Shown piece after piece: positions 1 through 34,786 of a stretch of 34,786 nt of DNA. Source of the DNA: a virus; the IMG/VR virus record IMGVR_UViG_3300031688_000063, positions 1 through 34,786 of that record. One strand, 5' to 3'. The notes under the pieces were generated by a model. That model was not told the origin of the DNA and searched no databases. It was given only the letters and a program-made list of their open reading frames with translations. Numbering within the stretch: position 1 is the stretch's first letter; the number at the start of each line of letters is the position of its first letter. Position numbers and translations under genes: made by a program.

Positions 1-1339
1 CTCCAAGATGCCTCATGGCGGAACATTAGTAGGATTATGGAATTGGACAGTAGATGGTGGTGATGGCGTAGATGATATGCTGGTCGCAGTCGGACAAGGT
101 GGCGATGTCATTGTCTATCAAGGTGAAGACCCAGAGATTACCCCAGATGGCTCAAATCTAGGCCCGTGGTCTACTCGCGGAACATGGTTTATTGGTGAAG
201 TTCCCAAATCTAGGCGTATTGTTACTGATTACGGCCCTGACCTGTATGTACTTTCTACCTTTGGGGTTACCTCACTTAACGATTTACTGCGTGGTAATCC
301 AATATTTGGCCAAACACCCTCTCGCAAGATTAATAGATTCCTTCGCGCCGATGTTGAAACAGGTAAAAGTTCCCCCGCGTGGCAGTTAACTGTTCATCCA
401 GGTGATGGATTCCTCCAGATTGTAACGCCAAAGCCAGCACAAACACCTTATCTCCAGTACACACAGAATCTTCAAACAGCAGCATGGGGATTTTGGGAAG
501 GCGTGCCAATATTTGGTGCTGATTCTTGGGTCGGTGATTACTTCATGGCAGGCCCAGACGGTGCTGTTTACATCAATGACGGTGTGCTAGACGGGACTGA
601 GATTAATAAAGACAACCACTGGACAGATGTTAATCCTGTAGTGGGGGTTGGCTGGACTTCGGCAGTACCACTTGAGTATGTGTGTGATGGAACACAGGTC
701 GCTGAAACTAAGTACACGACAGATGCCCTATTCCCGCTAGTTATTGGCGAGACTTACACTGTATCTTACCGTGTGAAAGACAGTATTCTTGGCAATCACA
801 AGATGCAGGCTGGAACAACTGATATAACAGTTAGCTCAACAGGTTCAAGCTCCTATACAGAGACATTTGTCGCTGTAGCGGCTGAAACCACACTTTCACT
901 GGTTGGAGATGTAGATTTTGTAGGCACATTCTACAGTGTCTCAGTAAGGCTTGAGAGGGGCGAAGGGGCTGCTATAGGGTTTAGATCATTAACGTCCTTT
1001 CAGGCACCCGCAGGACACTCTAACTTCAATCGTGTGGGCTTTGTGCGAACGATAGGTATACTCGCGGGTGCTATATCACTCAGTGTAAGAGCTATATACG
1101 ACTATTCTATTGAAGAGACTGTGACCCCTCCTGTTGTTGTATCAGTCACGGGTGATGATGGATGGGATTCGGCAGTTTGGAATACAAGTCTTTGGGACTC
1201 TAGTGCTGAAGGCGAGTCATTTGCCGCTGGAACACTGGGTATGGGTAGAACTTTTGCTGTAGCAATGAATGGTAACGCTAATACCCGCATTAATATCGTA
1301 GGCTGGGATTGCTTATTCCAAACAGGCGGCTACCTATGA
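1..1339 (+). CDS. Tail nozzle/stabilisation-like protein, C-terminal part (5' partial)
   Basis: The reading frame is open from base 2, so the first ATG at position 8 is internal, not the start. The segment around GGDGVDD and the VAVGQGGDVIVYQGEDP stretch resemble what I recall of podovirus tail-tube/nozzle proteins that follow the adaptor gene. The N-terminal half is most likely the open frame at 34073-34786. Residues about 195-318, counted from the ATG at position 8, look like an inserted beta-jelly-roll domain; the nozzle-like sequence resumes at GFRSLTSFQ. The stop overlaps the next start (ATGA at 1336). Family assignment is from remembered similarity and gene order, so moderately sure. 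Confidence 0.72.
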   Translation, partial: SKMPHGGTLVGLWNWTVDGGDGVDDMLVAVGQGGDVIVYQGEDPEITPDGSNLGPWSTRGTWFIGEVPKSRRIVTDYGPDLYVLSTFGVTSLNDLLRGNPIFGQTPSRKINRFLRADVETGKSSPAWQLTVHPGDGFLQIVTPKPAQTPYLQYTQNLQTAAWGFWEGVPIFGADSWVGDYFMAGPDGAVYINDGVLDGTEINKDNHWTDVNPVVGVGWTSAVPLEYVCDGTQVAETKYTTDALFPLVIGETYTVSYRVKDSILGNHKMQAGTTDITVSSTGSSSYTETFVAVAAETTLSLVGDVDFVGTFYSVSVRLERGEGAAIGFRSLTSFQAPAGHSNFNRVGFVRTIGILAGAISLSVRAIYDYSIEETVTPPVVVSVTGDDGWDSAVWNTSLWDSSAEGESFAAGTLGMGRTFAVAMNGNANTRINIVGWDCLFQTGGYL

Positions 1340-1770
1340 TCCAGTTTAAGTCTCTTACTGAGCAGTCTGAGTGGGAATGGTTTAAGGGGAAGACAAGTGT
1401 TCTTCAATGCGAGGATAGTGTTGGTATTGTTGCCTTTGATGAGCGTGGTATCCAAGCAGTTTGTATCGCTGATAGCTTTACTGTCGATGCTTGCTGTGTA
1501 CACTTTGCTATCGCTAATCCTTTTGTTATTCGTGCTGGCTTTTTTCATGAAGTTGCTCGGCATTTATTTATCATATGCGGTCGAAATCGTATCTTTGGTG
1601 TGGTTCCAGCTAACAACAAAAAAGCGATTAAACTCGACATCCATATGGGGTTCAAAGAAGTTGCCAGAATACCCAACGCATTCAAGACAGGGGTAGACTC
1701 CGTGGTACTTGTTATGGAGAAAGAAACTAGCCGATGGCTAACCCCAGAACAACAACAGGAAGCAGCATAA
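1336..1770 (+). CDS. GNAT-fold acetyltransferase-like phage protein
   Basis: A 144-residue protein. The stretch GRNRIFGVVPANNKKAIKL followed by DIHMGFKEVARIP matches the acetyl-CoA-binding and beta-bulge part of GNAT proteins (a new position in an N-x-x-A-hydrophobic helix, then hydrophobic-GF). I chose the ATG at 1336 because it overlaps the upstream stop as ATGA; an earlier in-frame start at 1309 would overlap the nozzle gene by 31 bases. Similar GNAT-like proteins occur in the virion cassettes of other podoviruses, where their substrate is unknown. It may be structural rather than enzymatic. Confidence 0.6.
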   Translation: MIQFKSLTEQSEWEWFKGKTSVLQCEDSVGIVAFDERGIQAVCIADSFTVDACCVHFAIANPFVIRAGFFHEVARHLFIICGRNRIFGVVPANNKKAIKLDIHMGFKEVARIPNAFKTGVDSVVLVMEKETSRWLTPEQQQEAA

Positions 1771-3026
1771 TGGGAAACATGACCGAAGAAGACATCCAGC
1801 AAGCAGGCCGTGAATATTACGGTGTAGGGGGCGCTGGTGAGGGTCAATTTTATCAAGACCAACCAGCCTCTAAAGCCTATCAAGCCTCGATTGCTGCGGG
1901 TAGATCTGAGGCAGAAGCGCGTCAGGCCGCTGCATTTGCTAAGGCAGACGCTAACAAGCAGTACACGGATACTAATGGTAATTACCAATATGGTAAGCAA
2001 CCTGAAAACTGGTATTACGATAATACTAATGAAATGATGCAGGAGGGTATCAATCCCTACGTACCTAGTGGAGATCTCGGTGGATTAAGTCTGGGAGGTG
2101 CACCAGACGGCGATTTTAGCGCATTTACACCCCTTGCTGAGGATGATAATGATGGGTTGTCGCTAGGAGGGCCACCAAGTGCATCAAGTGATCCACTTAC
2201 TCCAGATTCAGGTAACAACCAACCCCAGTCATCATCAGGTGTAAATATTAGACCGTGGCATGGTACGTTAGGGCAGAAAGATACCTCTTGGGACTGGGAT
2301 GCTTTTGCACCTAAGCCTCAAGGAGCTAATGCGTGGGGTGGATACGATCAAGACTATCAAGCCTTTGAGAGATACCAACCTGGAATGGATTCTCCGTGGG
2401 GAATGCCTAATGTTGAAGGTGGGAATGAAGAGTTCTATCAGCAGCAGTTTGTAAATCAACTACGTGATGAGCAAGGCTACCAAAGTCGTGAGAGAGCAGC
2501 ACAAGATCGGTATCAAGACGCTTTAGATAACCCTTTTGAGGCTGGGCCTACAGATTGGTCTTGGGCTAATAGCGGAGATGGATTAGGGATTGTCACAGAG
2601 GGAACAGGAAGAATTTCACCAAAATCATACTCTCTTAAAGATGCTTATAGAGATATGGATAACCAGTCTATTTGGTCAGACATTAAAGAAAAAGAAGTAT
2701 TTGATTCATACCATAATGATGTAAGGCGGTCAGTTGATAACTGGTTTATTCGTAATCCTGAGCTAGCGGAAGGAAGGCAGTTTATCTCAGACGACCCAAC
2801 ACAGGGTCTGGATCGCTTTGATCCTGAGACTTTGAGCATTATGAATGATCCTTATAGCACTCGGTCTGGATTAGAGAATATTCTTTCCTATATATATGCT
2901 GGAGAAGGTGCTGGCCCAGTTGCTCCATTAGGCTACGCAAGCCCAGTGGAATATGAAACACCAATGGGGTATGTAGTACCCTCAACGGGAAATAACTGGG
3001 ATGGCTTTAATATACCATCTTTGTAG
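1770..3026 (+). CDS. Virion-associated protein, Gly/Gln/Asp-rich, unknown
   Basis: A 418-residue acidic protein rich in Gly, Gln, Tyr, Trp and Asp, with no signal peptide or membrane segment and no domain I recognise. The start at 1770 shares a base with the upstream stop (TAATG) and has an AGGA element ending 9 bases upstream. An in-frame ATG at 1734 would overlap the GNAT-like gene by 37 bases and has no better ribosome site. Position between the nozzle/GNAT genes and the large ejection-type proteins suggests a tail or internal virion component; this is inference from gene order only. Confidence 0.6.
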   Translation: MGNMTEEDIQQAGREYYGVGGAGEGQFYQDQPASKAYQASIAAGRSEAEARQAAAFAKADANKQYTDTNGNYQYGKQPENWYYDNTNEMMQEGINPYVPSGDLGGLSLGGAPDGDFSAFTPLAEDDNDGLSLGGPPSASSDPLTPDSGNNQPQSSSGVNIRPWHGTLGQKDTSWDWDAFAPKPQGANAWGGYDQDYQAFERYQPGMDSPWGMPNVEGGNEEFYQQQFVNQLRDEQGYQSRERAAQDRYQDALDNPFEAGPTDWSWANSGDGLGIVTEGTGRISPKSYSLKDAYRDMDNQSIWSDIKEKEVFDSYHNDVRRSVDNWFIRNPELAEGRQFISDDPTQGLDRFDPETLSIMNDPYSTRSGLENILSYIYAGEGAGPVAPLGYASPVEYETPMGYVVPSTGNNWDGFNIPSL

Positions 3027-3072
3027 ATTTGAATTGGAATAGCCAAGAAAATAAAGTACGGGAGAATTAAAT

Positions 3073-4056
3073 ATGGGCGGTAAAAGTCAACCAGATTTTG
3101 GAGATGTAGCGGCAGCTCAAGGCGTTGAAAATAGAGCGGTTGTTCGTGACCAATTGTATGCAAACAGGCCCACACAGTACACTCCGTGGGGATTTACAGA
3201 CTGGCAATCTAACGAAATCACAGACCCCGTTACAGGGAAGTCAACGACTGGCTGGACTCAAACTCAAGGACTAACACCAGAGTTACAGGACATACTCAAT
3301 AAGCAGATAGCTATTCAGGGCGGCAGAAGTGATGTTGCTGGGATGCTTACTGGTCGCATGGGTAATGAGTTTGGATCAGAGATGGACTGGCGCGGACTAA
3401 GCCCAATGGGAAGGGTTCCTACAGCTCAATACACCCTACCTGAAGGAAATATTAACGATCCTTACGAGACTCGGCAACGCGCCGAAGATGCGATGTATAA
3501 CCAAGCGCAGTCTCGCATTGCCCCACAACAGGAATCTCAACGACAAGGTCTTGAGGTAAAGATGCGTAACCAAGGGCTACGGCCTGAAGACGCAGCATGG
3601 CAGTCTCAGATGGAAAGCCAAGGCAATCAATTCAACGATCAGAACAACCAAGCACTATGGAGTGCTAATCAGGCTGGTCTTGCCGAATCTGGACAGATGT
3701 ATGGACAGCAGATGGGCATGAACCAGAATGCTTACAATCAAGCTCTTGGTGCTAACCAGCAGAACTATAGCCAGTCTATGGGTAACTCTGCTTATGCTAA
3801 TCAGATACGCCAGCAGCAGTTAACTGAAGCGATGACTAAGCGCGGATTTAGCTTGAATGAGGTCAACGCCCTTCTGAGCGGCCAGCAAGTTGGTATGCCA
3901 AGTATGCCCAACTTCTCTGCGGCTGAAGCAGCACAGCCTGCTCCGCTAATGACAGGGGCAGCACAGGACGCTAGTGCAGCTAATGCAGCCAATCCAATGA
4001 ACGGCCTTATGGGTCTAGCAGGATCACTTGGCGGCGGCTTCTTAGCTGGCCGATAA
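3073..4056 (+). CDS. Probable internal virion/tail protein, Gln/Asn-rich
   Basis: A 327-residue protein with an N-terminus of the MGGKSQPDFGDVAAAQG type, a form I associate with proteins encoded just after the nozzle in several podoviruses. The middle (roughly residues 150-260) is very rich in Gln, Asn and Met with repeating NQ-containing segments and is predicted helical; the C-terminus is Ala/Gly-rich and hydrophobic (GLMGLAGSLGGGFLAG). A clear GGGAGAA ribosome site precedes ATG. A role in DNA ejection is plausible: such proteins leave the capsid with the DNA. No enzymatic motif seen. Confidence 0.6.
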   Translation: MGGKSQPDFGDVAAAQGVENRAVVRDQLYANRPTQYTPWGFTDWQSNEITDPVTGKSTTGWTQTQGLTPELQDILNKQIAIQGGRSDVAGMLTGRMGNEFGSEMDWRGLSPMGRVPTAQYTLPEGNINDPYETRQRAEDAMYNQAQSRIAPQQESQRQGLEVKMRNQGLRPEDAAWQSQMESQGNQFNDQNNQALWSANQAGLAESGQMYGQQMGMNQNAYNQALGANQQNYSQSMGNSAYANQIRQQQLTEAMTKRGFSLNEVNALLSGQQVGMPSMPNFSAAEAAQPAPLMTGAAQDASAANAANPMNGLMGLAGSLGGGFLAGR

Positions 4057-4068
4057 TAGGAGAATAGA

Positions 4069-5484
4069 ATGGCTTATAACTTAGCGGGGCTAGACCCTAA
4101 GGATCCTCGCTTTCAGCAGTTGATGGCGCAAGCACTTCGTAATGGAAATATAAACCCTGTTACGATGAAGTCTCAAGTTGAAGAGACTATTAGTGGCGGC
4201 ATGGGAAGACCCTCTATAACAATGGAATCCCAAGTTGAGGATATAACTTCTACCCCTCTTTCATCTGGCATGGCTAGTGCTTATGTAGATCAAGCAGAGG
4301 CAGCCGTTGCACAGAGAAATGCAGAGGCAAAGGCCAGATCGCTAGAGGGCCGTGAGAGGAAGATTGACTCCCAGAGGAGCTATGCAGATAGCTTAAGAGG
4401 ACGAGCAGCGCCACAGGGCATGACTGCTGGGCCACTGGATGTGTATTACGGCCCCAACATAGGTCAGTCACTTGAATATGCTGGAAATCAGTTGATGGGC
4501 GGCTATATGGCTGGAAAGGCTAATGAGGGTGATATTGAATTAGATGTAGATCGCGGATTAGAGAAAAGTAGGCTAGAAGGTATAGTGCAAGATCGCTACA
4601 AAGCAGAACAAGCTCGTCTTCTTGAGCGCGATGCCGCTGATGATGATGAATTTAGAATAACCTTTGGGCTGAAGCGCGACCAATTTGATGAGCTTGTTAA
4701 AGATAAAAATCGAACCTTTGAGCAGAATGTTAGTGAATTTGGTAAAGAATTAGCTGAGAAAATTCGATCTTCTCAAGCGGCGGAGAGTATTTCTCAAGCT
4801 AATGTTGATTTATCTCAGAAGAAGGAAGATAGGGCTTCTATGGGTACATGGGATCCTATGAATGTTGAACTTCCTGATGGGAAACTTGGATCGGTTGTAT
4901 ATAACTCTTTGTTAGGAGAATACAGATTTGGCAATAAAGACGGCAGGATACTTACCTCTTCCGAGGCAACAAAACTGCTAGGATTTGAAGTTAACTCCGA
5001 TGAATTGCCAGCTTCCATGAAAAAAGACAGAGCTGATAGACGCGCTATTATGGAGGGGATTTACCAGTCCATTGGCGAGATAGATTCTCTTTCTTCTGAA
5101 GGAAAAGAAACCAGCGGAGTGAGCGGCTTGATGATGAGTTTTATTCCAGATAAATTTGATGGAATTGCTGAAGACGCGCTATTTGACCCTGATGAAATGA
5201 AACAGCGAGCTAAAAATACATTTCTTGATGCTCAGATTATTGAGGCTGCGACAACTGGTGTTGTTTCAGAAGGCGACGCTAAACGCTTAAGAGGCCTCAG
5301 AGTTGGCCTTGGTGGGCTTACTCCTGAGCAGCAAAAACTAAGACTGTATGCGGCTTCTGAAATATTTGGTCTATATGGCATGGATATTAGCATGGAAATA
5401 CCAGAAAAAGAGTCAGGTAATGGCACCCTAAAAAATCCAAGCGATATGAGTACAGAAGAACTCATGCTTGAATTAGGAGAATAG
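4069..5484 (+). CDS. Probable internal virion protein, coiled-coil
   Basis: A 471-residue protein with a good ribosome site (AGGAG, 6 bases before ATG). Residues about 75-120 and 165-260 are long charged helices rich in Glu, Lys, Arg and Gln, suggesting coiled coils. Two near-identical segments occur early (MKSQVEETIS and MESQVEDITS, about residues 32-60), a small internal duplication. No catalytic motif recognised. It sits between two other large virion-type proteins with 12-base and 2-base gaps, so the three are probably co-translated components of the ejected core. Confidence 0.58.
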   Translation: MAYNLAGLDPKDPRFQQLMAQALRNGNINPVTMKSQVEETISGGMGRPSITMESQVEDITSTPLSSGMASAYVDQAEAAVAQRNAEAKARSLEGRERKIDSQRSYADSLRGRAAPQGMTAGPLDVYYGPNIGQSLEYAGNQLMGGYMAGKANEGDIELDVDRGLEKSRLEGIVQDRYKAEQARLLERDAADDDEFRITFGLKRDQFDELVKDKNRTFEQNVSEFGKELAEKIRSSQAAESISQANVDLSQKKEDRASMGTWDPMNVELPDGKLGSVVYNSLLGEYRFGNKDGRILTSSEATKLLGFEVNSDELPASMKKDRADRRAIMEGIYQSIGEIDSLSSEGKETSGVSGLMMSFIPDKFDGIAEDALFDPDEMKQRAKNTFLDAQIIEAATTGVVSEGDAKRLRGLRVGLGGLTPEQQKLRLYAASEIFGLYGMDISMEIPEKESGNGTLKNPSDMSTEELMLELGE

Positions 5485-5486
5485 AA

Positions 5487-8204
5487 ATGACTGCCAACGT
5501 GCAACTCCCCCTAAGCCGTGAGGAGTTAATCGGAAAGGTAAATGATAAGCGCCTAGCTGATAAAGTTAGGGCTAAGCGTGCGGCTACGGAAAACTCAGAA
5601 CCCGAAGAAGAGGAAATACCCTATAGCTTTAACCAACTTGGTACTGACGTAAAGCATGTATCCAAAGGTCTTGGAGAGGCTGCTGTAGATCTTGTTGACA
5701 CCCCGTATAATTTAAAACAGCTAACAAATCTTGCTCCTGAAGGAGTTCGTGATTTTTATGGCAATGCGTTTGATTTAAGTCCTATAGGTGTAGCCTCCAA
5801 TGCTTATAATAGTCTAAGAGAGCGCAGCCCCTCTTTGCCAGCTATCCCCAGTGTATTAACGGGAGACTCGGCTATATCGGATCTTCCTGGATTATCACAA
5901 GCAAAGGAACTCCTTGCCAGTAAAGAGGAGGGCGCTAGTGAAGGCGCTGACTCACTAAGAAAGGGTGTTACATGGGGTGCTGGCGGGGTTAGGAAGGCGG
6001 GAATGAAAGCAGCAGATATAGTTCCTGACTTAATGATGGGCGTCGGTGCGGCTACTGGTGATTATTTCAGTGACTGGATAAGCAAAAACGATAATCCAAT
6101 TGGTGAAATGTTAGGGGGCGCTACAGCCCTTATAGCCTCTTTGATTCGCGGCAAAACTAAGGCCGCAACAGCAGGCGCGGTTGCTGCGGTGGATGAAATA
6201 TCGGAAGGAGGGAATGTAGCAGCAAAGGTTAGAGAGGCTGGTGATGAAGTTGGAACGCTGGCAGATGTAACTGGAGATTCTGGTCTATATGATCTTCAGG
6301 CTACATTAAATGCAACCCCAAAAGGGGCGAGAGCATTAGATAGAAAGGAGGCTAGCCGACAACAACAAATAGCCGAAGAGGTACGCCAACCATTTGGTGA
6401 TGCTTCTACAGATACAGCACAGGAAGTAGCGGGCGAATATATAGATGAAGTAATTGACAAAACTCGTGCGCGTACACAAAGACAGTCATCAGCGGCTGAA
6501 GTACCGTATAGACAACCTCAATTAGTATTAGACCAGTCCGATGCAGCTACTCAACGTGCCGCCGCAGATGCAGCAGAGGCAGAGCTTATTGCACAAGAGG
6601 GTCTAGCCAAGGCTAGGGAGAGTATTGATACTAACCAAACGTTAGCACAGTCTGGTGAGGGAATGCACGCTGTCGCAACGGCTGAAAAGAAGATTGATGA
6701 TGATGCCGCTGCTGTATTGTGGGGTGAATTTAACGTAGGGCCAAATATTAAACTTGCTCCAATATCGGCGGCTATTGATGAATTTCTTGGGGGTCTTTCC
6801 CAAGCAAAAGTGGATGCGTTTAAGAAAAAATATGCAGACAGATTAGAATGGAAAGACGATATTGATGACTTGCTTCCTGAAGATATTCATACAAAAATTA
6901 AGGATCTCAAAAAAGATTTAACTATTGCCTATAAGCAAGACGGCGGGGCTAAAGATGTAGATCTGACTTTTGGTGCAGTGATTGACGTACTTGATGACAG
7001 TGTTGCTAAGTCGAATAGTTCTTATGATGCCGCAAGAGAAGCAACTAGTGCTATTTATAAACGGTGGGGGCAAAGAGGAACACCCATACAGAATGCACTG
7101 GCAGGCCCAAAAGAAACCTTTGGAAAATCAATTCCACTAGGGGGTGAGGTTGGTGCGTATCACGCTCGCCTTCTTAATCATGCTGATATTCCAGGTATGC
7201 CTGCAAAAATTGCTGAACGGTTAAAGTCACTCGCTCGCCGTTCAAAATCTGGTATAGATGAAGATTTTATATTGGAGTATGAATCTCTAATGGACGCTAT
7301 GCCCCCTGCGTTCAGGCGGCAGGCTGATGAGTTTGTTAGGGCTGGTCAAGACCTAGATAGTGCTGCTGGACTATCAAAATCAACGTTAGCTGTTTCTGAG
7401 GCAGCGGTCAAAGCAAGTAACGCAGAGCGCAAGGTGCTATCTAAGGCTTTGGATGCTGATAAGACAGCTATTGCTGAAGGCGGCGAGAGGCTTGAAAAGT
7501 CAATAGGTAATACAAATCTTGCCCAGTATTTAACTAACCCAACAAAAACTATCAGTGGTCTTATTAAAGGCGGCGATAGTAAGGGAATTAAAGCACTGGC
7601 TAGACAGATAGAGAGTCGTGGGCCAGAAGCACTTGCATCATTTAAGTCGAAAGTAGGGGAAGACTTGCTCTCCATTCTTTCATCGACATCGTCTAATAAG
7701 GCGGGTATTAGGGCAATGGATGGACTTGCAGCACCGATAGAGCCAAAGGCATTCGAAGCGTTTTTTGATATGCGGAATACTTTAATTGAAAGCGGGCTTA
7801 TTGATTCATCTACCGCAGATAAAATATCTAAAGCACTTAAGAAGACTAGGAGTTCTTCGTTACGTGCTAATGGAACAAGTAGGTTGTTTGGTACTACGAC
7901 TCAAGGTTCTGACTTGGCTGCTTCAGGTCTGGCGGTGTTTGCAGACAAACTTATTCCAGGGTCTGGCTCTTCATTGGTTATGGTAGGCGCTTTTAGGAGG
8001 TTCTTCAAAAAATTCACTAATAGAATAGGTGATAATACGCAGGCCCATAAAATTCTCAATGAGATGATACTTGATCCACAAAAGTATTTAAAAGGTATAG
8101 AATCTGCCAAGAATTTAGAAGATGCAGTTAGAATGATTACTTCAAAGATTAATGCGTCGGCTCAGACAATATCTATTTCTGCCGAAGCACTTACAGAGGA
8201 ATAA
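5487..8204 (+). CDS. Large internal virion/DNA-ejection-type protein
   Basis: The longest gene in the window, 905 residues. It is Ala/Lys/Asp/Glu-rich and mostly helical, with an acidic patch near residues 36-43 and several weakly hydrophobic Ala/Gly segments (around 175-240 and near residues 815-835) that could be membrane-active. No lytic transglycosylase signature was recognised, although proteins at this place in short-tailed phages often carry one. Size, position after the nozzle and the run of three adjacent large virion-type genes support an ejection-protein role; this is inference from context. Confidence 0.6.
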   Translation: MTANVQLPLSREELIGKVNDKRLADKVRAKRAATENSEPEEEEIPYSFNQLGTDVKHVSKGLGEAAVDLVDTPYNLKQLTNLAPEGVRDFYGNAFDLSPIGVASNAYNSLRERSPSLPAIPSVLTGDSAISDLPGLSQAKELLASKEEGASEGADSLRKGVTWGAGGVRKAGMKAADIVPDLMMGVGAATGDYFSDWISKNDNPIGEMLGGATALIASLIRGKTKAATAGAVAAVDEISEGGNVAAKVREAGDEVGTLADVTGDSGLYDLQATLNATPKGARALDRKEASRQQQIAEEVRQPFGDASTDTAQEVAGEYIDEVIDKTRARTQRQSSAAEVPYRQPQLVLDQSDAATQRAAADAAEAELIAQEGLAKARESIDTNQTLAQSGEGMHAVATAEKKIDDDAAAVLWGEFNVGPNIKLAPISAAIDEFLGGLSQAKVDAFKKKYADRLEWKDDIDDLLPEDIHTKIKDLKKDLTIAYKQDGGAKDVDLTFGAVIDVLDDSVAKSNSSYDAAREATSAIYKRWGQRGTPIQNALAGPKETFGKSIPLGGEVGAYHARLLNHADIPGMPAKIAERLKSLARRSKSGIDEDFILEYESLMDAMPPAFRRQADEFVRAGQDLDSAAGLSKSTLAVSEAAVKASNAERKVLSKALDADKTAIAEGGERLEKSIGNTNLAQYLTNPTKTISGLIKGGDSKGIKALARQIESRGPEALASFKSKVGEDLLSILSSTSSNKAGIRAMDGLAAPIEPKAFEAFFDMRNTLIESGLIDSSTADKISKALKKTRSSSLRANGTSRLFGTTTQGSDLAASGLAVFADKLIPGSGSSLVMVGAFRRFFKKFTNRIGDNTQAHKILNEMILDPQKYLKGIESAKNLEDAVRMITSKINASAQTISISAEALTEE

Positions 8205-8207
8205 GCA

Positions 8208-9557
8208 ATGCCACGCGATAGTGCAGGAAACTACAGTTTAGTAGCAGGGAATCCAGTTCAGTCTGGAGAGATTGTCTCTTCAACATGGGCAAACAACACG
8301 CTGAATGATGTATCAACAGCCTTGTCTGACTCGTTAGACCGTAACGGTAGAGGTGGCATGTTAGCGCCCTTCCGTTTTGCTGATGGAACGAACTTACTTC
8401 CAGGAGCCTCATGGGTTAACGAAAATACCACTGGATTCTATAGATTCGATGGCGGCGATTTGCGAATTGCCGTATTAACGGCTGATATTATGCGCTGGAA
8501 CGCTTCAGGCGCACAGTTGTATAACTCAGTCACATTGGCTTGGGATGCAGTAGCTGTTGTAGGCGGCTCAGGTACAGTCCCTGATGGCACTACTGACGGT
8601 GATACTTTGGTCTGGGATCAAACCACAGATCAAGCATGGGAGATTCAAGTTGCTAACCCTGCTGGTCGATTACCTGTTGGTACTGATGGGCAGACTCTAC
8701 GCTATGAACTGTCTACTAATACATGGGATGTTACCAGCGCCATTGTAGTAAGTGATGCGAGTATATCCACAATATCCTCACTGGTGGCGACAACGGCTGA
8801 CATTGAAGCAGGTACGGTTGATGCTTTGATTGGCGGTACAACTCCCGCAGTAGGTACTTTCACTACCCTTAATGCTACGACCTACACAGGCTTACCTACT
8901 AGCTCTGAGACAGTAGTGGGTATTATTGAATTAGCGACTCAAGCCGAGGTTAATACTGGGACAGACACAGGTCGAGCCGTCACTCCTGCTACACTAGCTT
9001 CTTGGACTGGTGATAGTGGTATTGCACTTACTGACCTGAGTGCATCTGTAGCCGCAGTTGGTACTGCCAACCTAAGCTATGACAATACCACTGGCGTGTT
9101 CACTTACACGCCGCCCGACCTAACCTCATATGTAACTACCTCTACCCTAGCCTCTGAGACAGTGGTTGGTATTATAGAACTAGCGACACAAGCTGAAGTA
9201 AACACTGGGACTGACGCAGTAAGAGCAGTTACTCCTGCTACATTAGCAACTTCACCTTATTATATAAACCCTGTAATGACAGCGGTTAAGACAACTACCT
9301 ACACAGCAGTTGCTAATGACCTAATCCCCATAGATACATCGGGAGGGGCATGGACGTTAACTCTACCAGTGTCACCTTCAGTGGATGATAGAGTGTACTT
9401 CTTTGACTACGGCCAAACTTTCAACACAAACAACCTCACCATTGCACGTAACGGTGAGGAAATAATGAACCTAGCAGAAGATTTGACAGCAGACGTTCAG
9501 TTTTACAGCGGTAGTCTTCTTTACGTTAACGCAACACAAGGATGGATATTAGCATGA
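8208..9557 (+). CDS. Tail fibre protein
   Basis: A 449-residue protein. The N-terminus (PRDSAGNYSLVAGNPVQSG, then SSTWANNTLNDV) is a typical virion-attachment start of tail fibres. Two copies of a phage tail-fibre repeat (ETVVGIIELATQAEVNTGTD then RAVTPATLA) lie at nucleotides 8901-8999 and 9153-9248; they are nearly identical in protein but diverged at synonymous sites. The C-terminal ~85 residues form a beta-rich tip (TLTLPVSPSVDDRVYFFDYG). GAGGAA precedes the ATG at a good distance. Receptor binding is the expected role; the next gene probably completes the tip. Confidence 0.85.
   Translation: MPRDSAGNYSLVAGNPVQSGEIVSSTWANNTLNDVSTALSDSLDRNGRGGMLAPFRFADGTNLLPGASWVNENTTGFYRFDGGDLRIAVLTADIMRWNASGAQLYNSVTLAWDAVAVVGGSGTVPDGTTDGDTLVWDQTTDQAWEIQVANPAGRLPVGTDGQTLRYELSTNTWDVTSAIVVSDASISTISSLVATTADIEAGTVDALIGGTTPAVGTFTTLNATTYTGLPTSSETVVGIIELATQAEVNTGTDTGRAVTPATLASWTGDSGIALTDLSASVAAVGTANLSYDNTTGVFTYTPPDLTSYVTTSTLASETVVGIIELATQAEVNTGTDAVRAVTPATLATSPYYINPVMTAVKTTTYTAVANDLIPIDTSGGAWTLTLPVSPSVDDRVYFFDYGQTFNTNNLTIARNGEEIMNLAEDLTADVQFYSGSLLYVNATQGWILA
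8901..9248 (+). repeat. Two tail-fibre repeat units
   Basis: Units at 8901-8999 and 9153-9248 encode nearly the same 32-residue segment with many synonymous differences, indicating an old duplication kept by selection on protein. Confidence 0.8.
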
Positions 9558-10216
9558 GTCTTCTTTCAACATTTGCAGGTGGTGGCGGTTCACTGGTTAA
9601 GTATCAGGCACAGCTATTTACATCCTCTGGTACGTTTACTCTACCAGCTAAGTTAGTGGGTGACACTGTTCAAGTTACAGCTATTGGCGGCGGAGGCTCT
9701 GGGGCTGCTAATGCAAGCTCAAACGGTAATACATGGGGAGGCAATGGGGGAGAATCTATACAGCAAATACCTATGGTCATTATAGCAGACCAGACCGTAA
9801 CTATCGGAGCTGGCGGTGCAGCCCGTGTCAGTTCAGGTGGTGGTAATGCTGGAGGAAGTACATCATTTGGATCTAACACTGTAGCAGGTGGCGGTGGCGG
9901 TATTAACGCTACTTACCCATCGCATATCGGCGGAAGCTTTGGTAGCACAAGGTACGGAACTTCTCTGGTTGTTGCTGCCACAAGCCAAGGGGGGCCATTT
10001 GGAGGTTCAGGTGGAGTAACAAATATAAATTATAGTTACGCAGGAGCTGGAGGGGGCGGTCTTGTATTGGATGATTCAGGAACCAAGGGAGGAGTAGCGT
10101 CTGCGTTTGGAAGTAGCGGGGGTGTAGGGTACGGCGCGGGTGGTGCTGCGCATTCATACACTTCAGGGGCTGGGGCTGCTGGAGCAGTACTCGTAGAATG
10201 GATGGAGGAAGTATAA
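9554..10216 (+). CDS. Glycine-rich fibre-tip/adhesin-like protein
   Basis: 220 residues from the ATG at 9554, which overlaps the fibre stop as ATGA; an ATG at 9542 would overlap further. After a short N-terminal beta segment (LFTSSGTFTLP) the protein is dominated by Gly runs separated by Ser/Ala/Asn (IGGGGSG, VAGGGGG, GAGGGG), ending in VLVEWMEE. This resembles glycine-rich domain proteins and, in arrangement, fibre-tip adhesins such as gp38 of Salmonella phage S16, in which polyglycine helices carry exposed loops. A host-range determinant is likely but unproven. Confidence 0.65.
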   Translation: MSLLSTFAGGGGSLVKYQAQLFTSSGTFTLPAKLVGDTVQVTAIGGGGSGAANASSNGNTWGGNGGESIQQIPMVIIADQTVTIGAGGAARVSSGGGNAGGSTSFGSNTVAGGGGGINATYPSHIGGSFGSTRYGTSLVVAATSQGGPFGGSGGVTNINYSYAGAGGGGLVLDDSGTKGGVASAFGSSGGVGYGAGGAAHSYTSGAGAAGAVLVEWMEEV

Positions 10217-10605
10217 TGCAATACGCTAAAATAGAAAGCAGCTATGTTACTAATGTAGCAGTAGGTCAACCTGACAGCTCATGGATACTAACAGACGGCA
10301 CAGTGTCTATTGGTGACTCTTACGATGGCTCTGTCTTTACACCTAAACCACAGCCAGAACAGCCTAAGGCGTACTCAGTGTACGACTATGCTGACTTCGT
10401 TGAAGCTCTAACTGATAGTGGTGCAGCTCGTAAGATAATCATAGCTAAGAAGACCGATGAAGGTGCTGACTTAGAAGTGTTTATGGAGATTGCTCGTTCA
10501 AGAGGCGTGGTTGACTTTAACAATGCCACCACCCTGATGCGCCTCAACGGTCTAGTGCCTGCTATGCTTACACAAGAACAGGCAGATGAAATCACTGGAG
10601 AATAA
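10216..10605 (+). CDS. Tail fibre accessory/assembly-like protein
   Basis: 129 residues from the ATG at 10216, which overlaps the previous stop (TAATG) and has a strong GGAGGAA five bases upstream; an ATG at 10198 is in frame but lacks this spacing. The N-terminal half (VTNVAVGQPDSSW, then SIGDSYDGSVFTPKP) has the form of small phage proteins encoded after fibre genes. The C-terminal half is helical and charged. Its place directly after the fibre-tip gene suggests a chaperone or tail-tip role; no conserved catalytic motif seen. Confidence 0.5.
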   Translation: MQYAKIESSYVTNVAVGQPDSSWILTDGTVSIGDSYDGSVFTPKPQPEQPKAYSVYDYADFVEALTDSGAARKIIIAKKTDEGADLEVFMEIARSRGVVDFNNATTLMRLNGLVPAMLTQEQADEITGE

Positions 10606-10644
10606 CGCTGGGTGTAAGCTCAGTATTAAATTAAGAGGCTTAAC

Positions 10645-10869
10645 ATGAAAACAATCAAAGCAGAAATAAAGGCATGGCGGGTAGAGATGTCTGACAGCGT
10701 ATCGAAACTCAAGGACTCATCGCTGCACTTTGATGATACTAATGTCTTTGCTGTACTGGTGGGCTTTATTGAAACCACTTATGGCACCTTACCTCAAACC
10801 CTAACCTATCTAACCGTGGCGAGCATTCTAGGCTGTGGTATTACGGAGCTTGTTCAATGGATGATGTAA
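10645..10869 (+). CDS. Small membrane protein of the lysis cassette
   Basis: 74 residues: a charged N-terminal half (about 1-35) and a hydrophobic C-terminal segment (about residues 45-70, from LPQTLTYLTVASILGCGI to the end) that could span the membrane. AGAGG lies upstream of the ATG. It is directly followed, with 13 bases of overlap, by another single-span protein and then a 3TM holin, so a holin or antiholin accessory role is likely. Confidence 0.55.
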   Translation: MKTIKAEIKAWRVEMSDSVSKLKDSSLHFDDTNVFAVLVGFIETTYGTLPQTLTYLTVASILGCGITELVQWMM

Positions 10870-11063
10870 AGGCAGCTTACGCCCGTGGGCTAAAGGAAGG
10901 TGAGATGCACTCCTTAGAGAGCGCGGTGTCACGGGCACACAAGCGTATAGACGGTCACGATGGACGGCTAACCGCTCTTGAGCGAGTCATGTACGCAGGT
11001 ATGGGTGTCGTGGTGGTGCTAGAGATTATGCCTAAGCTATCAGCATGGGCCTCCCTACAGTGA
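10857..11063 (+). CDS. Small single-span membrane protein (XhlA-like arrangement)
   Basis: 68 residues: a charged amphipathic helix (SAVSRAHKRIDGHDGRLTAL), then a hydrophobic segment (VMYAGMGVVVVLEIM) close to the C-terminus. This layout resembles small XhlA-type haemolysin/holin-associated proteins. It overlaps the preceding gene by 13 bases and the following holin by 19 bases, pointing to coupled translation within the lysis unit. Family call is by architecture only. Confidence 0.5.
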   Translation: MDDVKAAYARGLKEGEMHSLESAVSRAHKRIDGHDGRLTALERVMYAGMGVVVVLEIMPKLSAWASLQ

Positions 11064-11467
11064 ATCCATTGATCACTCAGCTCATAACGGGGATATTTAA
11101 ACCTGCTGCTGAACTGATAGATTCTCTACACACCTCAGAAGAAGAGAGGCTAGATGCTAAGGGTCGGTTGTTGTCTGTGCAAGCAGCGGTCATGGATAGC
11201 GCCCTTGATTACGAGTCAAAGGCACTTGAAGCCAAGGCTCAGATAGTAAACTCAGAGGCCAACTCGGAACACTGGGTGACAGCCACATGGCGGCCCATTG
11301 TGATGTTGATCTTCACTGGGCTAGTAGTCGCTCGGTTTCTAGGCTTTCAGGCAGAGGGCATGAGCCAGACAGAATATGATCAGTTGTGGATGTTGATTCA
11401 AATTGGAATCGGAGGCTATATAGGCACTCGGTCAATTGAGAAGATAGTCAAAGAAGTTCGTAGATGA
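11045..11467 (+). CDS. Holin, 3TM (GTA-holin type)
   Basis: 140 residues. It begins with an amphipathic helix (PLITQLITGIFKPAAELIDS), continues with a charged helix, then carries the hallmark segment NSEHWVTATWRPIVMLIFTG followed by LVVARFLGF, a second hydrophobic stretch (LWMLIQIGIGGYIGTRS) and a basic tail. This matches the family of 3TM holins described for gene transfer agent release (Pfam GTA_holin_3TM as I remember it). It would form membrane lesions that end infection. Genes before and after overlap or abut it closely. Confidence 0.8.
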   Translation: MGLPTVNPLITQLITGIFKPAAELIDSLHTSEEERLDAKGRLLSVQAAVMDSALDYESKALEAKAQIVNSEANSEHWVTATWRPIVMLIFTGLVVARFLGFQAEGMSQTEYDQLWMLIQIGIGGYIGTRSIEKIVKEVRR

Positions 11468-11468
11468 C

Positions 11469-11549
11469 ATGCATCCTATGGGCGGTGTCCTAATGCTCCG
11501 TTCCACACATGGCAGGCTTGGCCTACCTGTGGATACAACAGGCTTTTGA
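11469..11549 (+). CDS. Possible 26-codon coupling ORF
   Basis: A short ORF (MHPMGGVLMLRSTHGRLGLP...) starts one base after the holin stop and ends with TGA overlapping the TTG start of the DUF5675 gene (TTGA, 11546-11549). No strong ribosome site is visible. It may have no function as a peptide but could carry ribosomes from the holin to the lysis gene. Offered because the downstream gene otherwise has an isolated TTG start without a good SD. Confidence 0.3.
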   Translation: MHPMGGVLMLRSTHGRLGLPVDTTGF

Positions 11550-11959
11550 ACACCCTGCACATCAACACTTGGTGTACTGACTCCAGCACAATAGGCACTT
11601 TGGACTTTGGACTATTCCGATGCCTGACTCTTGAGCTGCCTTGGCTGGACAACGAACGTAACATCTCCTGCATCCCCGAAGGAAAGTACAAGGCATCAAA
11701 GTACAACTCCTATAAGAATGGCGCGGTCATACTGCTGGCTGATGTCCCAGATAGATCCTATATTCAGATCCACGCAGGAAACTACACCCGTGATGTTGAA
11801 GGGTGTATTTTAGTGGGTAACAGTATTAAGTACCTGGACGAAGATAGTGTTCTTGATGTAACCAACAGCCTCTCCACTTTGAGGAAGCTGCTGACTAGAT
11901 TACCTGATGAGTTTACCGTGAGTATTACTAGAGCTTTTACTCTTCCTTCTCAAGAATAG
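11546..11959 (+). CDS. DUF5675-family lysis-cassette protein
   Basis: 137 residues from a TTG start. The segments LNTLHINTWCTDSSTIGTL, CLTLELPWLDNERNISCIPEG and IQIHAGNYTRDVEGCILVG match the DUF5675 family as I know it (ELPW...N..SCIPEG.Y then HaGN...d..GCILVG). The family is common in phage lysis regions; its biochemical activity is not established to my knowledge. It is next to the holin, and no other endolysin is visible in the window. The 3' end overlaps the convergent gene at 11937 by 23 bases. Confidence 0.75.
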   Translation: MNTLHINTWCTDSSTIGTLDFGLFRCLTLELPWLDNERNISCIPEGKYKASKYNSYKNGAVILLADVPDRSYIQIHAGNYTRDVEGCILVGNSIKYLDEDSVLDVTNSLSTLRKLLTRLPDEFTVSITRAFTLPSQE

Positions 11960-12137
11960 TCTCTTCCTTCTCAAGAGCATCCTCTAACTCCTTAATAGTA
12001 GCAACCAGCCCATTAAACTCCTGCTGCGCTGAATTAACTAATTGAAGGCATGTTTGCTTCCAGTTAACTACAACCCCAGAATCTTCTGCTTGGATTGATG
12101 TCATTACGACATCTGAAATTGTTCTTACTTCACTCAT
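11937..12137 (-). CDS. Small helical protein, unknown
   Basis: 66 residues, last gene of the leftward early operon. The C-terminal third is strongly helical and acidic and ends in a repeated EKEE unit created by a 21-base tandem duplication. A good ribosome site (TAGGAGAT) lies 5-6 bases before the ATG. The 3' end overlaps the convergent DUF5675 gene. No family recognised. Confidence 0.6.
   Translation of the reverse strand: MSEVRTISDVVMTSIQAEDSGVVVNWKQTCLQLVNSAQQEFNGLVATIKELEDALEKEETILEKEE
11941..11976. repeat. 15-base direct repeat at a convergent gene overlap
   Basis: TCTTCCTTCTCAAGA occurs at 11941-11955 and 11962-11976 (period 21). It encodes the repeated EKEE end of the leftward gene and the last codons of DUF5675 on the other strand. 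Confidence 0.85.
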
Positions 12138-12168
12138 TCTCTATCTCCTATGGTGCTGTAACTGCGGA

Positions 12169-12726
12169 TTATTTATTTTTTAACCTACCCTGCCCGTAAT
12201 CGCGTTTTTTTATCTTTGCCATCCGTCCATCAGGGTGGTGAAATACTAAACCCTCTATATCCATCTTCTCAAGAAATAGAGCAATACCTTCGTGCGTGCG
12301 GAGAATCCCTTCATACTGCGTAGCTTTCTGATGAGATATAAGAACGTGGGAATCAAATCCTTCAGGATTACCTTGAACCTTGGGGCCACAAAGTTCATAC
12401 GTTCCATCATCAGGGGTAGCACCCGCATCCCAAGCCTCCATGTGCCACTGATCCTCATTACTCTCAACAACGGGCATCCAGCCAACAGTCTTCCCAGTAA
12501 TTTTATCATAATCCTCAATCTTGAAACCTTCTGGGGTAGGCTGGCCTTTCTTAATTTCTCGGCGTTTCCAGTACTGGCATCTGTCTACCTTGCAGCACGT
12601 CCCATCATACTTGCGGGTAGCAGTACCCTCGCCATCAAAAACCCACTCGCAGCCAATTGATTTCTCGCGCAAGATTTTTTTCATGTTGCTAGGATCACGC
12701 TGGTATATGGTAGGTATTTTCTTCAT
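12169..12726 (-). CDS. RNA ligase-like nucleotidyltransferase (DUF5565-type)
   Basis: 185 residues. Motif I of the covalent nucleotidyltransferases is clear: RKYDG with Lys39 as the predicted AMP-accepting lysine. EGLVFHH at about residue 158 fits motif IV and AKIKKRDYG at about 170-178 fits motif V. This is the arrangement of ATP-dependent RNA ligases; the short form with no extra C-terminal domain resembles the family annotated as RNA ligase 1/DUF5565. It would seal RNA nicks, perhaps tRNA cut by host defence nucleases. No polynucleotide kinase partner is seen. TAG of the upstream gene directly abuts its ATG. Confidence 0.75.
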   Translation of the reverse strand: MKKIPTIYQRDPSNMKKILREKSIGCEWVFDGEGTATRKYDGTCCKVDRCQYWKRREIKKGQPTPEGFKIEDYDKITGKTVGWMPVVESNEDQWHMEAWDAGATPDDGTYELCGPKVQGNPEGFDSHVLISHQKATQYEGILRTHEGIALFLEKMDIEGLVFHHPDGRMAKIKKRDYGQGRLKNK

Positions 12727-12928
12727 CTATTCCACTCCCTCTAATACTGCCGCTAGGCTGTCTATTTCTGGCAAGTAGTGATACGTCACCTGCTGGCTCT
12801 TTGCCCTGCGAGCGGTATCCACCACAGCCTGCGCAGCCTTCCGCAGCTTGGCGTTCTCGTCCCGCAGTCTGGCGTTATCCGCCTCAAGTATATCAATTAG
12901 TGTAGTCATCTATTCCACTCCCTCTAAT
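12723..12928 (-). repeat. 23-base stop/SD/start junction repeat (two copies)
   Basis: The same 23 bases occur at 12723-12745 and 12906-12928, 183 bases apart, which is exactly the length of the gene between them. Each copy holds the LEGVE codons, the stop TAG, a GGGAG ribosome site and the following ATGA. Confidence 0.85.
12727..12909 (-). CDS. Small coiled-coil protein
   Basis: 60 residues. Residues about 5-35 form a leucine-rich helix with heptad character (DILEADNARLRDENAKLRKA). The protein ends in LEGVE, exactly like the product of the next upstream gene, and the two genes share a 23-base end/junction sequence, suggesting an old tandem duplication. Ribosome site, stop and start are fused at both borders (TAGATGA). 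Function unknown. Confidence 0.55.
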   Translation of the reverse strand: MTTLIDILEADNARLRDENAKLRKAAQAVVDTARRAKSQQVTYHYLPEIDSLAAVLEGVE

Positions 12929-13098
12929 GCTTCTTTCAGTCTGGTGATAGCCTCCTTACGCTTGAAGGGCGCAGCAAGCCCCCTGTCTACTCTATCCTGA
13001 AGGCATACAACTCGTTCAGCCAGCCTCTCGACCTCCCGCAGTCGTGTTACCTCAGCCATAATGATGTCTGCCATCTCTTCCTCTCCCATTTCAGGCAT
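12910..13098 (-). CDS. Small coiled-coil protein, paralogue-like
   Basis: 62 residues, mostly helical and charged (TRLREVERLAERVVCLQDRV), ending in LEGVE. It looks like a diverged relative of the next gene in the operon (12727-12909). The ATG at 13098 overlaps the tail of the membrane-protein ORF upstream. No known family; probably a small early accessory protein. Confidence 0.55.
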   Translation of the reverse strand: MPEMGEEEMADIIMAEVTRLREVERLAERVVCLQDRVDRGLAAPFKRKEAITRLKEALEGVE

Positions 13099-13261
13099 TT
13101 CTACTCAACCAAACCATAATCACTGAAAGGTATGCCATTGCGATCAATTGCCCTGCGTTGGGGGAATTACCCACTAAGTCCAGGTACAGTATGGTGAAGG
13201 CGGCAAAGACCAGTACAGACCATACCGCCATCACGAAATAAGACCACTCCTTGTCTGTCAA
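13091..13261 (-). CDS. Small two-span membrane protein
   Basis: 56 residues if translation starts at the TTG that overlaps the SSB stop as TTGA; a GTG and an ATG (13231) follow at residues 10 and 11. Two hydrophobic segments are evident: MAVWSVLVFAAFTILYL (about 11-27) and IAMAYLSVIMVWL (about 40-52), separated by a polar GNSPNAGQ turn. AAGGAG lies 12 bases before the GTG, leaving the exact start open. It overlaps the following gene by 8 bases. Function unknown. Confidence 0.55.
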   Translation of the reverse strand: MTDKEWSYFVMAVWSVLVFAAFTILYLDLVGNSPNAGQLIAMAYLSVIMVWLSRNA

Positions 13262-13650
13262 AACGGGATGTCATCGTTGAAGTCTGCGCCAGATTCTACC
13301 TTAGAGGCCACTGGCTGCTCTGTTACTGGCTTTGCATTATTCCCAGACCCACCCAAAAGAGTTACATCCTGCACATTGACCTCACACGAAGTCTTAACCA
13401 CTCCTTCCTTGTCAGTCCACTCCCTTGCGGAAAACTCGCCAGATACACCTACTTGCGACCCTTTGGTGAGGTATTGAGCCACCTTTTCGCCGCGATCTCC
13501 CCAGAGGTTGCAGCGCATCCAAGTGGTGATTTTGTTATCACCCCACCCAGACGATAGAGCGACACTGAAGGTGGTAATCTTCTTGCCTGATGGGATTGCA
13601 CGTACTTCAGCATCTTGGCCTAAGTTCCCAGTAAAATTAATACTATTCAT
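13258..13650 (-). CDS. ssb: Single-stranded DNA-binding protein
   Basis: 130 residues with a complete OB-fold SSB pattern: MNSINFTGNLGQDAEVR at the start, WMRCNLWGDRGEKVAQYLTKGSQV in the core (split here by many conserved Gly/aromatic residues), VSGEFSAREW, then a disordered linker and an acidic tip DDIPF, the classic docking tail for replication and repair partners. It is encoded with an exonuclease and an annealing protein, so it probably serves phage recombination and replication. It overlaps the exonuclease gene by 8 bases. Confidence 0.92.
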   Translation of the reverse strand: MNSINFTGNLGQDAEVRAIPSGKKITTFSVALSSGWGDNKITTWMRCNLWGDRGEKVAQYLTKGSQVGVSGEFSAREWTDKEGVVKTSCEVNVQDVTLLGGSGNNAKPVTEQPVASKVESGADFNDDIPF

Positions 13651-14266
13651 GATCCATCCTTTTTAGCATTTCAAATTTCAGATCCTGAAGCTCATCCTCA
13701 AAAACCTGTATTTCTTTTCCCATTATTTTTATCTTTTCTTCATCTCGACTCACTCTTGAAACAAATAATTGCAACGGCTCGGGCAGGCGATCATCGAAAC
13801 TTGCGAAGTCACACCATTCCCTGCCAGTGCAGAACATCTGGTGCTGCATCTGCCACTCATATTTAATATCATGCACCTCAGACTGGATGCAGGCTATATG
13901 ATTCGCCGTGTTGGGACACTTAATCTCAACCAGTCCATCATCTCCAACGTATCCATCAGGGCTTGACCCAGTAAAATCATACTCAGGGTGAAGTATAAAC
14001 GCAGCTTCAGTAACCATGACCTCCTGACTCACCTCATACGAAGCCCTCGCTAGTGGCTCCATGTCAGTCCCACGCTGCATAGCACCAGACGTAAACCCTT
14101 CCTCCCTTTGTCCTGTTAGCCGCTGGCATAGCAGCTCCATCATGTAGTTCTTTCGGGTGGCTGACACAGCACCGCTGCGCCCTTTTGCCATCACATCCTT
14201 TACGCGACTTGAGGTTATCTTGCCGAGCCTAGCAGCGAACCACTCTTCAGACATTTGCTCAATCAT
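13643..14266 (-). CDS. YqaJ/lambda-type recombinase exonuclease
   Basis: 207 residues of the YqaJ viral recombinase family (PD-(D/E)XK fold). Near the N-terminus is EEWFAARLGKITSSRV, then RGTDMEPLAR with Glu70, GSSPDG with Asp104, and LVEIKCPN with Glu114 and Lys116, which together form the metal site. It should digest one strand of a DNA end 5' to 3' so that the annealing protein encoded just upstream can load. The C-terminal helix (about 175-207) is charged. ATGA-type overlaps on both sides. Confidence 0.9.
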   Translation of the reverse strand: MIEQMSEEWFAARLGKITSSRVKDVMAKGRSGAVSATRKNYMMELLCQRLTGQREEGFTSGAMQRGTDMEPLARASYEVSQEVMVTEAAFILHPEYDFTGSSPDGYVGDDGLVEIKCPNTANHIACIQSEVHDIKYEWQMQHQMFCTGREWCDFASFDDRLPEPLQLFVSRVSRDEEKIKIMGKEIQVFEDELQDLKFEMLKRMDHE

Positions 14267-14828
14267 TATTTAGCTCCTTCTTCTTTGCGTCCTTAACTTT
14301 AGTCAACTCCCCCCTTGATTTAGGGAATAATTCCCATGACCGCTTGAACGCGACCTGTAGCTCATCAAGTGTTTTTGATTCATTGAGTGCTAAAACTTCA
14401 GACGCTATATCTTCAGCAGCCTCTTGGGGTGTTGATTCTCCAGCGTAGATATAATGTCCTAGACCAAACATGGCTAGGCACTTCACAAGACATCTCATTC
14501 GCGCTGAGTTGATGTCAAAGGCATTAGGCCCACTGATAGCCTTGTTCTTGAAGTCCAGCACTGGTAGCCACATGGTGTTGCTCACATAATCACCAGAGAA
14601 TACGCCATCACGATCCCATCCGTTACTCCCAATACCCACTTTCACCCTAACCTCCATTGTTCCGTCAGGATAAACGGTGTCAGGCAGCAGCTCGTAGGAC
14701 GCTAGAGGGTATAAGTCCTTAACCATAGCCCATGCCCATGTCCAAGACAGATAGCTAAACTGACCCTTCTTGTCTACATGATCTTTGCAATCTATTGTGC
14801 TTAGTGTCGCCCAAACTGATTTGCTCAT
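14259..14828 (-). CDS. Single-strand annealing protein, DUF1071 family
   Basis: 189 residues. KKGQFSYLSWTWAWAMVKDL, the DGTMEVRVKVGIG strand, the MWLPVLDFKNKAI strand and INSARMRCLVKCLAMFGLG are hallmarks of the DUF1071 family of phage single-strand annealing proteins, which pair complementary strands. Its overlap with the exonuclease gene and neighbouring SSB make a complete SSAP-exonuclease set. The C-terminal part is a helical, basic tail. A UNCG-loop hairpin and GAGG ribosome site precede it. Confidence 0.85.
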   Translation of the reverse strand: MSKSVWATLSTIDCKDHVDKKGQFSYLSWTWAWAMVKDLYPLASYELLPDTVYPDGTMEVRVKVGIGSNGWDRDGVFSGDYVSNTMWLPVLDFKNKAISGPNAFDINSARMRCLVKCLAMFGLGHYIYAGESTPQEAAEDIASEVLALNESKTLDELQVAFKRSWELFPKSRGELTKVKDAKKKELNND

Positions 14829-14851
14829 CTTGTTGCCTCGTTGTATTGTTA

Positions 14852-14865
14852 GGGGCCGTAGCCCC
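14852..14865 (-). terminator. UNCG-loop hairpin between operon genes
   Basis: In the leftward RNA, GGGGC-UACG-GCCCC forms a 5-bp G/C stem with a UNCG tetraloop. It starts 8 bases after the stop of the 63-residue gene and has no U tract, so it may act as an RNA stabiliser or processing/pause element rather than a full terminator. A near-identical hairpin with UUCG lies at 23769-23782, again just after a stop. Confidence 0.6.
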
Positions 14866-14873
14866 GATTAGTC

Positions 14874-15065
14874 CTACTTGTCTTCAAGACCTGGAATGTT
14901 GGGCTTGACACCCTGCAACTCCTGATACTTCAGCAACTTTGCGTAGGAGGCAATAACGGTGCTGGCAGCACGATTAAGTTCCTTCGCAGTGTTGATGTTG
15001 ATGTTCTCTGCCTTCAATTCACCATAAAGTGCAGTCTGTTCTTCGATCAACTTGTTGATGTTCAT
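14874..15065 (-). CDS. Small helical protein, unknown
   Basis: 63 residues, predicted mostly helical (INKLIEEQTALYGELKAEN; AASTVIASYAKLLKYQEL) with an acidic tail. GAGGAAG lies a normal distance before the ATG. It lies just upstream of the annealing-protein gene and ends before a UNCG hairpin. No family recognised. Confidence 0.6.
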   Translation of the reverse strand: MNINKLIEEQTALYGELKAENININTAKELNRAASTVIASYAKLLKYQELQGVKPNIPGLEDK

Positions 15066-15095
15066 ATTCTACTTCCTCGCTTAGTTGACCCCAAT

Positions 15096-16085
15096 TTAAT
15101 TGGCTGGAGCCGTGACCATTGTTCTTAATTCTCTGGTGATGCGCATTTGAGTTCGTTTTAGTTCTATCAACTTTTTCGGCGGGTTATTGACTCCAAGCCT
15201 CCGAAATGTATTTCTTACATATGAATCTTTAAGTTGTTTGCAATTTTCAGCCTTCCACTCCCGCATCTGCTCTGGGTGTTCAGAGAAGTATTTCTTTGAA
15301 TACTCCCTACAGTGGACTAGATTGTCCCTCTTCCACCTCCGACCTTTCTCCAATACCGCGTCTAGGTTTTCCGTGTAATACTTGTCGGTGTATGCGCGTA
15401 TACAGTCTTGGCAGTTCCCCTTATGTTTCTGACCACCGTCTACATAGAAGCCTGCTTTGTGGAAAAGACCCAAAGGCTTCTCTTCTCCGCACTTGTTGCA
15501 TCTTCGGGTATCAGGCAAAGCCGTATTCCCATAGCCGCGATTTATGTTATAAGTCCTGCCAAACTTCCTGATCCGCTGACGGTGCATTTCACACAAATCC
15601 GATGTCTTGCTATCACGTTCGCACGCCTCAATAGAGCAAGCCCTATATGGAGCCTTTCCTTGCCCACTCATATGTCGTGGCTTAGGAACAAACCCAGCTC
15701 CAGGGCAAGTCCAGTCCATGTGGTGCCGTCTCTGGCCTATCAGAACCTTCATCATGTTTTGCTCTTTTAGACCGCGCTCCATACAAAAGGCTCTTACACT
15801 GATTGTAATTGTGTGTTCTACGCCGTCAGGTGAGAGCAACTTTGCCCCGCGCCAGTCTTTCCTCTTCCCAGATTTGTCTGTCGTTCCAGTTCTCCAAAAC
15901 CGAGTATAATGCATACTACAAAGTCCGTGGCCGCAAGGCTTACTATCGCACCCATCAACACTGCATCCACTGGGCCTCACTCTGGGGCTAGTTGTCCCAG
16001 TGTTCTTCAATCGTTTATAGTGCCGTACACAAAGACCGCGAGCCTCATGCTTTCTATCACAACCCTCCAGGTCACAAGTTCTCAT
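15096..16085 (-). CDS. Zinc-finger protein with NUMOD-like DNA-binding module
   Basis: 329 residues from the ATG at 16085, chosen because GGAGG lies 9 bases upstream; a longer frame to 16181 has unlikely sequence and overlaps the upstream gene. Order: zinc knuckles at residues about 4-23, 41-60 and 149-168 (Cys-x4-Cys ... Cys-x2-His pattern); a helix-turn-helix-like segment at about 88-127 (VRAFCMERGLKEQNMMKVLI then GQRR...W) resembling NUMOD modules of homing endonucleases; a fourth zinc ribbon (CNKCGEEKPLGLFHK ... CQDC) at about 196-228; a long basic helix. No HNH or GIY-YIG catalytic core seen. Probably DNA-binding, derived from a mobile endonuclease. Confidence 0.65.
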   Translation of the reverse strand: MRTCDLEGCDRKHEARGLCVRHYKRLKNTGTTSPRVRPSGCSVDGCDSKPCGHGLCSMHYTRFWRTGTTDKSGKRKDWRGAKLLSPDGVEHTITISVRAFCMERGLKEQNMMKVLIGQRRHHMDWTCPGAGFVPKPRHMSGQGKAPYRACSIEACERDSKTSDLCEMHRQRIRKFGRTYNINRGYGNTALPDTRRCNKCGEEKPLGLFHKAGFYVDGGQKHKGNCQDCIRAYTDKYYTENLDAVLEKGRRWKRDNLVHCREYSKKYFSEHPEQMREWKAENCKQLKDSYVRNTFRRLGVNNPPKKLIELKRTQMRITRELRTMVTAPAN

Positions 16086-16275
16086 CGTCTTCGGCCTCCA
16101 TCTTGGCAATGAAAGCCAGTTGAGATTTATTAAACTCACCTTGGTGTTTCTGCTCTGCCATTTCCTGAGCGGCCTCTTCACAGATCAGATCAGTAGAACC
16201 GTTAGGATGTTCCGCGCAAGGTATGTAATCGCCGTCATGGAGTGTGTCGCAGCATGTGCAGTAATATACTCCCAT
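16072..16275 (-). CDS. Small Cys-rich protein
   Basis: 67 residues from the ATG at 16275, which overlaps the upstream stop as TGATG; a GTG at 16278 is the alternative. YCTCCDTLHDGDYIPCAEH could hold a zinc ion (CxxC ... C..H). The rest is helical and acidic. It overlaps the zinc-finger gene by 14 bases. Function unknown. Confidence 0.55.
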   Translation of the reverse strand: MGVYYCTCCDTLHDGDYIPCAEHPNGSTDLICEEAAQEMAEQKHQGEFNKSQLAFIAKMEAEDDENL

Positions 16276-16460
16276 CACAGTTCTCCATCTCTAACTAGGC
16301 TAAGGTGCGTCAGTGATTGGCCGTTGGCGTACTGCTGGGCGTACTGGGCAGTGAAGTTATGCTCTGCCTCCATACGTGTTCCCCCTTCCGCGAGAATGGG
16401 CTTGTCATAGCCCATACCAGCAGCAAGCCAAGATCCATCAAGTACCTGTTCAGCGATCAC
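16275..16460 (-). CDS. Small protein, unknown
   Basis: 61 residues from a GTG at 16460 that overlaps the upstream stop (GTGA) and has GGAG 7 bases upstream. It has a Gly-rich start (LDGSWLAAGMGYDKPIL) and a helical, Gln-rich middle (AQYAQQYANGQSL). No family recognised. Confidence 0.55.
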   Translation of the reverse strand: MIAEQVLDGSWLAAGMGYDKPILAEGGTRMEAEHNFTAQYAQQYANGQSLTHLSLVRDGEL

Positions 16461-16927
16461 GCCAACTCTCCACTCATCTGTCGATCTCGGTACTGAGCAT
16501 AAGCGTTATCATCACCCCTAGCCTCCATCATGTCCGTGTGATAACCCTGACAGTCAGCCCACCAGATCTCACACTCAGAAGTGACGTACTTCTCTACGTA
16601 CTCAAGAATGGATTTGTAAATGTCACCCCCGATAAAGTTACAGCACTGGGAAGTCGAAGATGCGTAGGCCAGCGTCATACCTACTGATGAGAACGCGCTA
16701 TCCTGAGATCTCTCTATACTCTCATGCGTATTGCTAATGCTTTTAAGTAAGCTAGAGACTATGGTTTGCCTAGACTCACACAGCGCATCTACCCAAAGAT
16801 CATCCAGAAGTTCTGGCGACTTCATGTAGCCATCAATCCACACCTTCTTGGCATCTTGATAGCCATCATCATGCTGGAACCCAATATCCGCATCTCTTGC
16901 TAGGTCATATAAAGTCTTTGTATCCAC
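16457..16927 (-). CDS. Early protein, unknown
   Basis: 156 residues from the GTG at 16927, supported by GAGGAG 7 bases upstream; an earlier GTG at 16972 lies within the promoter and has no ribosome site. The protein is acidic and helical, with Cys-Cys and Trp-Trp pairs (STSQCCNFIGGD; ECEIWWADCQGYH). Expressed from the second leftward promoter at 16963-16990. No recognised family. Confidence 0.6.
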   Translation of the reverse strand: MDTKTLYDLARDADIGFQHDDGYQDAKKVWIDGYMKSPELLDDLWVDALCESRQTIVSSLLKSISNTHESIERSQDSAFSSVGMTLAYASSTSQCCNFIGGDIYKSILEYVEKYVTSECEIWWADCQGYHTDMMEARGDDNAYAQYRDRQMSGELA

Positions 16928-16962
16928 GGTATTTCTCCTCGTTTGTGGTTGGAACAGGTACG

Positions 16963-16990
16963 ATATTAACACTAATCCTACTTATGTAAA
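16963..16990 (-). promoter_or_regulatory. Leftward sigma70-type promoter PL2 with operator
   Basis: On the minus strand: -35 TTTACA (16985-16990), 16-base spacer, -10 TAATAT (16963-16968). The word TTAGTGTTA (16967-16975) overlaps the first two bases of the -10 box, exactly as in the two promoters of the divergent control region. It lies just upstream of the gene at 16457-16927 and downstream of the gene ending at 17035. Confidence 0.75.
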
Positions 16991-17034
16991 TACCCTAATT
17001 GGATTTATTTTTACCGAGCTTCCTTCGCGGGTCA

Positions 17035-17256
17035 TTAAAGTGATGTCGTTTCGCATACATCAAAATCAGAAACACTTAACCCAGCCTTGACCAGCGCACT
17101 CAGTCCAGCCTTTTCTGTGGTGAATTTTTTTACTCTTAGCCCAGAGTCTGCCAACTCTACTGCCTTGTCTTTACGGGCCTTATGCCTTGTCGAGAAATCT
17201 TTTATGCCTCTCCCGTAATAGTATGAAACTGATATGGAGTACCAGATACTACTCAT
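17035..17256 (-). CDS. Small basic early protein, unknown
   Basis: 73 residues from the ATG at 17256, preceded by GAGGAGAAGGGAG. A longer frame to 17298 is in-frame but would overlap the upstream gene more and has an Arg-rich, improbable start. SSIWYSISVSYYYGRGIKDF is followed by a basic helix. It overlaps the upstream gene by 8 bases. No family recognised. Confidence 0.55.
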   Translation of the reverse strand: MSSIWYSISVSYYYGRGIKDFSTRHKARKDKAVELADSGLRVKKFTTEKAGLSALVKAGLSVSDFDVCETTSL

Positions 17257-17503
17257 CTCCCTTCTCCTCGCTCTCTGACGTGCAGCTCCTCTCGACACTC
17301 CGCATCATAGCCAGAGCCTCAGTTACGGTCTTGGTGTGGACAAAGCCGCACTCCTTGTCAGGGACGATGTACGGAGCCTTGCAGTATACCCAGTAGCTGG
17401 GCAAGTGGTCGTTGTGCGCCTCACCATACCCGTCATACTCGGTGTGCCAGCTATCGAACTTCGTGGGGTTTCTGTCTATCATCGCTTGTATCTGCTTACT
17501 CAT
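17249..17503 (-). CDS. First gene of leftward early operon, unknown
   Basis: 84 residues. GAGGAAA lies upstream of the ATG. The protein is rich in His, Tyr and Trp in its first half (DSWHTEYDGYGEAHNDHLPS), has three Cys, and ends acidic. It is the first gene behind the strongest leftward promoter (17542-17570), so it is probably made very early. Function unknown. Confidence 0.6.
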   Translation of the reverse strand: MSKQIQAMIDRNPTKFDSWHTEYDGYGEAHNDHLPSYWVYCKAPYIVPDKECGFVHTKTVTEALAMMRSVERSCTSESEEKGDE

Positions 17504-17541
17504 GCTCTTTCCTCGGTCGGTAGTTCACTAACTGAAAATAC

Positions 17542-17570
17542 ATATTAACACTAATCTTTATTAATGTCAA
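17542..17570 (-). promoter_or_regulatory. Leftward early promoter PL1 with operator
   Basis: On the minus strand: -35 TTGACA (17565-17570), 17-base spacer, -10 TAATAT (17542-17547): almost consensus sigma70. TTAGTGTTA (17546-17554 in complement) overlaps the first two bases of the -10. Divergent from and 12 bases away from the -35 of PR. Confidence 0.85.
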
Positions 17571-17582
17571 TACAAATATTCC

Positions 17583-17610
17583 TTGACTGTAAATACGTTA
17601 GTGTTATTAT
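17583..17610 (+). promoter_or_regulatory. Rightward early promoter PR with operator
   Basis: -35 TTGACT (17583-17588), 16-base spacer, -10 TATTAT (17605-17610). TTAGTGTTA at 17598-17606 has the same position relative to the -10 as in PL1 and PL2. It drives the ribbon-helix-helix gene at 17641. Confidence 0.8.
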
Positions 17611-17640
17611 TGAGTGAAATTAACCCAAGGGAGAGAAGAG

Positions 17641-17862
17641 ATGGCTGAAATCAGTGAAAAGGAAATGGCGGAAAGAAAGGTGCGTAAACGTCCAGGTCAC
17701 CAAGTGGAACACTTCATAATGAGGATTGATCCCAAGATGAAAGAACACCTTGTGGAGATGTCGAAAGCCAAAGGAATGAATATGAGTGAGTTCATGGTGT
17801 GGATTCTAGGCATCTCGTGGTCGAACTACCAATCCTCGTTAGCAAAGGGTAAATCACTATGA
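17641..17862 (+). CDS. Ribbon-helix-helix regulator
   Basis: 73 residues. After a basic N-terminal arm (RKVRKRPGHQ) comes a short beta strand VEHFIMRID, helix A (PKMKEHLVEMSKAKG) and helix B (NMSEFMVWIL), the RHH/Arc fold. Start at ATG 17641 is supported by AGGGAGAG just upstream; a GTG at 17614 lies only 4 bases past the -10 and is unlikely. Its gene is next to three promoters sharing one 9-base word, so it is the best candidate for the shared repressor or activator and probably regulates itself. The TGA overlaps the next ATG. Confidence 0.75.
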   Translation: MAEISEKEMAERKVRKRPGHQVEHFIMRIDPKMKEHLVEMSKAKGMNMSEFMVWILGISWSNYQSSLAKGKSL

Positions 17863-18293
17863 TGCGAGAGACAGCAGATGACTTAGAAGCAGAGTCCGAG
17901 ATACTTGATATATTCGCTGAACACTTCGGTTGTAGCTGGACAAAGCTGGGTAGCGGCGGCAAGTATAGGATTGACGCTATACTGCACAAAGGCCATAAGA
18001 TGAGGGCTTGGGTGGAGGTTAAAGACTACAAATCTGGCTTGTTCTTAGGGCTTAATGTTCCGAAATATCAAGAAGGTATGGGCCTAGCAGCAGATACTGA
18101 GATCCCCTTTCTACTTGTATTCAGGCACGAAGGCAAGATTGGATACATCAAGGTACATGAGGGTGGAATGTGGTCTGACAGCCACGTTGACATAAGGATG
18201 GCAGGAGGAACACCGCCTAATCGCCCAGCCAATGATGATGACTATGAGCCAATGGTTATGTTCAGAGAAACCTATGTTATTTGGCTGAAATAG
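17859..18293 (+). CDS. PD-(D/E)XK nuclease-like protein
   Basis: 144 residues. Helix with Glu21, then GKYRIDAIL with Asp39, then AWVEVKDY with Glu53 and Lys55: the D-ExK arrangement of the restriction-endonuclease/resolvase fold. It starts within the stop of the RHH gene (ATGATG), so the two are translated together. Role open: resolvase, nuclease of host DNA, or toxin-like partner of the RHH protein. The call relies on the motif pattern. Confidence 0.6.
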   Translation: MMRETADDLEAESEILDIFAEHFGCSWTKLGSGGKYRIDAILHKGHKMRAWVEVKDYKSGLFLGLNVPKYQEGMGLAADTEIPFLLVFRHEGKIGYIKVHEGGMWSDSHVDIRMAGGTPPNRPANDDDYEPMVMFRETYVIWLK

Positions 18294-18299
18294 TAGGCA

Positions 18300-18331
18300 C
18301 AAAAAAGCCCGAAACGAGGAGAAACGGGCTT
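18300..18331 (-). terminator. Leftward intrinsic terminator
   Basis: AAGCCCG and CGGGCTT form a 7-bp stem around a 13-base loop. In the leftward direction the stem is followed by six T; rightward there is no U tract. It would stop leftward transcripts before they read into the nuclease/regulator genes. Confidence 0.65.
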
Positions 18332-18394
18332 GATTGCCTCTCACTTTGAGAGTAGTCTGAGGATGCGAAAAACAAACATGGAGCTAGAATATCA

Positions 18395-19123
18395 ATGAAA
18401 CACCCCCCGCGCAACCTTGATCAATCATGCTTTGATTGGCAGAAGATTATTCTCCAGAAAACAGATTTACCTAGCAACGCTAAATTCTTAGCCATGTATC
18501 TCGCATCGTATATGAACATCAACCACGATGTAGCGTGGCCGAGCCAGAAAACCATAGAGCGTGAAACAGGGTTATCCCACCCAACGGTATTAAAGTACCT
18601 CGATTTGCTGATTTCAGAGGGCTGGATAAGCAAACAATCAGGGGATAGAGTGCAGTCAAATAGGTACTGGATTGCCTTCCCAAAAGAGGTAGGTAGCTCA
18701 CTTACCTACGTAACCTCAGAAGAGAAGGTAGGTAAGGAGGTTACCTCTAATAACAATATAATAACAAATACTCTATCTAAGAGATTCACACCGCCTTCAC
18801 TCGAAGAACTGATCGCATATCAAGAAGAAGCCAACATCTCCTTTGATCCTGTCAATTTTATTGATTACTGGGCTTCAATTGGTTGGAAGCGTGGACGCAC
18901 ACAAATGAAAGACTGGAAGGCAACTGCTCGCAACTGGGCAAGGAATGAAAGCAATGGGCAAAATAGACCTCGAAGCAATACAAGCCAAAATCAACCAAAA
19001 CTTACCCCTGCACAGCGAATCGCGGAAAAGCGCAGACAACTTGCCTCCGACCCATCCAATATGGGAACTTTGGCAGAGAATGGCGGAGATGTACGGACAT
19101 ACCTGGACGAGTCAGCAGGGTGA
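18395..19123 (+). CDS. Replication initiator-like protein (winged HTH, O-like)
   Basis: 242 residues. Residues 24-95 form a helix-turn-helix/winged-helix domain (WPSQKTIERETGLSHPTVLK, then YLDLLISEGWISKQSGD), as in phage replication proteins. The C-terminal part has YWASIGWKRGRTQMKDWKAT and ARNWARN, a segment common in phage O/DnaT-type proteins. GGAG lies 11 bases before ATG. The last 179 bases overlap the next gene in another frame. It likely binds the phage origin and recruits the loader. Confidence 0.75.
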   Translation: MKHPPRNLDQSCFDWQKIILQKTDLPSNAKFLAMYLASYMNINHDVAWPSQKTIERETGLSHPTVLKYLDLLISEGWISKQSGDRVQSNRYWIAFPKEVGSSLTYVTSEEKVGKEVTSNNNIITNTLSKRFTPPSLEELIAYQEEANISFDPVNFIDYWASIGWKRGRTQMKDWKATARNWARNESNGQNRPRSNTSQNQPKLTPAQRIAEKRRQLASDPSNMGTLAENGGDVRTYLDESAG

Positions 19124-19394
19124 AGAGCCAAACGATACTTGGGTGCGAGGACTTAACGGGCTGACAGCGGCAAACTTTGGTCGCGCCCTTGTCGCTTGTC
19201 GGGATAGTGGTAAAACCTTCCCGCCGACCCTGCCAGAGTTTAGATCTTCGGCACTTGGGATTGATGAGACTGGTTGGGAGCGACAAGCCCACAAGATTCA
19301 CGAACCAGAGCGAAGACTCGAAGACAAAACCAGCAAAGAAAAAAACAAAGTAACTGGAAATGATGTTCTTACCAACTTACAGGGGCTGTTCTAA
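18945..19394 (+). CDS. Replication protein P-like helicase-loader component
   Basis: 149 residues. PPTHPIWELWQRMAEMYGHT, then EEPNDTWVRGLNGLTAANFG and GKTFPPTLPEFR, match the phage replication P protein family. Start at 18945 (or 18954) keeps the conserved PIWELWQRM intact, which requires the long overlap with the O-like gene; an ATG at 19079 would remove it. It would load the host replicative helicase at the origin. Ends in TAATG with the next gene. Confidence 0.7.
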   Translation: MKAMGKIDLEAIQAKINQNLPLHSESRKSADNLPPTHPIWELWQRMAEMYGHTWTSQQGEEPNDTWVRGLNGLTAANFGRALVACRDSGKTFPPTLPEFRSSALGIDETGWERQAHKIHEPERRLEDKTSKEKNKVTGNDVLTNLQGLF

Positions 19395-19699
19395 TGAACG
19401 CAACACAAACGATTACGCAGAGAATACTACAGTGCGAAACCTTCACCAGCGGAGAGAGATTCACCAGCGAGGACATCCAAGGCCATATGGATGACTGCCC
19501 GAAAGTAGAGGTTAACTATGCCATCTCACGATTGCGTGACCGTGGAGATATATGCTTTCTAATCAAGGCCACCAATTGGAAGGGTATTAACGAAAATGTT
19601 TATACACGCGCTAAATCTAATAACTGGATGCGTAAACCTTGGGTATCTGAGCCATCACCGACCGAAGATTCGTACTACACTTGGGAGTATGCAAAGTGA
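19394..19699 (+). CDS. Small protein, possible winged-helix
   Basis: 101 residues. SEDIQGHMDDCPKVEVNYAI followed by SRLRDRGDICFL has the spacing of a winged-helix recognition region; the C-terminal third is Trp/Tyr-rich. Starts in TAATG with the P-like gene. No family recognised with confidence. Confidence 0.55.
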   Translation: MNATQTITQRILQCETFTSGERFTSEDIQGHMDDCPKVEVNYAISRLRDRGDICFLIKATNWKGINENVYTRAKSNNWMRKPWVSEPSPTEDSYYTWEYAK

Positions 19700-20028
19700 A
19701 GGAACCAGAAGAAATCTACAGAATCCTGCTAGAAAGCGGGAATAATATGGCTGACGCAGAGCATGATTTTAGGTTGTTATCAGATTCTACGAAAAGCCTG
19801 TTAGCTCAGATCACCATTAACGTAAAGACTGAGCAAAATTGCAGCATGGCGGAAGCTGGCTCTGTGGCACTGGCAAGTAGTGTTTACCGAGATCATTTGG
19901 TAGCCACCAGCGAGGCCCACCGATTAGCTGAAAAAGCGAAAATTTTATACTACTCATCCAAGACACTATCAGATCTGTACAGATCAAAAGAAGCGACAGA
20001 ACGCGCAGCAATGCCGAGGGCAACATGA
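19696..20028 (+). CDS. Small helical protein, unknown
   Basis: 110 residues from the GTG at 19696, which overlaps the upstream stop as GTGA and has GGGAG 8 bases upstream; a TTG at 19681 is the alternative. It is helical throughout (AEHDFRLLSDSTKSLLAQIT; EAHRLAEKAKILYYSSKTL). Overlaps the methyltransferase start by 4 bases (ATGA). Function unknown. Confidence 0.55.
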   Translation: MKEPEEIYRILLESGNNMADAEHDFRLLSDSTKSLLAQITINVKTEQNCSMAEAGSVALASSVYRDHLVATSEAHRLAEKAKILYYSSKTLSDLYRSKEATERAAMPRAT

Positions 20029-20663
20029 GAATACTTAACCTTTATTGTGGAATCGGGGGTAATTCAAAACTGTGGAGTGATGAGCATGAGGTCACGGCTG
20101 TTGATCTTAACGATGAGGTTTTAAAGGTTTACGCATTTAATAGACCTAACGACACCGTTGTAAAAGCTGACGCACATCAATACCTGTTAGACCATCACGA
20201 AGAGTTTGACATTGTATGGAGCAGCCCACCATGCCAGTCACACTCTCGAATGCAAAAAGCTACACGGCATGATGTGACTAGATACCCTGATATGGGACTT
20301 TATCAAGAGATTGTTTTTCTACAGCATTTCTTTAAAGGTAATTGGGTTGTGGAGAATGTAAACGGGTATTACGAGCCATTAATACAAGCCCAGTCTATCG
20401 GCAGGCATCTTTTTTGGAGTAATAATATAATTAGAGCAAAGGAGGTTAAGACACCTGAAGGATTTATATTTTTAGGTACTGTACCTGATACTGAAAAGTT
20501 AAAAGACTGGCTTGGCATACACTATCCTCCCGATATGGGCGCAATATATATGCACGGCAACCATTGTCCAGGTCAGGCATTAAGGAACGCAGTCCATCCA
20601 AGAATGGGGTTGGAGGTGCTAGAGTCTTTAATCAATGATGAGCAAATAGGGCTTTTTGGATAA
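20025..20663 (+). CDS. Short C5-cytosine DNA methyltransferase-like protein
   Basis: 212 residues. Motif I LNLYCGIGG (residues 4-12), Asp27 as motif II-like, motif IV SSPPCQSHS with catalytic Cys70, and motif VI VVENVNGYY (108-116) are in the right order. A C-terminal GNHCPGQALRNAVHPRMG resembles the final motif. It is much shorter than typical C5 methyltransferases and lacks a clear target-recognition domain. It could protect phage DNA from restriction, or modify another base or nucleotide. ATGA and TAATG overlaps at both ends. Confidence 0.75.
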   Translation: MRILNLYCGIGGNSKLWSDEHEVTAVDLNDEVLKVYAFNRPNDTVVKADAHQYLLDHHEEFDIVWSSPPCQSHSRMQKATRHDVTRYPDMGLYQEIVFLQHFFKGNWVVENVNGYYEPLIQAQSIGRHLFWSNNIIRAKEVKTPEGFIFLGTVPDTEKLKDWLGIHYPPDMGAIYMHGNHCPGQALRNAVHPRMGLEVLESLINDEQIGLFG

Positions 20664-21226
20664 TGGCGGAAATAAAACCAAAACGCTGTAAAATGTGCGG
20701 CGATTCCTTTTTACCCACTAAACCCTTGCAGCGCGTGTGTGGCCCGTCATGCGCTTTTAAGGATGCAAGGCAAAAGAGGGTAGATAAGGAGGCGAAAGCT
20801 CTTAGGGTGGACGACAGGAGGCGCAAGGAGGCATTAAAGAGTAAAAGCGACCACAGAAAAGATACGCAGCACCTTTTTAACGCATATATTCGCCTGCGCG
20901 ATATGCACAAGCCTTGCATTAGTTGTGGCCAGTCTCCCTACCAAGGGCAACGCCATGCTAGCCACTATAGAAGCAGGGCAGCGGCCAGCCAATTGGCCTA
21001 CAATTTTCTCCAAGTTTGGGCAAGTTGTTCTCAATGTAATTCAATGAAAAGCGGCAATATATTAGAATATAGAATTGCGTTAACGCGCATACTTTCGCCA
21101 GAGCAACTCAGTGAAATTGAGCACAATAACGATTTGGCATTCTATACCGTGGACTATTTAAAGCGGTTTCAAAAGATACTTAAGAGGCGCATTAAGCATT
21201 ATAAAATGCTAAGAGGCGTTAATTAG
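20663..21226 (+). CDS. ninG: NinG/Rap-type recombination endonuclease
   Basis: 187 residues. An N-terminal zinc motif (CKMCGDSFLP ... RVCGPSCAF), a basic linker (about 36-75), then CISCG ... GQRHASHYRSRAAASQLAYN ... CSQCNSMKSGN, the conserved core of lambda NinG (Rap), a branched-DNA endonuclease. It would cut recombination intermediates made by the SSAP-exonuclease set. TAATG coupling to the methyltransferase. Confidence 0.88.
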   Translation: MAEIKPKRCKMCGDSFLPTKPLQRVCGPSCAFKDARQKRVDKEAKALRVDDRRRKEALKSKSDHRKDTQHLFNAYIRLRDMHKPCISCGQSPYQGQRHASHYRSRAAASQLAYNFLQVWASCSQCNSMKSGNILEYRIALTRILSPEQLSEIEHNNDLAFYTVDYLKRFQKILKRRIKHYKMLRGVN

Positions 21227-21233
21227 TGTCCAG

Positions 21234-21446
21234 TTAATAGGTTTTATTGAACCATTTGACCAGTCCAGCGTCCAATTTAGCCTTAAATGCGCTTTCATGG
21301 CGTTTTAATCGCTCAATGCGCCGATTATAGACCACGCTGCGCATCATGTAAGGCTTTTTAATTAGGCCAACAGGGTTAACTGTGTCTCCCAGTTGACCGC
21401 GTACCTTGGCAATCTGCGCGGTGTGGTGTTCTATTTCAACAGTCTT
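21234..21446 (-). CDS. Downstream frame of a possible +1-frameshifted gene
   Basis: An open frame with protein-like, basic composition (KTVEIEHHTAQIAKVRGQLG ... MMRSVVYNRRIERLKRHES ... VKWFNKTY) continues to 21234 but has no ATG, GTG or TTG before residue 34 (ATG at 21347). It lies +1 relative to the 51-residue gene upstream and overlaps its end. It could be reached by a +1 slip at CGU UAA G, could start at the internal ATG giving 37 residues, or could reflect an indel in the sequence. 70 codons from the slip site. Confidence 0.4.
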   Translation of the reverse strand, partial: KTVEIEHHTAQIAKVRGQLGDTVNPVGLIKKPYMMRSVVYNRRIERLKRHESAFKAKLDAGLVKWFNKTY

Positions 21447-21600
21447 AACGCTCCTCCTCCCTTTGTGCTATTTCAAGAGTAGCGGCATCTAATAAAATAC
21501 GCCTCACCCACTGTTCAAGGTTTTGGCCTTTAATAAGGCGTACCGCCCTTATAATTAGACCTTTTTCGTCATTGGGTAGATTAACTGTTATTTTGCGCAT
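21445..21600 (-). CDS. Small RHH-like protein
   Basis: 51 residues. MRKITVNLPNDEKGLIIRAV and then GQNLEQWVRRILLDAA has the strand-helix-helix pattern of ribbon-helix-helix proteins. It begins in TGATG with the upstream gene and ends with an AGGGAGGAGGAG tract directly before CGT TAA G, which may serve as a ribosome-binding site or frameshift stimulator for the following frame. Confidence 0.55.
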   Translation of the reverse strand: MRKITVNLPNDEKGLIIRAVRLIKGQNLEQWVRRILLDAATLEIAQREEER

Positions 21601-21752
21601 CACTCACCTTTCACATAGTCATAAGCATCTTCTACTAATGGCTGGTCATTAACACCCATCTGCGCCAGTACTTGGCCATCGGACAAGGCGTCGAGTATTT
21701 CTTTTTTAGATAGGTTGTCGCCTATCAGTGATAATAATTCTTTAATAGTCAT
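21600..21752 (-). CDS. Small acidic protein, unknown
   Basis: 50 residues: MTIKELLSLIGDNLSKKEIL, then DALSDGQVLAQMGV and an acidic helical tail ending VKGE. ATGA overlap with the gene upstream and TGATG overlap with the gene downstream leave no spare bases, which supports it as a real gene despite its size. No family recognised. Confidence 0.55.
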   Translation of the reverse strand: MTIKELLSLIGDNLSKKEILDALSDGQVLAQMGVNDQPLVEDAYDYVKGE

Positions 21753-22000
21753 TTTATTACCCTATCTAATACAGTGAAATTTTTAGAATCTAGGCCATTA
21801 GATACCCTGAATTGTTCGGCAATTTCCAAGCCCTGAGTTGTGCTTTCGCAATAGTTTGTGCCTTGATAATCCCAGCCATCGCCTTTTGTTTTAGTAACGG
21901 GAGTTTTTCTGCTTTGAAATATTACCGATATATTCCCGTAAGATGCAAAAACACCCCTATTATTGTCATCTTTAATTATTACCCTAAATATAGTTTTCAT
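21749..22000 (-). CDS. Small beta-rich protein, unknown
   Basis: 83 residues, alternating strands in the first half (TIFRVIIKDDNNRGVFASYG; ISVIFQS). GAGG is upstream of the ATG. It overlaps the next gene as ATGA. No family recognised. Confidence 0.55.
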   Translation of the reverse strand: MKTIFRVIIKDDNNRGVFASYGNISVIFQSRKTPVTKTKGDGWDYQGTNYCESTTQGLEIAEQFRVSNGLDSKNFTVLDRVIK

Positions 22001-22009
22001 TTTATTGCC

Positions 22010-22084
22010 TCACATTAAAAAGTAGATGATAAATACAAAGGCAAACCCGATTAAGAGATTGCCTGCTATTTCGTACCACCTCAC
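22010..22084 (-). CDS. 24-residue single-span membrane micro-protein
   Basis: GTG start overlapping the upstream stop (GTGA), with GAGGTGG about 4 bases upstream. The product is MRWYEIAGNLLIGFAFVFII plus YFLM: almost one membrane helix. Its stop lies 9 bases before the next ATG, so it fills an otherwise empty gap in a tightly packed operon. Too short for family assignment. Confidence 0.45.
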   Translation of the reverse strand: MRWYEIAGNLLIGFAFVFIIYFLM

Positions 22085-22398
22085 GCTGCCACCTCACAAT
22101 TATCATTGTCCCAGTCTGCAATGTGCTCATTCGCAGAACACCACAGCTCCACGGCAGTAGAAAGGTAAAAGGAATTTATCTGGAGCCAGCTACTATCTAC
22201 GGGAGGTGTACATTCTCCCACTCCAAAAATATCTTCTATATAGATCACTACCTCCTGCCCATATTCAGCCATAGTTTTACAGGCATCGTAATAGGTAACG
22301 GCTGGCATATAAGCGCCACTTGCACACCCACCTTGTAAGATGGCGGCAATGTCACATGGTGTAAGGTCTTGTGTGATCCAGTTCGGCTGATTTAACAT
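22081..22398 (-). CDS. Phage accessory protein, unknown
   Basis: 105 residues, with MLNQPNWITQDLTPCDIAAI, then GGCASGAYMPAVTYYDACKT and WCSANEHIADWDN. The composition is acidic with six Cys. I recall similar small proteins in other phages, without function. Preceded by the third copy (22415-22470) of the double-hairpin element and by AAGGA. Confidence 0.55.
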   Translation of the reverse strand: MLNQPNWITQDLTPCDIAAILQGGCASGAYMPAVTYYDACKTMAEYGQEVVIYIEDIFGVGECTPPVDSSWLQINSFYLSTAVELWCSANEHIADWDNDNCEVAA

Positions 22399-22414
22399 TT
22401 TCTTAATCCTTATT

Positions 22415-22470
22415 TAATACTGGAAACCGTCCAGCTGGGAATTTTCACTGAAAAGCCCCAGTTAAGGGGC
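22415..22470 (-). repeat. Double-hairpin element, copy C
   Basis: In the leftward RNA: GCCCC-UUAACU-GGGGC-UUUUC, then CUGG-(7)-CCAG, then UAUUA, 16 bases before the ATG of the 105-residue gene. Related copies lie at 23327-23373 and 23703-23748. The first hairpin with four U is terminator-like. Confidence 0.7.
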
Positions 22471-22492
22471 AGCAGGGTAAAACCTGGAAATA

Positions 22493-22672
22493 TTAGCAGC
22501 TAAACCCATCAAAATAAGCCTGTACCACCTCGCGCACATACTGGGCGGGTAGACCGCTTCGTTTGGATATGTGTCTAGTAATAGCTACTTTCAAATACTC
22601 TTTTTGGTCTATATCTTTTATATCTTGCACATAGAATTCTATCAATTCAGACACTGTTTTTAAGTTATTCAT
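22493..22672 (-). CDS. Small helical protein, unknown
   Basis: 59 residues (MNNLKTVSELIEFYVQDIKD, ... SKRSGLPAQYVREVVQAYFD). ATG overlaps the upstream stop as ATGA. Predicted helical; the second half could be DNA-binding but this is not clear. No family recognised. Confidence 0.55.
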   Translation of the reverse strand: MNNLKTVSELIEFYVQDIKDIDQKEYLKVAITRHISKRSGLPAQYVREVVQAYFDGFSC

Positions 22673-22992
22673 ACTGAAGCCTCTATAGCTATATAGTTAT
22701 CCGATACCTTGACCGCTAACCGCTCGGCATTGCCGAACATTGATTGTCTAACCTCTGGCTTGTATCTAATATCAATCGTTTGATAAACAAAGCCCCTACG
22801 CCTGTCATTAACACAAGACACTTTCTTGTCGCCCTGCTCTAGCGCCCTTATGCCGATGTGATCGGAATAGAAGCCAATTTCAATAGCTTGATGGCAATCA
22901 AACCCATACTCTGCCAAGTCCCTGCGTTGAATACAGGTACGGGCATTCTTGCCGTTGATCGCTCCGTTTTTAATCGTAGTCAATGTTTTCAT
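22669..22992 (-). CDS. Basic accessory protein, unknown
   Basis: 107 residues, basic, with beta-type alternation (SCVNDRRRGFVYQTIDIRYK; AVKVSDNYIAIEASV) and three Cys. ATGA overlap on both sides. No family recognised. Confidence 0.55.
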   Translation of the reverse strand: MKTLTTIKNGAINGKNARTCIQRRDLAEYGFDCHQAIEIGFYSDHIGIRALEQGDKKVSCVNDRRRGFVYQTIDIRYKPEVRQSMFGNAERLAVKVSDNYIAIEASV

Positions 22993-23315
22993 TTTGAAAC
23001 CTCGTTGTTGTCGCCCAGAATAGGACTAGTACTATAAACTTTTCCACTTGTGTGCTCGTCTTTCTCGTGCCCGTCATTAGGGAAAACAATCTTCGCCCTT
23101 GTCTCGAATGTAACGCCATTCCAGATTGACTTCCTACCAGTGATATAAACATCGATAGCTAACCCGTGAGAATTGCAAGATTCGTCATTAACGCGATAGT
23201 CACATCCAGCCCAAGTGCTATCAGTGAAGTTCTCATTATCAACGCTTAAGAAAGCCCAGCTCGGCCACTGATCGGGGTGAACTGCGGTAATACAATCTGA
23301 TTTAAGTTTAAACAT
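22989..23315 (-). CDS. Accessory protein, unknown
   Basis: 108 residues with several Trp and Cys (PDQWPSWAFLSVDNENF; STWAGCDYRVNDESCNSHG). AGGAG is close before the ATG, and the second copy of the double-hairpin element ends 11 bases before it. Overlaps the next gene as ATGA. No family recognised. Confidence 0.55.
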   Translation of the reverse strand: MFKLKSDCITAVHPDQWPSWAFLSVDNENFTDSTWAGCDYRVNDESCNSHGLAIDVYITGRKSIWNGVTFETRAKIVFPNDGHEKDEHTSGKVYSTSPILGDNNEVSK

Positions 23316-23326
23316 TTCTTATCTCC

Positions 23327-23373
23327 TAATACTGGGAAGGCCAGCTCCTACCTGAAAACCCCACTTAAGGGGC
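23327..23373 (-). repeat. Double-hairpin element, copy B
   Basis: In the leftward RNA: GCCCC-UUAAGU-GGGG-UUUUC, CAGGUAGGAG, CUGG-(5)-CCAG, UAUUA, directly followed by AGGAG and ATG. Same architecture as copies A and C with different loop bases. Confidence 0.75.
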
Positions 23374-23398
23374 ATATGTTAATCATACTAGGTTGGGA

Positions 23399-23677
23399 CT
23401 AGATCCAATCGACCTCTGGCTCCTCTTGCCACTCGAATTGCTCGGTGGTAGTAGTCGATAGCTGGTCTATTGATTCGCTCTTTATTGTGTGACTAGCTCC
23501 GCAGTGCAAAGCTTCCCCAACATACCCGTACCAGCCTGTAGAATCGCCGTCTATAACATTGCCGCACTGGGTGGCTTTTATTACTTCAGCTTTGGTTATA
23601 TCAACGCCACCGCTTACACGCTCAACAATCACCGTTGTTATGGTTCTGGTTCTAGTTCCACTAGTCGTGAATTTCAT
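23399..23677 (-). CDS. Thr-rich accessory protein, unknown
   Basis: 92 residues. The first half is beta-type and Thr-rich (TSGTRTRTITTVIVERVSGG); the end is acidic with two Trp. Preceded by copy A of the double-hairpin element, 25 bases upstream, and a weak ribosome site. No family recognised. Confidence 0.55.
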   Translation of the reverse strand: MKFTTSGTRTRTITTVIVERVSGGVDITKAEVIKATQCGNVIDGDSTGWYGYVGEALHCGASHTIKSESIDQLSTTTTEQFEWQEEPEVDWI

Positions 23678-23702
23678 TTTTTAATACCCGCCTGTTAATG
23701 TG

Positions 23703-23748
23703 AACACTGGTTGGGCCAGCTCCCACCTGAAAACCCCAGTTAAGGGGC
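23703..23748 (-). repeat. Double-hairpin element, copy A
   Basis: In the leftward RNA: GCCCC-UUAACU-GGGG-UUUUC, CAGGUGGGAG, CUGG-(5)-CCAG, UGUU. Copies A and B share most positions; C is more distant but keeps both stems. Confidence 0.75.
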
Positions 23749-23768
23749 GTTTGATTAGGTTAGTGGTT

Positions 23769-23782
23769 GGGGCCGAAGCCCC
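23769..23782 (-). terminator. UNCG-loop hairpin after the 88-residue gene
   Basis: GGGGC-UUCG-GCCCC in the leftward RNA, 6 bases after the stop at 23789, with no U tract. Flanks (AAUC before) match those of the hairpin at 14852-14865. Confidence 0.6.
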
Positions 23783-23788
23783 GATTGG

Positions 23789-24055
23789 TTAAGCGTCGAA
23801 GTCTAAGTCAGAAAGAATGAAGTCATTCAGTTTAGACCTTCTTGCGCTGGTAAAGGTGTCCCCAATAGCGTTCTTCTCCAGCAAAGAGGACATTGTTCCC
23901 CCGATGCTCTGCTTGGTGCCGCCTAAATCGTGTAGTAAATCATCGGCATTCATGTAGCTCATATTTTCTTCTTCATCGCATCGGCCGCAACAGTCTTCTG
24001 ACACATCACGGAAAGCATTGAGCATCTTGATTTCGTTCTCAGTGTATTTGTTCAT
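23789..24055 (-). CDS. Acidic accessory protein, possible HTH
   Basis: 88 residues, first gene of the leftward accessory block. Two Cys pairs near the N-terminus (EDCCGRCDEEE) and a helix-turn-helix-like LLHDLGGTKQSIGGTMSSL. Ends acidic (LSDLDFDA). Good ribosome site (AGGAGATAG) before the ATG. No family recognised; a regulator is possible. Confidence 0.55.
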   Translation of the reverse strand: MNKYTENEIKMLNAFRDVSEDCCGRCDEEENMSYMNADDLLHDLGGTKQSIGGTMSSLLEKNAIGDTFTSARRSKLNDFILSDLDFDA

Positions 24056-24585
24056 GGTATCTATCTCCTACGTGCAGCACAAAGGGGCTGCGTCCTGTCC
24101 AACCATTCTAACAACGTCAATACATAATGCAACTAATCATTTCATTAATTACCTATATATAGGTGACTGTATCTCGGTTGTGTCTGGGTGTGAGTGTGTG
24201 GTTGTGTCTGTGGGTCTGTGTGCCTGTGTGCCTGTGTTGCAACAATGCCCAGCACTTGTTGTTGCTCTTTGTATTGGTAGCGGTTGCCTATGGCATGTCA
24301 TGACAGGCAGTGAACCCTATTTGGTTCTGAACTGGTTTGACTGGATACCCCCCGACCCTTTCTGAAAAATGAATTGTTACTGATACGGACTAAGCCTCAC
24401 ATATTTTTTGAGTTTTTCACTCCCCCGTCTTTCCTAGCTCTCAAGCCCTTGGTTTGCAGTGTCCCTATTTTCCTGCTATTAAAGAACCTCTTCACTGCGT
24501 TACGATCTATTGCTAACGCAAAGTCTTTCCAGCGAGTAGAGCTATGTCTCTTATTTAAATTGTTTGTATTAATAAGGATGGTTAG
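24056..24585. other. 530-base non-coding region before the terminase genes
   Basis: No credible gene on either strand. It holds a perfect 14-base palindrome ACCTATATATAGGT (24151-24164), a G/T-rich tract on the + strand (about 24176-24240), an inverted repeat GCAACAA/TTGTTGC (24239-24245 and 24259-24265), a 10-base palindrome TGTCATGACA (24296-24305) and a C6 run near 24349. The position directly upstream of the terminase genes makes it a candidate packaging (pac or cos) site, and it also holds the accessory-block promoter. Function inferred only. Confidence 0.5.
24105..24132 (-). promoter_or_regulatory. Candidate leftward promoter of the accessory block
   Basis: On the minus strand TTGCAT (24127-24132), 16-base spacer, TAGAAT (24105-24110). 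It faces the 88-residue gene and lies about 50 bases upstream. It lacks the TTAGTGTTA word of the other early promoters. Confidence 0.45.
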
Positions 24586-24876
24586 ATGAGTCAAGCTCAG
24601 AGTGTTCTCTCTGAAGGTGTTGTTCTTGCTGATGATGATACTCAGAAGTTAGTTCAAGTCTTACGTTCTCAACATGCTCTTATGGGTATCTATGGGAATG
24701 TGTTTGAACGTCTTGGTGGTGAGCAGTTCTTGTTCGAATGGGCGCAAGACAATCCTTCTAAATATCTCACAATGCTAGTAAAGATGGTGCCTACTCTAGC
24801 GCCTACCTCTGGTCTTCAAGGTGAAATTAATATCCGTATCTCTAATGACTTACCTCGTTCAGCACTTGATGACTGA
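24586..24876 (+). CDS. Terminase small subunit-like protein (short)
   Basis: 96 residues immediately upstream of TerL. GEQFLFEWAQDNPSKYLTML and the end INIRISNDLPRSALDD recall the C-terminal part of some small terminases, but the N-terminal DNA-binding HTH usual for the family is absent. AAGGA lies about 8 bases before ATG. It could be a reduced TerS or a packaging accessory protein. Confidence 0.5.
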   Translation: MSQAQSVLSEGVVLADDDTQKLVQVLRSQHALMGIYGNVFERLGGEQFLFEWAQDNPSKYLTMLVKMVPTLAPTSGLQGEINIRISNDLPRSALDD

Positions 24877-25034
24877 TGCCATACGTCTCTGACAAACAAC
24901 GCGCCTATCTGCATATCAATGAACCTGAGATAGCAGCTAAGTGGGATGCTGAACTTAAGTCTAAAAAGAAGGATACCAGTCGGCAGAAACTAATTGCTGA
25001 CAATATACGCAAAGTATCTAATCGTAGTAGCTAA
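24876..25034 (+). CDS. Small protein between terminase genes
   Basis: 52 residues beginning MPYVSDKQRAYLHINEPEIA, followed by a Lys-rich helix. This start (hydrophobic-SDKQRAYL-x-EPEIA-x-KW) is common in small phage proteins of unknown role. TGATG overlap with the TerS-like gene and TAATG overlap with TerL place it in one translational unit. Confidence 0.65.
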   Translation: MPYVSDKQRAYLHINEPEIAAKWDAELKSKKKDTSRQKLIADNIRKVSNRSS

Positions 25035-26380
25035 TGGATCTCACACTCCCTTATCACCCTAGAAAGCAGTTTATAGACTTCCATCAACGCAGTACCCGCT
25101 TTGGTGCTATGGTCTGTCATCGTCGTGCTGGCAAGACAGTCTCCTGTATTGGTGAGCTAGTCACTCGCGGTATGTACACCAAGAAGAAGAGAGCTGAGTA
25201 TGCTTACGTTGGCCCCTTCCGCGCACAAGCTAAGAAGATAGCCTGGACTTACCTTAAAGACTTTACCGAAGGATTGAGAAAAGGCCCACCTAGAGAATCT
25301 GATCTATCTGTCACTCTACACAGTGGTGCGACCATTACCCTGTACGGCGCTGATAACCCTGATGCCTTACGAGGATTGTTCTTTGATGGCATTGTCCTTG
25401 ATGAGTACGGTGATATGCGCCCTAGCATTTGGGGTGAAGTTGTATTGCCTACGTTATTGGATCGTAAGGGCTGGTCTGTCTTTATTGGCACCCCCAAAGG
25501 AAAGAACCACTTCTATCAGATGGTTCAAAGGGCTAAGACTGAAGACAACTGGTATGAACTTACCCTTAAAGCCAGTGAGAGTGGTCTTTTAGACGAAGAC
25601 TCACTTGCTCTAGCCAAAGCTGAGATGACCGATGCTCAGTACCAACAAGAGATGGAGTGTTCCTTTGAGGCGGCTGTTCTAGGCGCTTACTACTCAGACA
25701 TCATTGCTGAGATGGAGAAGATCTGTGTTGACCACGATAAACCTCGTATTGGTGACTATCCCTATAATCCACATGAAGTTGTTCATTGTTCAGCCGATCT
25801 TGGCTACACAGACTCTACTGCCTTCTGGTTCTGGCAATTAACGGAAGAGGGGCCAATTCTAATAGATTATGAGGAGTATGATGGTCAACCTCTTGAGTTC
25901 TACTTTGATATGCTTAAAAACAAAGGCTATCAGTATGCCGATATGTGGCTACCTCACGATGCTAAGGCAACATCACTGCAAACAGGCCGATCAACGGTTG
26001 AACAGTTCCTTGACGCAGGCTTTCCCTGCCGTGTTGTTCCGAAACTAGCCGTTCAACATGGAATTGATGCCGCAAGACTCATCATGCCGCAGTGCAGGAT
26101 CAATAAAGCCACCTGTTATTCGGGGATAGAGGCGCTTCGAGCCTATAAACGCTCTTTTAACGAGAAAACCCAACAATTTGCCAATAAACCCTTGCATGAT
26201 TGGGCAAGTAATGGTTCAGACTCCTTCAGATACTTCTCACTAGTCACTGAAACCAGTAAAACAGCACTTCAAGTGGTCGATGACAACAAACCACTGCTTG
26301 AAGCCGTCACCTACACGCTTGACGACCTCTATAAGTCTCAAGAAGAAGATAGCTGGCGAAGAAGTGTGATTAGGATATAA
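25034..26380 (+). CDS. terL: Terminase large subunit
   Basis: 448 residues. Walker A CHRRAGKT (residues 28-35), Walker B GIVLDEYGDM (about 117-126), coupling motif IGTPKG (about 151-156), then the RuvC-type nuclease domain with SADLGYTDSTAFWF (first acidic residue Asp around 256), HDAKATSLQTGRS and HDWASNGSDSFRY near the C-terminus. It pumps DNA into the procapsid and cuts it. Length is normal for the family. Confidence 0.95.
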   Translation: MDLTLPYHPRKQFIDFHQRSTRFGAMVCHRRAGKTVSCIGELVTRGMYTKKKRAEYAYVGPFRAQAKKIAWTYLKDFTEGLRKGPPRESDLSVTLHSGATITLYGADNPDALRGLFFDGIVLDEYGDMRPSIWGEVVLPTLLDRKGWSVFIGTPKGKNHFYQMVQRAKTEDNWYELTLKASESGLLDEDSLALAKAEMTDAQYQQEMECSFEAAVLGAYYSDIIAEMEKICVDHDKPRIGDYPYNPHEVVHCSADLGYTDSTAFWFWQLTEEGPILIDYEEYDGQPLEFYFDMLKNKGYQYADMWLPHDAKATSLQTGRSTVEQFLDAGFPCRVVPKLAVQHGIDAARLIMPQCRINKATCYSGIEALRAYKRSFNEKTQQFANKPLHDWASNGSDSFRYFSLVTETSKTALQVVDDNKPLLEAVTYTLDDLYKSQEEDSWRRSVIRI

Positions 26381-26411
26381 TTGAACACAAATTAACCAAA
26401 GGATTTCTAAA

Positions 26412-26780
26412 ATGAACGGACAAATGCCACCACAAGGTATGCCACCGCAAGGTATGGCTCCACAGGGCATGGCCCCTCAAGCATTCCCAGCAGGTCCAGC
26501 CGTTGGGATGCCTCAAGGTCAACAGCCAGCGGGAAAGCAAGCTCCATCTCCCAATGCAGCTCAACCGCCGCCACAACAGCCAGAAAGTCACATGATGCCA
26601 GATGGCACAATGATGTCTGGCCCAGCACAACAAGGCCAGCAACCTTCACAACCTGTTCCAGCAGCCCCAGATCCAATGCAACAGCAACAAATGATGGCTC
26701 AAATGCTTAGGCAGAATGCCCCAAGCCAGCCAATAGCAGGTATGCCCCCACAAGGGATGGCACAGCAGAATAGAGGCTAA
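26412..26780 (+). CDS. Pro/Gln/Met-rich disordered protein
   Basis: 122 residues, made up of PPQGM/APQGM-type repeats at the start and Gln/Pro/Met-rich sequence thereafter; no structured domain is evident. AAAGGA precedes the ATG. Between TerL and portal it may be a head-associated or packaging accessory protein. The reverse strand carries open frames that are mirror products of the repetitive composition. Confidence 0.6.
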   Translation: MNGQMPPQGMPPQGMAPQGMAPQAFPAGPAVGMPQGQQPAGKQAPSPNAAQPPPQQPESHMMPDGTMMSGPAQQGQQPSQPVPAAPDPMQQQQMMAQMLRQNAPSQPIAGMPPQGMAQQNRG

Positions 26781-26783
26781 ATA

Positions 26784-28970
26784 ATGGACGTTGATATAGA
26801 GATTGATTACGAGACAGTTGTGGACATGAAAGCTCCCAAAAAGAGCAAGACACCCGCACAATGGCACCAGCACTGGCAGAAAGAGATGTCAGCGGCTGAT
26901 AAACGATTACGCAAGTACCTGAAGCAGGGTAACTCTGTTGTTAATCGCTATTTGGATGACAGACAAGGCTCTAGTGACTCCTATGGAGATAACTTCAGCA
27001 ATAATGCGTCTTCAAAGCTCAATCTGTTCCATAAGAATGTCTCTACAACAATGGCTATGCTGTACGGCAATACGCCAAAGATTGATGTTGTTCGCGAACA
27101 TTATGACCCAGATGACGATATAGCGCGGGTTGCCTCATTAATGTATCAACGAATGCTTATGACTGACGTTGAACCCAGCGGTGAAGACCTATCGACTGTA
27201 TTAAAAGCAGCACTTCAGGATAGATTACTTCCTGGCATGGGCTGTGCGCGTGTTCGTTACGATATGGCGACCATGACCGAGACTCAAATGAACCCCGACT
27301 CTTTTGAAAATGAAGAAATCGAGGTATTAGACTATGAAGATGCTCCTATCGACTACATCCACTGGCAAGATGTCAGATGGGGCTGGGGTAGGACGTGGAA
27401 AGAGATCCCTTGGTGGGGATTTCGTGCTTGGCTTGATAAAGATGAAGTTACTGAGCGTTTTGGCGAGAAAGTAGCCAAAAACATTGATTACAAGAACCAA
27501 ACTCCAGAAGGCAATAGCGGCAATATGGGCGCTGCCAATACTGATGAAAGAGATAATGTCCAGAAGGCAGAAATCTGGGAAATCTGGAACAAAAAAGACA
27601 AGCATGTGTATTGGTATTCTGAAGGTGCAGATCTCATTCTGGACTATAAAGAAGATCCATTAGGGCTGGATGGGTTTCTACCTATGCCTAGACCTATGAT
27701 AGCCAACTGCACAACCACGTTATTTACACCGCAAGCCGATTTTATACTTGCTCAGGACTTGTACAATGAAATTGATGAGCTACAAAGCCGTATAAGCACC
27801 ATTACTCGCGCTATTAAAGTAGTGGGCGTATATGACAAGGCATCAGGTGATTCAGTGGGCCGTATGCTCAAAGAGGGTGTTGAAAATGATCTAATACCCG
27901 TTGATAACTGGGCGATGTTTGCTGAGAAGGGTGGGTTGCAAGGAAGTATCCAGTGGTTCCCTGTTGAGGTCATAGTGGGTGTATTGCAGACACTACAACT
28001 TGTACAGCAGGCTAAGACTGAACAATTGTATGAAATAACAGGCATGAGTGACATTATGCGCGGAGGTGCTACCGATCAGTACACTTCTGGCGGTACTCAA
28101 GCTATTAAAGCCAAGATGGGGTCTATCGGCATTCAGGCGTTGCAAGAGGAGTTCGCTAGGTTTGCTAGTGATCTTGAGGCTCTAAAAGCTGAAGTTATAT
28201 CAAAGCACTTCAGCAAAGAGACTATTGTTGAGCAATCTAACGCTGGATTTCTCCCAGAAGCTGATAAGACGTATGTCTCCGATGCCATTGACTTAATGCA
28301 GTCAACGGATGTGAAGTGGCGTGTAAACATCAAGCCAGAGTCTATTGCGATGGTTGACTACGCCCAGATTAAGTCTGAGCGCAGTGAATTCCTGATGGCA
28401 ATGTCTCAGTATATCCAATCTGCTTCAAGTGCTGCTGCTGCCCTTCCAGAATCCTTACCTATCCTTCTTGAAATGCTCAAATGGGCTATGGCTGGGTATA
28501 AAGGGGCTGAATATCTTGAAGGCACGTTTGATCTAGCGATTGAAGGGGCCAAGAATATGCCACCGCCTGGACAAGATGATAATGGTGCCGCTCAGGATAA
28601 TCAGGTTAAGCTCCAGATAGAGCAGATGAAGATTCAAGCGAGCCAGCAAAAGCAAGCAGGTGAAGTTCAGAAGATTCAAATCAAAGCTCAAGCTGACATG
28701 CAGGTTCAGCAGGCTAAAATACAGTCTGAAATGGCCAAGATGGAAGCTGATAACCAGCGAGACATGACGATGGAGCAAATGCGCTCTCAGAGTCGCTTGC
28801 AGGAGATAGCCTCTGATCTTCAGGCGAGTATCCAAGAGATACAAGCCAATATGAAGGCTGACCTAATGATTGAACGCGCCCAAGCCACTTACGATATTGA
28901 ATCTCAAGGGGTTAACCACGAATACTCAATGAGTGAGATAGAAGCCCAAGCAAGAGGCAGAAACGAATGA
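26784..28970 (+). CDS. Portal protein
   Basis: 728 residues, of P22-like size. The N-terminal region includes WQKEMSAADKRLRKYLKQGN and SKLNLFHKNVSTTMAMLYGN, typical of podovirus portals; a central RWGWGRTWKEIPWWGF and the EIDELQSRISTITRAIKVVG helix follow. The C-terminal ~130 residues are a long Gln/Lys/Met-rich coiled coil (about 605-720). It forms the ring through which DNA enters and leaves. It follows TerL and the Pro-rich gene and overlaps the next gene as ATGA. Confidence 0.85.
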   Translation: MDVDIEIDYETVVDMKAPKKSKTPAQWHQHWQKEMSAADKRLRKYLKQGNSVVNRYLDDRQGSSDSYGDNFSNNASSKLNLFHKNVSTTMAMLYGNTPKIDVVREHYDPDDDIARVASLMYQRMLMTDVEPSGEDLSTVLKAALQDRLLPGMGCARVRYDMATMTETQMNPDSFENEEIEVLDYEDAPIDYIHWQDVRWGWGRTWKEIPWWGFRAWLDKDEVTERFGEKVAKNIDYKNQTPEGNSGNMGAANTDERDNVQKAEIWEIWNKKDKHVYWYSEGADLILDYKEDPLGLDGFLPMPRPMIANCTTTLFTPQADFILAQDLYNEIDELQSRISTITRAIKVVGVYDKASGDSVGRMLKEGVENDLIPVDNWAMFAEKGGLQGSIQWFPVEVIVGVLQTLQLVQQAKTEQLYEITGMSDIMRGGATDQYTSGGTQAIKAKMGSIGIQALQEEFARFASDLEALKAEVISKHFSKETIVEQSNAGFLPEADKTYVSDAIDLMQSTDVKWRVNIKPESIAMVDYAQIKSERSEFLMAMSQYIQSASSAAAALPESLPILLEMLKWAMAGYKGAEYLEGTFDLAIEGAKNMPPPGQDDNGAAQDNQVKLQIEQMKIQASQQKQAGEVQKIQIKAQADMQVQQAKIQSEMAKMEADNQRDMTMEQMRSQSRLQEIASDLQASIQEIQANMKADLMIERAQATYDIESQGVNHEYSMSEIEAQARGRNE

Positions 28971-29299
28971 GATGGAAGCAATCCTTAAATAAAGAATCAG
29001 GGAAGTATGAGTTCATCCCAGTTGATGAAGCTGCTAGAAAAGTTAGCACAGCAATACATGGAGATATTGTATCGTTTGTATCCCCTGTAGATGGCTCAGT
29101 TATCTCTGACAGAAAACAACTCCGTGAACACAACGAAAGAAACAATGTTGTCAATTCTTCAGAGTTTGACCAAGGATTCTTAGATAGAAAAAGAAAGGAA
29201 CGTGAACGACTCTATACTGGCGAGCATACGGCAGCAGAGAAGTTTGAAAGAAAGCAGGAGATTTATAACAATATAATGCGCCTAGAGCGCGAGGGCTGA
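28967..29299 (+). CDS. Conserved phage head-region protein, unknown
   Basis: 110 residues. IHGDIVSFVSPVDGSVISDR followed by KQLREHNERNNVV is a pattern I recognise from small proteins between portal and scaffold genes in other phages; role unknown. The C-terminal half is a charged helix (RKRKERERLYTGEHTAAEKF). Confidence 0.65.
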   Translation: MRWKQSLNKESGKYEFIPVDEAARKVSTAIHGDIVSFVSPVDGSVISDRKQLREHNERNNVVNSSEFDQGFLDRKRKERERLYTGEHTAAEKFERKQEIYNNIMRLEREG

Positions 29300-29303
29300 A
29301 ATT

Positions 29304-30335
29304 ATGAATGAAGCAAATGAAGTAGAAGTAGAGATAGAAGAAGATTCACTCAATAGCGCACTGGCAGACGCATGGGATGCCTCGGAGATAGATAATGGAG
29401 GAGAAGACGCAGCAGAAGTCCAAGAGCCAGTCAGCCTTGGAGCGGGGGATACAGGAGGAGATACAGGGCAAGCAAGTGACGAAAGCCCAGTACGACAAAG
29501 CGAGGACGATTCTAGCCCAGTCAGTACGCAGTCAGAAGAAGACTCAAAGCCTCCCGTAGGTCTATCACTTGAATCCAGAGAAGTCTGGAATGATGTCCCA
29601 GATGCAGTAAAGGCTGATATTGCTCGCCGTGAACGCGACTATGAAGCAGGAATAGAAAAACATCGAGTAGCTACGCAGCGCGTTTCTGCTATGGATAGAT
29701 CTCTTCAGCCGTACCAGCAATATTTACAGATGAATGGTGGCGCAGGAGAGGCTTTGCAGGGTCTATTGCAGACTGGCTCAAGCCTACAGATGGGATCACC
29801 TATTCAAAAGGCACAGGTTGTTGCGGGACTCATTAAGCAGTTTGGTGTTGATATTAAGTCTCTAGACTCAATGCTTGTGGGTGAAGCCCCCTCTGCCGAA
29901 TCCCAGCAGCAGAGTCAGATGGAACAGATGTTTAATGAACGTCTTGGCCCAATGCAGCAGCAGCTTCAAGGTTATCAGCAGCGAGAACAGCAGGAGCGCC
30001 AGCAGGCTCAGGGACAAGTTGCCCAAGAAGTAACTAACTTTGGGTCAAATAACGAGTTCTATAACGATGTTCGTGGTGATATGGCTGATTTACTGGATAT
30101 GGCTGCTAATCGTGGCCGCGAGATGAGCATGGATGAGGCTTATAACCTTGCCTGCTCTAATCATCCGCAAATATCCAAGATTATGTCTGGAAGATCCTCG
30201 CAGCAGTCAGTAAACCAGAAAAGGCAGGCTGCTAGCTCAATATCAGGCTCGCCTGGAGGCGGAATGCAGGGAAAAGCCGCTAATTCAGTGGCATCTGCTC
30301 TAAATGATGCTTGGGATTCTGCTGGACGGATGTAA
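29304..30335 (+). CDS. Scaffolding protein
   Basis: 343 residues, acidic N-terminal third (Glu/Asp/Ser-rich, largely disordered), a Gln-rich helical centre (MEQMFNERLGPMQQQLQGYQ and following), then a C-terminal region ending in NDAWDSAGRM. Acidic and helical, and directly before the major capsid gene, as expected of a scaffold. SSLESR-like SLESREVWNDVPDAVKADIA is also typical of podovirus scaffolds. Confidence 0.75.
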   Translation: MNEANEVEVEIEEDSLNSALADAWDASEIDNGGEDAAEVQEPVSLGAGDTGGDTGQASDESPVRQSEDDSSPVSTQSEEDSKPPVGLSLESREVWNDVPDAVKADIARRERDYEAGIEKHRVATQRVSAMDRSLQPYQQYLQMNGGAGEALQGLLQTGSSLQMGSPIQKAQVVAGLIKQFGVDIKSLDSMLVGEAPSAESQQQSQMEQMFNERLGPMQQQLQGYQQREQQERQQAQGQVAQEVTNFGSNNEFYNDVRGDMADLLDMAANRGREMSMDEAYNLACSNHPQISKIMSGRSSQQSVNQKRQAASSISGSPGGGMQGKAANSVASALNDAWDSAGRM

Positions 30336-30365
30336 AATGAAGGTATAGACTAGGCCCATATAGGG

Positions 30366-30385
30366 AAAACCTCGCGGGTTTCTTT
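30366..30385 (+). terminator. Weak intrinsic terminator after scaffold
   Basis: AAACC-TCGCG-GGTTT forms a small stem followed by CTTTA. It may reduce readthrough from the scaffold gene into the capsid leader. Confidence 0.4.
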
Positions 30386-30482
30386 ATGTGTTACGCAGAT
30401 GTTCGCGCAACTGTGTTAGACACGAAGGATTCCTCGCAGTATCCTCCGTCAGAACTAAGGCTTCGCAGCTAAGGTTAAAGTC

Positions 30483-30500
30483 GTGTTCCATGTGGAACAC
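30483..30500. promoter_or_regulatory. parS-like palindrome before the capsid gene
   Basis: GTGTTCCATGTGGAACAC has two perfect 8-base arms. Its central 16 bases differ by one base from TGTTCCACGTGGAACA, a form of the bacterial parS site bound by ParB. No parB gene is in the window. It could also fold as a 7-bp RNA hairpin in the capsid mRNA leader. Confidence 0.5.
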
Positions 30501-30533
30501 ATTAATTGCTTTTACTGATAGGAGGATCGCCTG

Positions 30534-31499
30534 ATGGCATTCCCAAATATTAGCGACATTCTCGCTACCACGATTGAATCCCGTACTCGGCAAATTGCTG
30601 ACAACGTAACAAAAAATAACGCTATCTTGATGAAGCTGTCCTCTAAGGGCAAGATCAAGACATTCTCTGGCGGCTCTAAGATTATGCAAGAACTGAGCTT
30701 TGCTGAGAATACTAACGGTGGCTGGTACTCTGGCTATGACATCTTGCCTGTTGGCGTAAGTGATGTGATTAGTGCTGCTGAGTTCAACATCAAGCAGGCT
30801 GCTGTACCCGTAGTTATCTCTGGTCTGGAAATGCTCCAGAATGCTGGCCGTGAGAAGATGATTGATCTTCTTGATGCTCGCTTGTCTGTAGCTGAGTCTA
30901 CACTCGCTAACCTGATTTCAGGTGGATTGTACTCTGACGGTACTGGTTCTGGCGGTAAAGAGATTGATGGCTTGAACGCTGCTGTCCCTCTTGATCCTAC
31001 TACTGGCACTTACGGTGGTATCGATCGTGCTACTTGGACTTTCTGGCGTAACCAGTTTGTCGATTCTGGCGCTGCGGATCCTACTACCATTCAAGGCTTG
31101 TTCAACGACCTCTGGGTCAAGCAAGTTCGTGGTACTGATCGCCCTGACCTGATAATGGTCGATAACGTAGTATGGTCTACATACACTGAGTCTTTGCAGG
31201 CCCAGCAGCGGTTTACTTCACCAGAGACAGGAAACCTCGGCTTCCCAACTCTGAAGTTTATGGACGCTGATGTTTGTTTGGATGGCGGTATCGGTGGGTA
31301 TTGTCCTGCTGGAACAGCGTTCTTCTTGAACTGCGACTATATCCACTATCGCCCACATGCAAGCCGTAACATGGTTCCGTTATCGCCTAATCGCCGCTAC
31401 GCAACTAACCAAGATGCTGAAGTGCAGATCCTTGCATGGGCTGGCAACTTGACGTCTTCTGGCGCGCAATTCCAAGGTCGTCTTGATCTTAACGCTTAA
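30534..31499 (+). CDS. Major capsid protein
   Basis: 321 residues with an HK97-fold type of sequence: N-terminal helix (ESRTRQIADNVTKNNAILMK), GGSKIMQELSF, GWYSGYDILPVGVSDVISAA (E-loop to spine region), then WVKQVRGTDRPDLIMVDNVV, and C-terminal DAEVQILAWAGNLTSSGAQF. Strong AGGAGGA ribosome site and a 198-base leader. A terminator follows (31505-31547), fitting high, separate expression. Confidence 0.85.
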   Translation: MAFPNISDILATTIESRTRQIADNVTKNNAILMKLSSKGKIKTFSGGSKIMQELSFAENTNGGWYSGYDILPVGVSDVISAAEFNIKQAAVPVVISGLEMLQNAGREKMIDLLDARLSVAESTLANLISGGLYSDGTGSGGKEIDGLNAAVPLDPTTGTYGGIDRATWTFWRNQFVDSGAADPTTIQGLFNDLWVKQVRGTDRPDLIMVDNVVWSTYTESLQAQQRFTSPETGNLGFPTLKFMDADVCLDGGIGGYCPAGTAFFLNCDYIHYRPHASRNMVPLSPNRRYATNQDAEVQILAWAGNLTSSGAQFQGRLDLNA

Positions 31500-31504
31500 T
31501 AAGT

Positions 31505-31547
31505 AAGCCCAGCCTGCCTCCGCTCATAATTCGGGGGTGGGCTTTTA
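31505..31547 (+). terminator. Intrinsic terminator after capsid gene
   Basis: AAGCCC pairs with GGGCTT, and inner CCTCCG pairs with CGGGGG; four T follow. Located 6 bases after the capsid stop. Confidence 0.75.
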
Positions 31548-31588
31548 GGGTTTAACCGCCCTCTTTTTGGCACGATGGGAGAATCAAA

Positions 31589-32116
31589 ATGTCTACAAAC
31601 ACACCAACCAATGGAGCCAGTTTAGCAGCCATTACAGCGCGTAATGCTGAGTACACAGGAACTCCTTTTACAGATGTTGCTGGCGATGGCACTTATGCCA
31701 CTCCTTATCTAGGAATGAACCGCGCAGGTGGATCTAATCCTGGAGTTGGGATAAACACTGGTAGTATCTATCAAACCGCTGTTGATTTAGCAGCAAATGG
31801 CCCTCGCTATGATGGTTGGACTACACTAGATCAGGCTGGAGCAGCACGTACTCCACAAGACAGTCAGACGATTGGTGGAATCGTTAACGCGGCTCCTGCT
31901 TATGCGGGTGTTCCTTACCCCACCCCTGCTCAGGTAGGTGTATTTCCAGTTACTTTTACTGATGGCGCTGATATTAATGATACAGCTAACTTTGTAGTAG
32001 CTGACACGGCTGCTGTAGATGGCGCTGAAATGAATGCTGCAACAGGAGCTATTAATGGCACTGGCGTTACATTAGCCATTGGCGACCTAGTTTGGGGCGC
32101 AGCTATTGTTGCGTAA
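31589..32116 (+). CDS. Probable capsid decoration protein
   Basis: 175 residues, Ala/Gly/Thr-rich and beta-type, without charge clusters or membrane segment (NGASLAAITARNAEYTGTPF; FPVTFTDGADINDTANFVVA). GGGAGAA precedes the ATG. It is flanked by terminators both before and after, so it forms its own short unit with the capsid gene. Decoration/head-fibre role inferred from position and composition; no family recognised. Confidence 0.5.
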   Translation: MSTNTPTNGASLAAITARNAEYTGTPFTDVAGDGTYATPYLGMNRAGGSNPGVGINTGSIYQTAVDLAANGPRYDGWTTLDQAGAARTPQDSQTIGGIVNAAPAYAGVPYPTPAQVGVFPVTFTDGADINDTANFVVADTAAVDGAEMNAATGAINGTGVTLAIGDLVWGAAIVA

Positions 32117-32145
32117 TGTCTGGGTTGCTTAAAAAAAACCTAAGA

Positions 32146-32186
32146 GTGAGGTCGCTATCCTTTGTAGGGTGGCGCTCTCATTTTTA
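32146..32186 (+). terminator. Strong intrinsic terminator
   Basis: TGAG-gt-CGCTATCCT and AGGGTGGCG-ct-CTCA form a long stem with one internal loop and two G-U pairs, loop TTTGT, followed by five T. It closes the capsid/decoration transcript. Confidence 0.85.
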
Positions 32187-32305
32187 CTAATTTCAGAAAG
32201 AGTAGCGTTTGGCTACATGTCTAGCCCATTCTACTTATCACTCACTCGCTTATGCGGCTGAAACATAACGCGCCATAGAGCGCATAACTAAAGAAGGGCT
32301 ATATT

Positions 32306-32932
32306 ATGAGTTTAATGGAAGCAGAACACGGCATTACCGATCTGGCGATGAATAATGGACGTTACCACGGGGATGAAAACCTATTGGTGAAGTTCTTTAA
32401 CAGCCCCCGCATCAATAGCGGGAAAACCAAAGAAGCTGGGAGGCCAATCTTTAAAGAAGTCCCCTATGTTCAGATAATGCAGCCTGGAAACAAGGATTCA
32501 ATTGTAATCCGCCCTGCTACTGATATGGACAAAGCTAGATTTGCAGAGCATTTCCGTAAGTTTGAAGCTCGAGAAGATCAAGAGAAGGTTGAAGGTACTC
32601 TGCTTGAAGAATGGGCAGGCATTACTCGCAGTCAATGTGAGGAATTGAAGTACCTAAACATCAAGACAGTTGAGCAGTTAGCTTCGGTGAGTGATTCCAA
32701 CGGTCAAGGCATTATGGGTATTGGCTTTCTAAAGGAAAAAGCTAATAAGTACATTGATGATAGTGCTGGTGAAGCGACTAAAGAGGCGCTAGCTGATCTA
32801 CAAGCCAAGTATGAGTCTTTGATGAATCAGATGGATGCAAGTCCTGTAGAGGAAGCTAAGAAAACTAAGCGTACTCGGCGCACTAAAGCTGAACTGGAAG
32901 CTGTAAAGTCAGAAGAGGCTGTAGCGGAGTAA
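32306..32932 (+). CDS. Head-region protein, unknown
   Basis: 208 residues. The N-terminal half has PRINSGKTKEAGRPIFKEVP and MQPGNKDSIVIRPATDMDKA; the middle (LLEEWAGITRSQCEELKYLN followed by IKTVEQLAS) resembles a helix-hairpin-helix; the C-terminus is a charged helix (KKTKRTRRTKAELEAVKSEE). Proteins of this shape lie between capsid and adaptor genes in other phages. Own ribosome site (AAGAAGGG). Confidence 0.55.
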   Translation: MSLMEAEHGITDLAMNNGRYHGDENLLVKFFNSPRINSGKTKEAGRPIFKEVPYVQIMQPGNKDSIVIRPATDMDKARFAEHFRKFEAREDQEKVEGTLLEEWAGITRSQCEELKYLNIKTVEQLASVSDSNGQGIMGIGFLKEKANKYIDDSAGEATKEALADLQAKYESLMNQMDASPVEEAKKTKRTRRTKAELEAVKSEEAVAE

Positions 32933-32935
32933 AAT

Positions 32936-33676
32936 ATGGCGCGATACCTGTCAGTCAACGATATAATCAACAGAGTTGCCCTTGAGGTAGGTCTGTCGCC
33001 TTCGCCTAGCCCTGTCACTGATACGGATGAAGCATTTGTCCAATTGGTGGGGCTACTCAATTCGTCTGGTCAAGAGCTATGCGAACTGAATGACTGGCAG
33101 GTTCTTACTCAGAACTACACAATAGATACAAGTGTAGACGGCGTAAGTGGTACGTATGCCTTACCCGATGACTTTAATTACATGATCGACCAGACAGGCT
33201 GGGATAGAGGAAACAGGGTTGCTGTTGGCGGCCCCTTATCCCCTCAAGACTGGACGTATCTTGCAGGTAGAGACTTAGCTAGTCAGACTATCTACGCCTC
33301 TTTTAGAATCATGGATGGCAAGGTCGATATATTTCCACAACCCGCTCCTGCTAATCTAGAACTTACCTTTGAGTACATGAGTCGGAACTGGCTAACAGAG
33401 CAGGGTCAGACTACACCAAACCGAGACACGATAGGTGCAGGCAGTGATACCTGCGCCCTAGATCCCTTATTAAGCATTAAATTCCTTAAACTCAAGTTCC
33501 TTCAAGCTAAAGGTTTTGATTATTCAGCCGCTGCTATGGAGTTTGATACTTTACTGCAAAGTAGAATTGGAAAATCAACAGGAGCGCCTATCCTAAGCGC
33601 CTCCAGAAGTTCAAGAGCATTCCCTTATATCTCTCCTTACGGTAACACTGGGGACACAGGATACGGTGGAGCATGA
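32936..33676 (+). CDS. Head-to-tail adaptor protein
   Basis: 246 residues. VNDIINRVALEVGLSPSPSP, then ELNDWQVLTQNYTI, YALPDDFNYMIDQTGWDRGN and the C-terminal LLSIKFLKLKFLQAKGFDYS are features of podovirus adaptors (P22 gp4/T7 gp11-type place). It joins portal to the nozzle. ATGA overlap with the next gene. Confidence 0.7.
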   Translation: MARYLSVNDIINRVALEVGLSPSPSPVTDTDEAFVQLVGLLNSSGQELCELNDWQVLTQNYTIDTSVDGVSGTYALPDDFNYMIDQTGWDRGNRVAVGGPLSPQDWTYLAGRDLASQTIYASFRIMDGKVDIFPQPAPANLELTFEYMSRNWLTEQGQTTPNRDTIGAGSDTCALDPLLSIKFLKLKFLQAKGFDYSAAAMEFDTLLQSRIGKSTGAPILSASRSSRAFPYISPYGNTGDTGYGGA

Positions 33677-34071
33677 CTGAAGAGGAGTTCGCACAACTCT
33701 CAACTGAAGAGAAGCAGGCTCTAATGCGGCAGATGTCCCAAGTTAAGGAGATGCGTGTTGATTACGGCTCTATGGAGAATCCGTATGGGCAAGCACCTCA
33801 ACAACAAAGAGTAAATGCTCCAAAGCGGCAAAATAGACAAGAGCCACAAATGCCACAACAACGTAGCGGAAGTGCAGTTACTCCTAGCCAGATTATGCGC
33901 CCATCCCCACCTAGTGCTGGAGAGGCTGGAGGCCCATTAACCACTTCTGAAGCGAAGACTATGGCCCAAAGTGCTGCTCAAGCCGCACAAAGCCCTATTT
34001 CTCTAAATCCTTCTGCATATGATGCAATTGGAAATTCCGTTAAAAAGAAAAAACTGCGAGAATTTTTCTGA
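33673..34071 (+). CDS. Gln/Pro-rich protein between adaptor and nozzle
   Basis: 132 residues. A short helix (EEEFAQLSTEEKQALMRQMS) is followed by disordered Gln/Pro/Ser-rich sequence and ends in a basic tail (KKKKLREFF). Starts in ATGA overlap with the adaptor gene; ends one base before the nozzle start. No family recognised. Confidence 0.55.
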   Translation: MTEEEFAQLSTEEKQALMRQMSQVKEMRVDYGSMENPYGQAPQQQRVNAPKRQNRQEPQMPQQRSGSAVTPSQIMRPSPPSAGEAGGPLTTSEAKTMAQSAAQAAQSPISLNPSAYDAIGNSVKKKKLREFF

Positions 34072-34072
34072 T

Positions 34073-34786
34073 ATGTCATATACCCGCCAAAAGACATTAG
34101 GTAGGTATGGCAGGCAGCTAAGTCAGCCAACTGTACAGCCGTATACATTTCCTGCCAGTGTTGGCGGGATTAACTCTGTTGACTCATTAATGATGATGCC
34201 TCCAGAGGACTGTATCTACTCTTACAACCTAATGCCGTCTGAATATGGCATGAGATTGAGAAAGGGCTACAGAGAGTGGGCCACAGGGTGCGTAGAAACG
34301 CCTCCAAGAGCCGCAAGCTCAGACGTACACACAATCATACCCTTTGAATCGAACATCCAAGACGATGCTAATAACCGCCTGTTCGCTGTTACTGCTGAGG
34401 GTATCTGGAACACAACATTATTTAACACGATTGAGCCTGTTCAAGAAGTTGTATTTACTCAGACTGACAGCCCTTCTGGGTATGGTGTATGGACTGAATT
34501 TACAGGAGATGCAGCAGGAGCGGGCCTGCGTGGTCACTATTTGCTCTATGCTGATGGTTTAAACGGTTTGTGGCAGTATGAAGAGGCGACAAGCCTATGG
34601 TCACGGCCTCCTTCTGGTGTTGGTTTAACAGACTGGTACTATGATCTTGCTGGCGTGACTACCGCTTTCCCTGTCGATGATATTGCCTTTGTAATGGTCT
34701 TTAAGCAGCGTATCTGGGTGATTCTTGAAGATGAAGATGACGCTTGGTATCTGCCTATTGCTTCTATTACTGGAGAGCTAAAGAAG
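34073..34786 (+). CDS. Tail nozzle/stabilisation-like protein, N-terminal part (3' partial)
   Basis: 238 codons, open to the end of the window. It begins SYTRQKTLGRYGRQLSQPTV; PYTFPASVGGINSVDSLMMM and EDCIYSYNLMPSEYGMRLRK suit podovirus tail-nozzle proteins. The end (ASITGELKK) should be continued by the frame that is open at the start of the window (SKMPHGG...); the frames fit if the gap is 2 bases modulo 3, for example 11. Confidence 0.72.
   Translation, partial: MSYTRQKTLGRYGRQLSQPTVQPYTFPASVGGINSVDSLMMMPPEDCIYSYNLMPSEYGMRLRKGYREWATGCVETPPRAASSDVHTIIPFESNIQDDANNRLFAVTAEGIWNTTLFNTIEPVQEVVFTQTDSPSGYGVWTEFTGDAAGAGLRGHYLLYADGLNGLWQYEEATSLWSRPPSGVGLTDWYYDLAGVTTAFPVDDIAFVMVFKQRIWVILEDEDDAWYLPIASITGELKK

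Follow-up and report, generated by a model that had tools for sequence, protein, structure and literature searches.

A predicted ribbon-helix-helix protein in the Cro slot of a small lytic-type phage and a word shared by its three early promoters

The window considered throughout is an entire viral record of 34,786 bp. A sibling contig that is 94-95% identical (L004, from genome G001) spans the 34786/1 junction with approximately 12 bases between the ends; because this contig runs from the end of the window into its start, the genome is judged complete or nearly so, with circular permutation in the assemblies. The sibling contig does not include the early region, having nothing that corresponds to about 12.8-22.4 kb. 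The phage is small and of a lytic type, and it resembles the HTVC010P-type pelagiphages and the Methylophilales phage Venkman in genome size and in TerL (38-42% identical), a distant relationship. Within the near-complete record, a profile search returned no match to an integrase (PF00589) or to an HTH_3/CI-type repressor (PF01381), the two components that together mark a temperate lambdoid immunity region; the suggestion, made in an earlier sequence-only reading of this DNA, that the phage has no CI-like repressor is supported.

The early region consists of a leftward operon, encoding a Sak-like annealing protein, an exonuclease, an SSB, and an RNA ligase, and a rightward operon, encoding an O-like replication protein, a P-like loader, a methyltransferase, and NinG. 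Farther along, ahead of the late operon, lies a GT-rich, non-coding stretch of low complexity (24140-24260). The features between and around the two operon heads are as follows, where the promoters are matches to consensus -35 and -10 elements and keep the names given to them in the sequence-only reading.

16457..16927, minus strand: ORF of 156 aa with a GTG start, the first gene past PL2
16963..16990, minus strand: PL2 promoter, TTTACA-16-TAATAT, with TTAGTGTTA at 16967-16975; a probable duplicate of PL1
17035..17256, minus strand: ORF of 73 aa, the second leftward gene, between PL1 and PL2
17249..17503, minus strand: ORF of 84 aa, the first leftward gene under PL1, with no family match
17542..17570, minus strand: PL1 promoter, TTGACA-17-TAATAT, with TTAGTGTTA at 17546-17554
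17583..17610, plus strand: PR promoter, TTGACT-16-TATTAT, with TTAGTGTTA at 17598-17606
17641..17862, plus strand: likely ribbon-helix-helix (RHH) gene of 73 aa, first of the rightward operon (the Cro slot), assigned from its predicted fold and from orthologues in the related genomes G002 and G003
17859..18293, plus strand: PDDEXK_14 endonuclease gene, whose start overlaps the stop codon of the RHH gene
18395..19123, plus strand: replication initiation (O-like) protein, the synteny anchor to the related genomes G003 and G012

The sequence-only reading had described three sigma70 promoters with 16-17 bp spacing that share one word over the first two bases of the -10 box, with PL1 and PR divergent and PL2 about 580 bases inside the leftward operon. 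Both parts of this description were confirmed: at PL1, PL2, and PR alike, the -10 box opens with the final TA of TTAGTGTTA, and PL2 lies inside the leftward operon at an offset of 579 bp from PL1. The -35 boxes of PL1 and PR stand back to back with a gap of 12 bp. Of all promoter matches in the window PL1 scores highest, PR shares its score with one other site, and a TG precedes the -10 box in all three. A search of the whole window found three exact copies of the word, two on the minus strand (PL1 and PL2) and one on the plus strand (PR), and no further one. The PL copies form an imperfect dyad, ATTA-GTGT-TAAT, which would be suited to a dimer; in PR the dyad is imperfect as well (GTTA-GTGT-TATT), a point against its being such an operator.

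Bare consensus promoter matches were not more common in the window than in shuffled sequence (4 found vs. 4.4 expected). The expected count of TTAGTGTTA was 0.35 per shuffled window, a 9-mer occurred three times within 700 bp in 3 of 1,000 shuffles, and three promoter-like sites with a common 7 bases 5' of the -10 box occurred in none of 300 shuffled windows, so that a non-random origin of the shared in-register word is supported by these sequence comparisons. Not all three copies carry equal weight. PL1 and PL2 can be aligned over approximately 32 bp, beyond the word itself (GTATT-G/T-ACAT ... GATTAGTGTTAATAT; score 17, against 12 for the best shuffle), which suggests duplicated promoters and means that the two count as about one independent event. 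Additionally, TGTTA or TG-n upstream of a -10 box constitutes an extended -10, a promoter element in itself, and part of TTAGTGTTA can thus be common to the promoters through this role alone. Since PL1 and PL2 are probably duplicated and TG-n is common to extended -10 sites, the independent evidence lies mainly in the match between PL and PR, where at least 7 bases beside the -10 box agree with a chance of about 0.001 per pair (null of extended -10 sites in other phages). The proposal that a single regulator underlies the shared geometry accordingly stands in part: the in-register word is non-random, but some of it is extended -10 sequence and two of its three occurrences look like copies of one promoter.

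The 73-aa product of the first rightward gene is likely an RHH protein, as judged from its predicted structure. An N-terminal strand followed by two helices, in a dimer that contacts DNA through the strand, is the hallmark of the RHH (MetJ/Arc) fold. In the predicted monomer (mean pLDDT 75, at least 90 across most of residues 31-60), an FIMR strand motif is followed by helices at residues 31-43 and 48-68, and residues 22-70 match MazE (MazE6), TacA (TacA1), AtaR, AmrZ, CopG, PutA, and Arc. These structural matches are almost exclusively RHH proteins, with modest Z scores of 4.5-5.8 (4.5-4.8 for the Arc chains) that pertain to the monomer model. Sequence-family matches are all weak, including RHH_1 (PF01402) at an E value of 0.1, below the cut-off, and the Arc-like repressor family phrog_582 at 0.086. 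The nomination of the adjoining RHH protein as the regulator is thus favoured by the predicted fold and by RHH genes at the same place in G002 and G003, and is weakened by sequence matches that fall below their cut-offs. With an RHH-like predicted fold in place of the helix-turn-helix (HTH) domain of the Cro family, the protein is Cro-like by position only: it is the first rightward early gene and is divergent from the leftward operon, as expected of a Cro-type early autorepressor. Its gene starts approximately 24 bp past the predicted PR start, suggesting that it would be autoregulated. A second small RHH-like protein, with a weak DUF6290 match (E 0.03), is encoded at 21448-21600 on the minus strand in a separate leftward operon.

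The slot is filled by different proteins in related phages. Where TerL is 75% identical, in G003 and G002, an RHH gene leads the rightward operon (33 and 32% identity, respectively, with the FIMR strand motif kept), with one small ORF ahead of it in G002. G012 (58% identity in the replication protein) has a small P22_Cro/YdaS-like HTH protein at this position, and more distant phages sharing the Sak gene have small HTH-like proteins there. RHH and HTH proteins thus exchange at this position, which marks it as the place of an early regulator. Searches for nearer relatives of the RHH protein or the replication protein yielded G002, G003, and G012 only, and named phages gave no match by megablast or by tblastn with the RHH protein. 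In two temperate-looking contigs with the Sak region (L354, 2943-4950; L357, 2973-4854), CI-like and Cro-like genes face each other and an RHH-like gene comes after the Cro-like one, according to gene calls judged by eye from translations.

The sequence-only reading had proposed searching related phages for the word at -10 boxes near RHH genes; TTAGTGTTA was absent from every related contig searched. Because no relative shares the word, a phylogenetic footprint and a covariation of protein with operator are both lacking. The divergent early promoters of G003 (L187, 18562-18567) and G002 (L186, 1944-1949) have a layout of their own, in which the two promoters have a single palindromic TTGCAA as their common -35, with a 17-bp spacer each way, an arrangement kept despite differing spacers. 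Because this -35 is shared, polymerase could engage just one of the two promoters at any moment in these phages.

A wider scan of viral contigs found the pattern TTGACW-D-N8-9-TTAGTGTTANTAT at 100 places ahead of unrelated genes, in most cases with a 17-bp spacer; the matches include unrelated phages and the promoter of a cold-shock gene. None of the 45 pattern-carrying records examined had a protein matching PF01402; the window's own RHH protein reaches only E 0.1 with this profile, which makes the negative result weak evidence. Because it occurs at unrelated promoters with no detected RHH protein, the word is a sequence at which real promoters arrive easily, and it does not mark RHH operators in general; the scan is compatible with an operator private to this phage.

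Combined, these results are best explained if a single phage regulator recognises TTAGTGTTA as the core of its operator; this regulator is most likely the product of the first gene under PR, the RHH protein, acting in a Cro-like repression (probability approximately 0.5). The odds that this predicted RHH protein binds the word are likewise about even. The host sigma70 polymerase would fire PL1, PL2, and PR early in infection; RHH dimers would then build up and occupy the spacer and -10 edge of all three promoters, where they would block polymerase binding or melting. Both early operons, along with synthesis of the RHH protein itself, would thereby be lowered, which is the job of lambda Cro. 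The in-register word, the matches to promoter elements, the place of the gene, its predicted fold, and the RHH-HTH exchange in relatives are observations, and the transcription starts, the RHH binding, the sign of the effect (repression), and its timing are inferred. Because no opposing repressor was seen, autorepression fits better than the two-direction switch originally envisaged.

The main rival, itself rather unlikely, is that PL1, PL2, and PR are ordinary extended -10 promoters, sharing TG-n and a short upstream string, of which PL1 or PL2 is a duplicate and PR is alike by chance or descent, with no dedicated regulator. The TG before all three -10 boxes, the alignment of PL1 with PL2 well beyond the word, and the many viral occurrences of TTGAC-N-TTAGTGTTANTAT ahead of unrelated genes are all consistent with it. 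However, the 7-base match between PL and PR next to the -10 box would be a rare coincidence, and the word is missing both at the other promoter-like sites of this phage and from the PL/PR pairs of its relatives. An operator for some other protein is improbable, whether that be the RHH-like product of 21448-21600, a host factor, or a PL-operon protein of the phage that has gone unrecognised. RHH proteins often work far from their own genes and the 21448-21600 product is RHH-like in sequence, but its operon carries no copy of the word, whereas the RHH gene at 17641 adjoins the sites and lies under PR in the usual autoregulatory layout. It is very improbable that the RHH protein binds there to activate the promoters or to set their timing, or that it forms the antitoxin half of a toxin-antitoxin pair. 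The antitoxins TacA, AtaR, and MazE are among its closest folds, and the overlap of its stop codon with the next start recalls such pairs; the next gene, however, encodes a phage endonuclease and not a GNAT, PIN, or RelE toxin, and a site overlapping the -10 box disfavours activation.

Cro-like autorepression by an RHH protein would join several known systems. In phage P22, Arc controls both Pant and Pmnt from a single operator close to the -10/-35 of Pant. Arc, in the immI region, is a small phage RHH protein described as autogenously regulated (Youderian 1982, listed in PMC2629481). The protein of the present phage is similarly small, and autoregulation is predicted from gene position; it differs in standing in the Cro slot of replication and recombination operons, whereas Arc is devoted to the ant moron, next to a CI-type repressor. 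The archaeal-virus proteins F55 of SSV1 and SvtR of SIRV1 are RHH autorepressors at several early promoters and at their own, with sites overlapping core promoter elements (PMC5569661), although their promoters are archaeal and F55 works through tandem ATAGATAG repeats and maintains a carrier state. Arc, F55, and SvtR are thus precedents for the control of several viral promoters by one RHH autorepressor. The likeness to Cro of lambda and P22 lies in the first rightward gene, divergent from the leftward recombination operon, and in the role expected of it, which is to lower PL and PR activity; unlike Cro, an HTH protein, the product is predicted to be RHH, no CI, PRM, or lysogeny genes were found, and the putative sites overlap the -10 box in place of a tripartite operator.

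The new part would be the presence of an RHH protein at the Cro position in an early region of lambda type that has no CI, and its exchange with HTH regulators among relatives; a literature search, with subscription journals mostly outside its scope, brought up no account of this arrangement for the early genes of a bacterial phage. A tentative and somewhat doubtful extension is that in this lytic lineage lambda-type early control has shrunk to one exchangeable autorepressor at the Cro position, here an RHH protein with one site per -10 edge and in relatives another RHH or an HTH protein, the operators changing with the protein. Binding of the RHH protein at each of the three sites would make the region a minimal circuit of early control in a type of aquatic podovirus and a clean case of RHH replacing Cro at one locus, usable for following the co-change of repressor and operator. 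If it does not bind, the region is an ordinary divergent promoter pair with one promoter duplicated.

An inverted pair, TAACACTAA-N28-58-TTAGTGTTA, was also considered as an RHH operator and rejected: of 94 such stretches in viral contigs, approximately half belong to one family of T4-like phages with a conserved hairpin and the rest are chance-like. The T4-like stretches turned up because the search was for an inverted pair. In these phages (L118, L123, and approximately 40 similar loci), a long conserved hairpin, TAACACTAAT-n-TGGCTCCAG...CTGGAGCCA-ATTAGTGTTA, lies between the gp32-like and UvsX-like genes and contains a match to TTGACA-17-TAATAT.

Follow-up and report, generated by a model that had tools for sequence, protein, structure and literature searches.

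It has long been asked how phages can take up and shed small accessory genes while keeping their operons intact. The PeSLs of T4-like phages were reportedly described by Arbiol in 2010 and by Comeau in 2014. In the excerpts of PMC4503421, these promoter early stem loops are presented as mediating shuffling between T4-like phages. For lambdoid phages, passages of PMC3029335 describe boundary (linker) sequences, short non-coding homologies at module borders at which homologous recombination was proposed to take place (Clark et al. 2001, Susskind & Botstein 1978), and state that at most mosaic borders no shared sequence has been found. Lambdoid morons, as outlined there, carry their own promoter (Juhala 2000, via PMC3029335). 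In cluster K mycobacteriophages, the SAS is a conserved 13-mer, GGGATAGGAGCCC, lying over the ribosome-binding site, 3–7 nt before the start codon, while the 17-bp inverted repeats of the ESAS probably do not pair as RNA (excerpts of PMC3203893). The put RNA of HK022, according to a portion of PMC9378689, is located downstream of early promoters and folds over about 70 nt into two long adjacent stem-loops forming one paired unit.

Here we analyzed a stretch of viral DNA of 34,786 bases, a whole viral record (hereafter the window), in which a joint made of a terminator-like hairpin and a leader is repeated in an operon of small accessory genes. Compared with what the excerpts above report, the joint resembles boundary sequences as a short homology at borders in a lambda-like phage (judged by NinG), and PeSLs in being a stem-loop of terminator type that recurs between small accessory genes and is tied to gene shuffling. 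Unlike boundary sequences, it is one structured joint repeated within one operon, and a chimera of two copies was seen; in contrast to PeSLs, no promoter was recognized, the phage is of another type and the downstream part consists of a leader that mostly carries a small hairpin. Morons share with it a gene present or absent between relatives and transcription signals at the border, but the promoter that a moron carries was not recognized in the joints. The likeness to SAS/ESAS lies in repeats near the start codons of some non-structural genes, often of different families, whereas the joints lack a fixed 13-mer and instead have a terminator with a U-tract and a few compensatory pairs. With put they share two stem-loops in some 50–70 nt of nascent phage RNA, and in two relatives a leader hairpin likewise follows directly after the likely operon promoter; the joint hairpins, however, are short, the first has a U-tract and the second can stand alone. 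By analogy, the joint would work like lambdoid boundary sequences and PeSLs, without a recognized promoter. Our preferred reading, which we hold to be rather probable, is that the joints combine a weak terminator with a leader and are retained as seams of homology at which cassettes can be exchanged. No published description of such a joint was found in the open-licence literature, and since a structured joint and a natural chimera of two copies occur here side by side, the idea of an exchange seam is directly testable.

The window carries large terminase and portal genes (25034–28970) and genes for a tail fiber, an amidase, an RNA ligase, a replication-initiation protein and a NinG-like protein, the latter in keeping with a lambda-like phage. 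No DNA similarity between the window and named phages was found; portal relatives among named phages remain below 60% identity, and three portal relatives occur in bacterial genome contigs. In a sister phage, L004 (contig IMGVR_UViG_3300031629_000070), positions 12079–12814 match 34051–34786 of the window and positions 12827–15400 match 2–2575; because L004 spans both ends of the window, the record probably represents a near-complete genome in circularly permuted form. All three joints lie in a cluster of small leftward genes that runs from about 24055 down to 21445, between the NinG-like gene and the terminase. Ten proteins were scanned, seven of them from this operon, and among these seven none matched Pfam and one (105 aa) matched PHROG. 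The features of the operon, followed by two recombination genes, are:

24151–24164, no strand: palindrome ACCTATATATAGGT, just upstream of where the operon promoter is presumed
23789–24055, minus strand: 88-aa gene, first of the operon, without family match; L004 has an unrelated 154-aa ORF there
23769–23782, minus strand: extra hairpin of GGGGC-UUCG type, GGGGCTTCGGCCCC, upstream of copy A, without a U-tract after it
23703–23772, minus strand: copy A of the joint, linking the 88-aa gene to the 92-aa gene, its B-like part extending upstream to 23772; hairpin 1 at 23734–23748, UUUU at 23730–23733, linker containing GGTGG
23706–23720, minus strand: hairpin 2 of copy A, GCTGG/CCAGT with loop CCCAA
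23399–23677, minus strand: 92-aa gene flanked by copies A and B, without family match, missing in L004
23328–23397, minus strand: copy B of the joint, linking the 92-aa gene to the 108-aa gene; hairpin 1 at 23359–23373, UUUU at 23355–23358, linker GGTAG
23331–23345, minus strand: hairpin 2 of copy B, GCTGG/CCAGT with loop CCTTC, then AGGAG
22989–23315, minus strand: 108-aa gene after copy B, its protein identical in L004
22669–22992, minus strand: 107-aa gene overlapping the preceding gene, with no joint between the two
22493–22672, minus strand: 59-aa gene right before copy C, missing in L004
22415–22470, minus strand: copy C of the joint, linking the 59-aa gene to the 105-aa gene; hairpin 1 at 22455–22470, UUUU at 22451–22454, without GGTRG
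22419–22435, minus strand: hairpin 2 of copy C, GCTGGA/TCCAGT with loop CGGTT
22081–22398, minus strand: 105-aa gene after copy C, phrog_12388, of unknown function
14259–14828, minus strand: Sak-like single-strand annealing protein, candidate recombinase for the joints
13643–14266, minus strand: RecE-like exonuclease

The palindrome is a possible operator, and a TATATA-containing sequence resembling it was seen by eye at the matching place in L004 and in two further relatives, L007 and L009. Elsewhere in the window, GATTAGTGTTAATAT recurs at two leftward promoter-like sites (16963–16990 and 17542–17570, minus strand) and is perhaps a shared operator of early genes. Beside the recombination genes lies an HNH endonuclease-like protein of 361 aa (15096–16181, minus strand) matching several PHROG HNH families, possibly a homing endonuclease. 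Between the 105-aa gene and an 83-aa gene, a micro-protein ORF of 24 codons with a GTG start (22010–22084, minus strand) encodes one membrane span; tiny membrane proteins also occur in the same operon of L007 (about 4700–4796) and L009 (about 6043–6136 and 6868–6960), and another phage, L084, has a similar one upstream of its relative of the 105-aa gene. A tie between the joint and the 105-aa gene itself was considered and dropped, as no joint was present upstream in the 49 loci inspected by eye, of 54 related loci.

The three copies described by the earlier note were all found where it had placed them, on the minus strand, with both of the stems it named (GCCCC/GGGG(C/U) then UUUU, and CUGG/CCAG) and with distances of 25, 11 and 16 nt from copy end to start codon. 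Its placing of hairpin 1 in the leader of the next gene calls for a correction: the hairpin begins 40, 25 and 22 nt after the upstream stop codon (copies A, B and C) and is thus as much gene end as leader. Copies A and B are 76% identical across 70 nt without a gap, and a 19-nt hairpin 1 is common to all three. Searching the window for the 22-mer GCCCCTTAACTGGGGTTTTCAG with up to three mismatches returned two matches (A and B), against none in 100 shuffles; copy C differs from this 22-mer by one inserted base, and no further copies beyond A, B and C were found in the window. Folding energies were ordinary relative to shuffled sequence (z of −0.60, +0.26 and −1.84 for A, B and C), and the minimum-energy fold of copy C differs from the two-hairpin structure. 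The repetition of the joint is far beyond chance; the folding energies alone are not.

Hairpin 1 consists of 4–6 G-C pairs followed by 4–6 U in all eight joints of the window and its relatives, which fits an intrinsic terminator, and only copy C passed a stricter terminator scan. What the earlier note had called a terminator-like first stem is, from its sequence, likely to be a partial gene-end terminator, and hairpin 1 would terminate part of the transcription. The attenuator that the same note had considered did not hold in the classical sense. Upstream sequence able to pair with the 5′ arm of hairpin 1 over 5 nt was present only in copy A and its L004 counterpart, the other six of the eight joints having 3–4 nt. 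An alternative hairpin of copy C, using the 3′ arm of hairpin 1 and the U-tract, was rejected, since it would be able to form only once the polymerase had gone by, too late to act as an attenuator.

At the DNA level, L004 matches the window at 92–95% identity across five structural blocks and at 78% across one more. In place of copy A, the 92-aa gene and copy B, L004 has a single joint, copy-A-like from the GGGGCTTCGGCCCC hairpin to CCAGT (93.8% over 81 nt) and copy-B-like from CCAGTATT on, into the 108-aa gene; the switch from A to B falls within CCAGT/ATT of hairpin 2. Being A-like upstream and B-like downstream, this joint is just what a crossover between A and B in a window-like genome would give, although the difference may instead have arisen the other way round, by a gene and a joint inserting into an L004-like arrangement. 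The first genes also differ (88 aa in the window, 154 aa in L004), and homology resumes at the extra GGGGCTTCGGCCCC hairpin, 35 nt before hairpin 1 of copy A. Where L004 misses the 59-aa gene, homology returns 21 nt before hairpin 1 of copy C. Read from the sister genomes, exchange at the joints has happened, and the phage's own RecE-like/Sak-like pair may have carried it out.

For the wider survey, the best 80 of 562 portal relatives were used; 11 of these loci were scanned for terminators generally, and all loci collected by then for a hairpin followed by a T-run and GGTRG. Besides L004, operon joints were found among the scanned loci only in L007 and L009 (portal identity 68–69%), two in each, so that full joints were observed in only four phages (the window, L004, L007 and L009). 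The order in L007 and L009 is hairpin, 5–6 U, GGTAG, leader, Shine-Dalgarno and ATG. The genes between their joints encode GP88-family proteins, of 297 aa in L007 and 209–214 aa in L009, with no mutual blastp match at E 0.01; homology ends directly after GGTAG and returns 14 nt ahead of the next hairpin 1. Immediately after its second joint, L009 has an additional 96-aa gene. Copy C aligns to the second joint of L007 over 72 nt (70.8%, E 1.6e-5), with the CGGTT loop in both. L084 shares with L007 99 nt that include hairpin 1 and GGTAG (E 6.5e-13), the genes flanking this patch in L084 being unrelated to those of L007, and an exact 29-mer of the L007/L084 flank occurs in only those two viral contigs. 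A repeated non-coding patch with exchange of flanking genes, the hallmark shared by PeSLs and boundary sequences, is thus seen in the L004 chimera and in the L007/L009 swaps, and the modular recombination joint, one of the possibilities raised by the earlier note, is well supported by both.

Seven gene-content differences in the operon were counted by eye, from alignments and sequences, in the pairs window/L004 and L007/L009. For six of them, an edge of the breakpoint falls inside a joint or no more than about 42 nt from the first stem of one, a raw count that is partly expected because intergenic space is limited. The seventh, concerning the promoter-proximal genes of L007 and L009, begins at the end of the first leader, away from the joints. 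In the preferred reading of homology seams, the G+C-rich hairpin and its 4–6 U would end the upstream cassette as a weak-to-moderate intrinsic terminator with partial read-through. The downstream half would belong to the next cassette as its leader, with a GGTRG linker (not in copy C), usually a 5-bp hairpin, an A/U-rich stretch and a Shine-Dalgarno; the leader sequence is observed, and we infer from it a leader function and a part in setting translation. Homologous or annealing recombination between joints would then delete, insert or swap the intervening genes. Because successive joints, and those of related phages, offer similar non-coding patches, exchange can leave every reading frame intact.

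GGTRG follows the U-tract in seven of the eight joints, copy C being the exception. Across 88 terminators from loci picked without the pattern, GGTAG occurred four times (expected 0.34), each time in L007 or L009; after such terminators it was present in 5 of 274 bacterial genomes and is not enriched there, two permuted pentamers giving 10 and 4 of 274. A viral scan for terminator-GGTAG returned at least 120 matches, many in coding regions, from which no count is derivable. The confinement of GGTAG, among those 88 terminators, to L007 and L009, together with the lack of enrichment in bacteria, points to either a lineage mark or a lineage-specific signal. AGGTAG as a ribosome-binding site for a leader peptide was rejected by eye, no suitably spaced start codon being present. 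Compensatory changes were counted by eye, using only the L007/L009 sequences that align by sequence. The first-leader hairpins, GCTGG-CCTTT-CCAGT in L007 and GCTAG-CCTTT-CTAGC in L009, have one pair changed on both sides (G-C to A-U). In the second joints, hairpin 2 changes from C-G to U-A and from A-U to G-C around a kept CGGTT loop, and the outer pair of hairpin 1 from G-C to A-U. The table of hairpin 2 pairs comes from pre-picked hairpins and is thus no covariation test, and a MAFFT alignment of the eight joints was too poor for a covariance model. The earlier note had named a lack of further copies or of covariation as refuting its element; copies exist in relatives, along with these few compensatory changes.

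Such paired changes count for an active RNA control, in which hairpin 2, with GGTRG, would be either a site bound by a phage or host protein or an antitermination signal whose logic resembles that of HK022 put or lambda boxB; by allowing read-through of the hairpin 1 terminators, it would couple the expression of all cassettes. We regard this explanation as unlikely. It agrees with a stem of at least 5 bp and a 5-nt loop in 10 of 12 cassette leaders, against 570 of 12,000 random 50-mers, the 12 leaders not being independent (the L084 element and copy C of L004, cut by the contig end, were excluded). The first joint of L007 has no 5-bp hairpin 2 and the first leader of the window has an 8-nt loop. 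The loop CGGTT, moreover, sits on three different stems (copy C of the window, L007 and L009), and in the first-gene leaders of L007 and L009 the small hairpin stands without hairpin 1 immediately behind the likely promoter, which is where nut and put sites are located. Yet the mean stem probability of hairpin 2 is low in half of the leaders (0.42, 0.77, 0.26, 0.01, 0.93, 0.01, 0.99, 0.59, 0.01 and 0.93 in the ten, below 0.3 in four and below 0.8 in seven), and no antiterminator gene was recognized among the ORFs scanned. Between the end of the hairpin and the best Shine-Dalgarno match, 8 of 10 leaders also have 3–8 nt (12 nt in copy A and 20 nt in the second joint of L007), which suits a role in translation at least equally; in this computation the start codon of leader L9a was off by three, its 22 nt including the ATG. 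A nut site consists of boxA beside a boxB pentaloop hairpin, and despite the pentaloop hairpins in most leaders none of the eight joints contains the boxA core [CT]GCTCTT. Instead of the two long adjacent stem-loops of put, the joints have two short hairpins with an unpaired linker, and no put-like leader was found at the early genes at 17.5 kb. The RfaH ops site is a GGCGGTAGCGTG-type element whose hairpin is closed by a C; the joints share with it only GGTRG, missing in copy C, and the hairpin-closing C is not conserved. The SAS/ESAS 13-mer was not found in the joints as read, and Rfam gave no match in the whole window at gathering level and, relaxed to E up to 5, two chance-level matches outside the joints. 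By the tests applied, the joint belongs to none of the put, nut, ops, SAS/ESAS or Rfam families. A dual-purpose element, both RNA regulatory site and recombination seam, appears quite unlikely; a phage or host factor would recognize the leader hairpin and GGTRG and set read-through or translation of every cassette, and any cassette dropped into the operon would automatically fall under the same control.

That each joint might unite a terminator with a new promoter, every cassette being an independent moron as with PeSLs, is suggested by its position between accessory genes, its terminator-like stem and the exchange of flanking genes, but seems improbable to us. Sigma-70-type promoter matches between 12 and 26 kb are as frequent as chance predicts (22 against 22.8 expected), with the reservation that the host's promoters may differ from this consensus; the sole minus-strand match in a joint is weak (TTCACA-17-AAAAAT), and in the window only 39–52 nt separate the U-tract from the next start codon. 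The joints could also be ordinary gene-end terminators followed by leaders, the likeness of A and B reflecting simple duplication and the rest convergence on G+C-rich terminators. The ordinary folding z-scores are in line with this, as is the finding of GCCCCTTAANTGGGGNTTTTCAG, the sequence of hairpin 1, in two other viral contigs, where it forms a plain terminator. We nevertheless consider it very unlikely, given the alignment of copy C with the second joint of L007, the order of hairpin, U-tract, GGTRG and leader found again in L004, L007 and L009, and the restriction of GGTAG, which is no general terminator feature, to L007 and L009 among the 88 terminators examined.

No exact match to a two-hairpin pattern was found in viral contigs, the pattern being too strict even for L007 and L009. 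A descriptor scan gave 17 matches in 2.43 Mb against none in one shuffle, with L001, L138, L155, L161 and L262 excluded as duplicates of other loci; the first joint of L007 falls outside these matches. GGTRG is present in 8 of the 17, two of these being in other phages (L150 and L251). L198 carries near-identical terminator-GGTAG copies at 6081, 6179, 7049 and 7888 (plus strand), three of them directly before genes; the likeness concerns the terminator and GGTAG part, without an established second hairpin. On the structural-gene strand, two successive T-run hairpins precede a gene of 167–176 aa in L007 (14049, plus strand), L005 (7293), L008 (5755) and L016 (4494).
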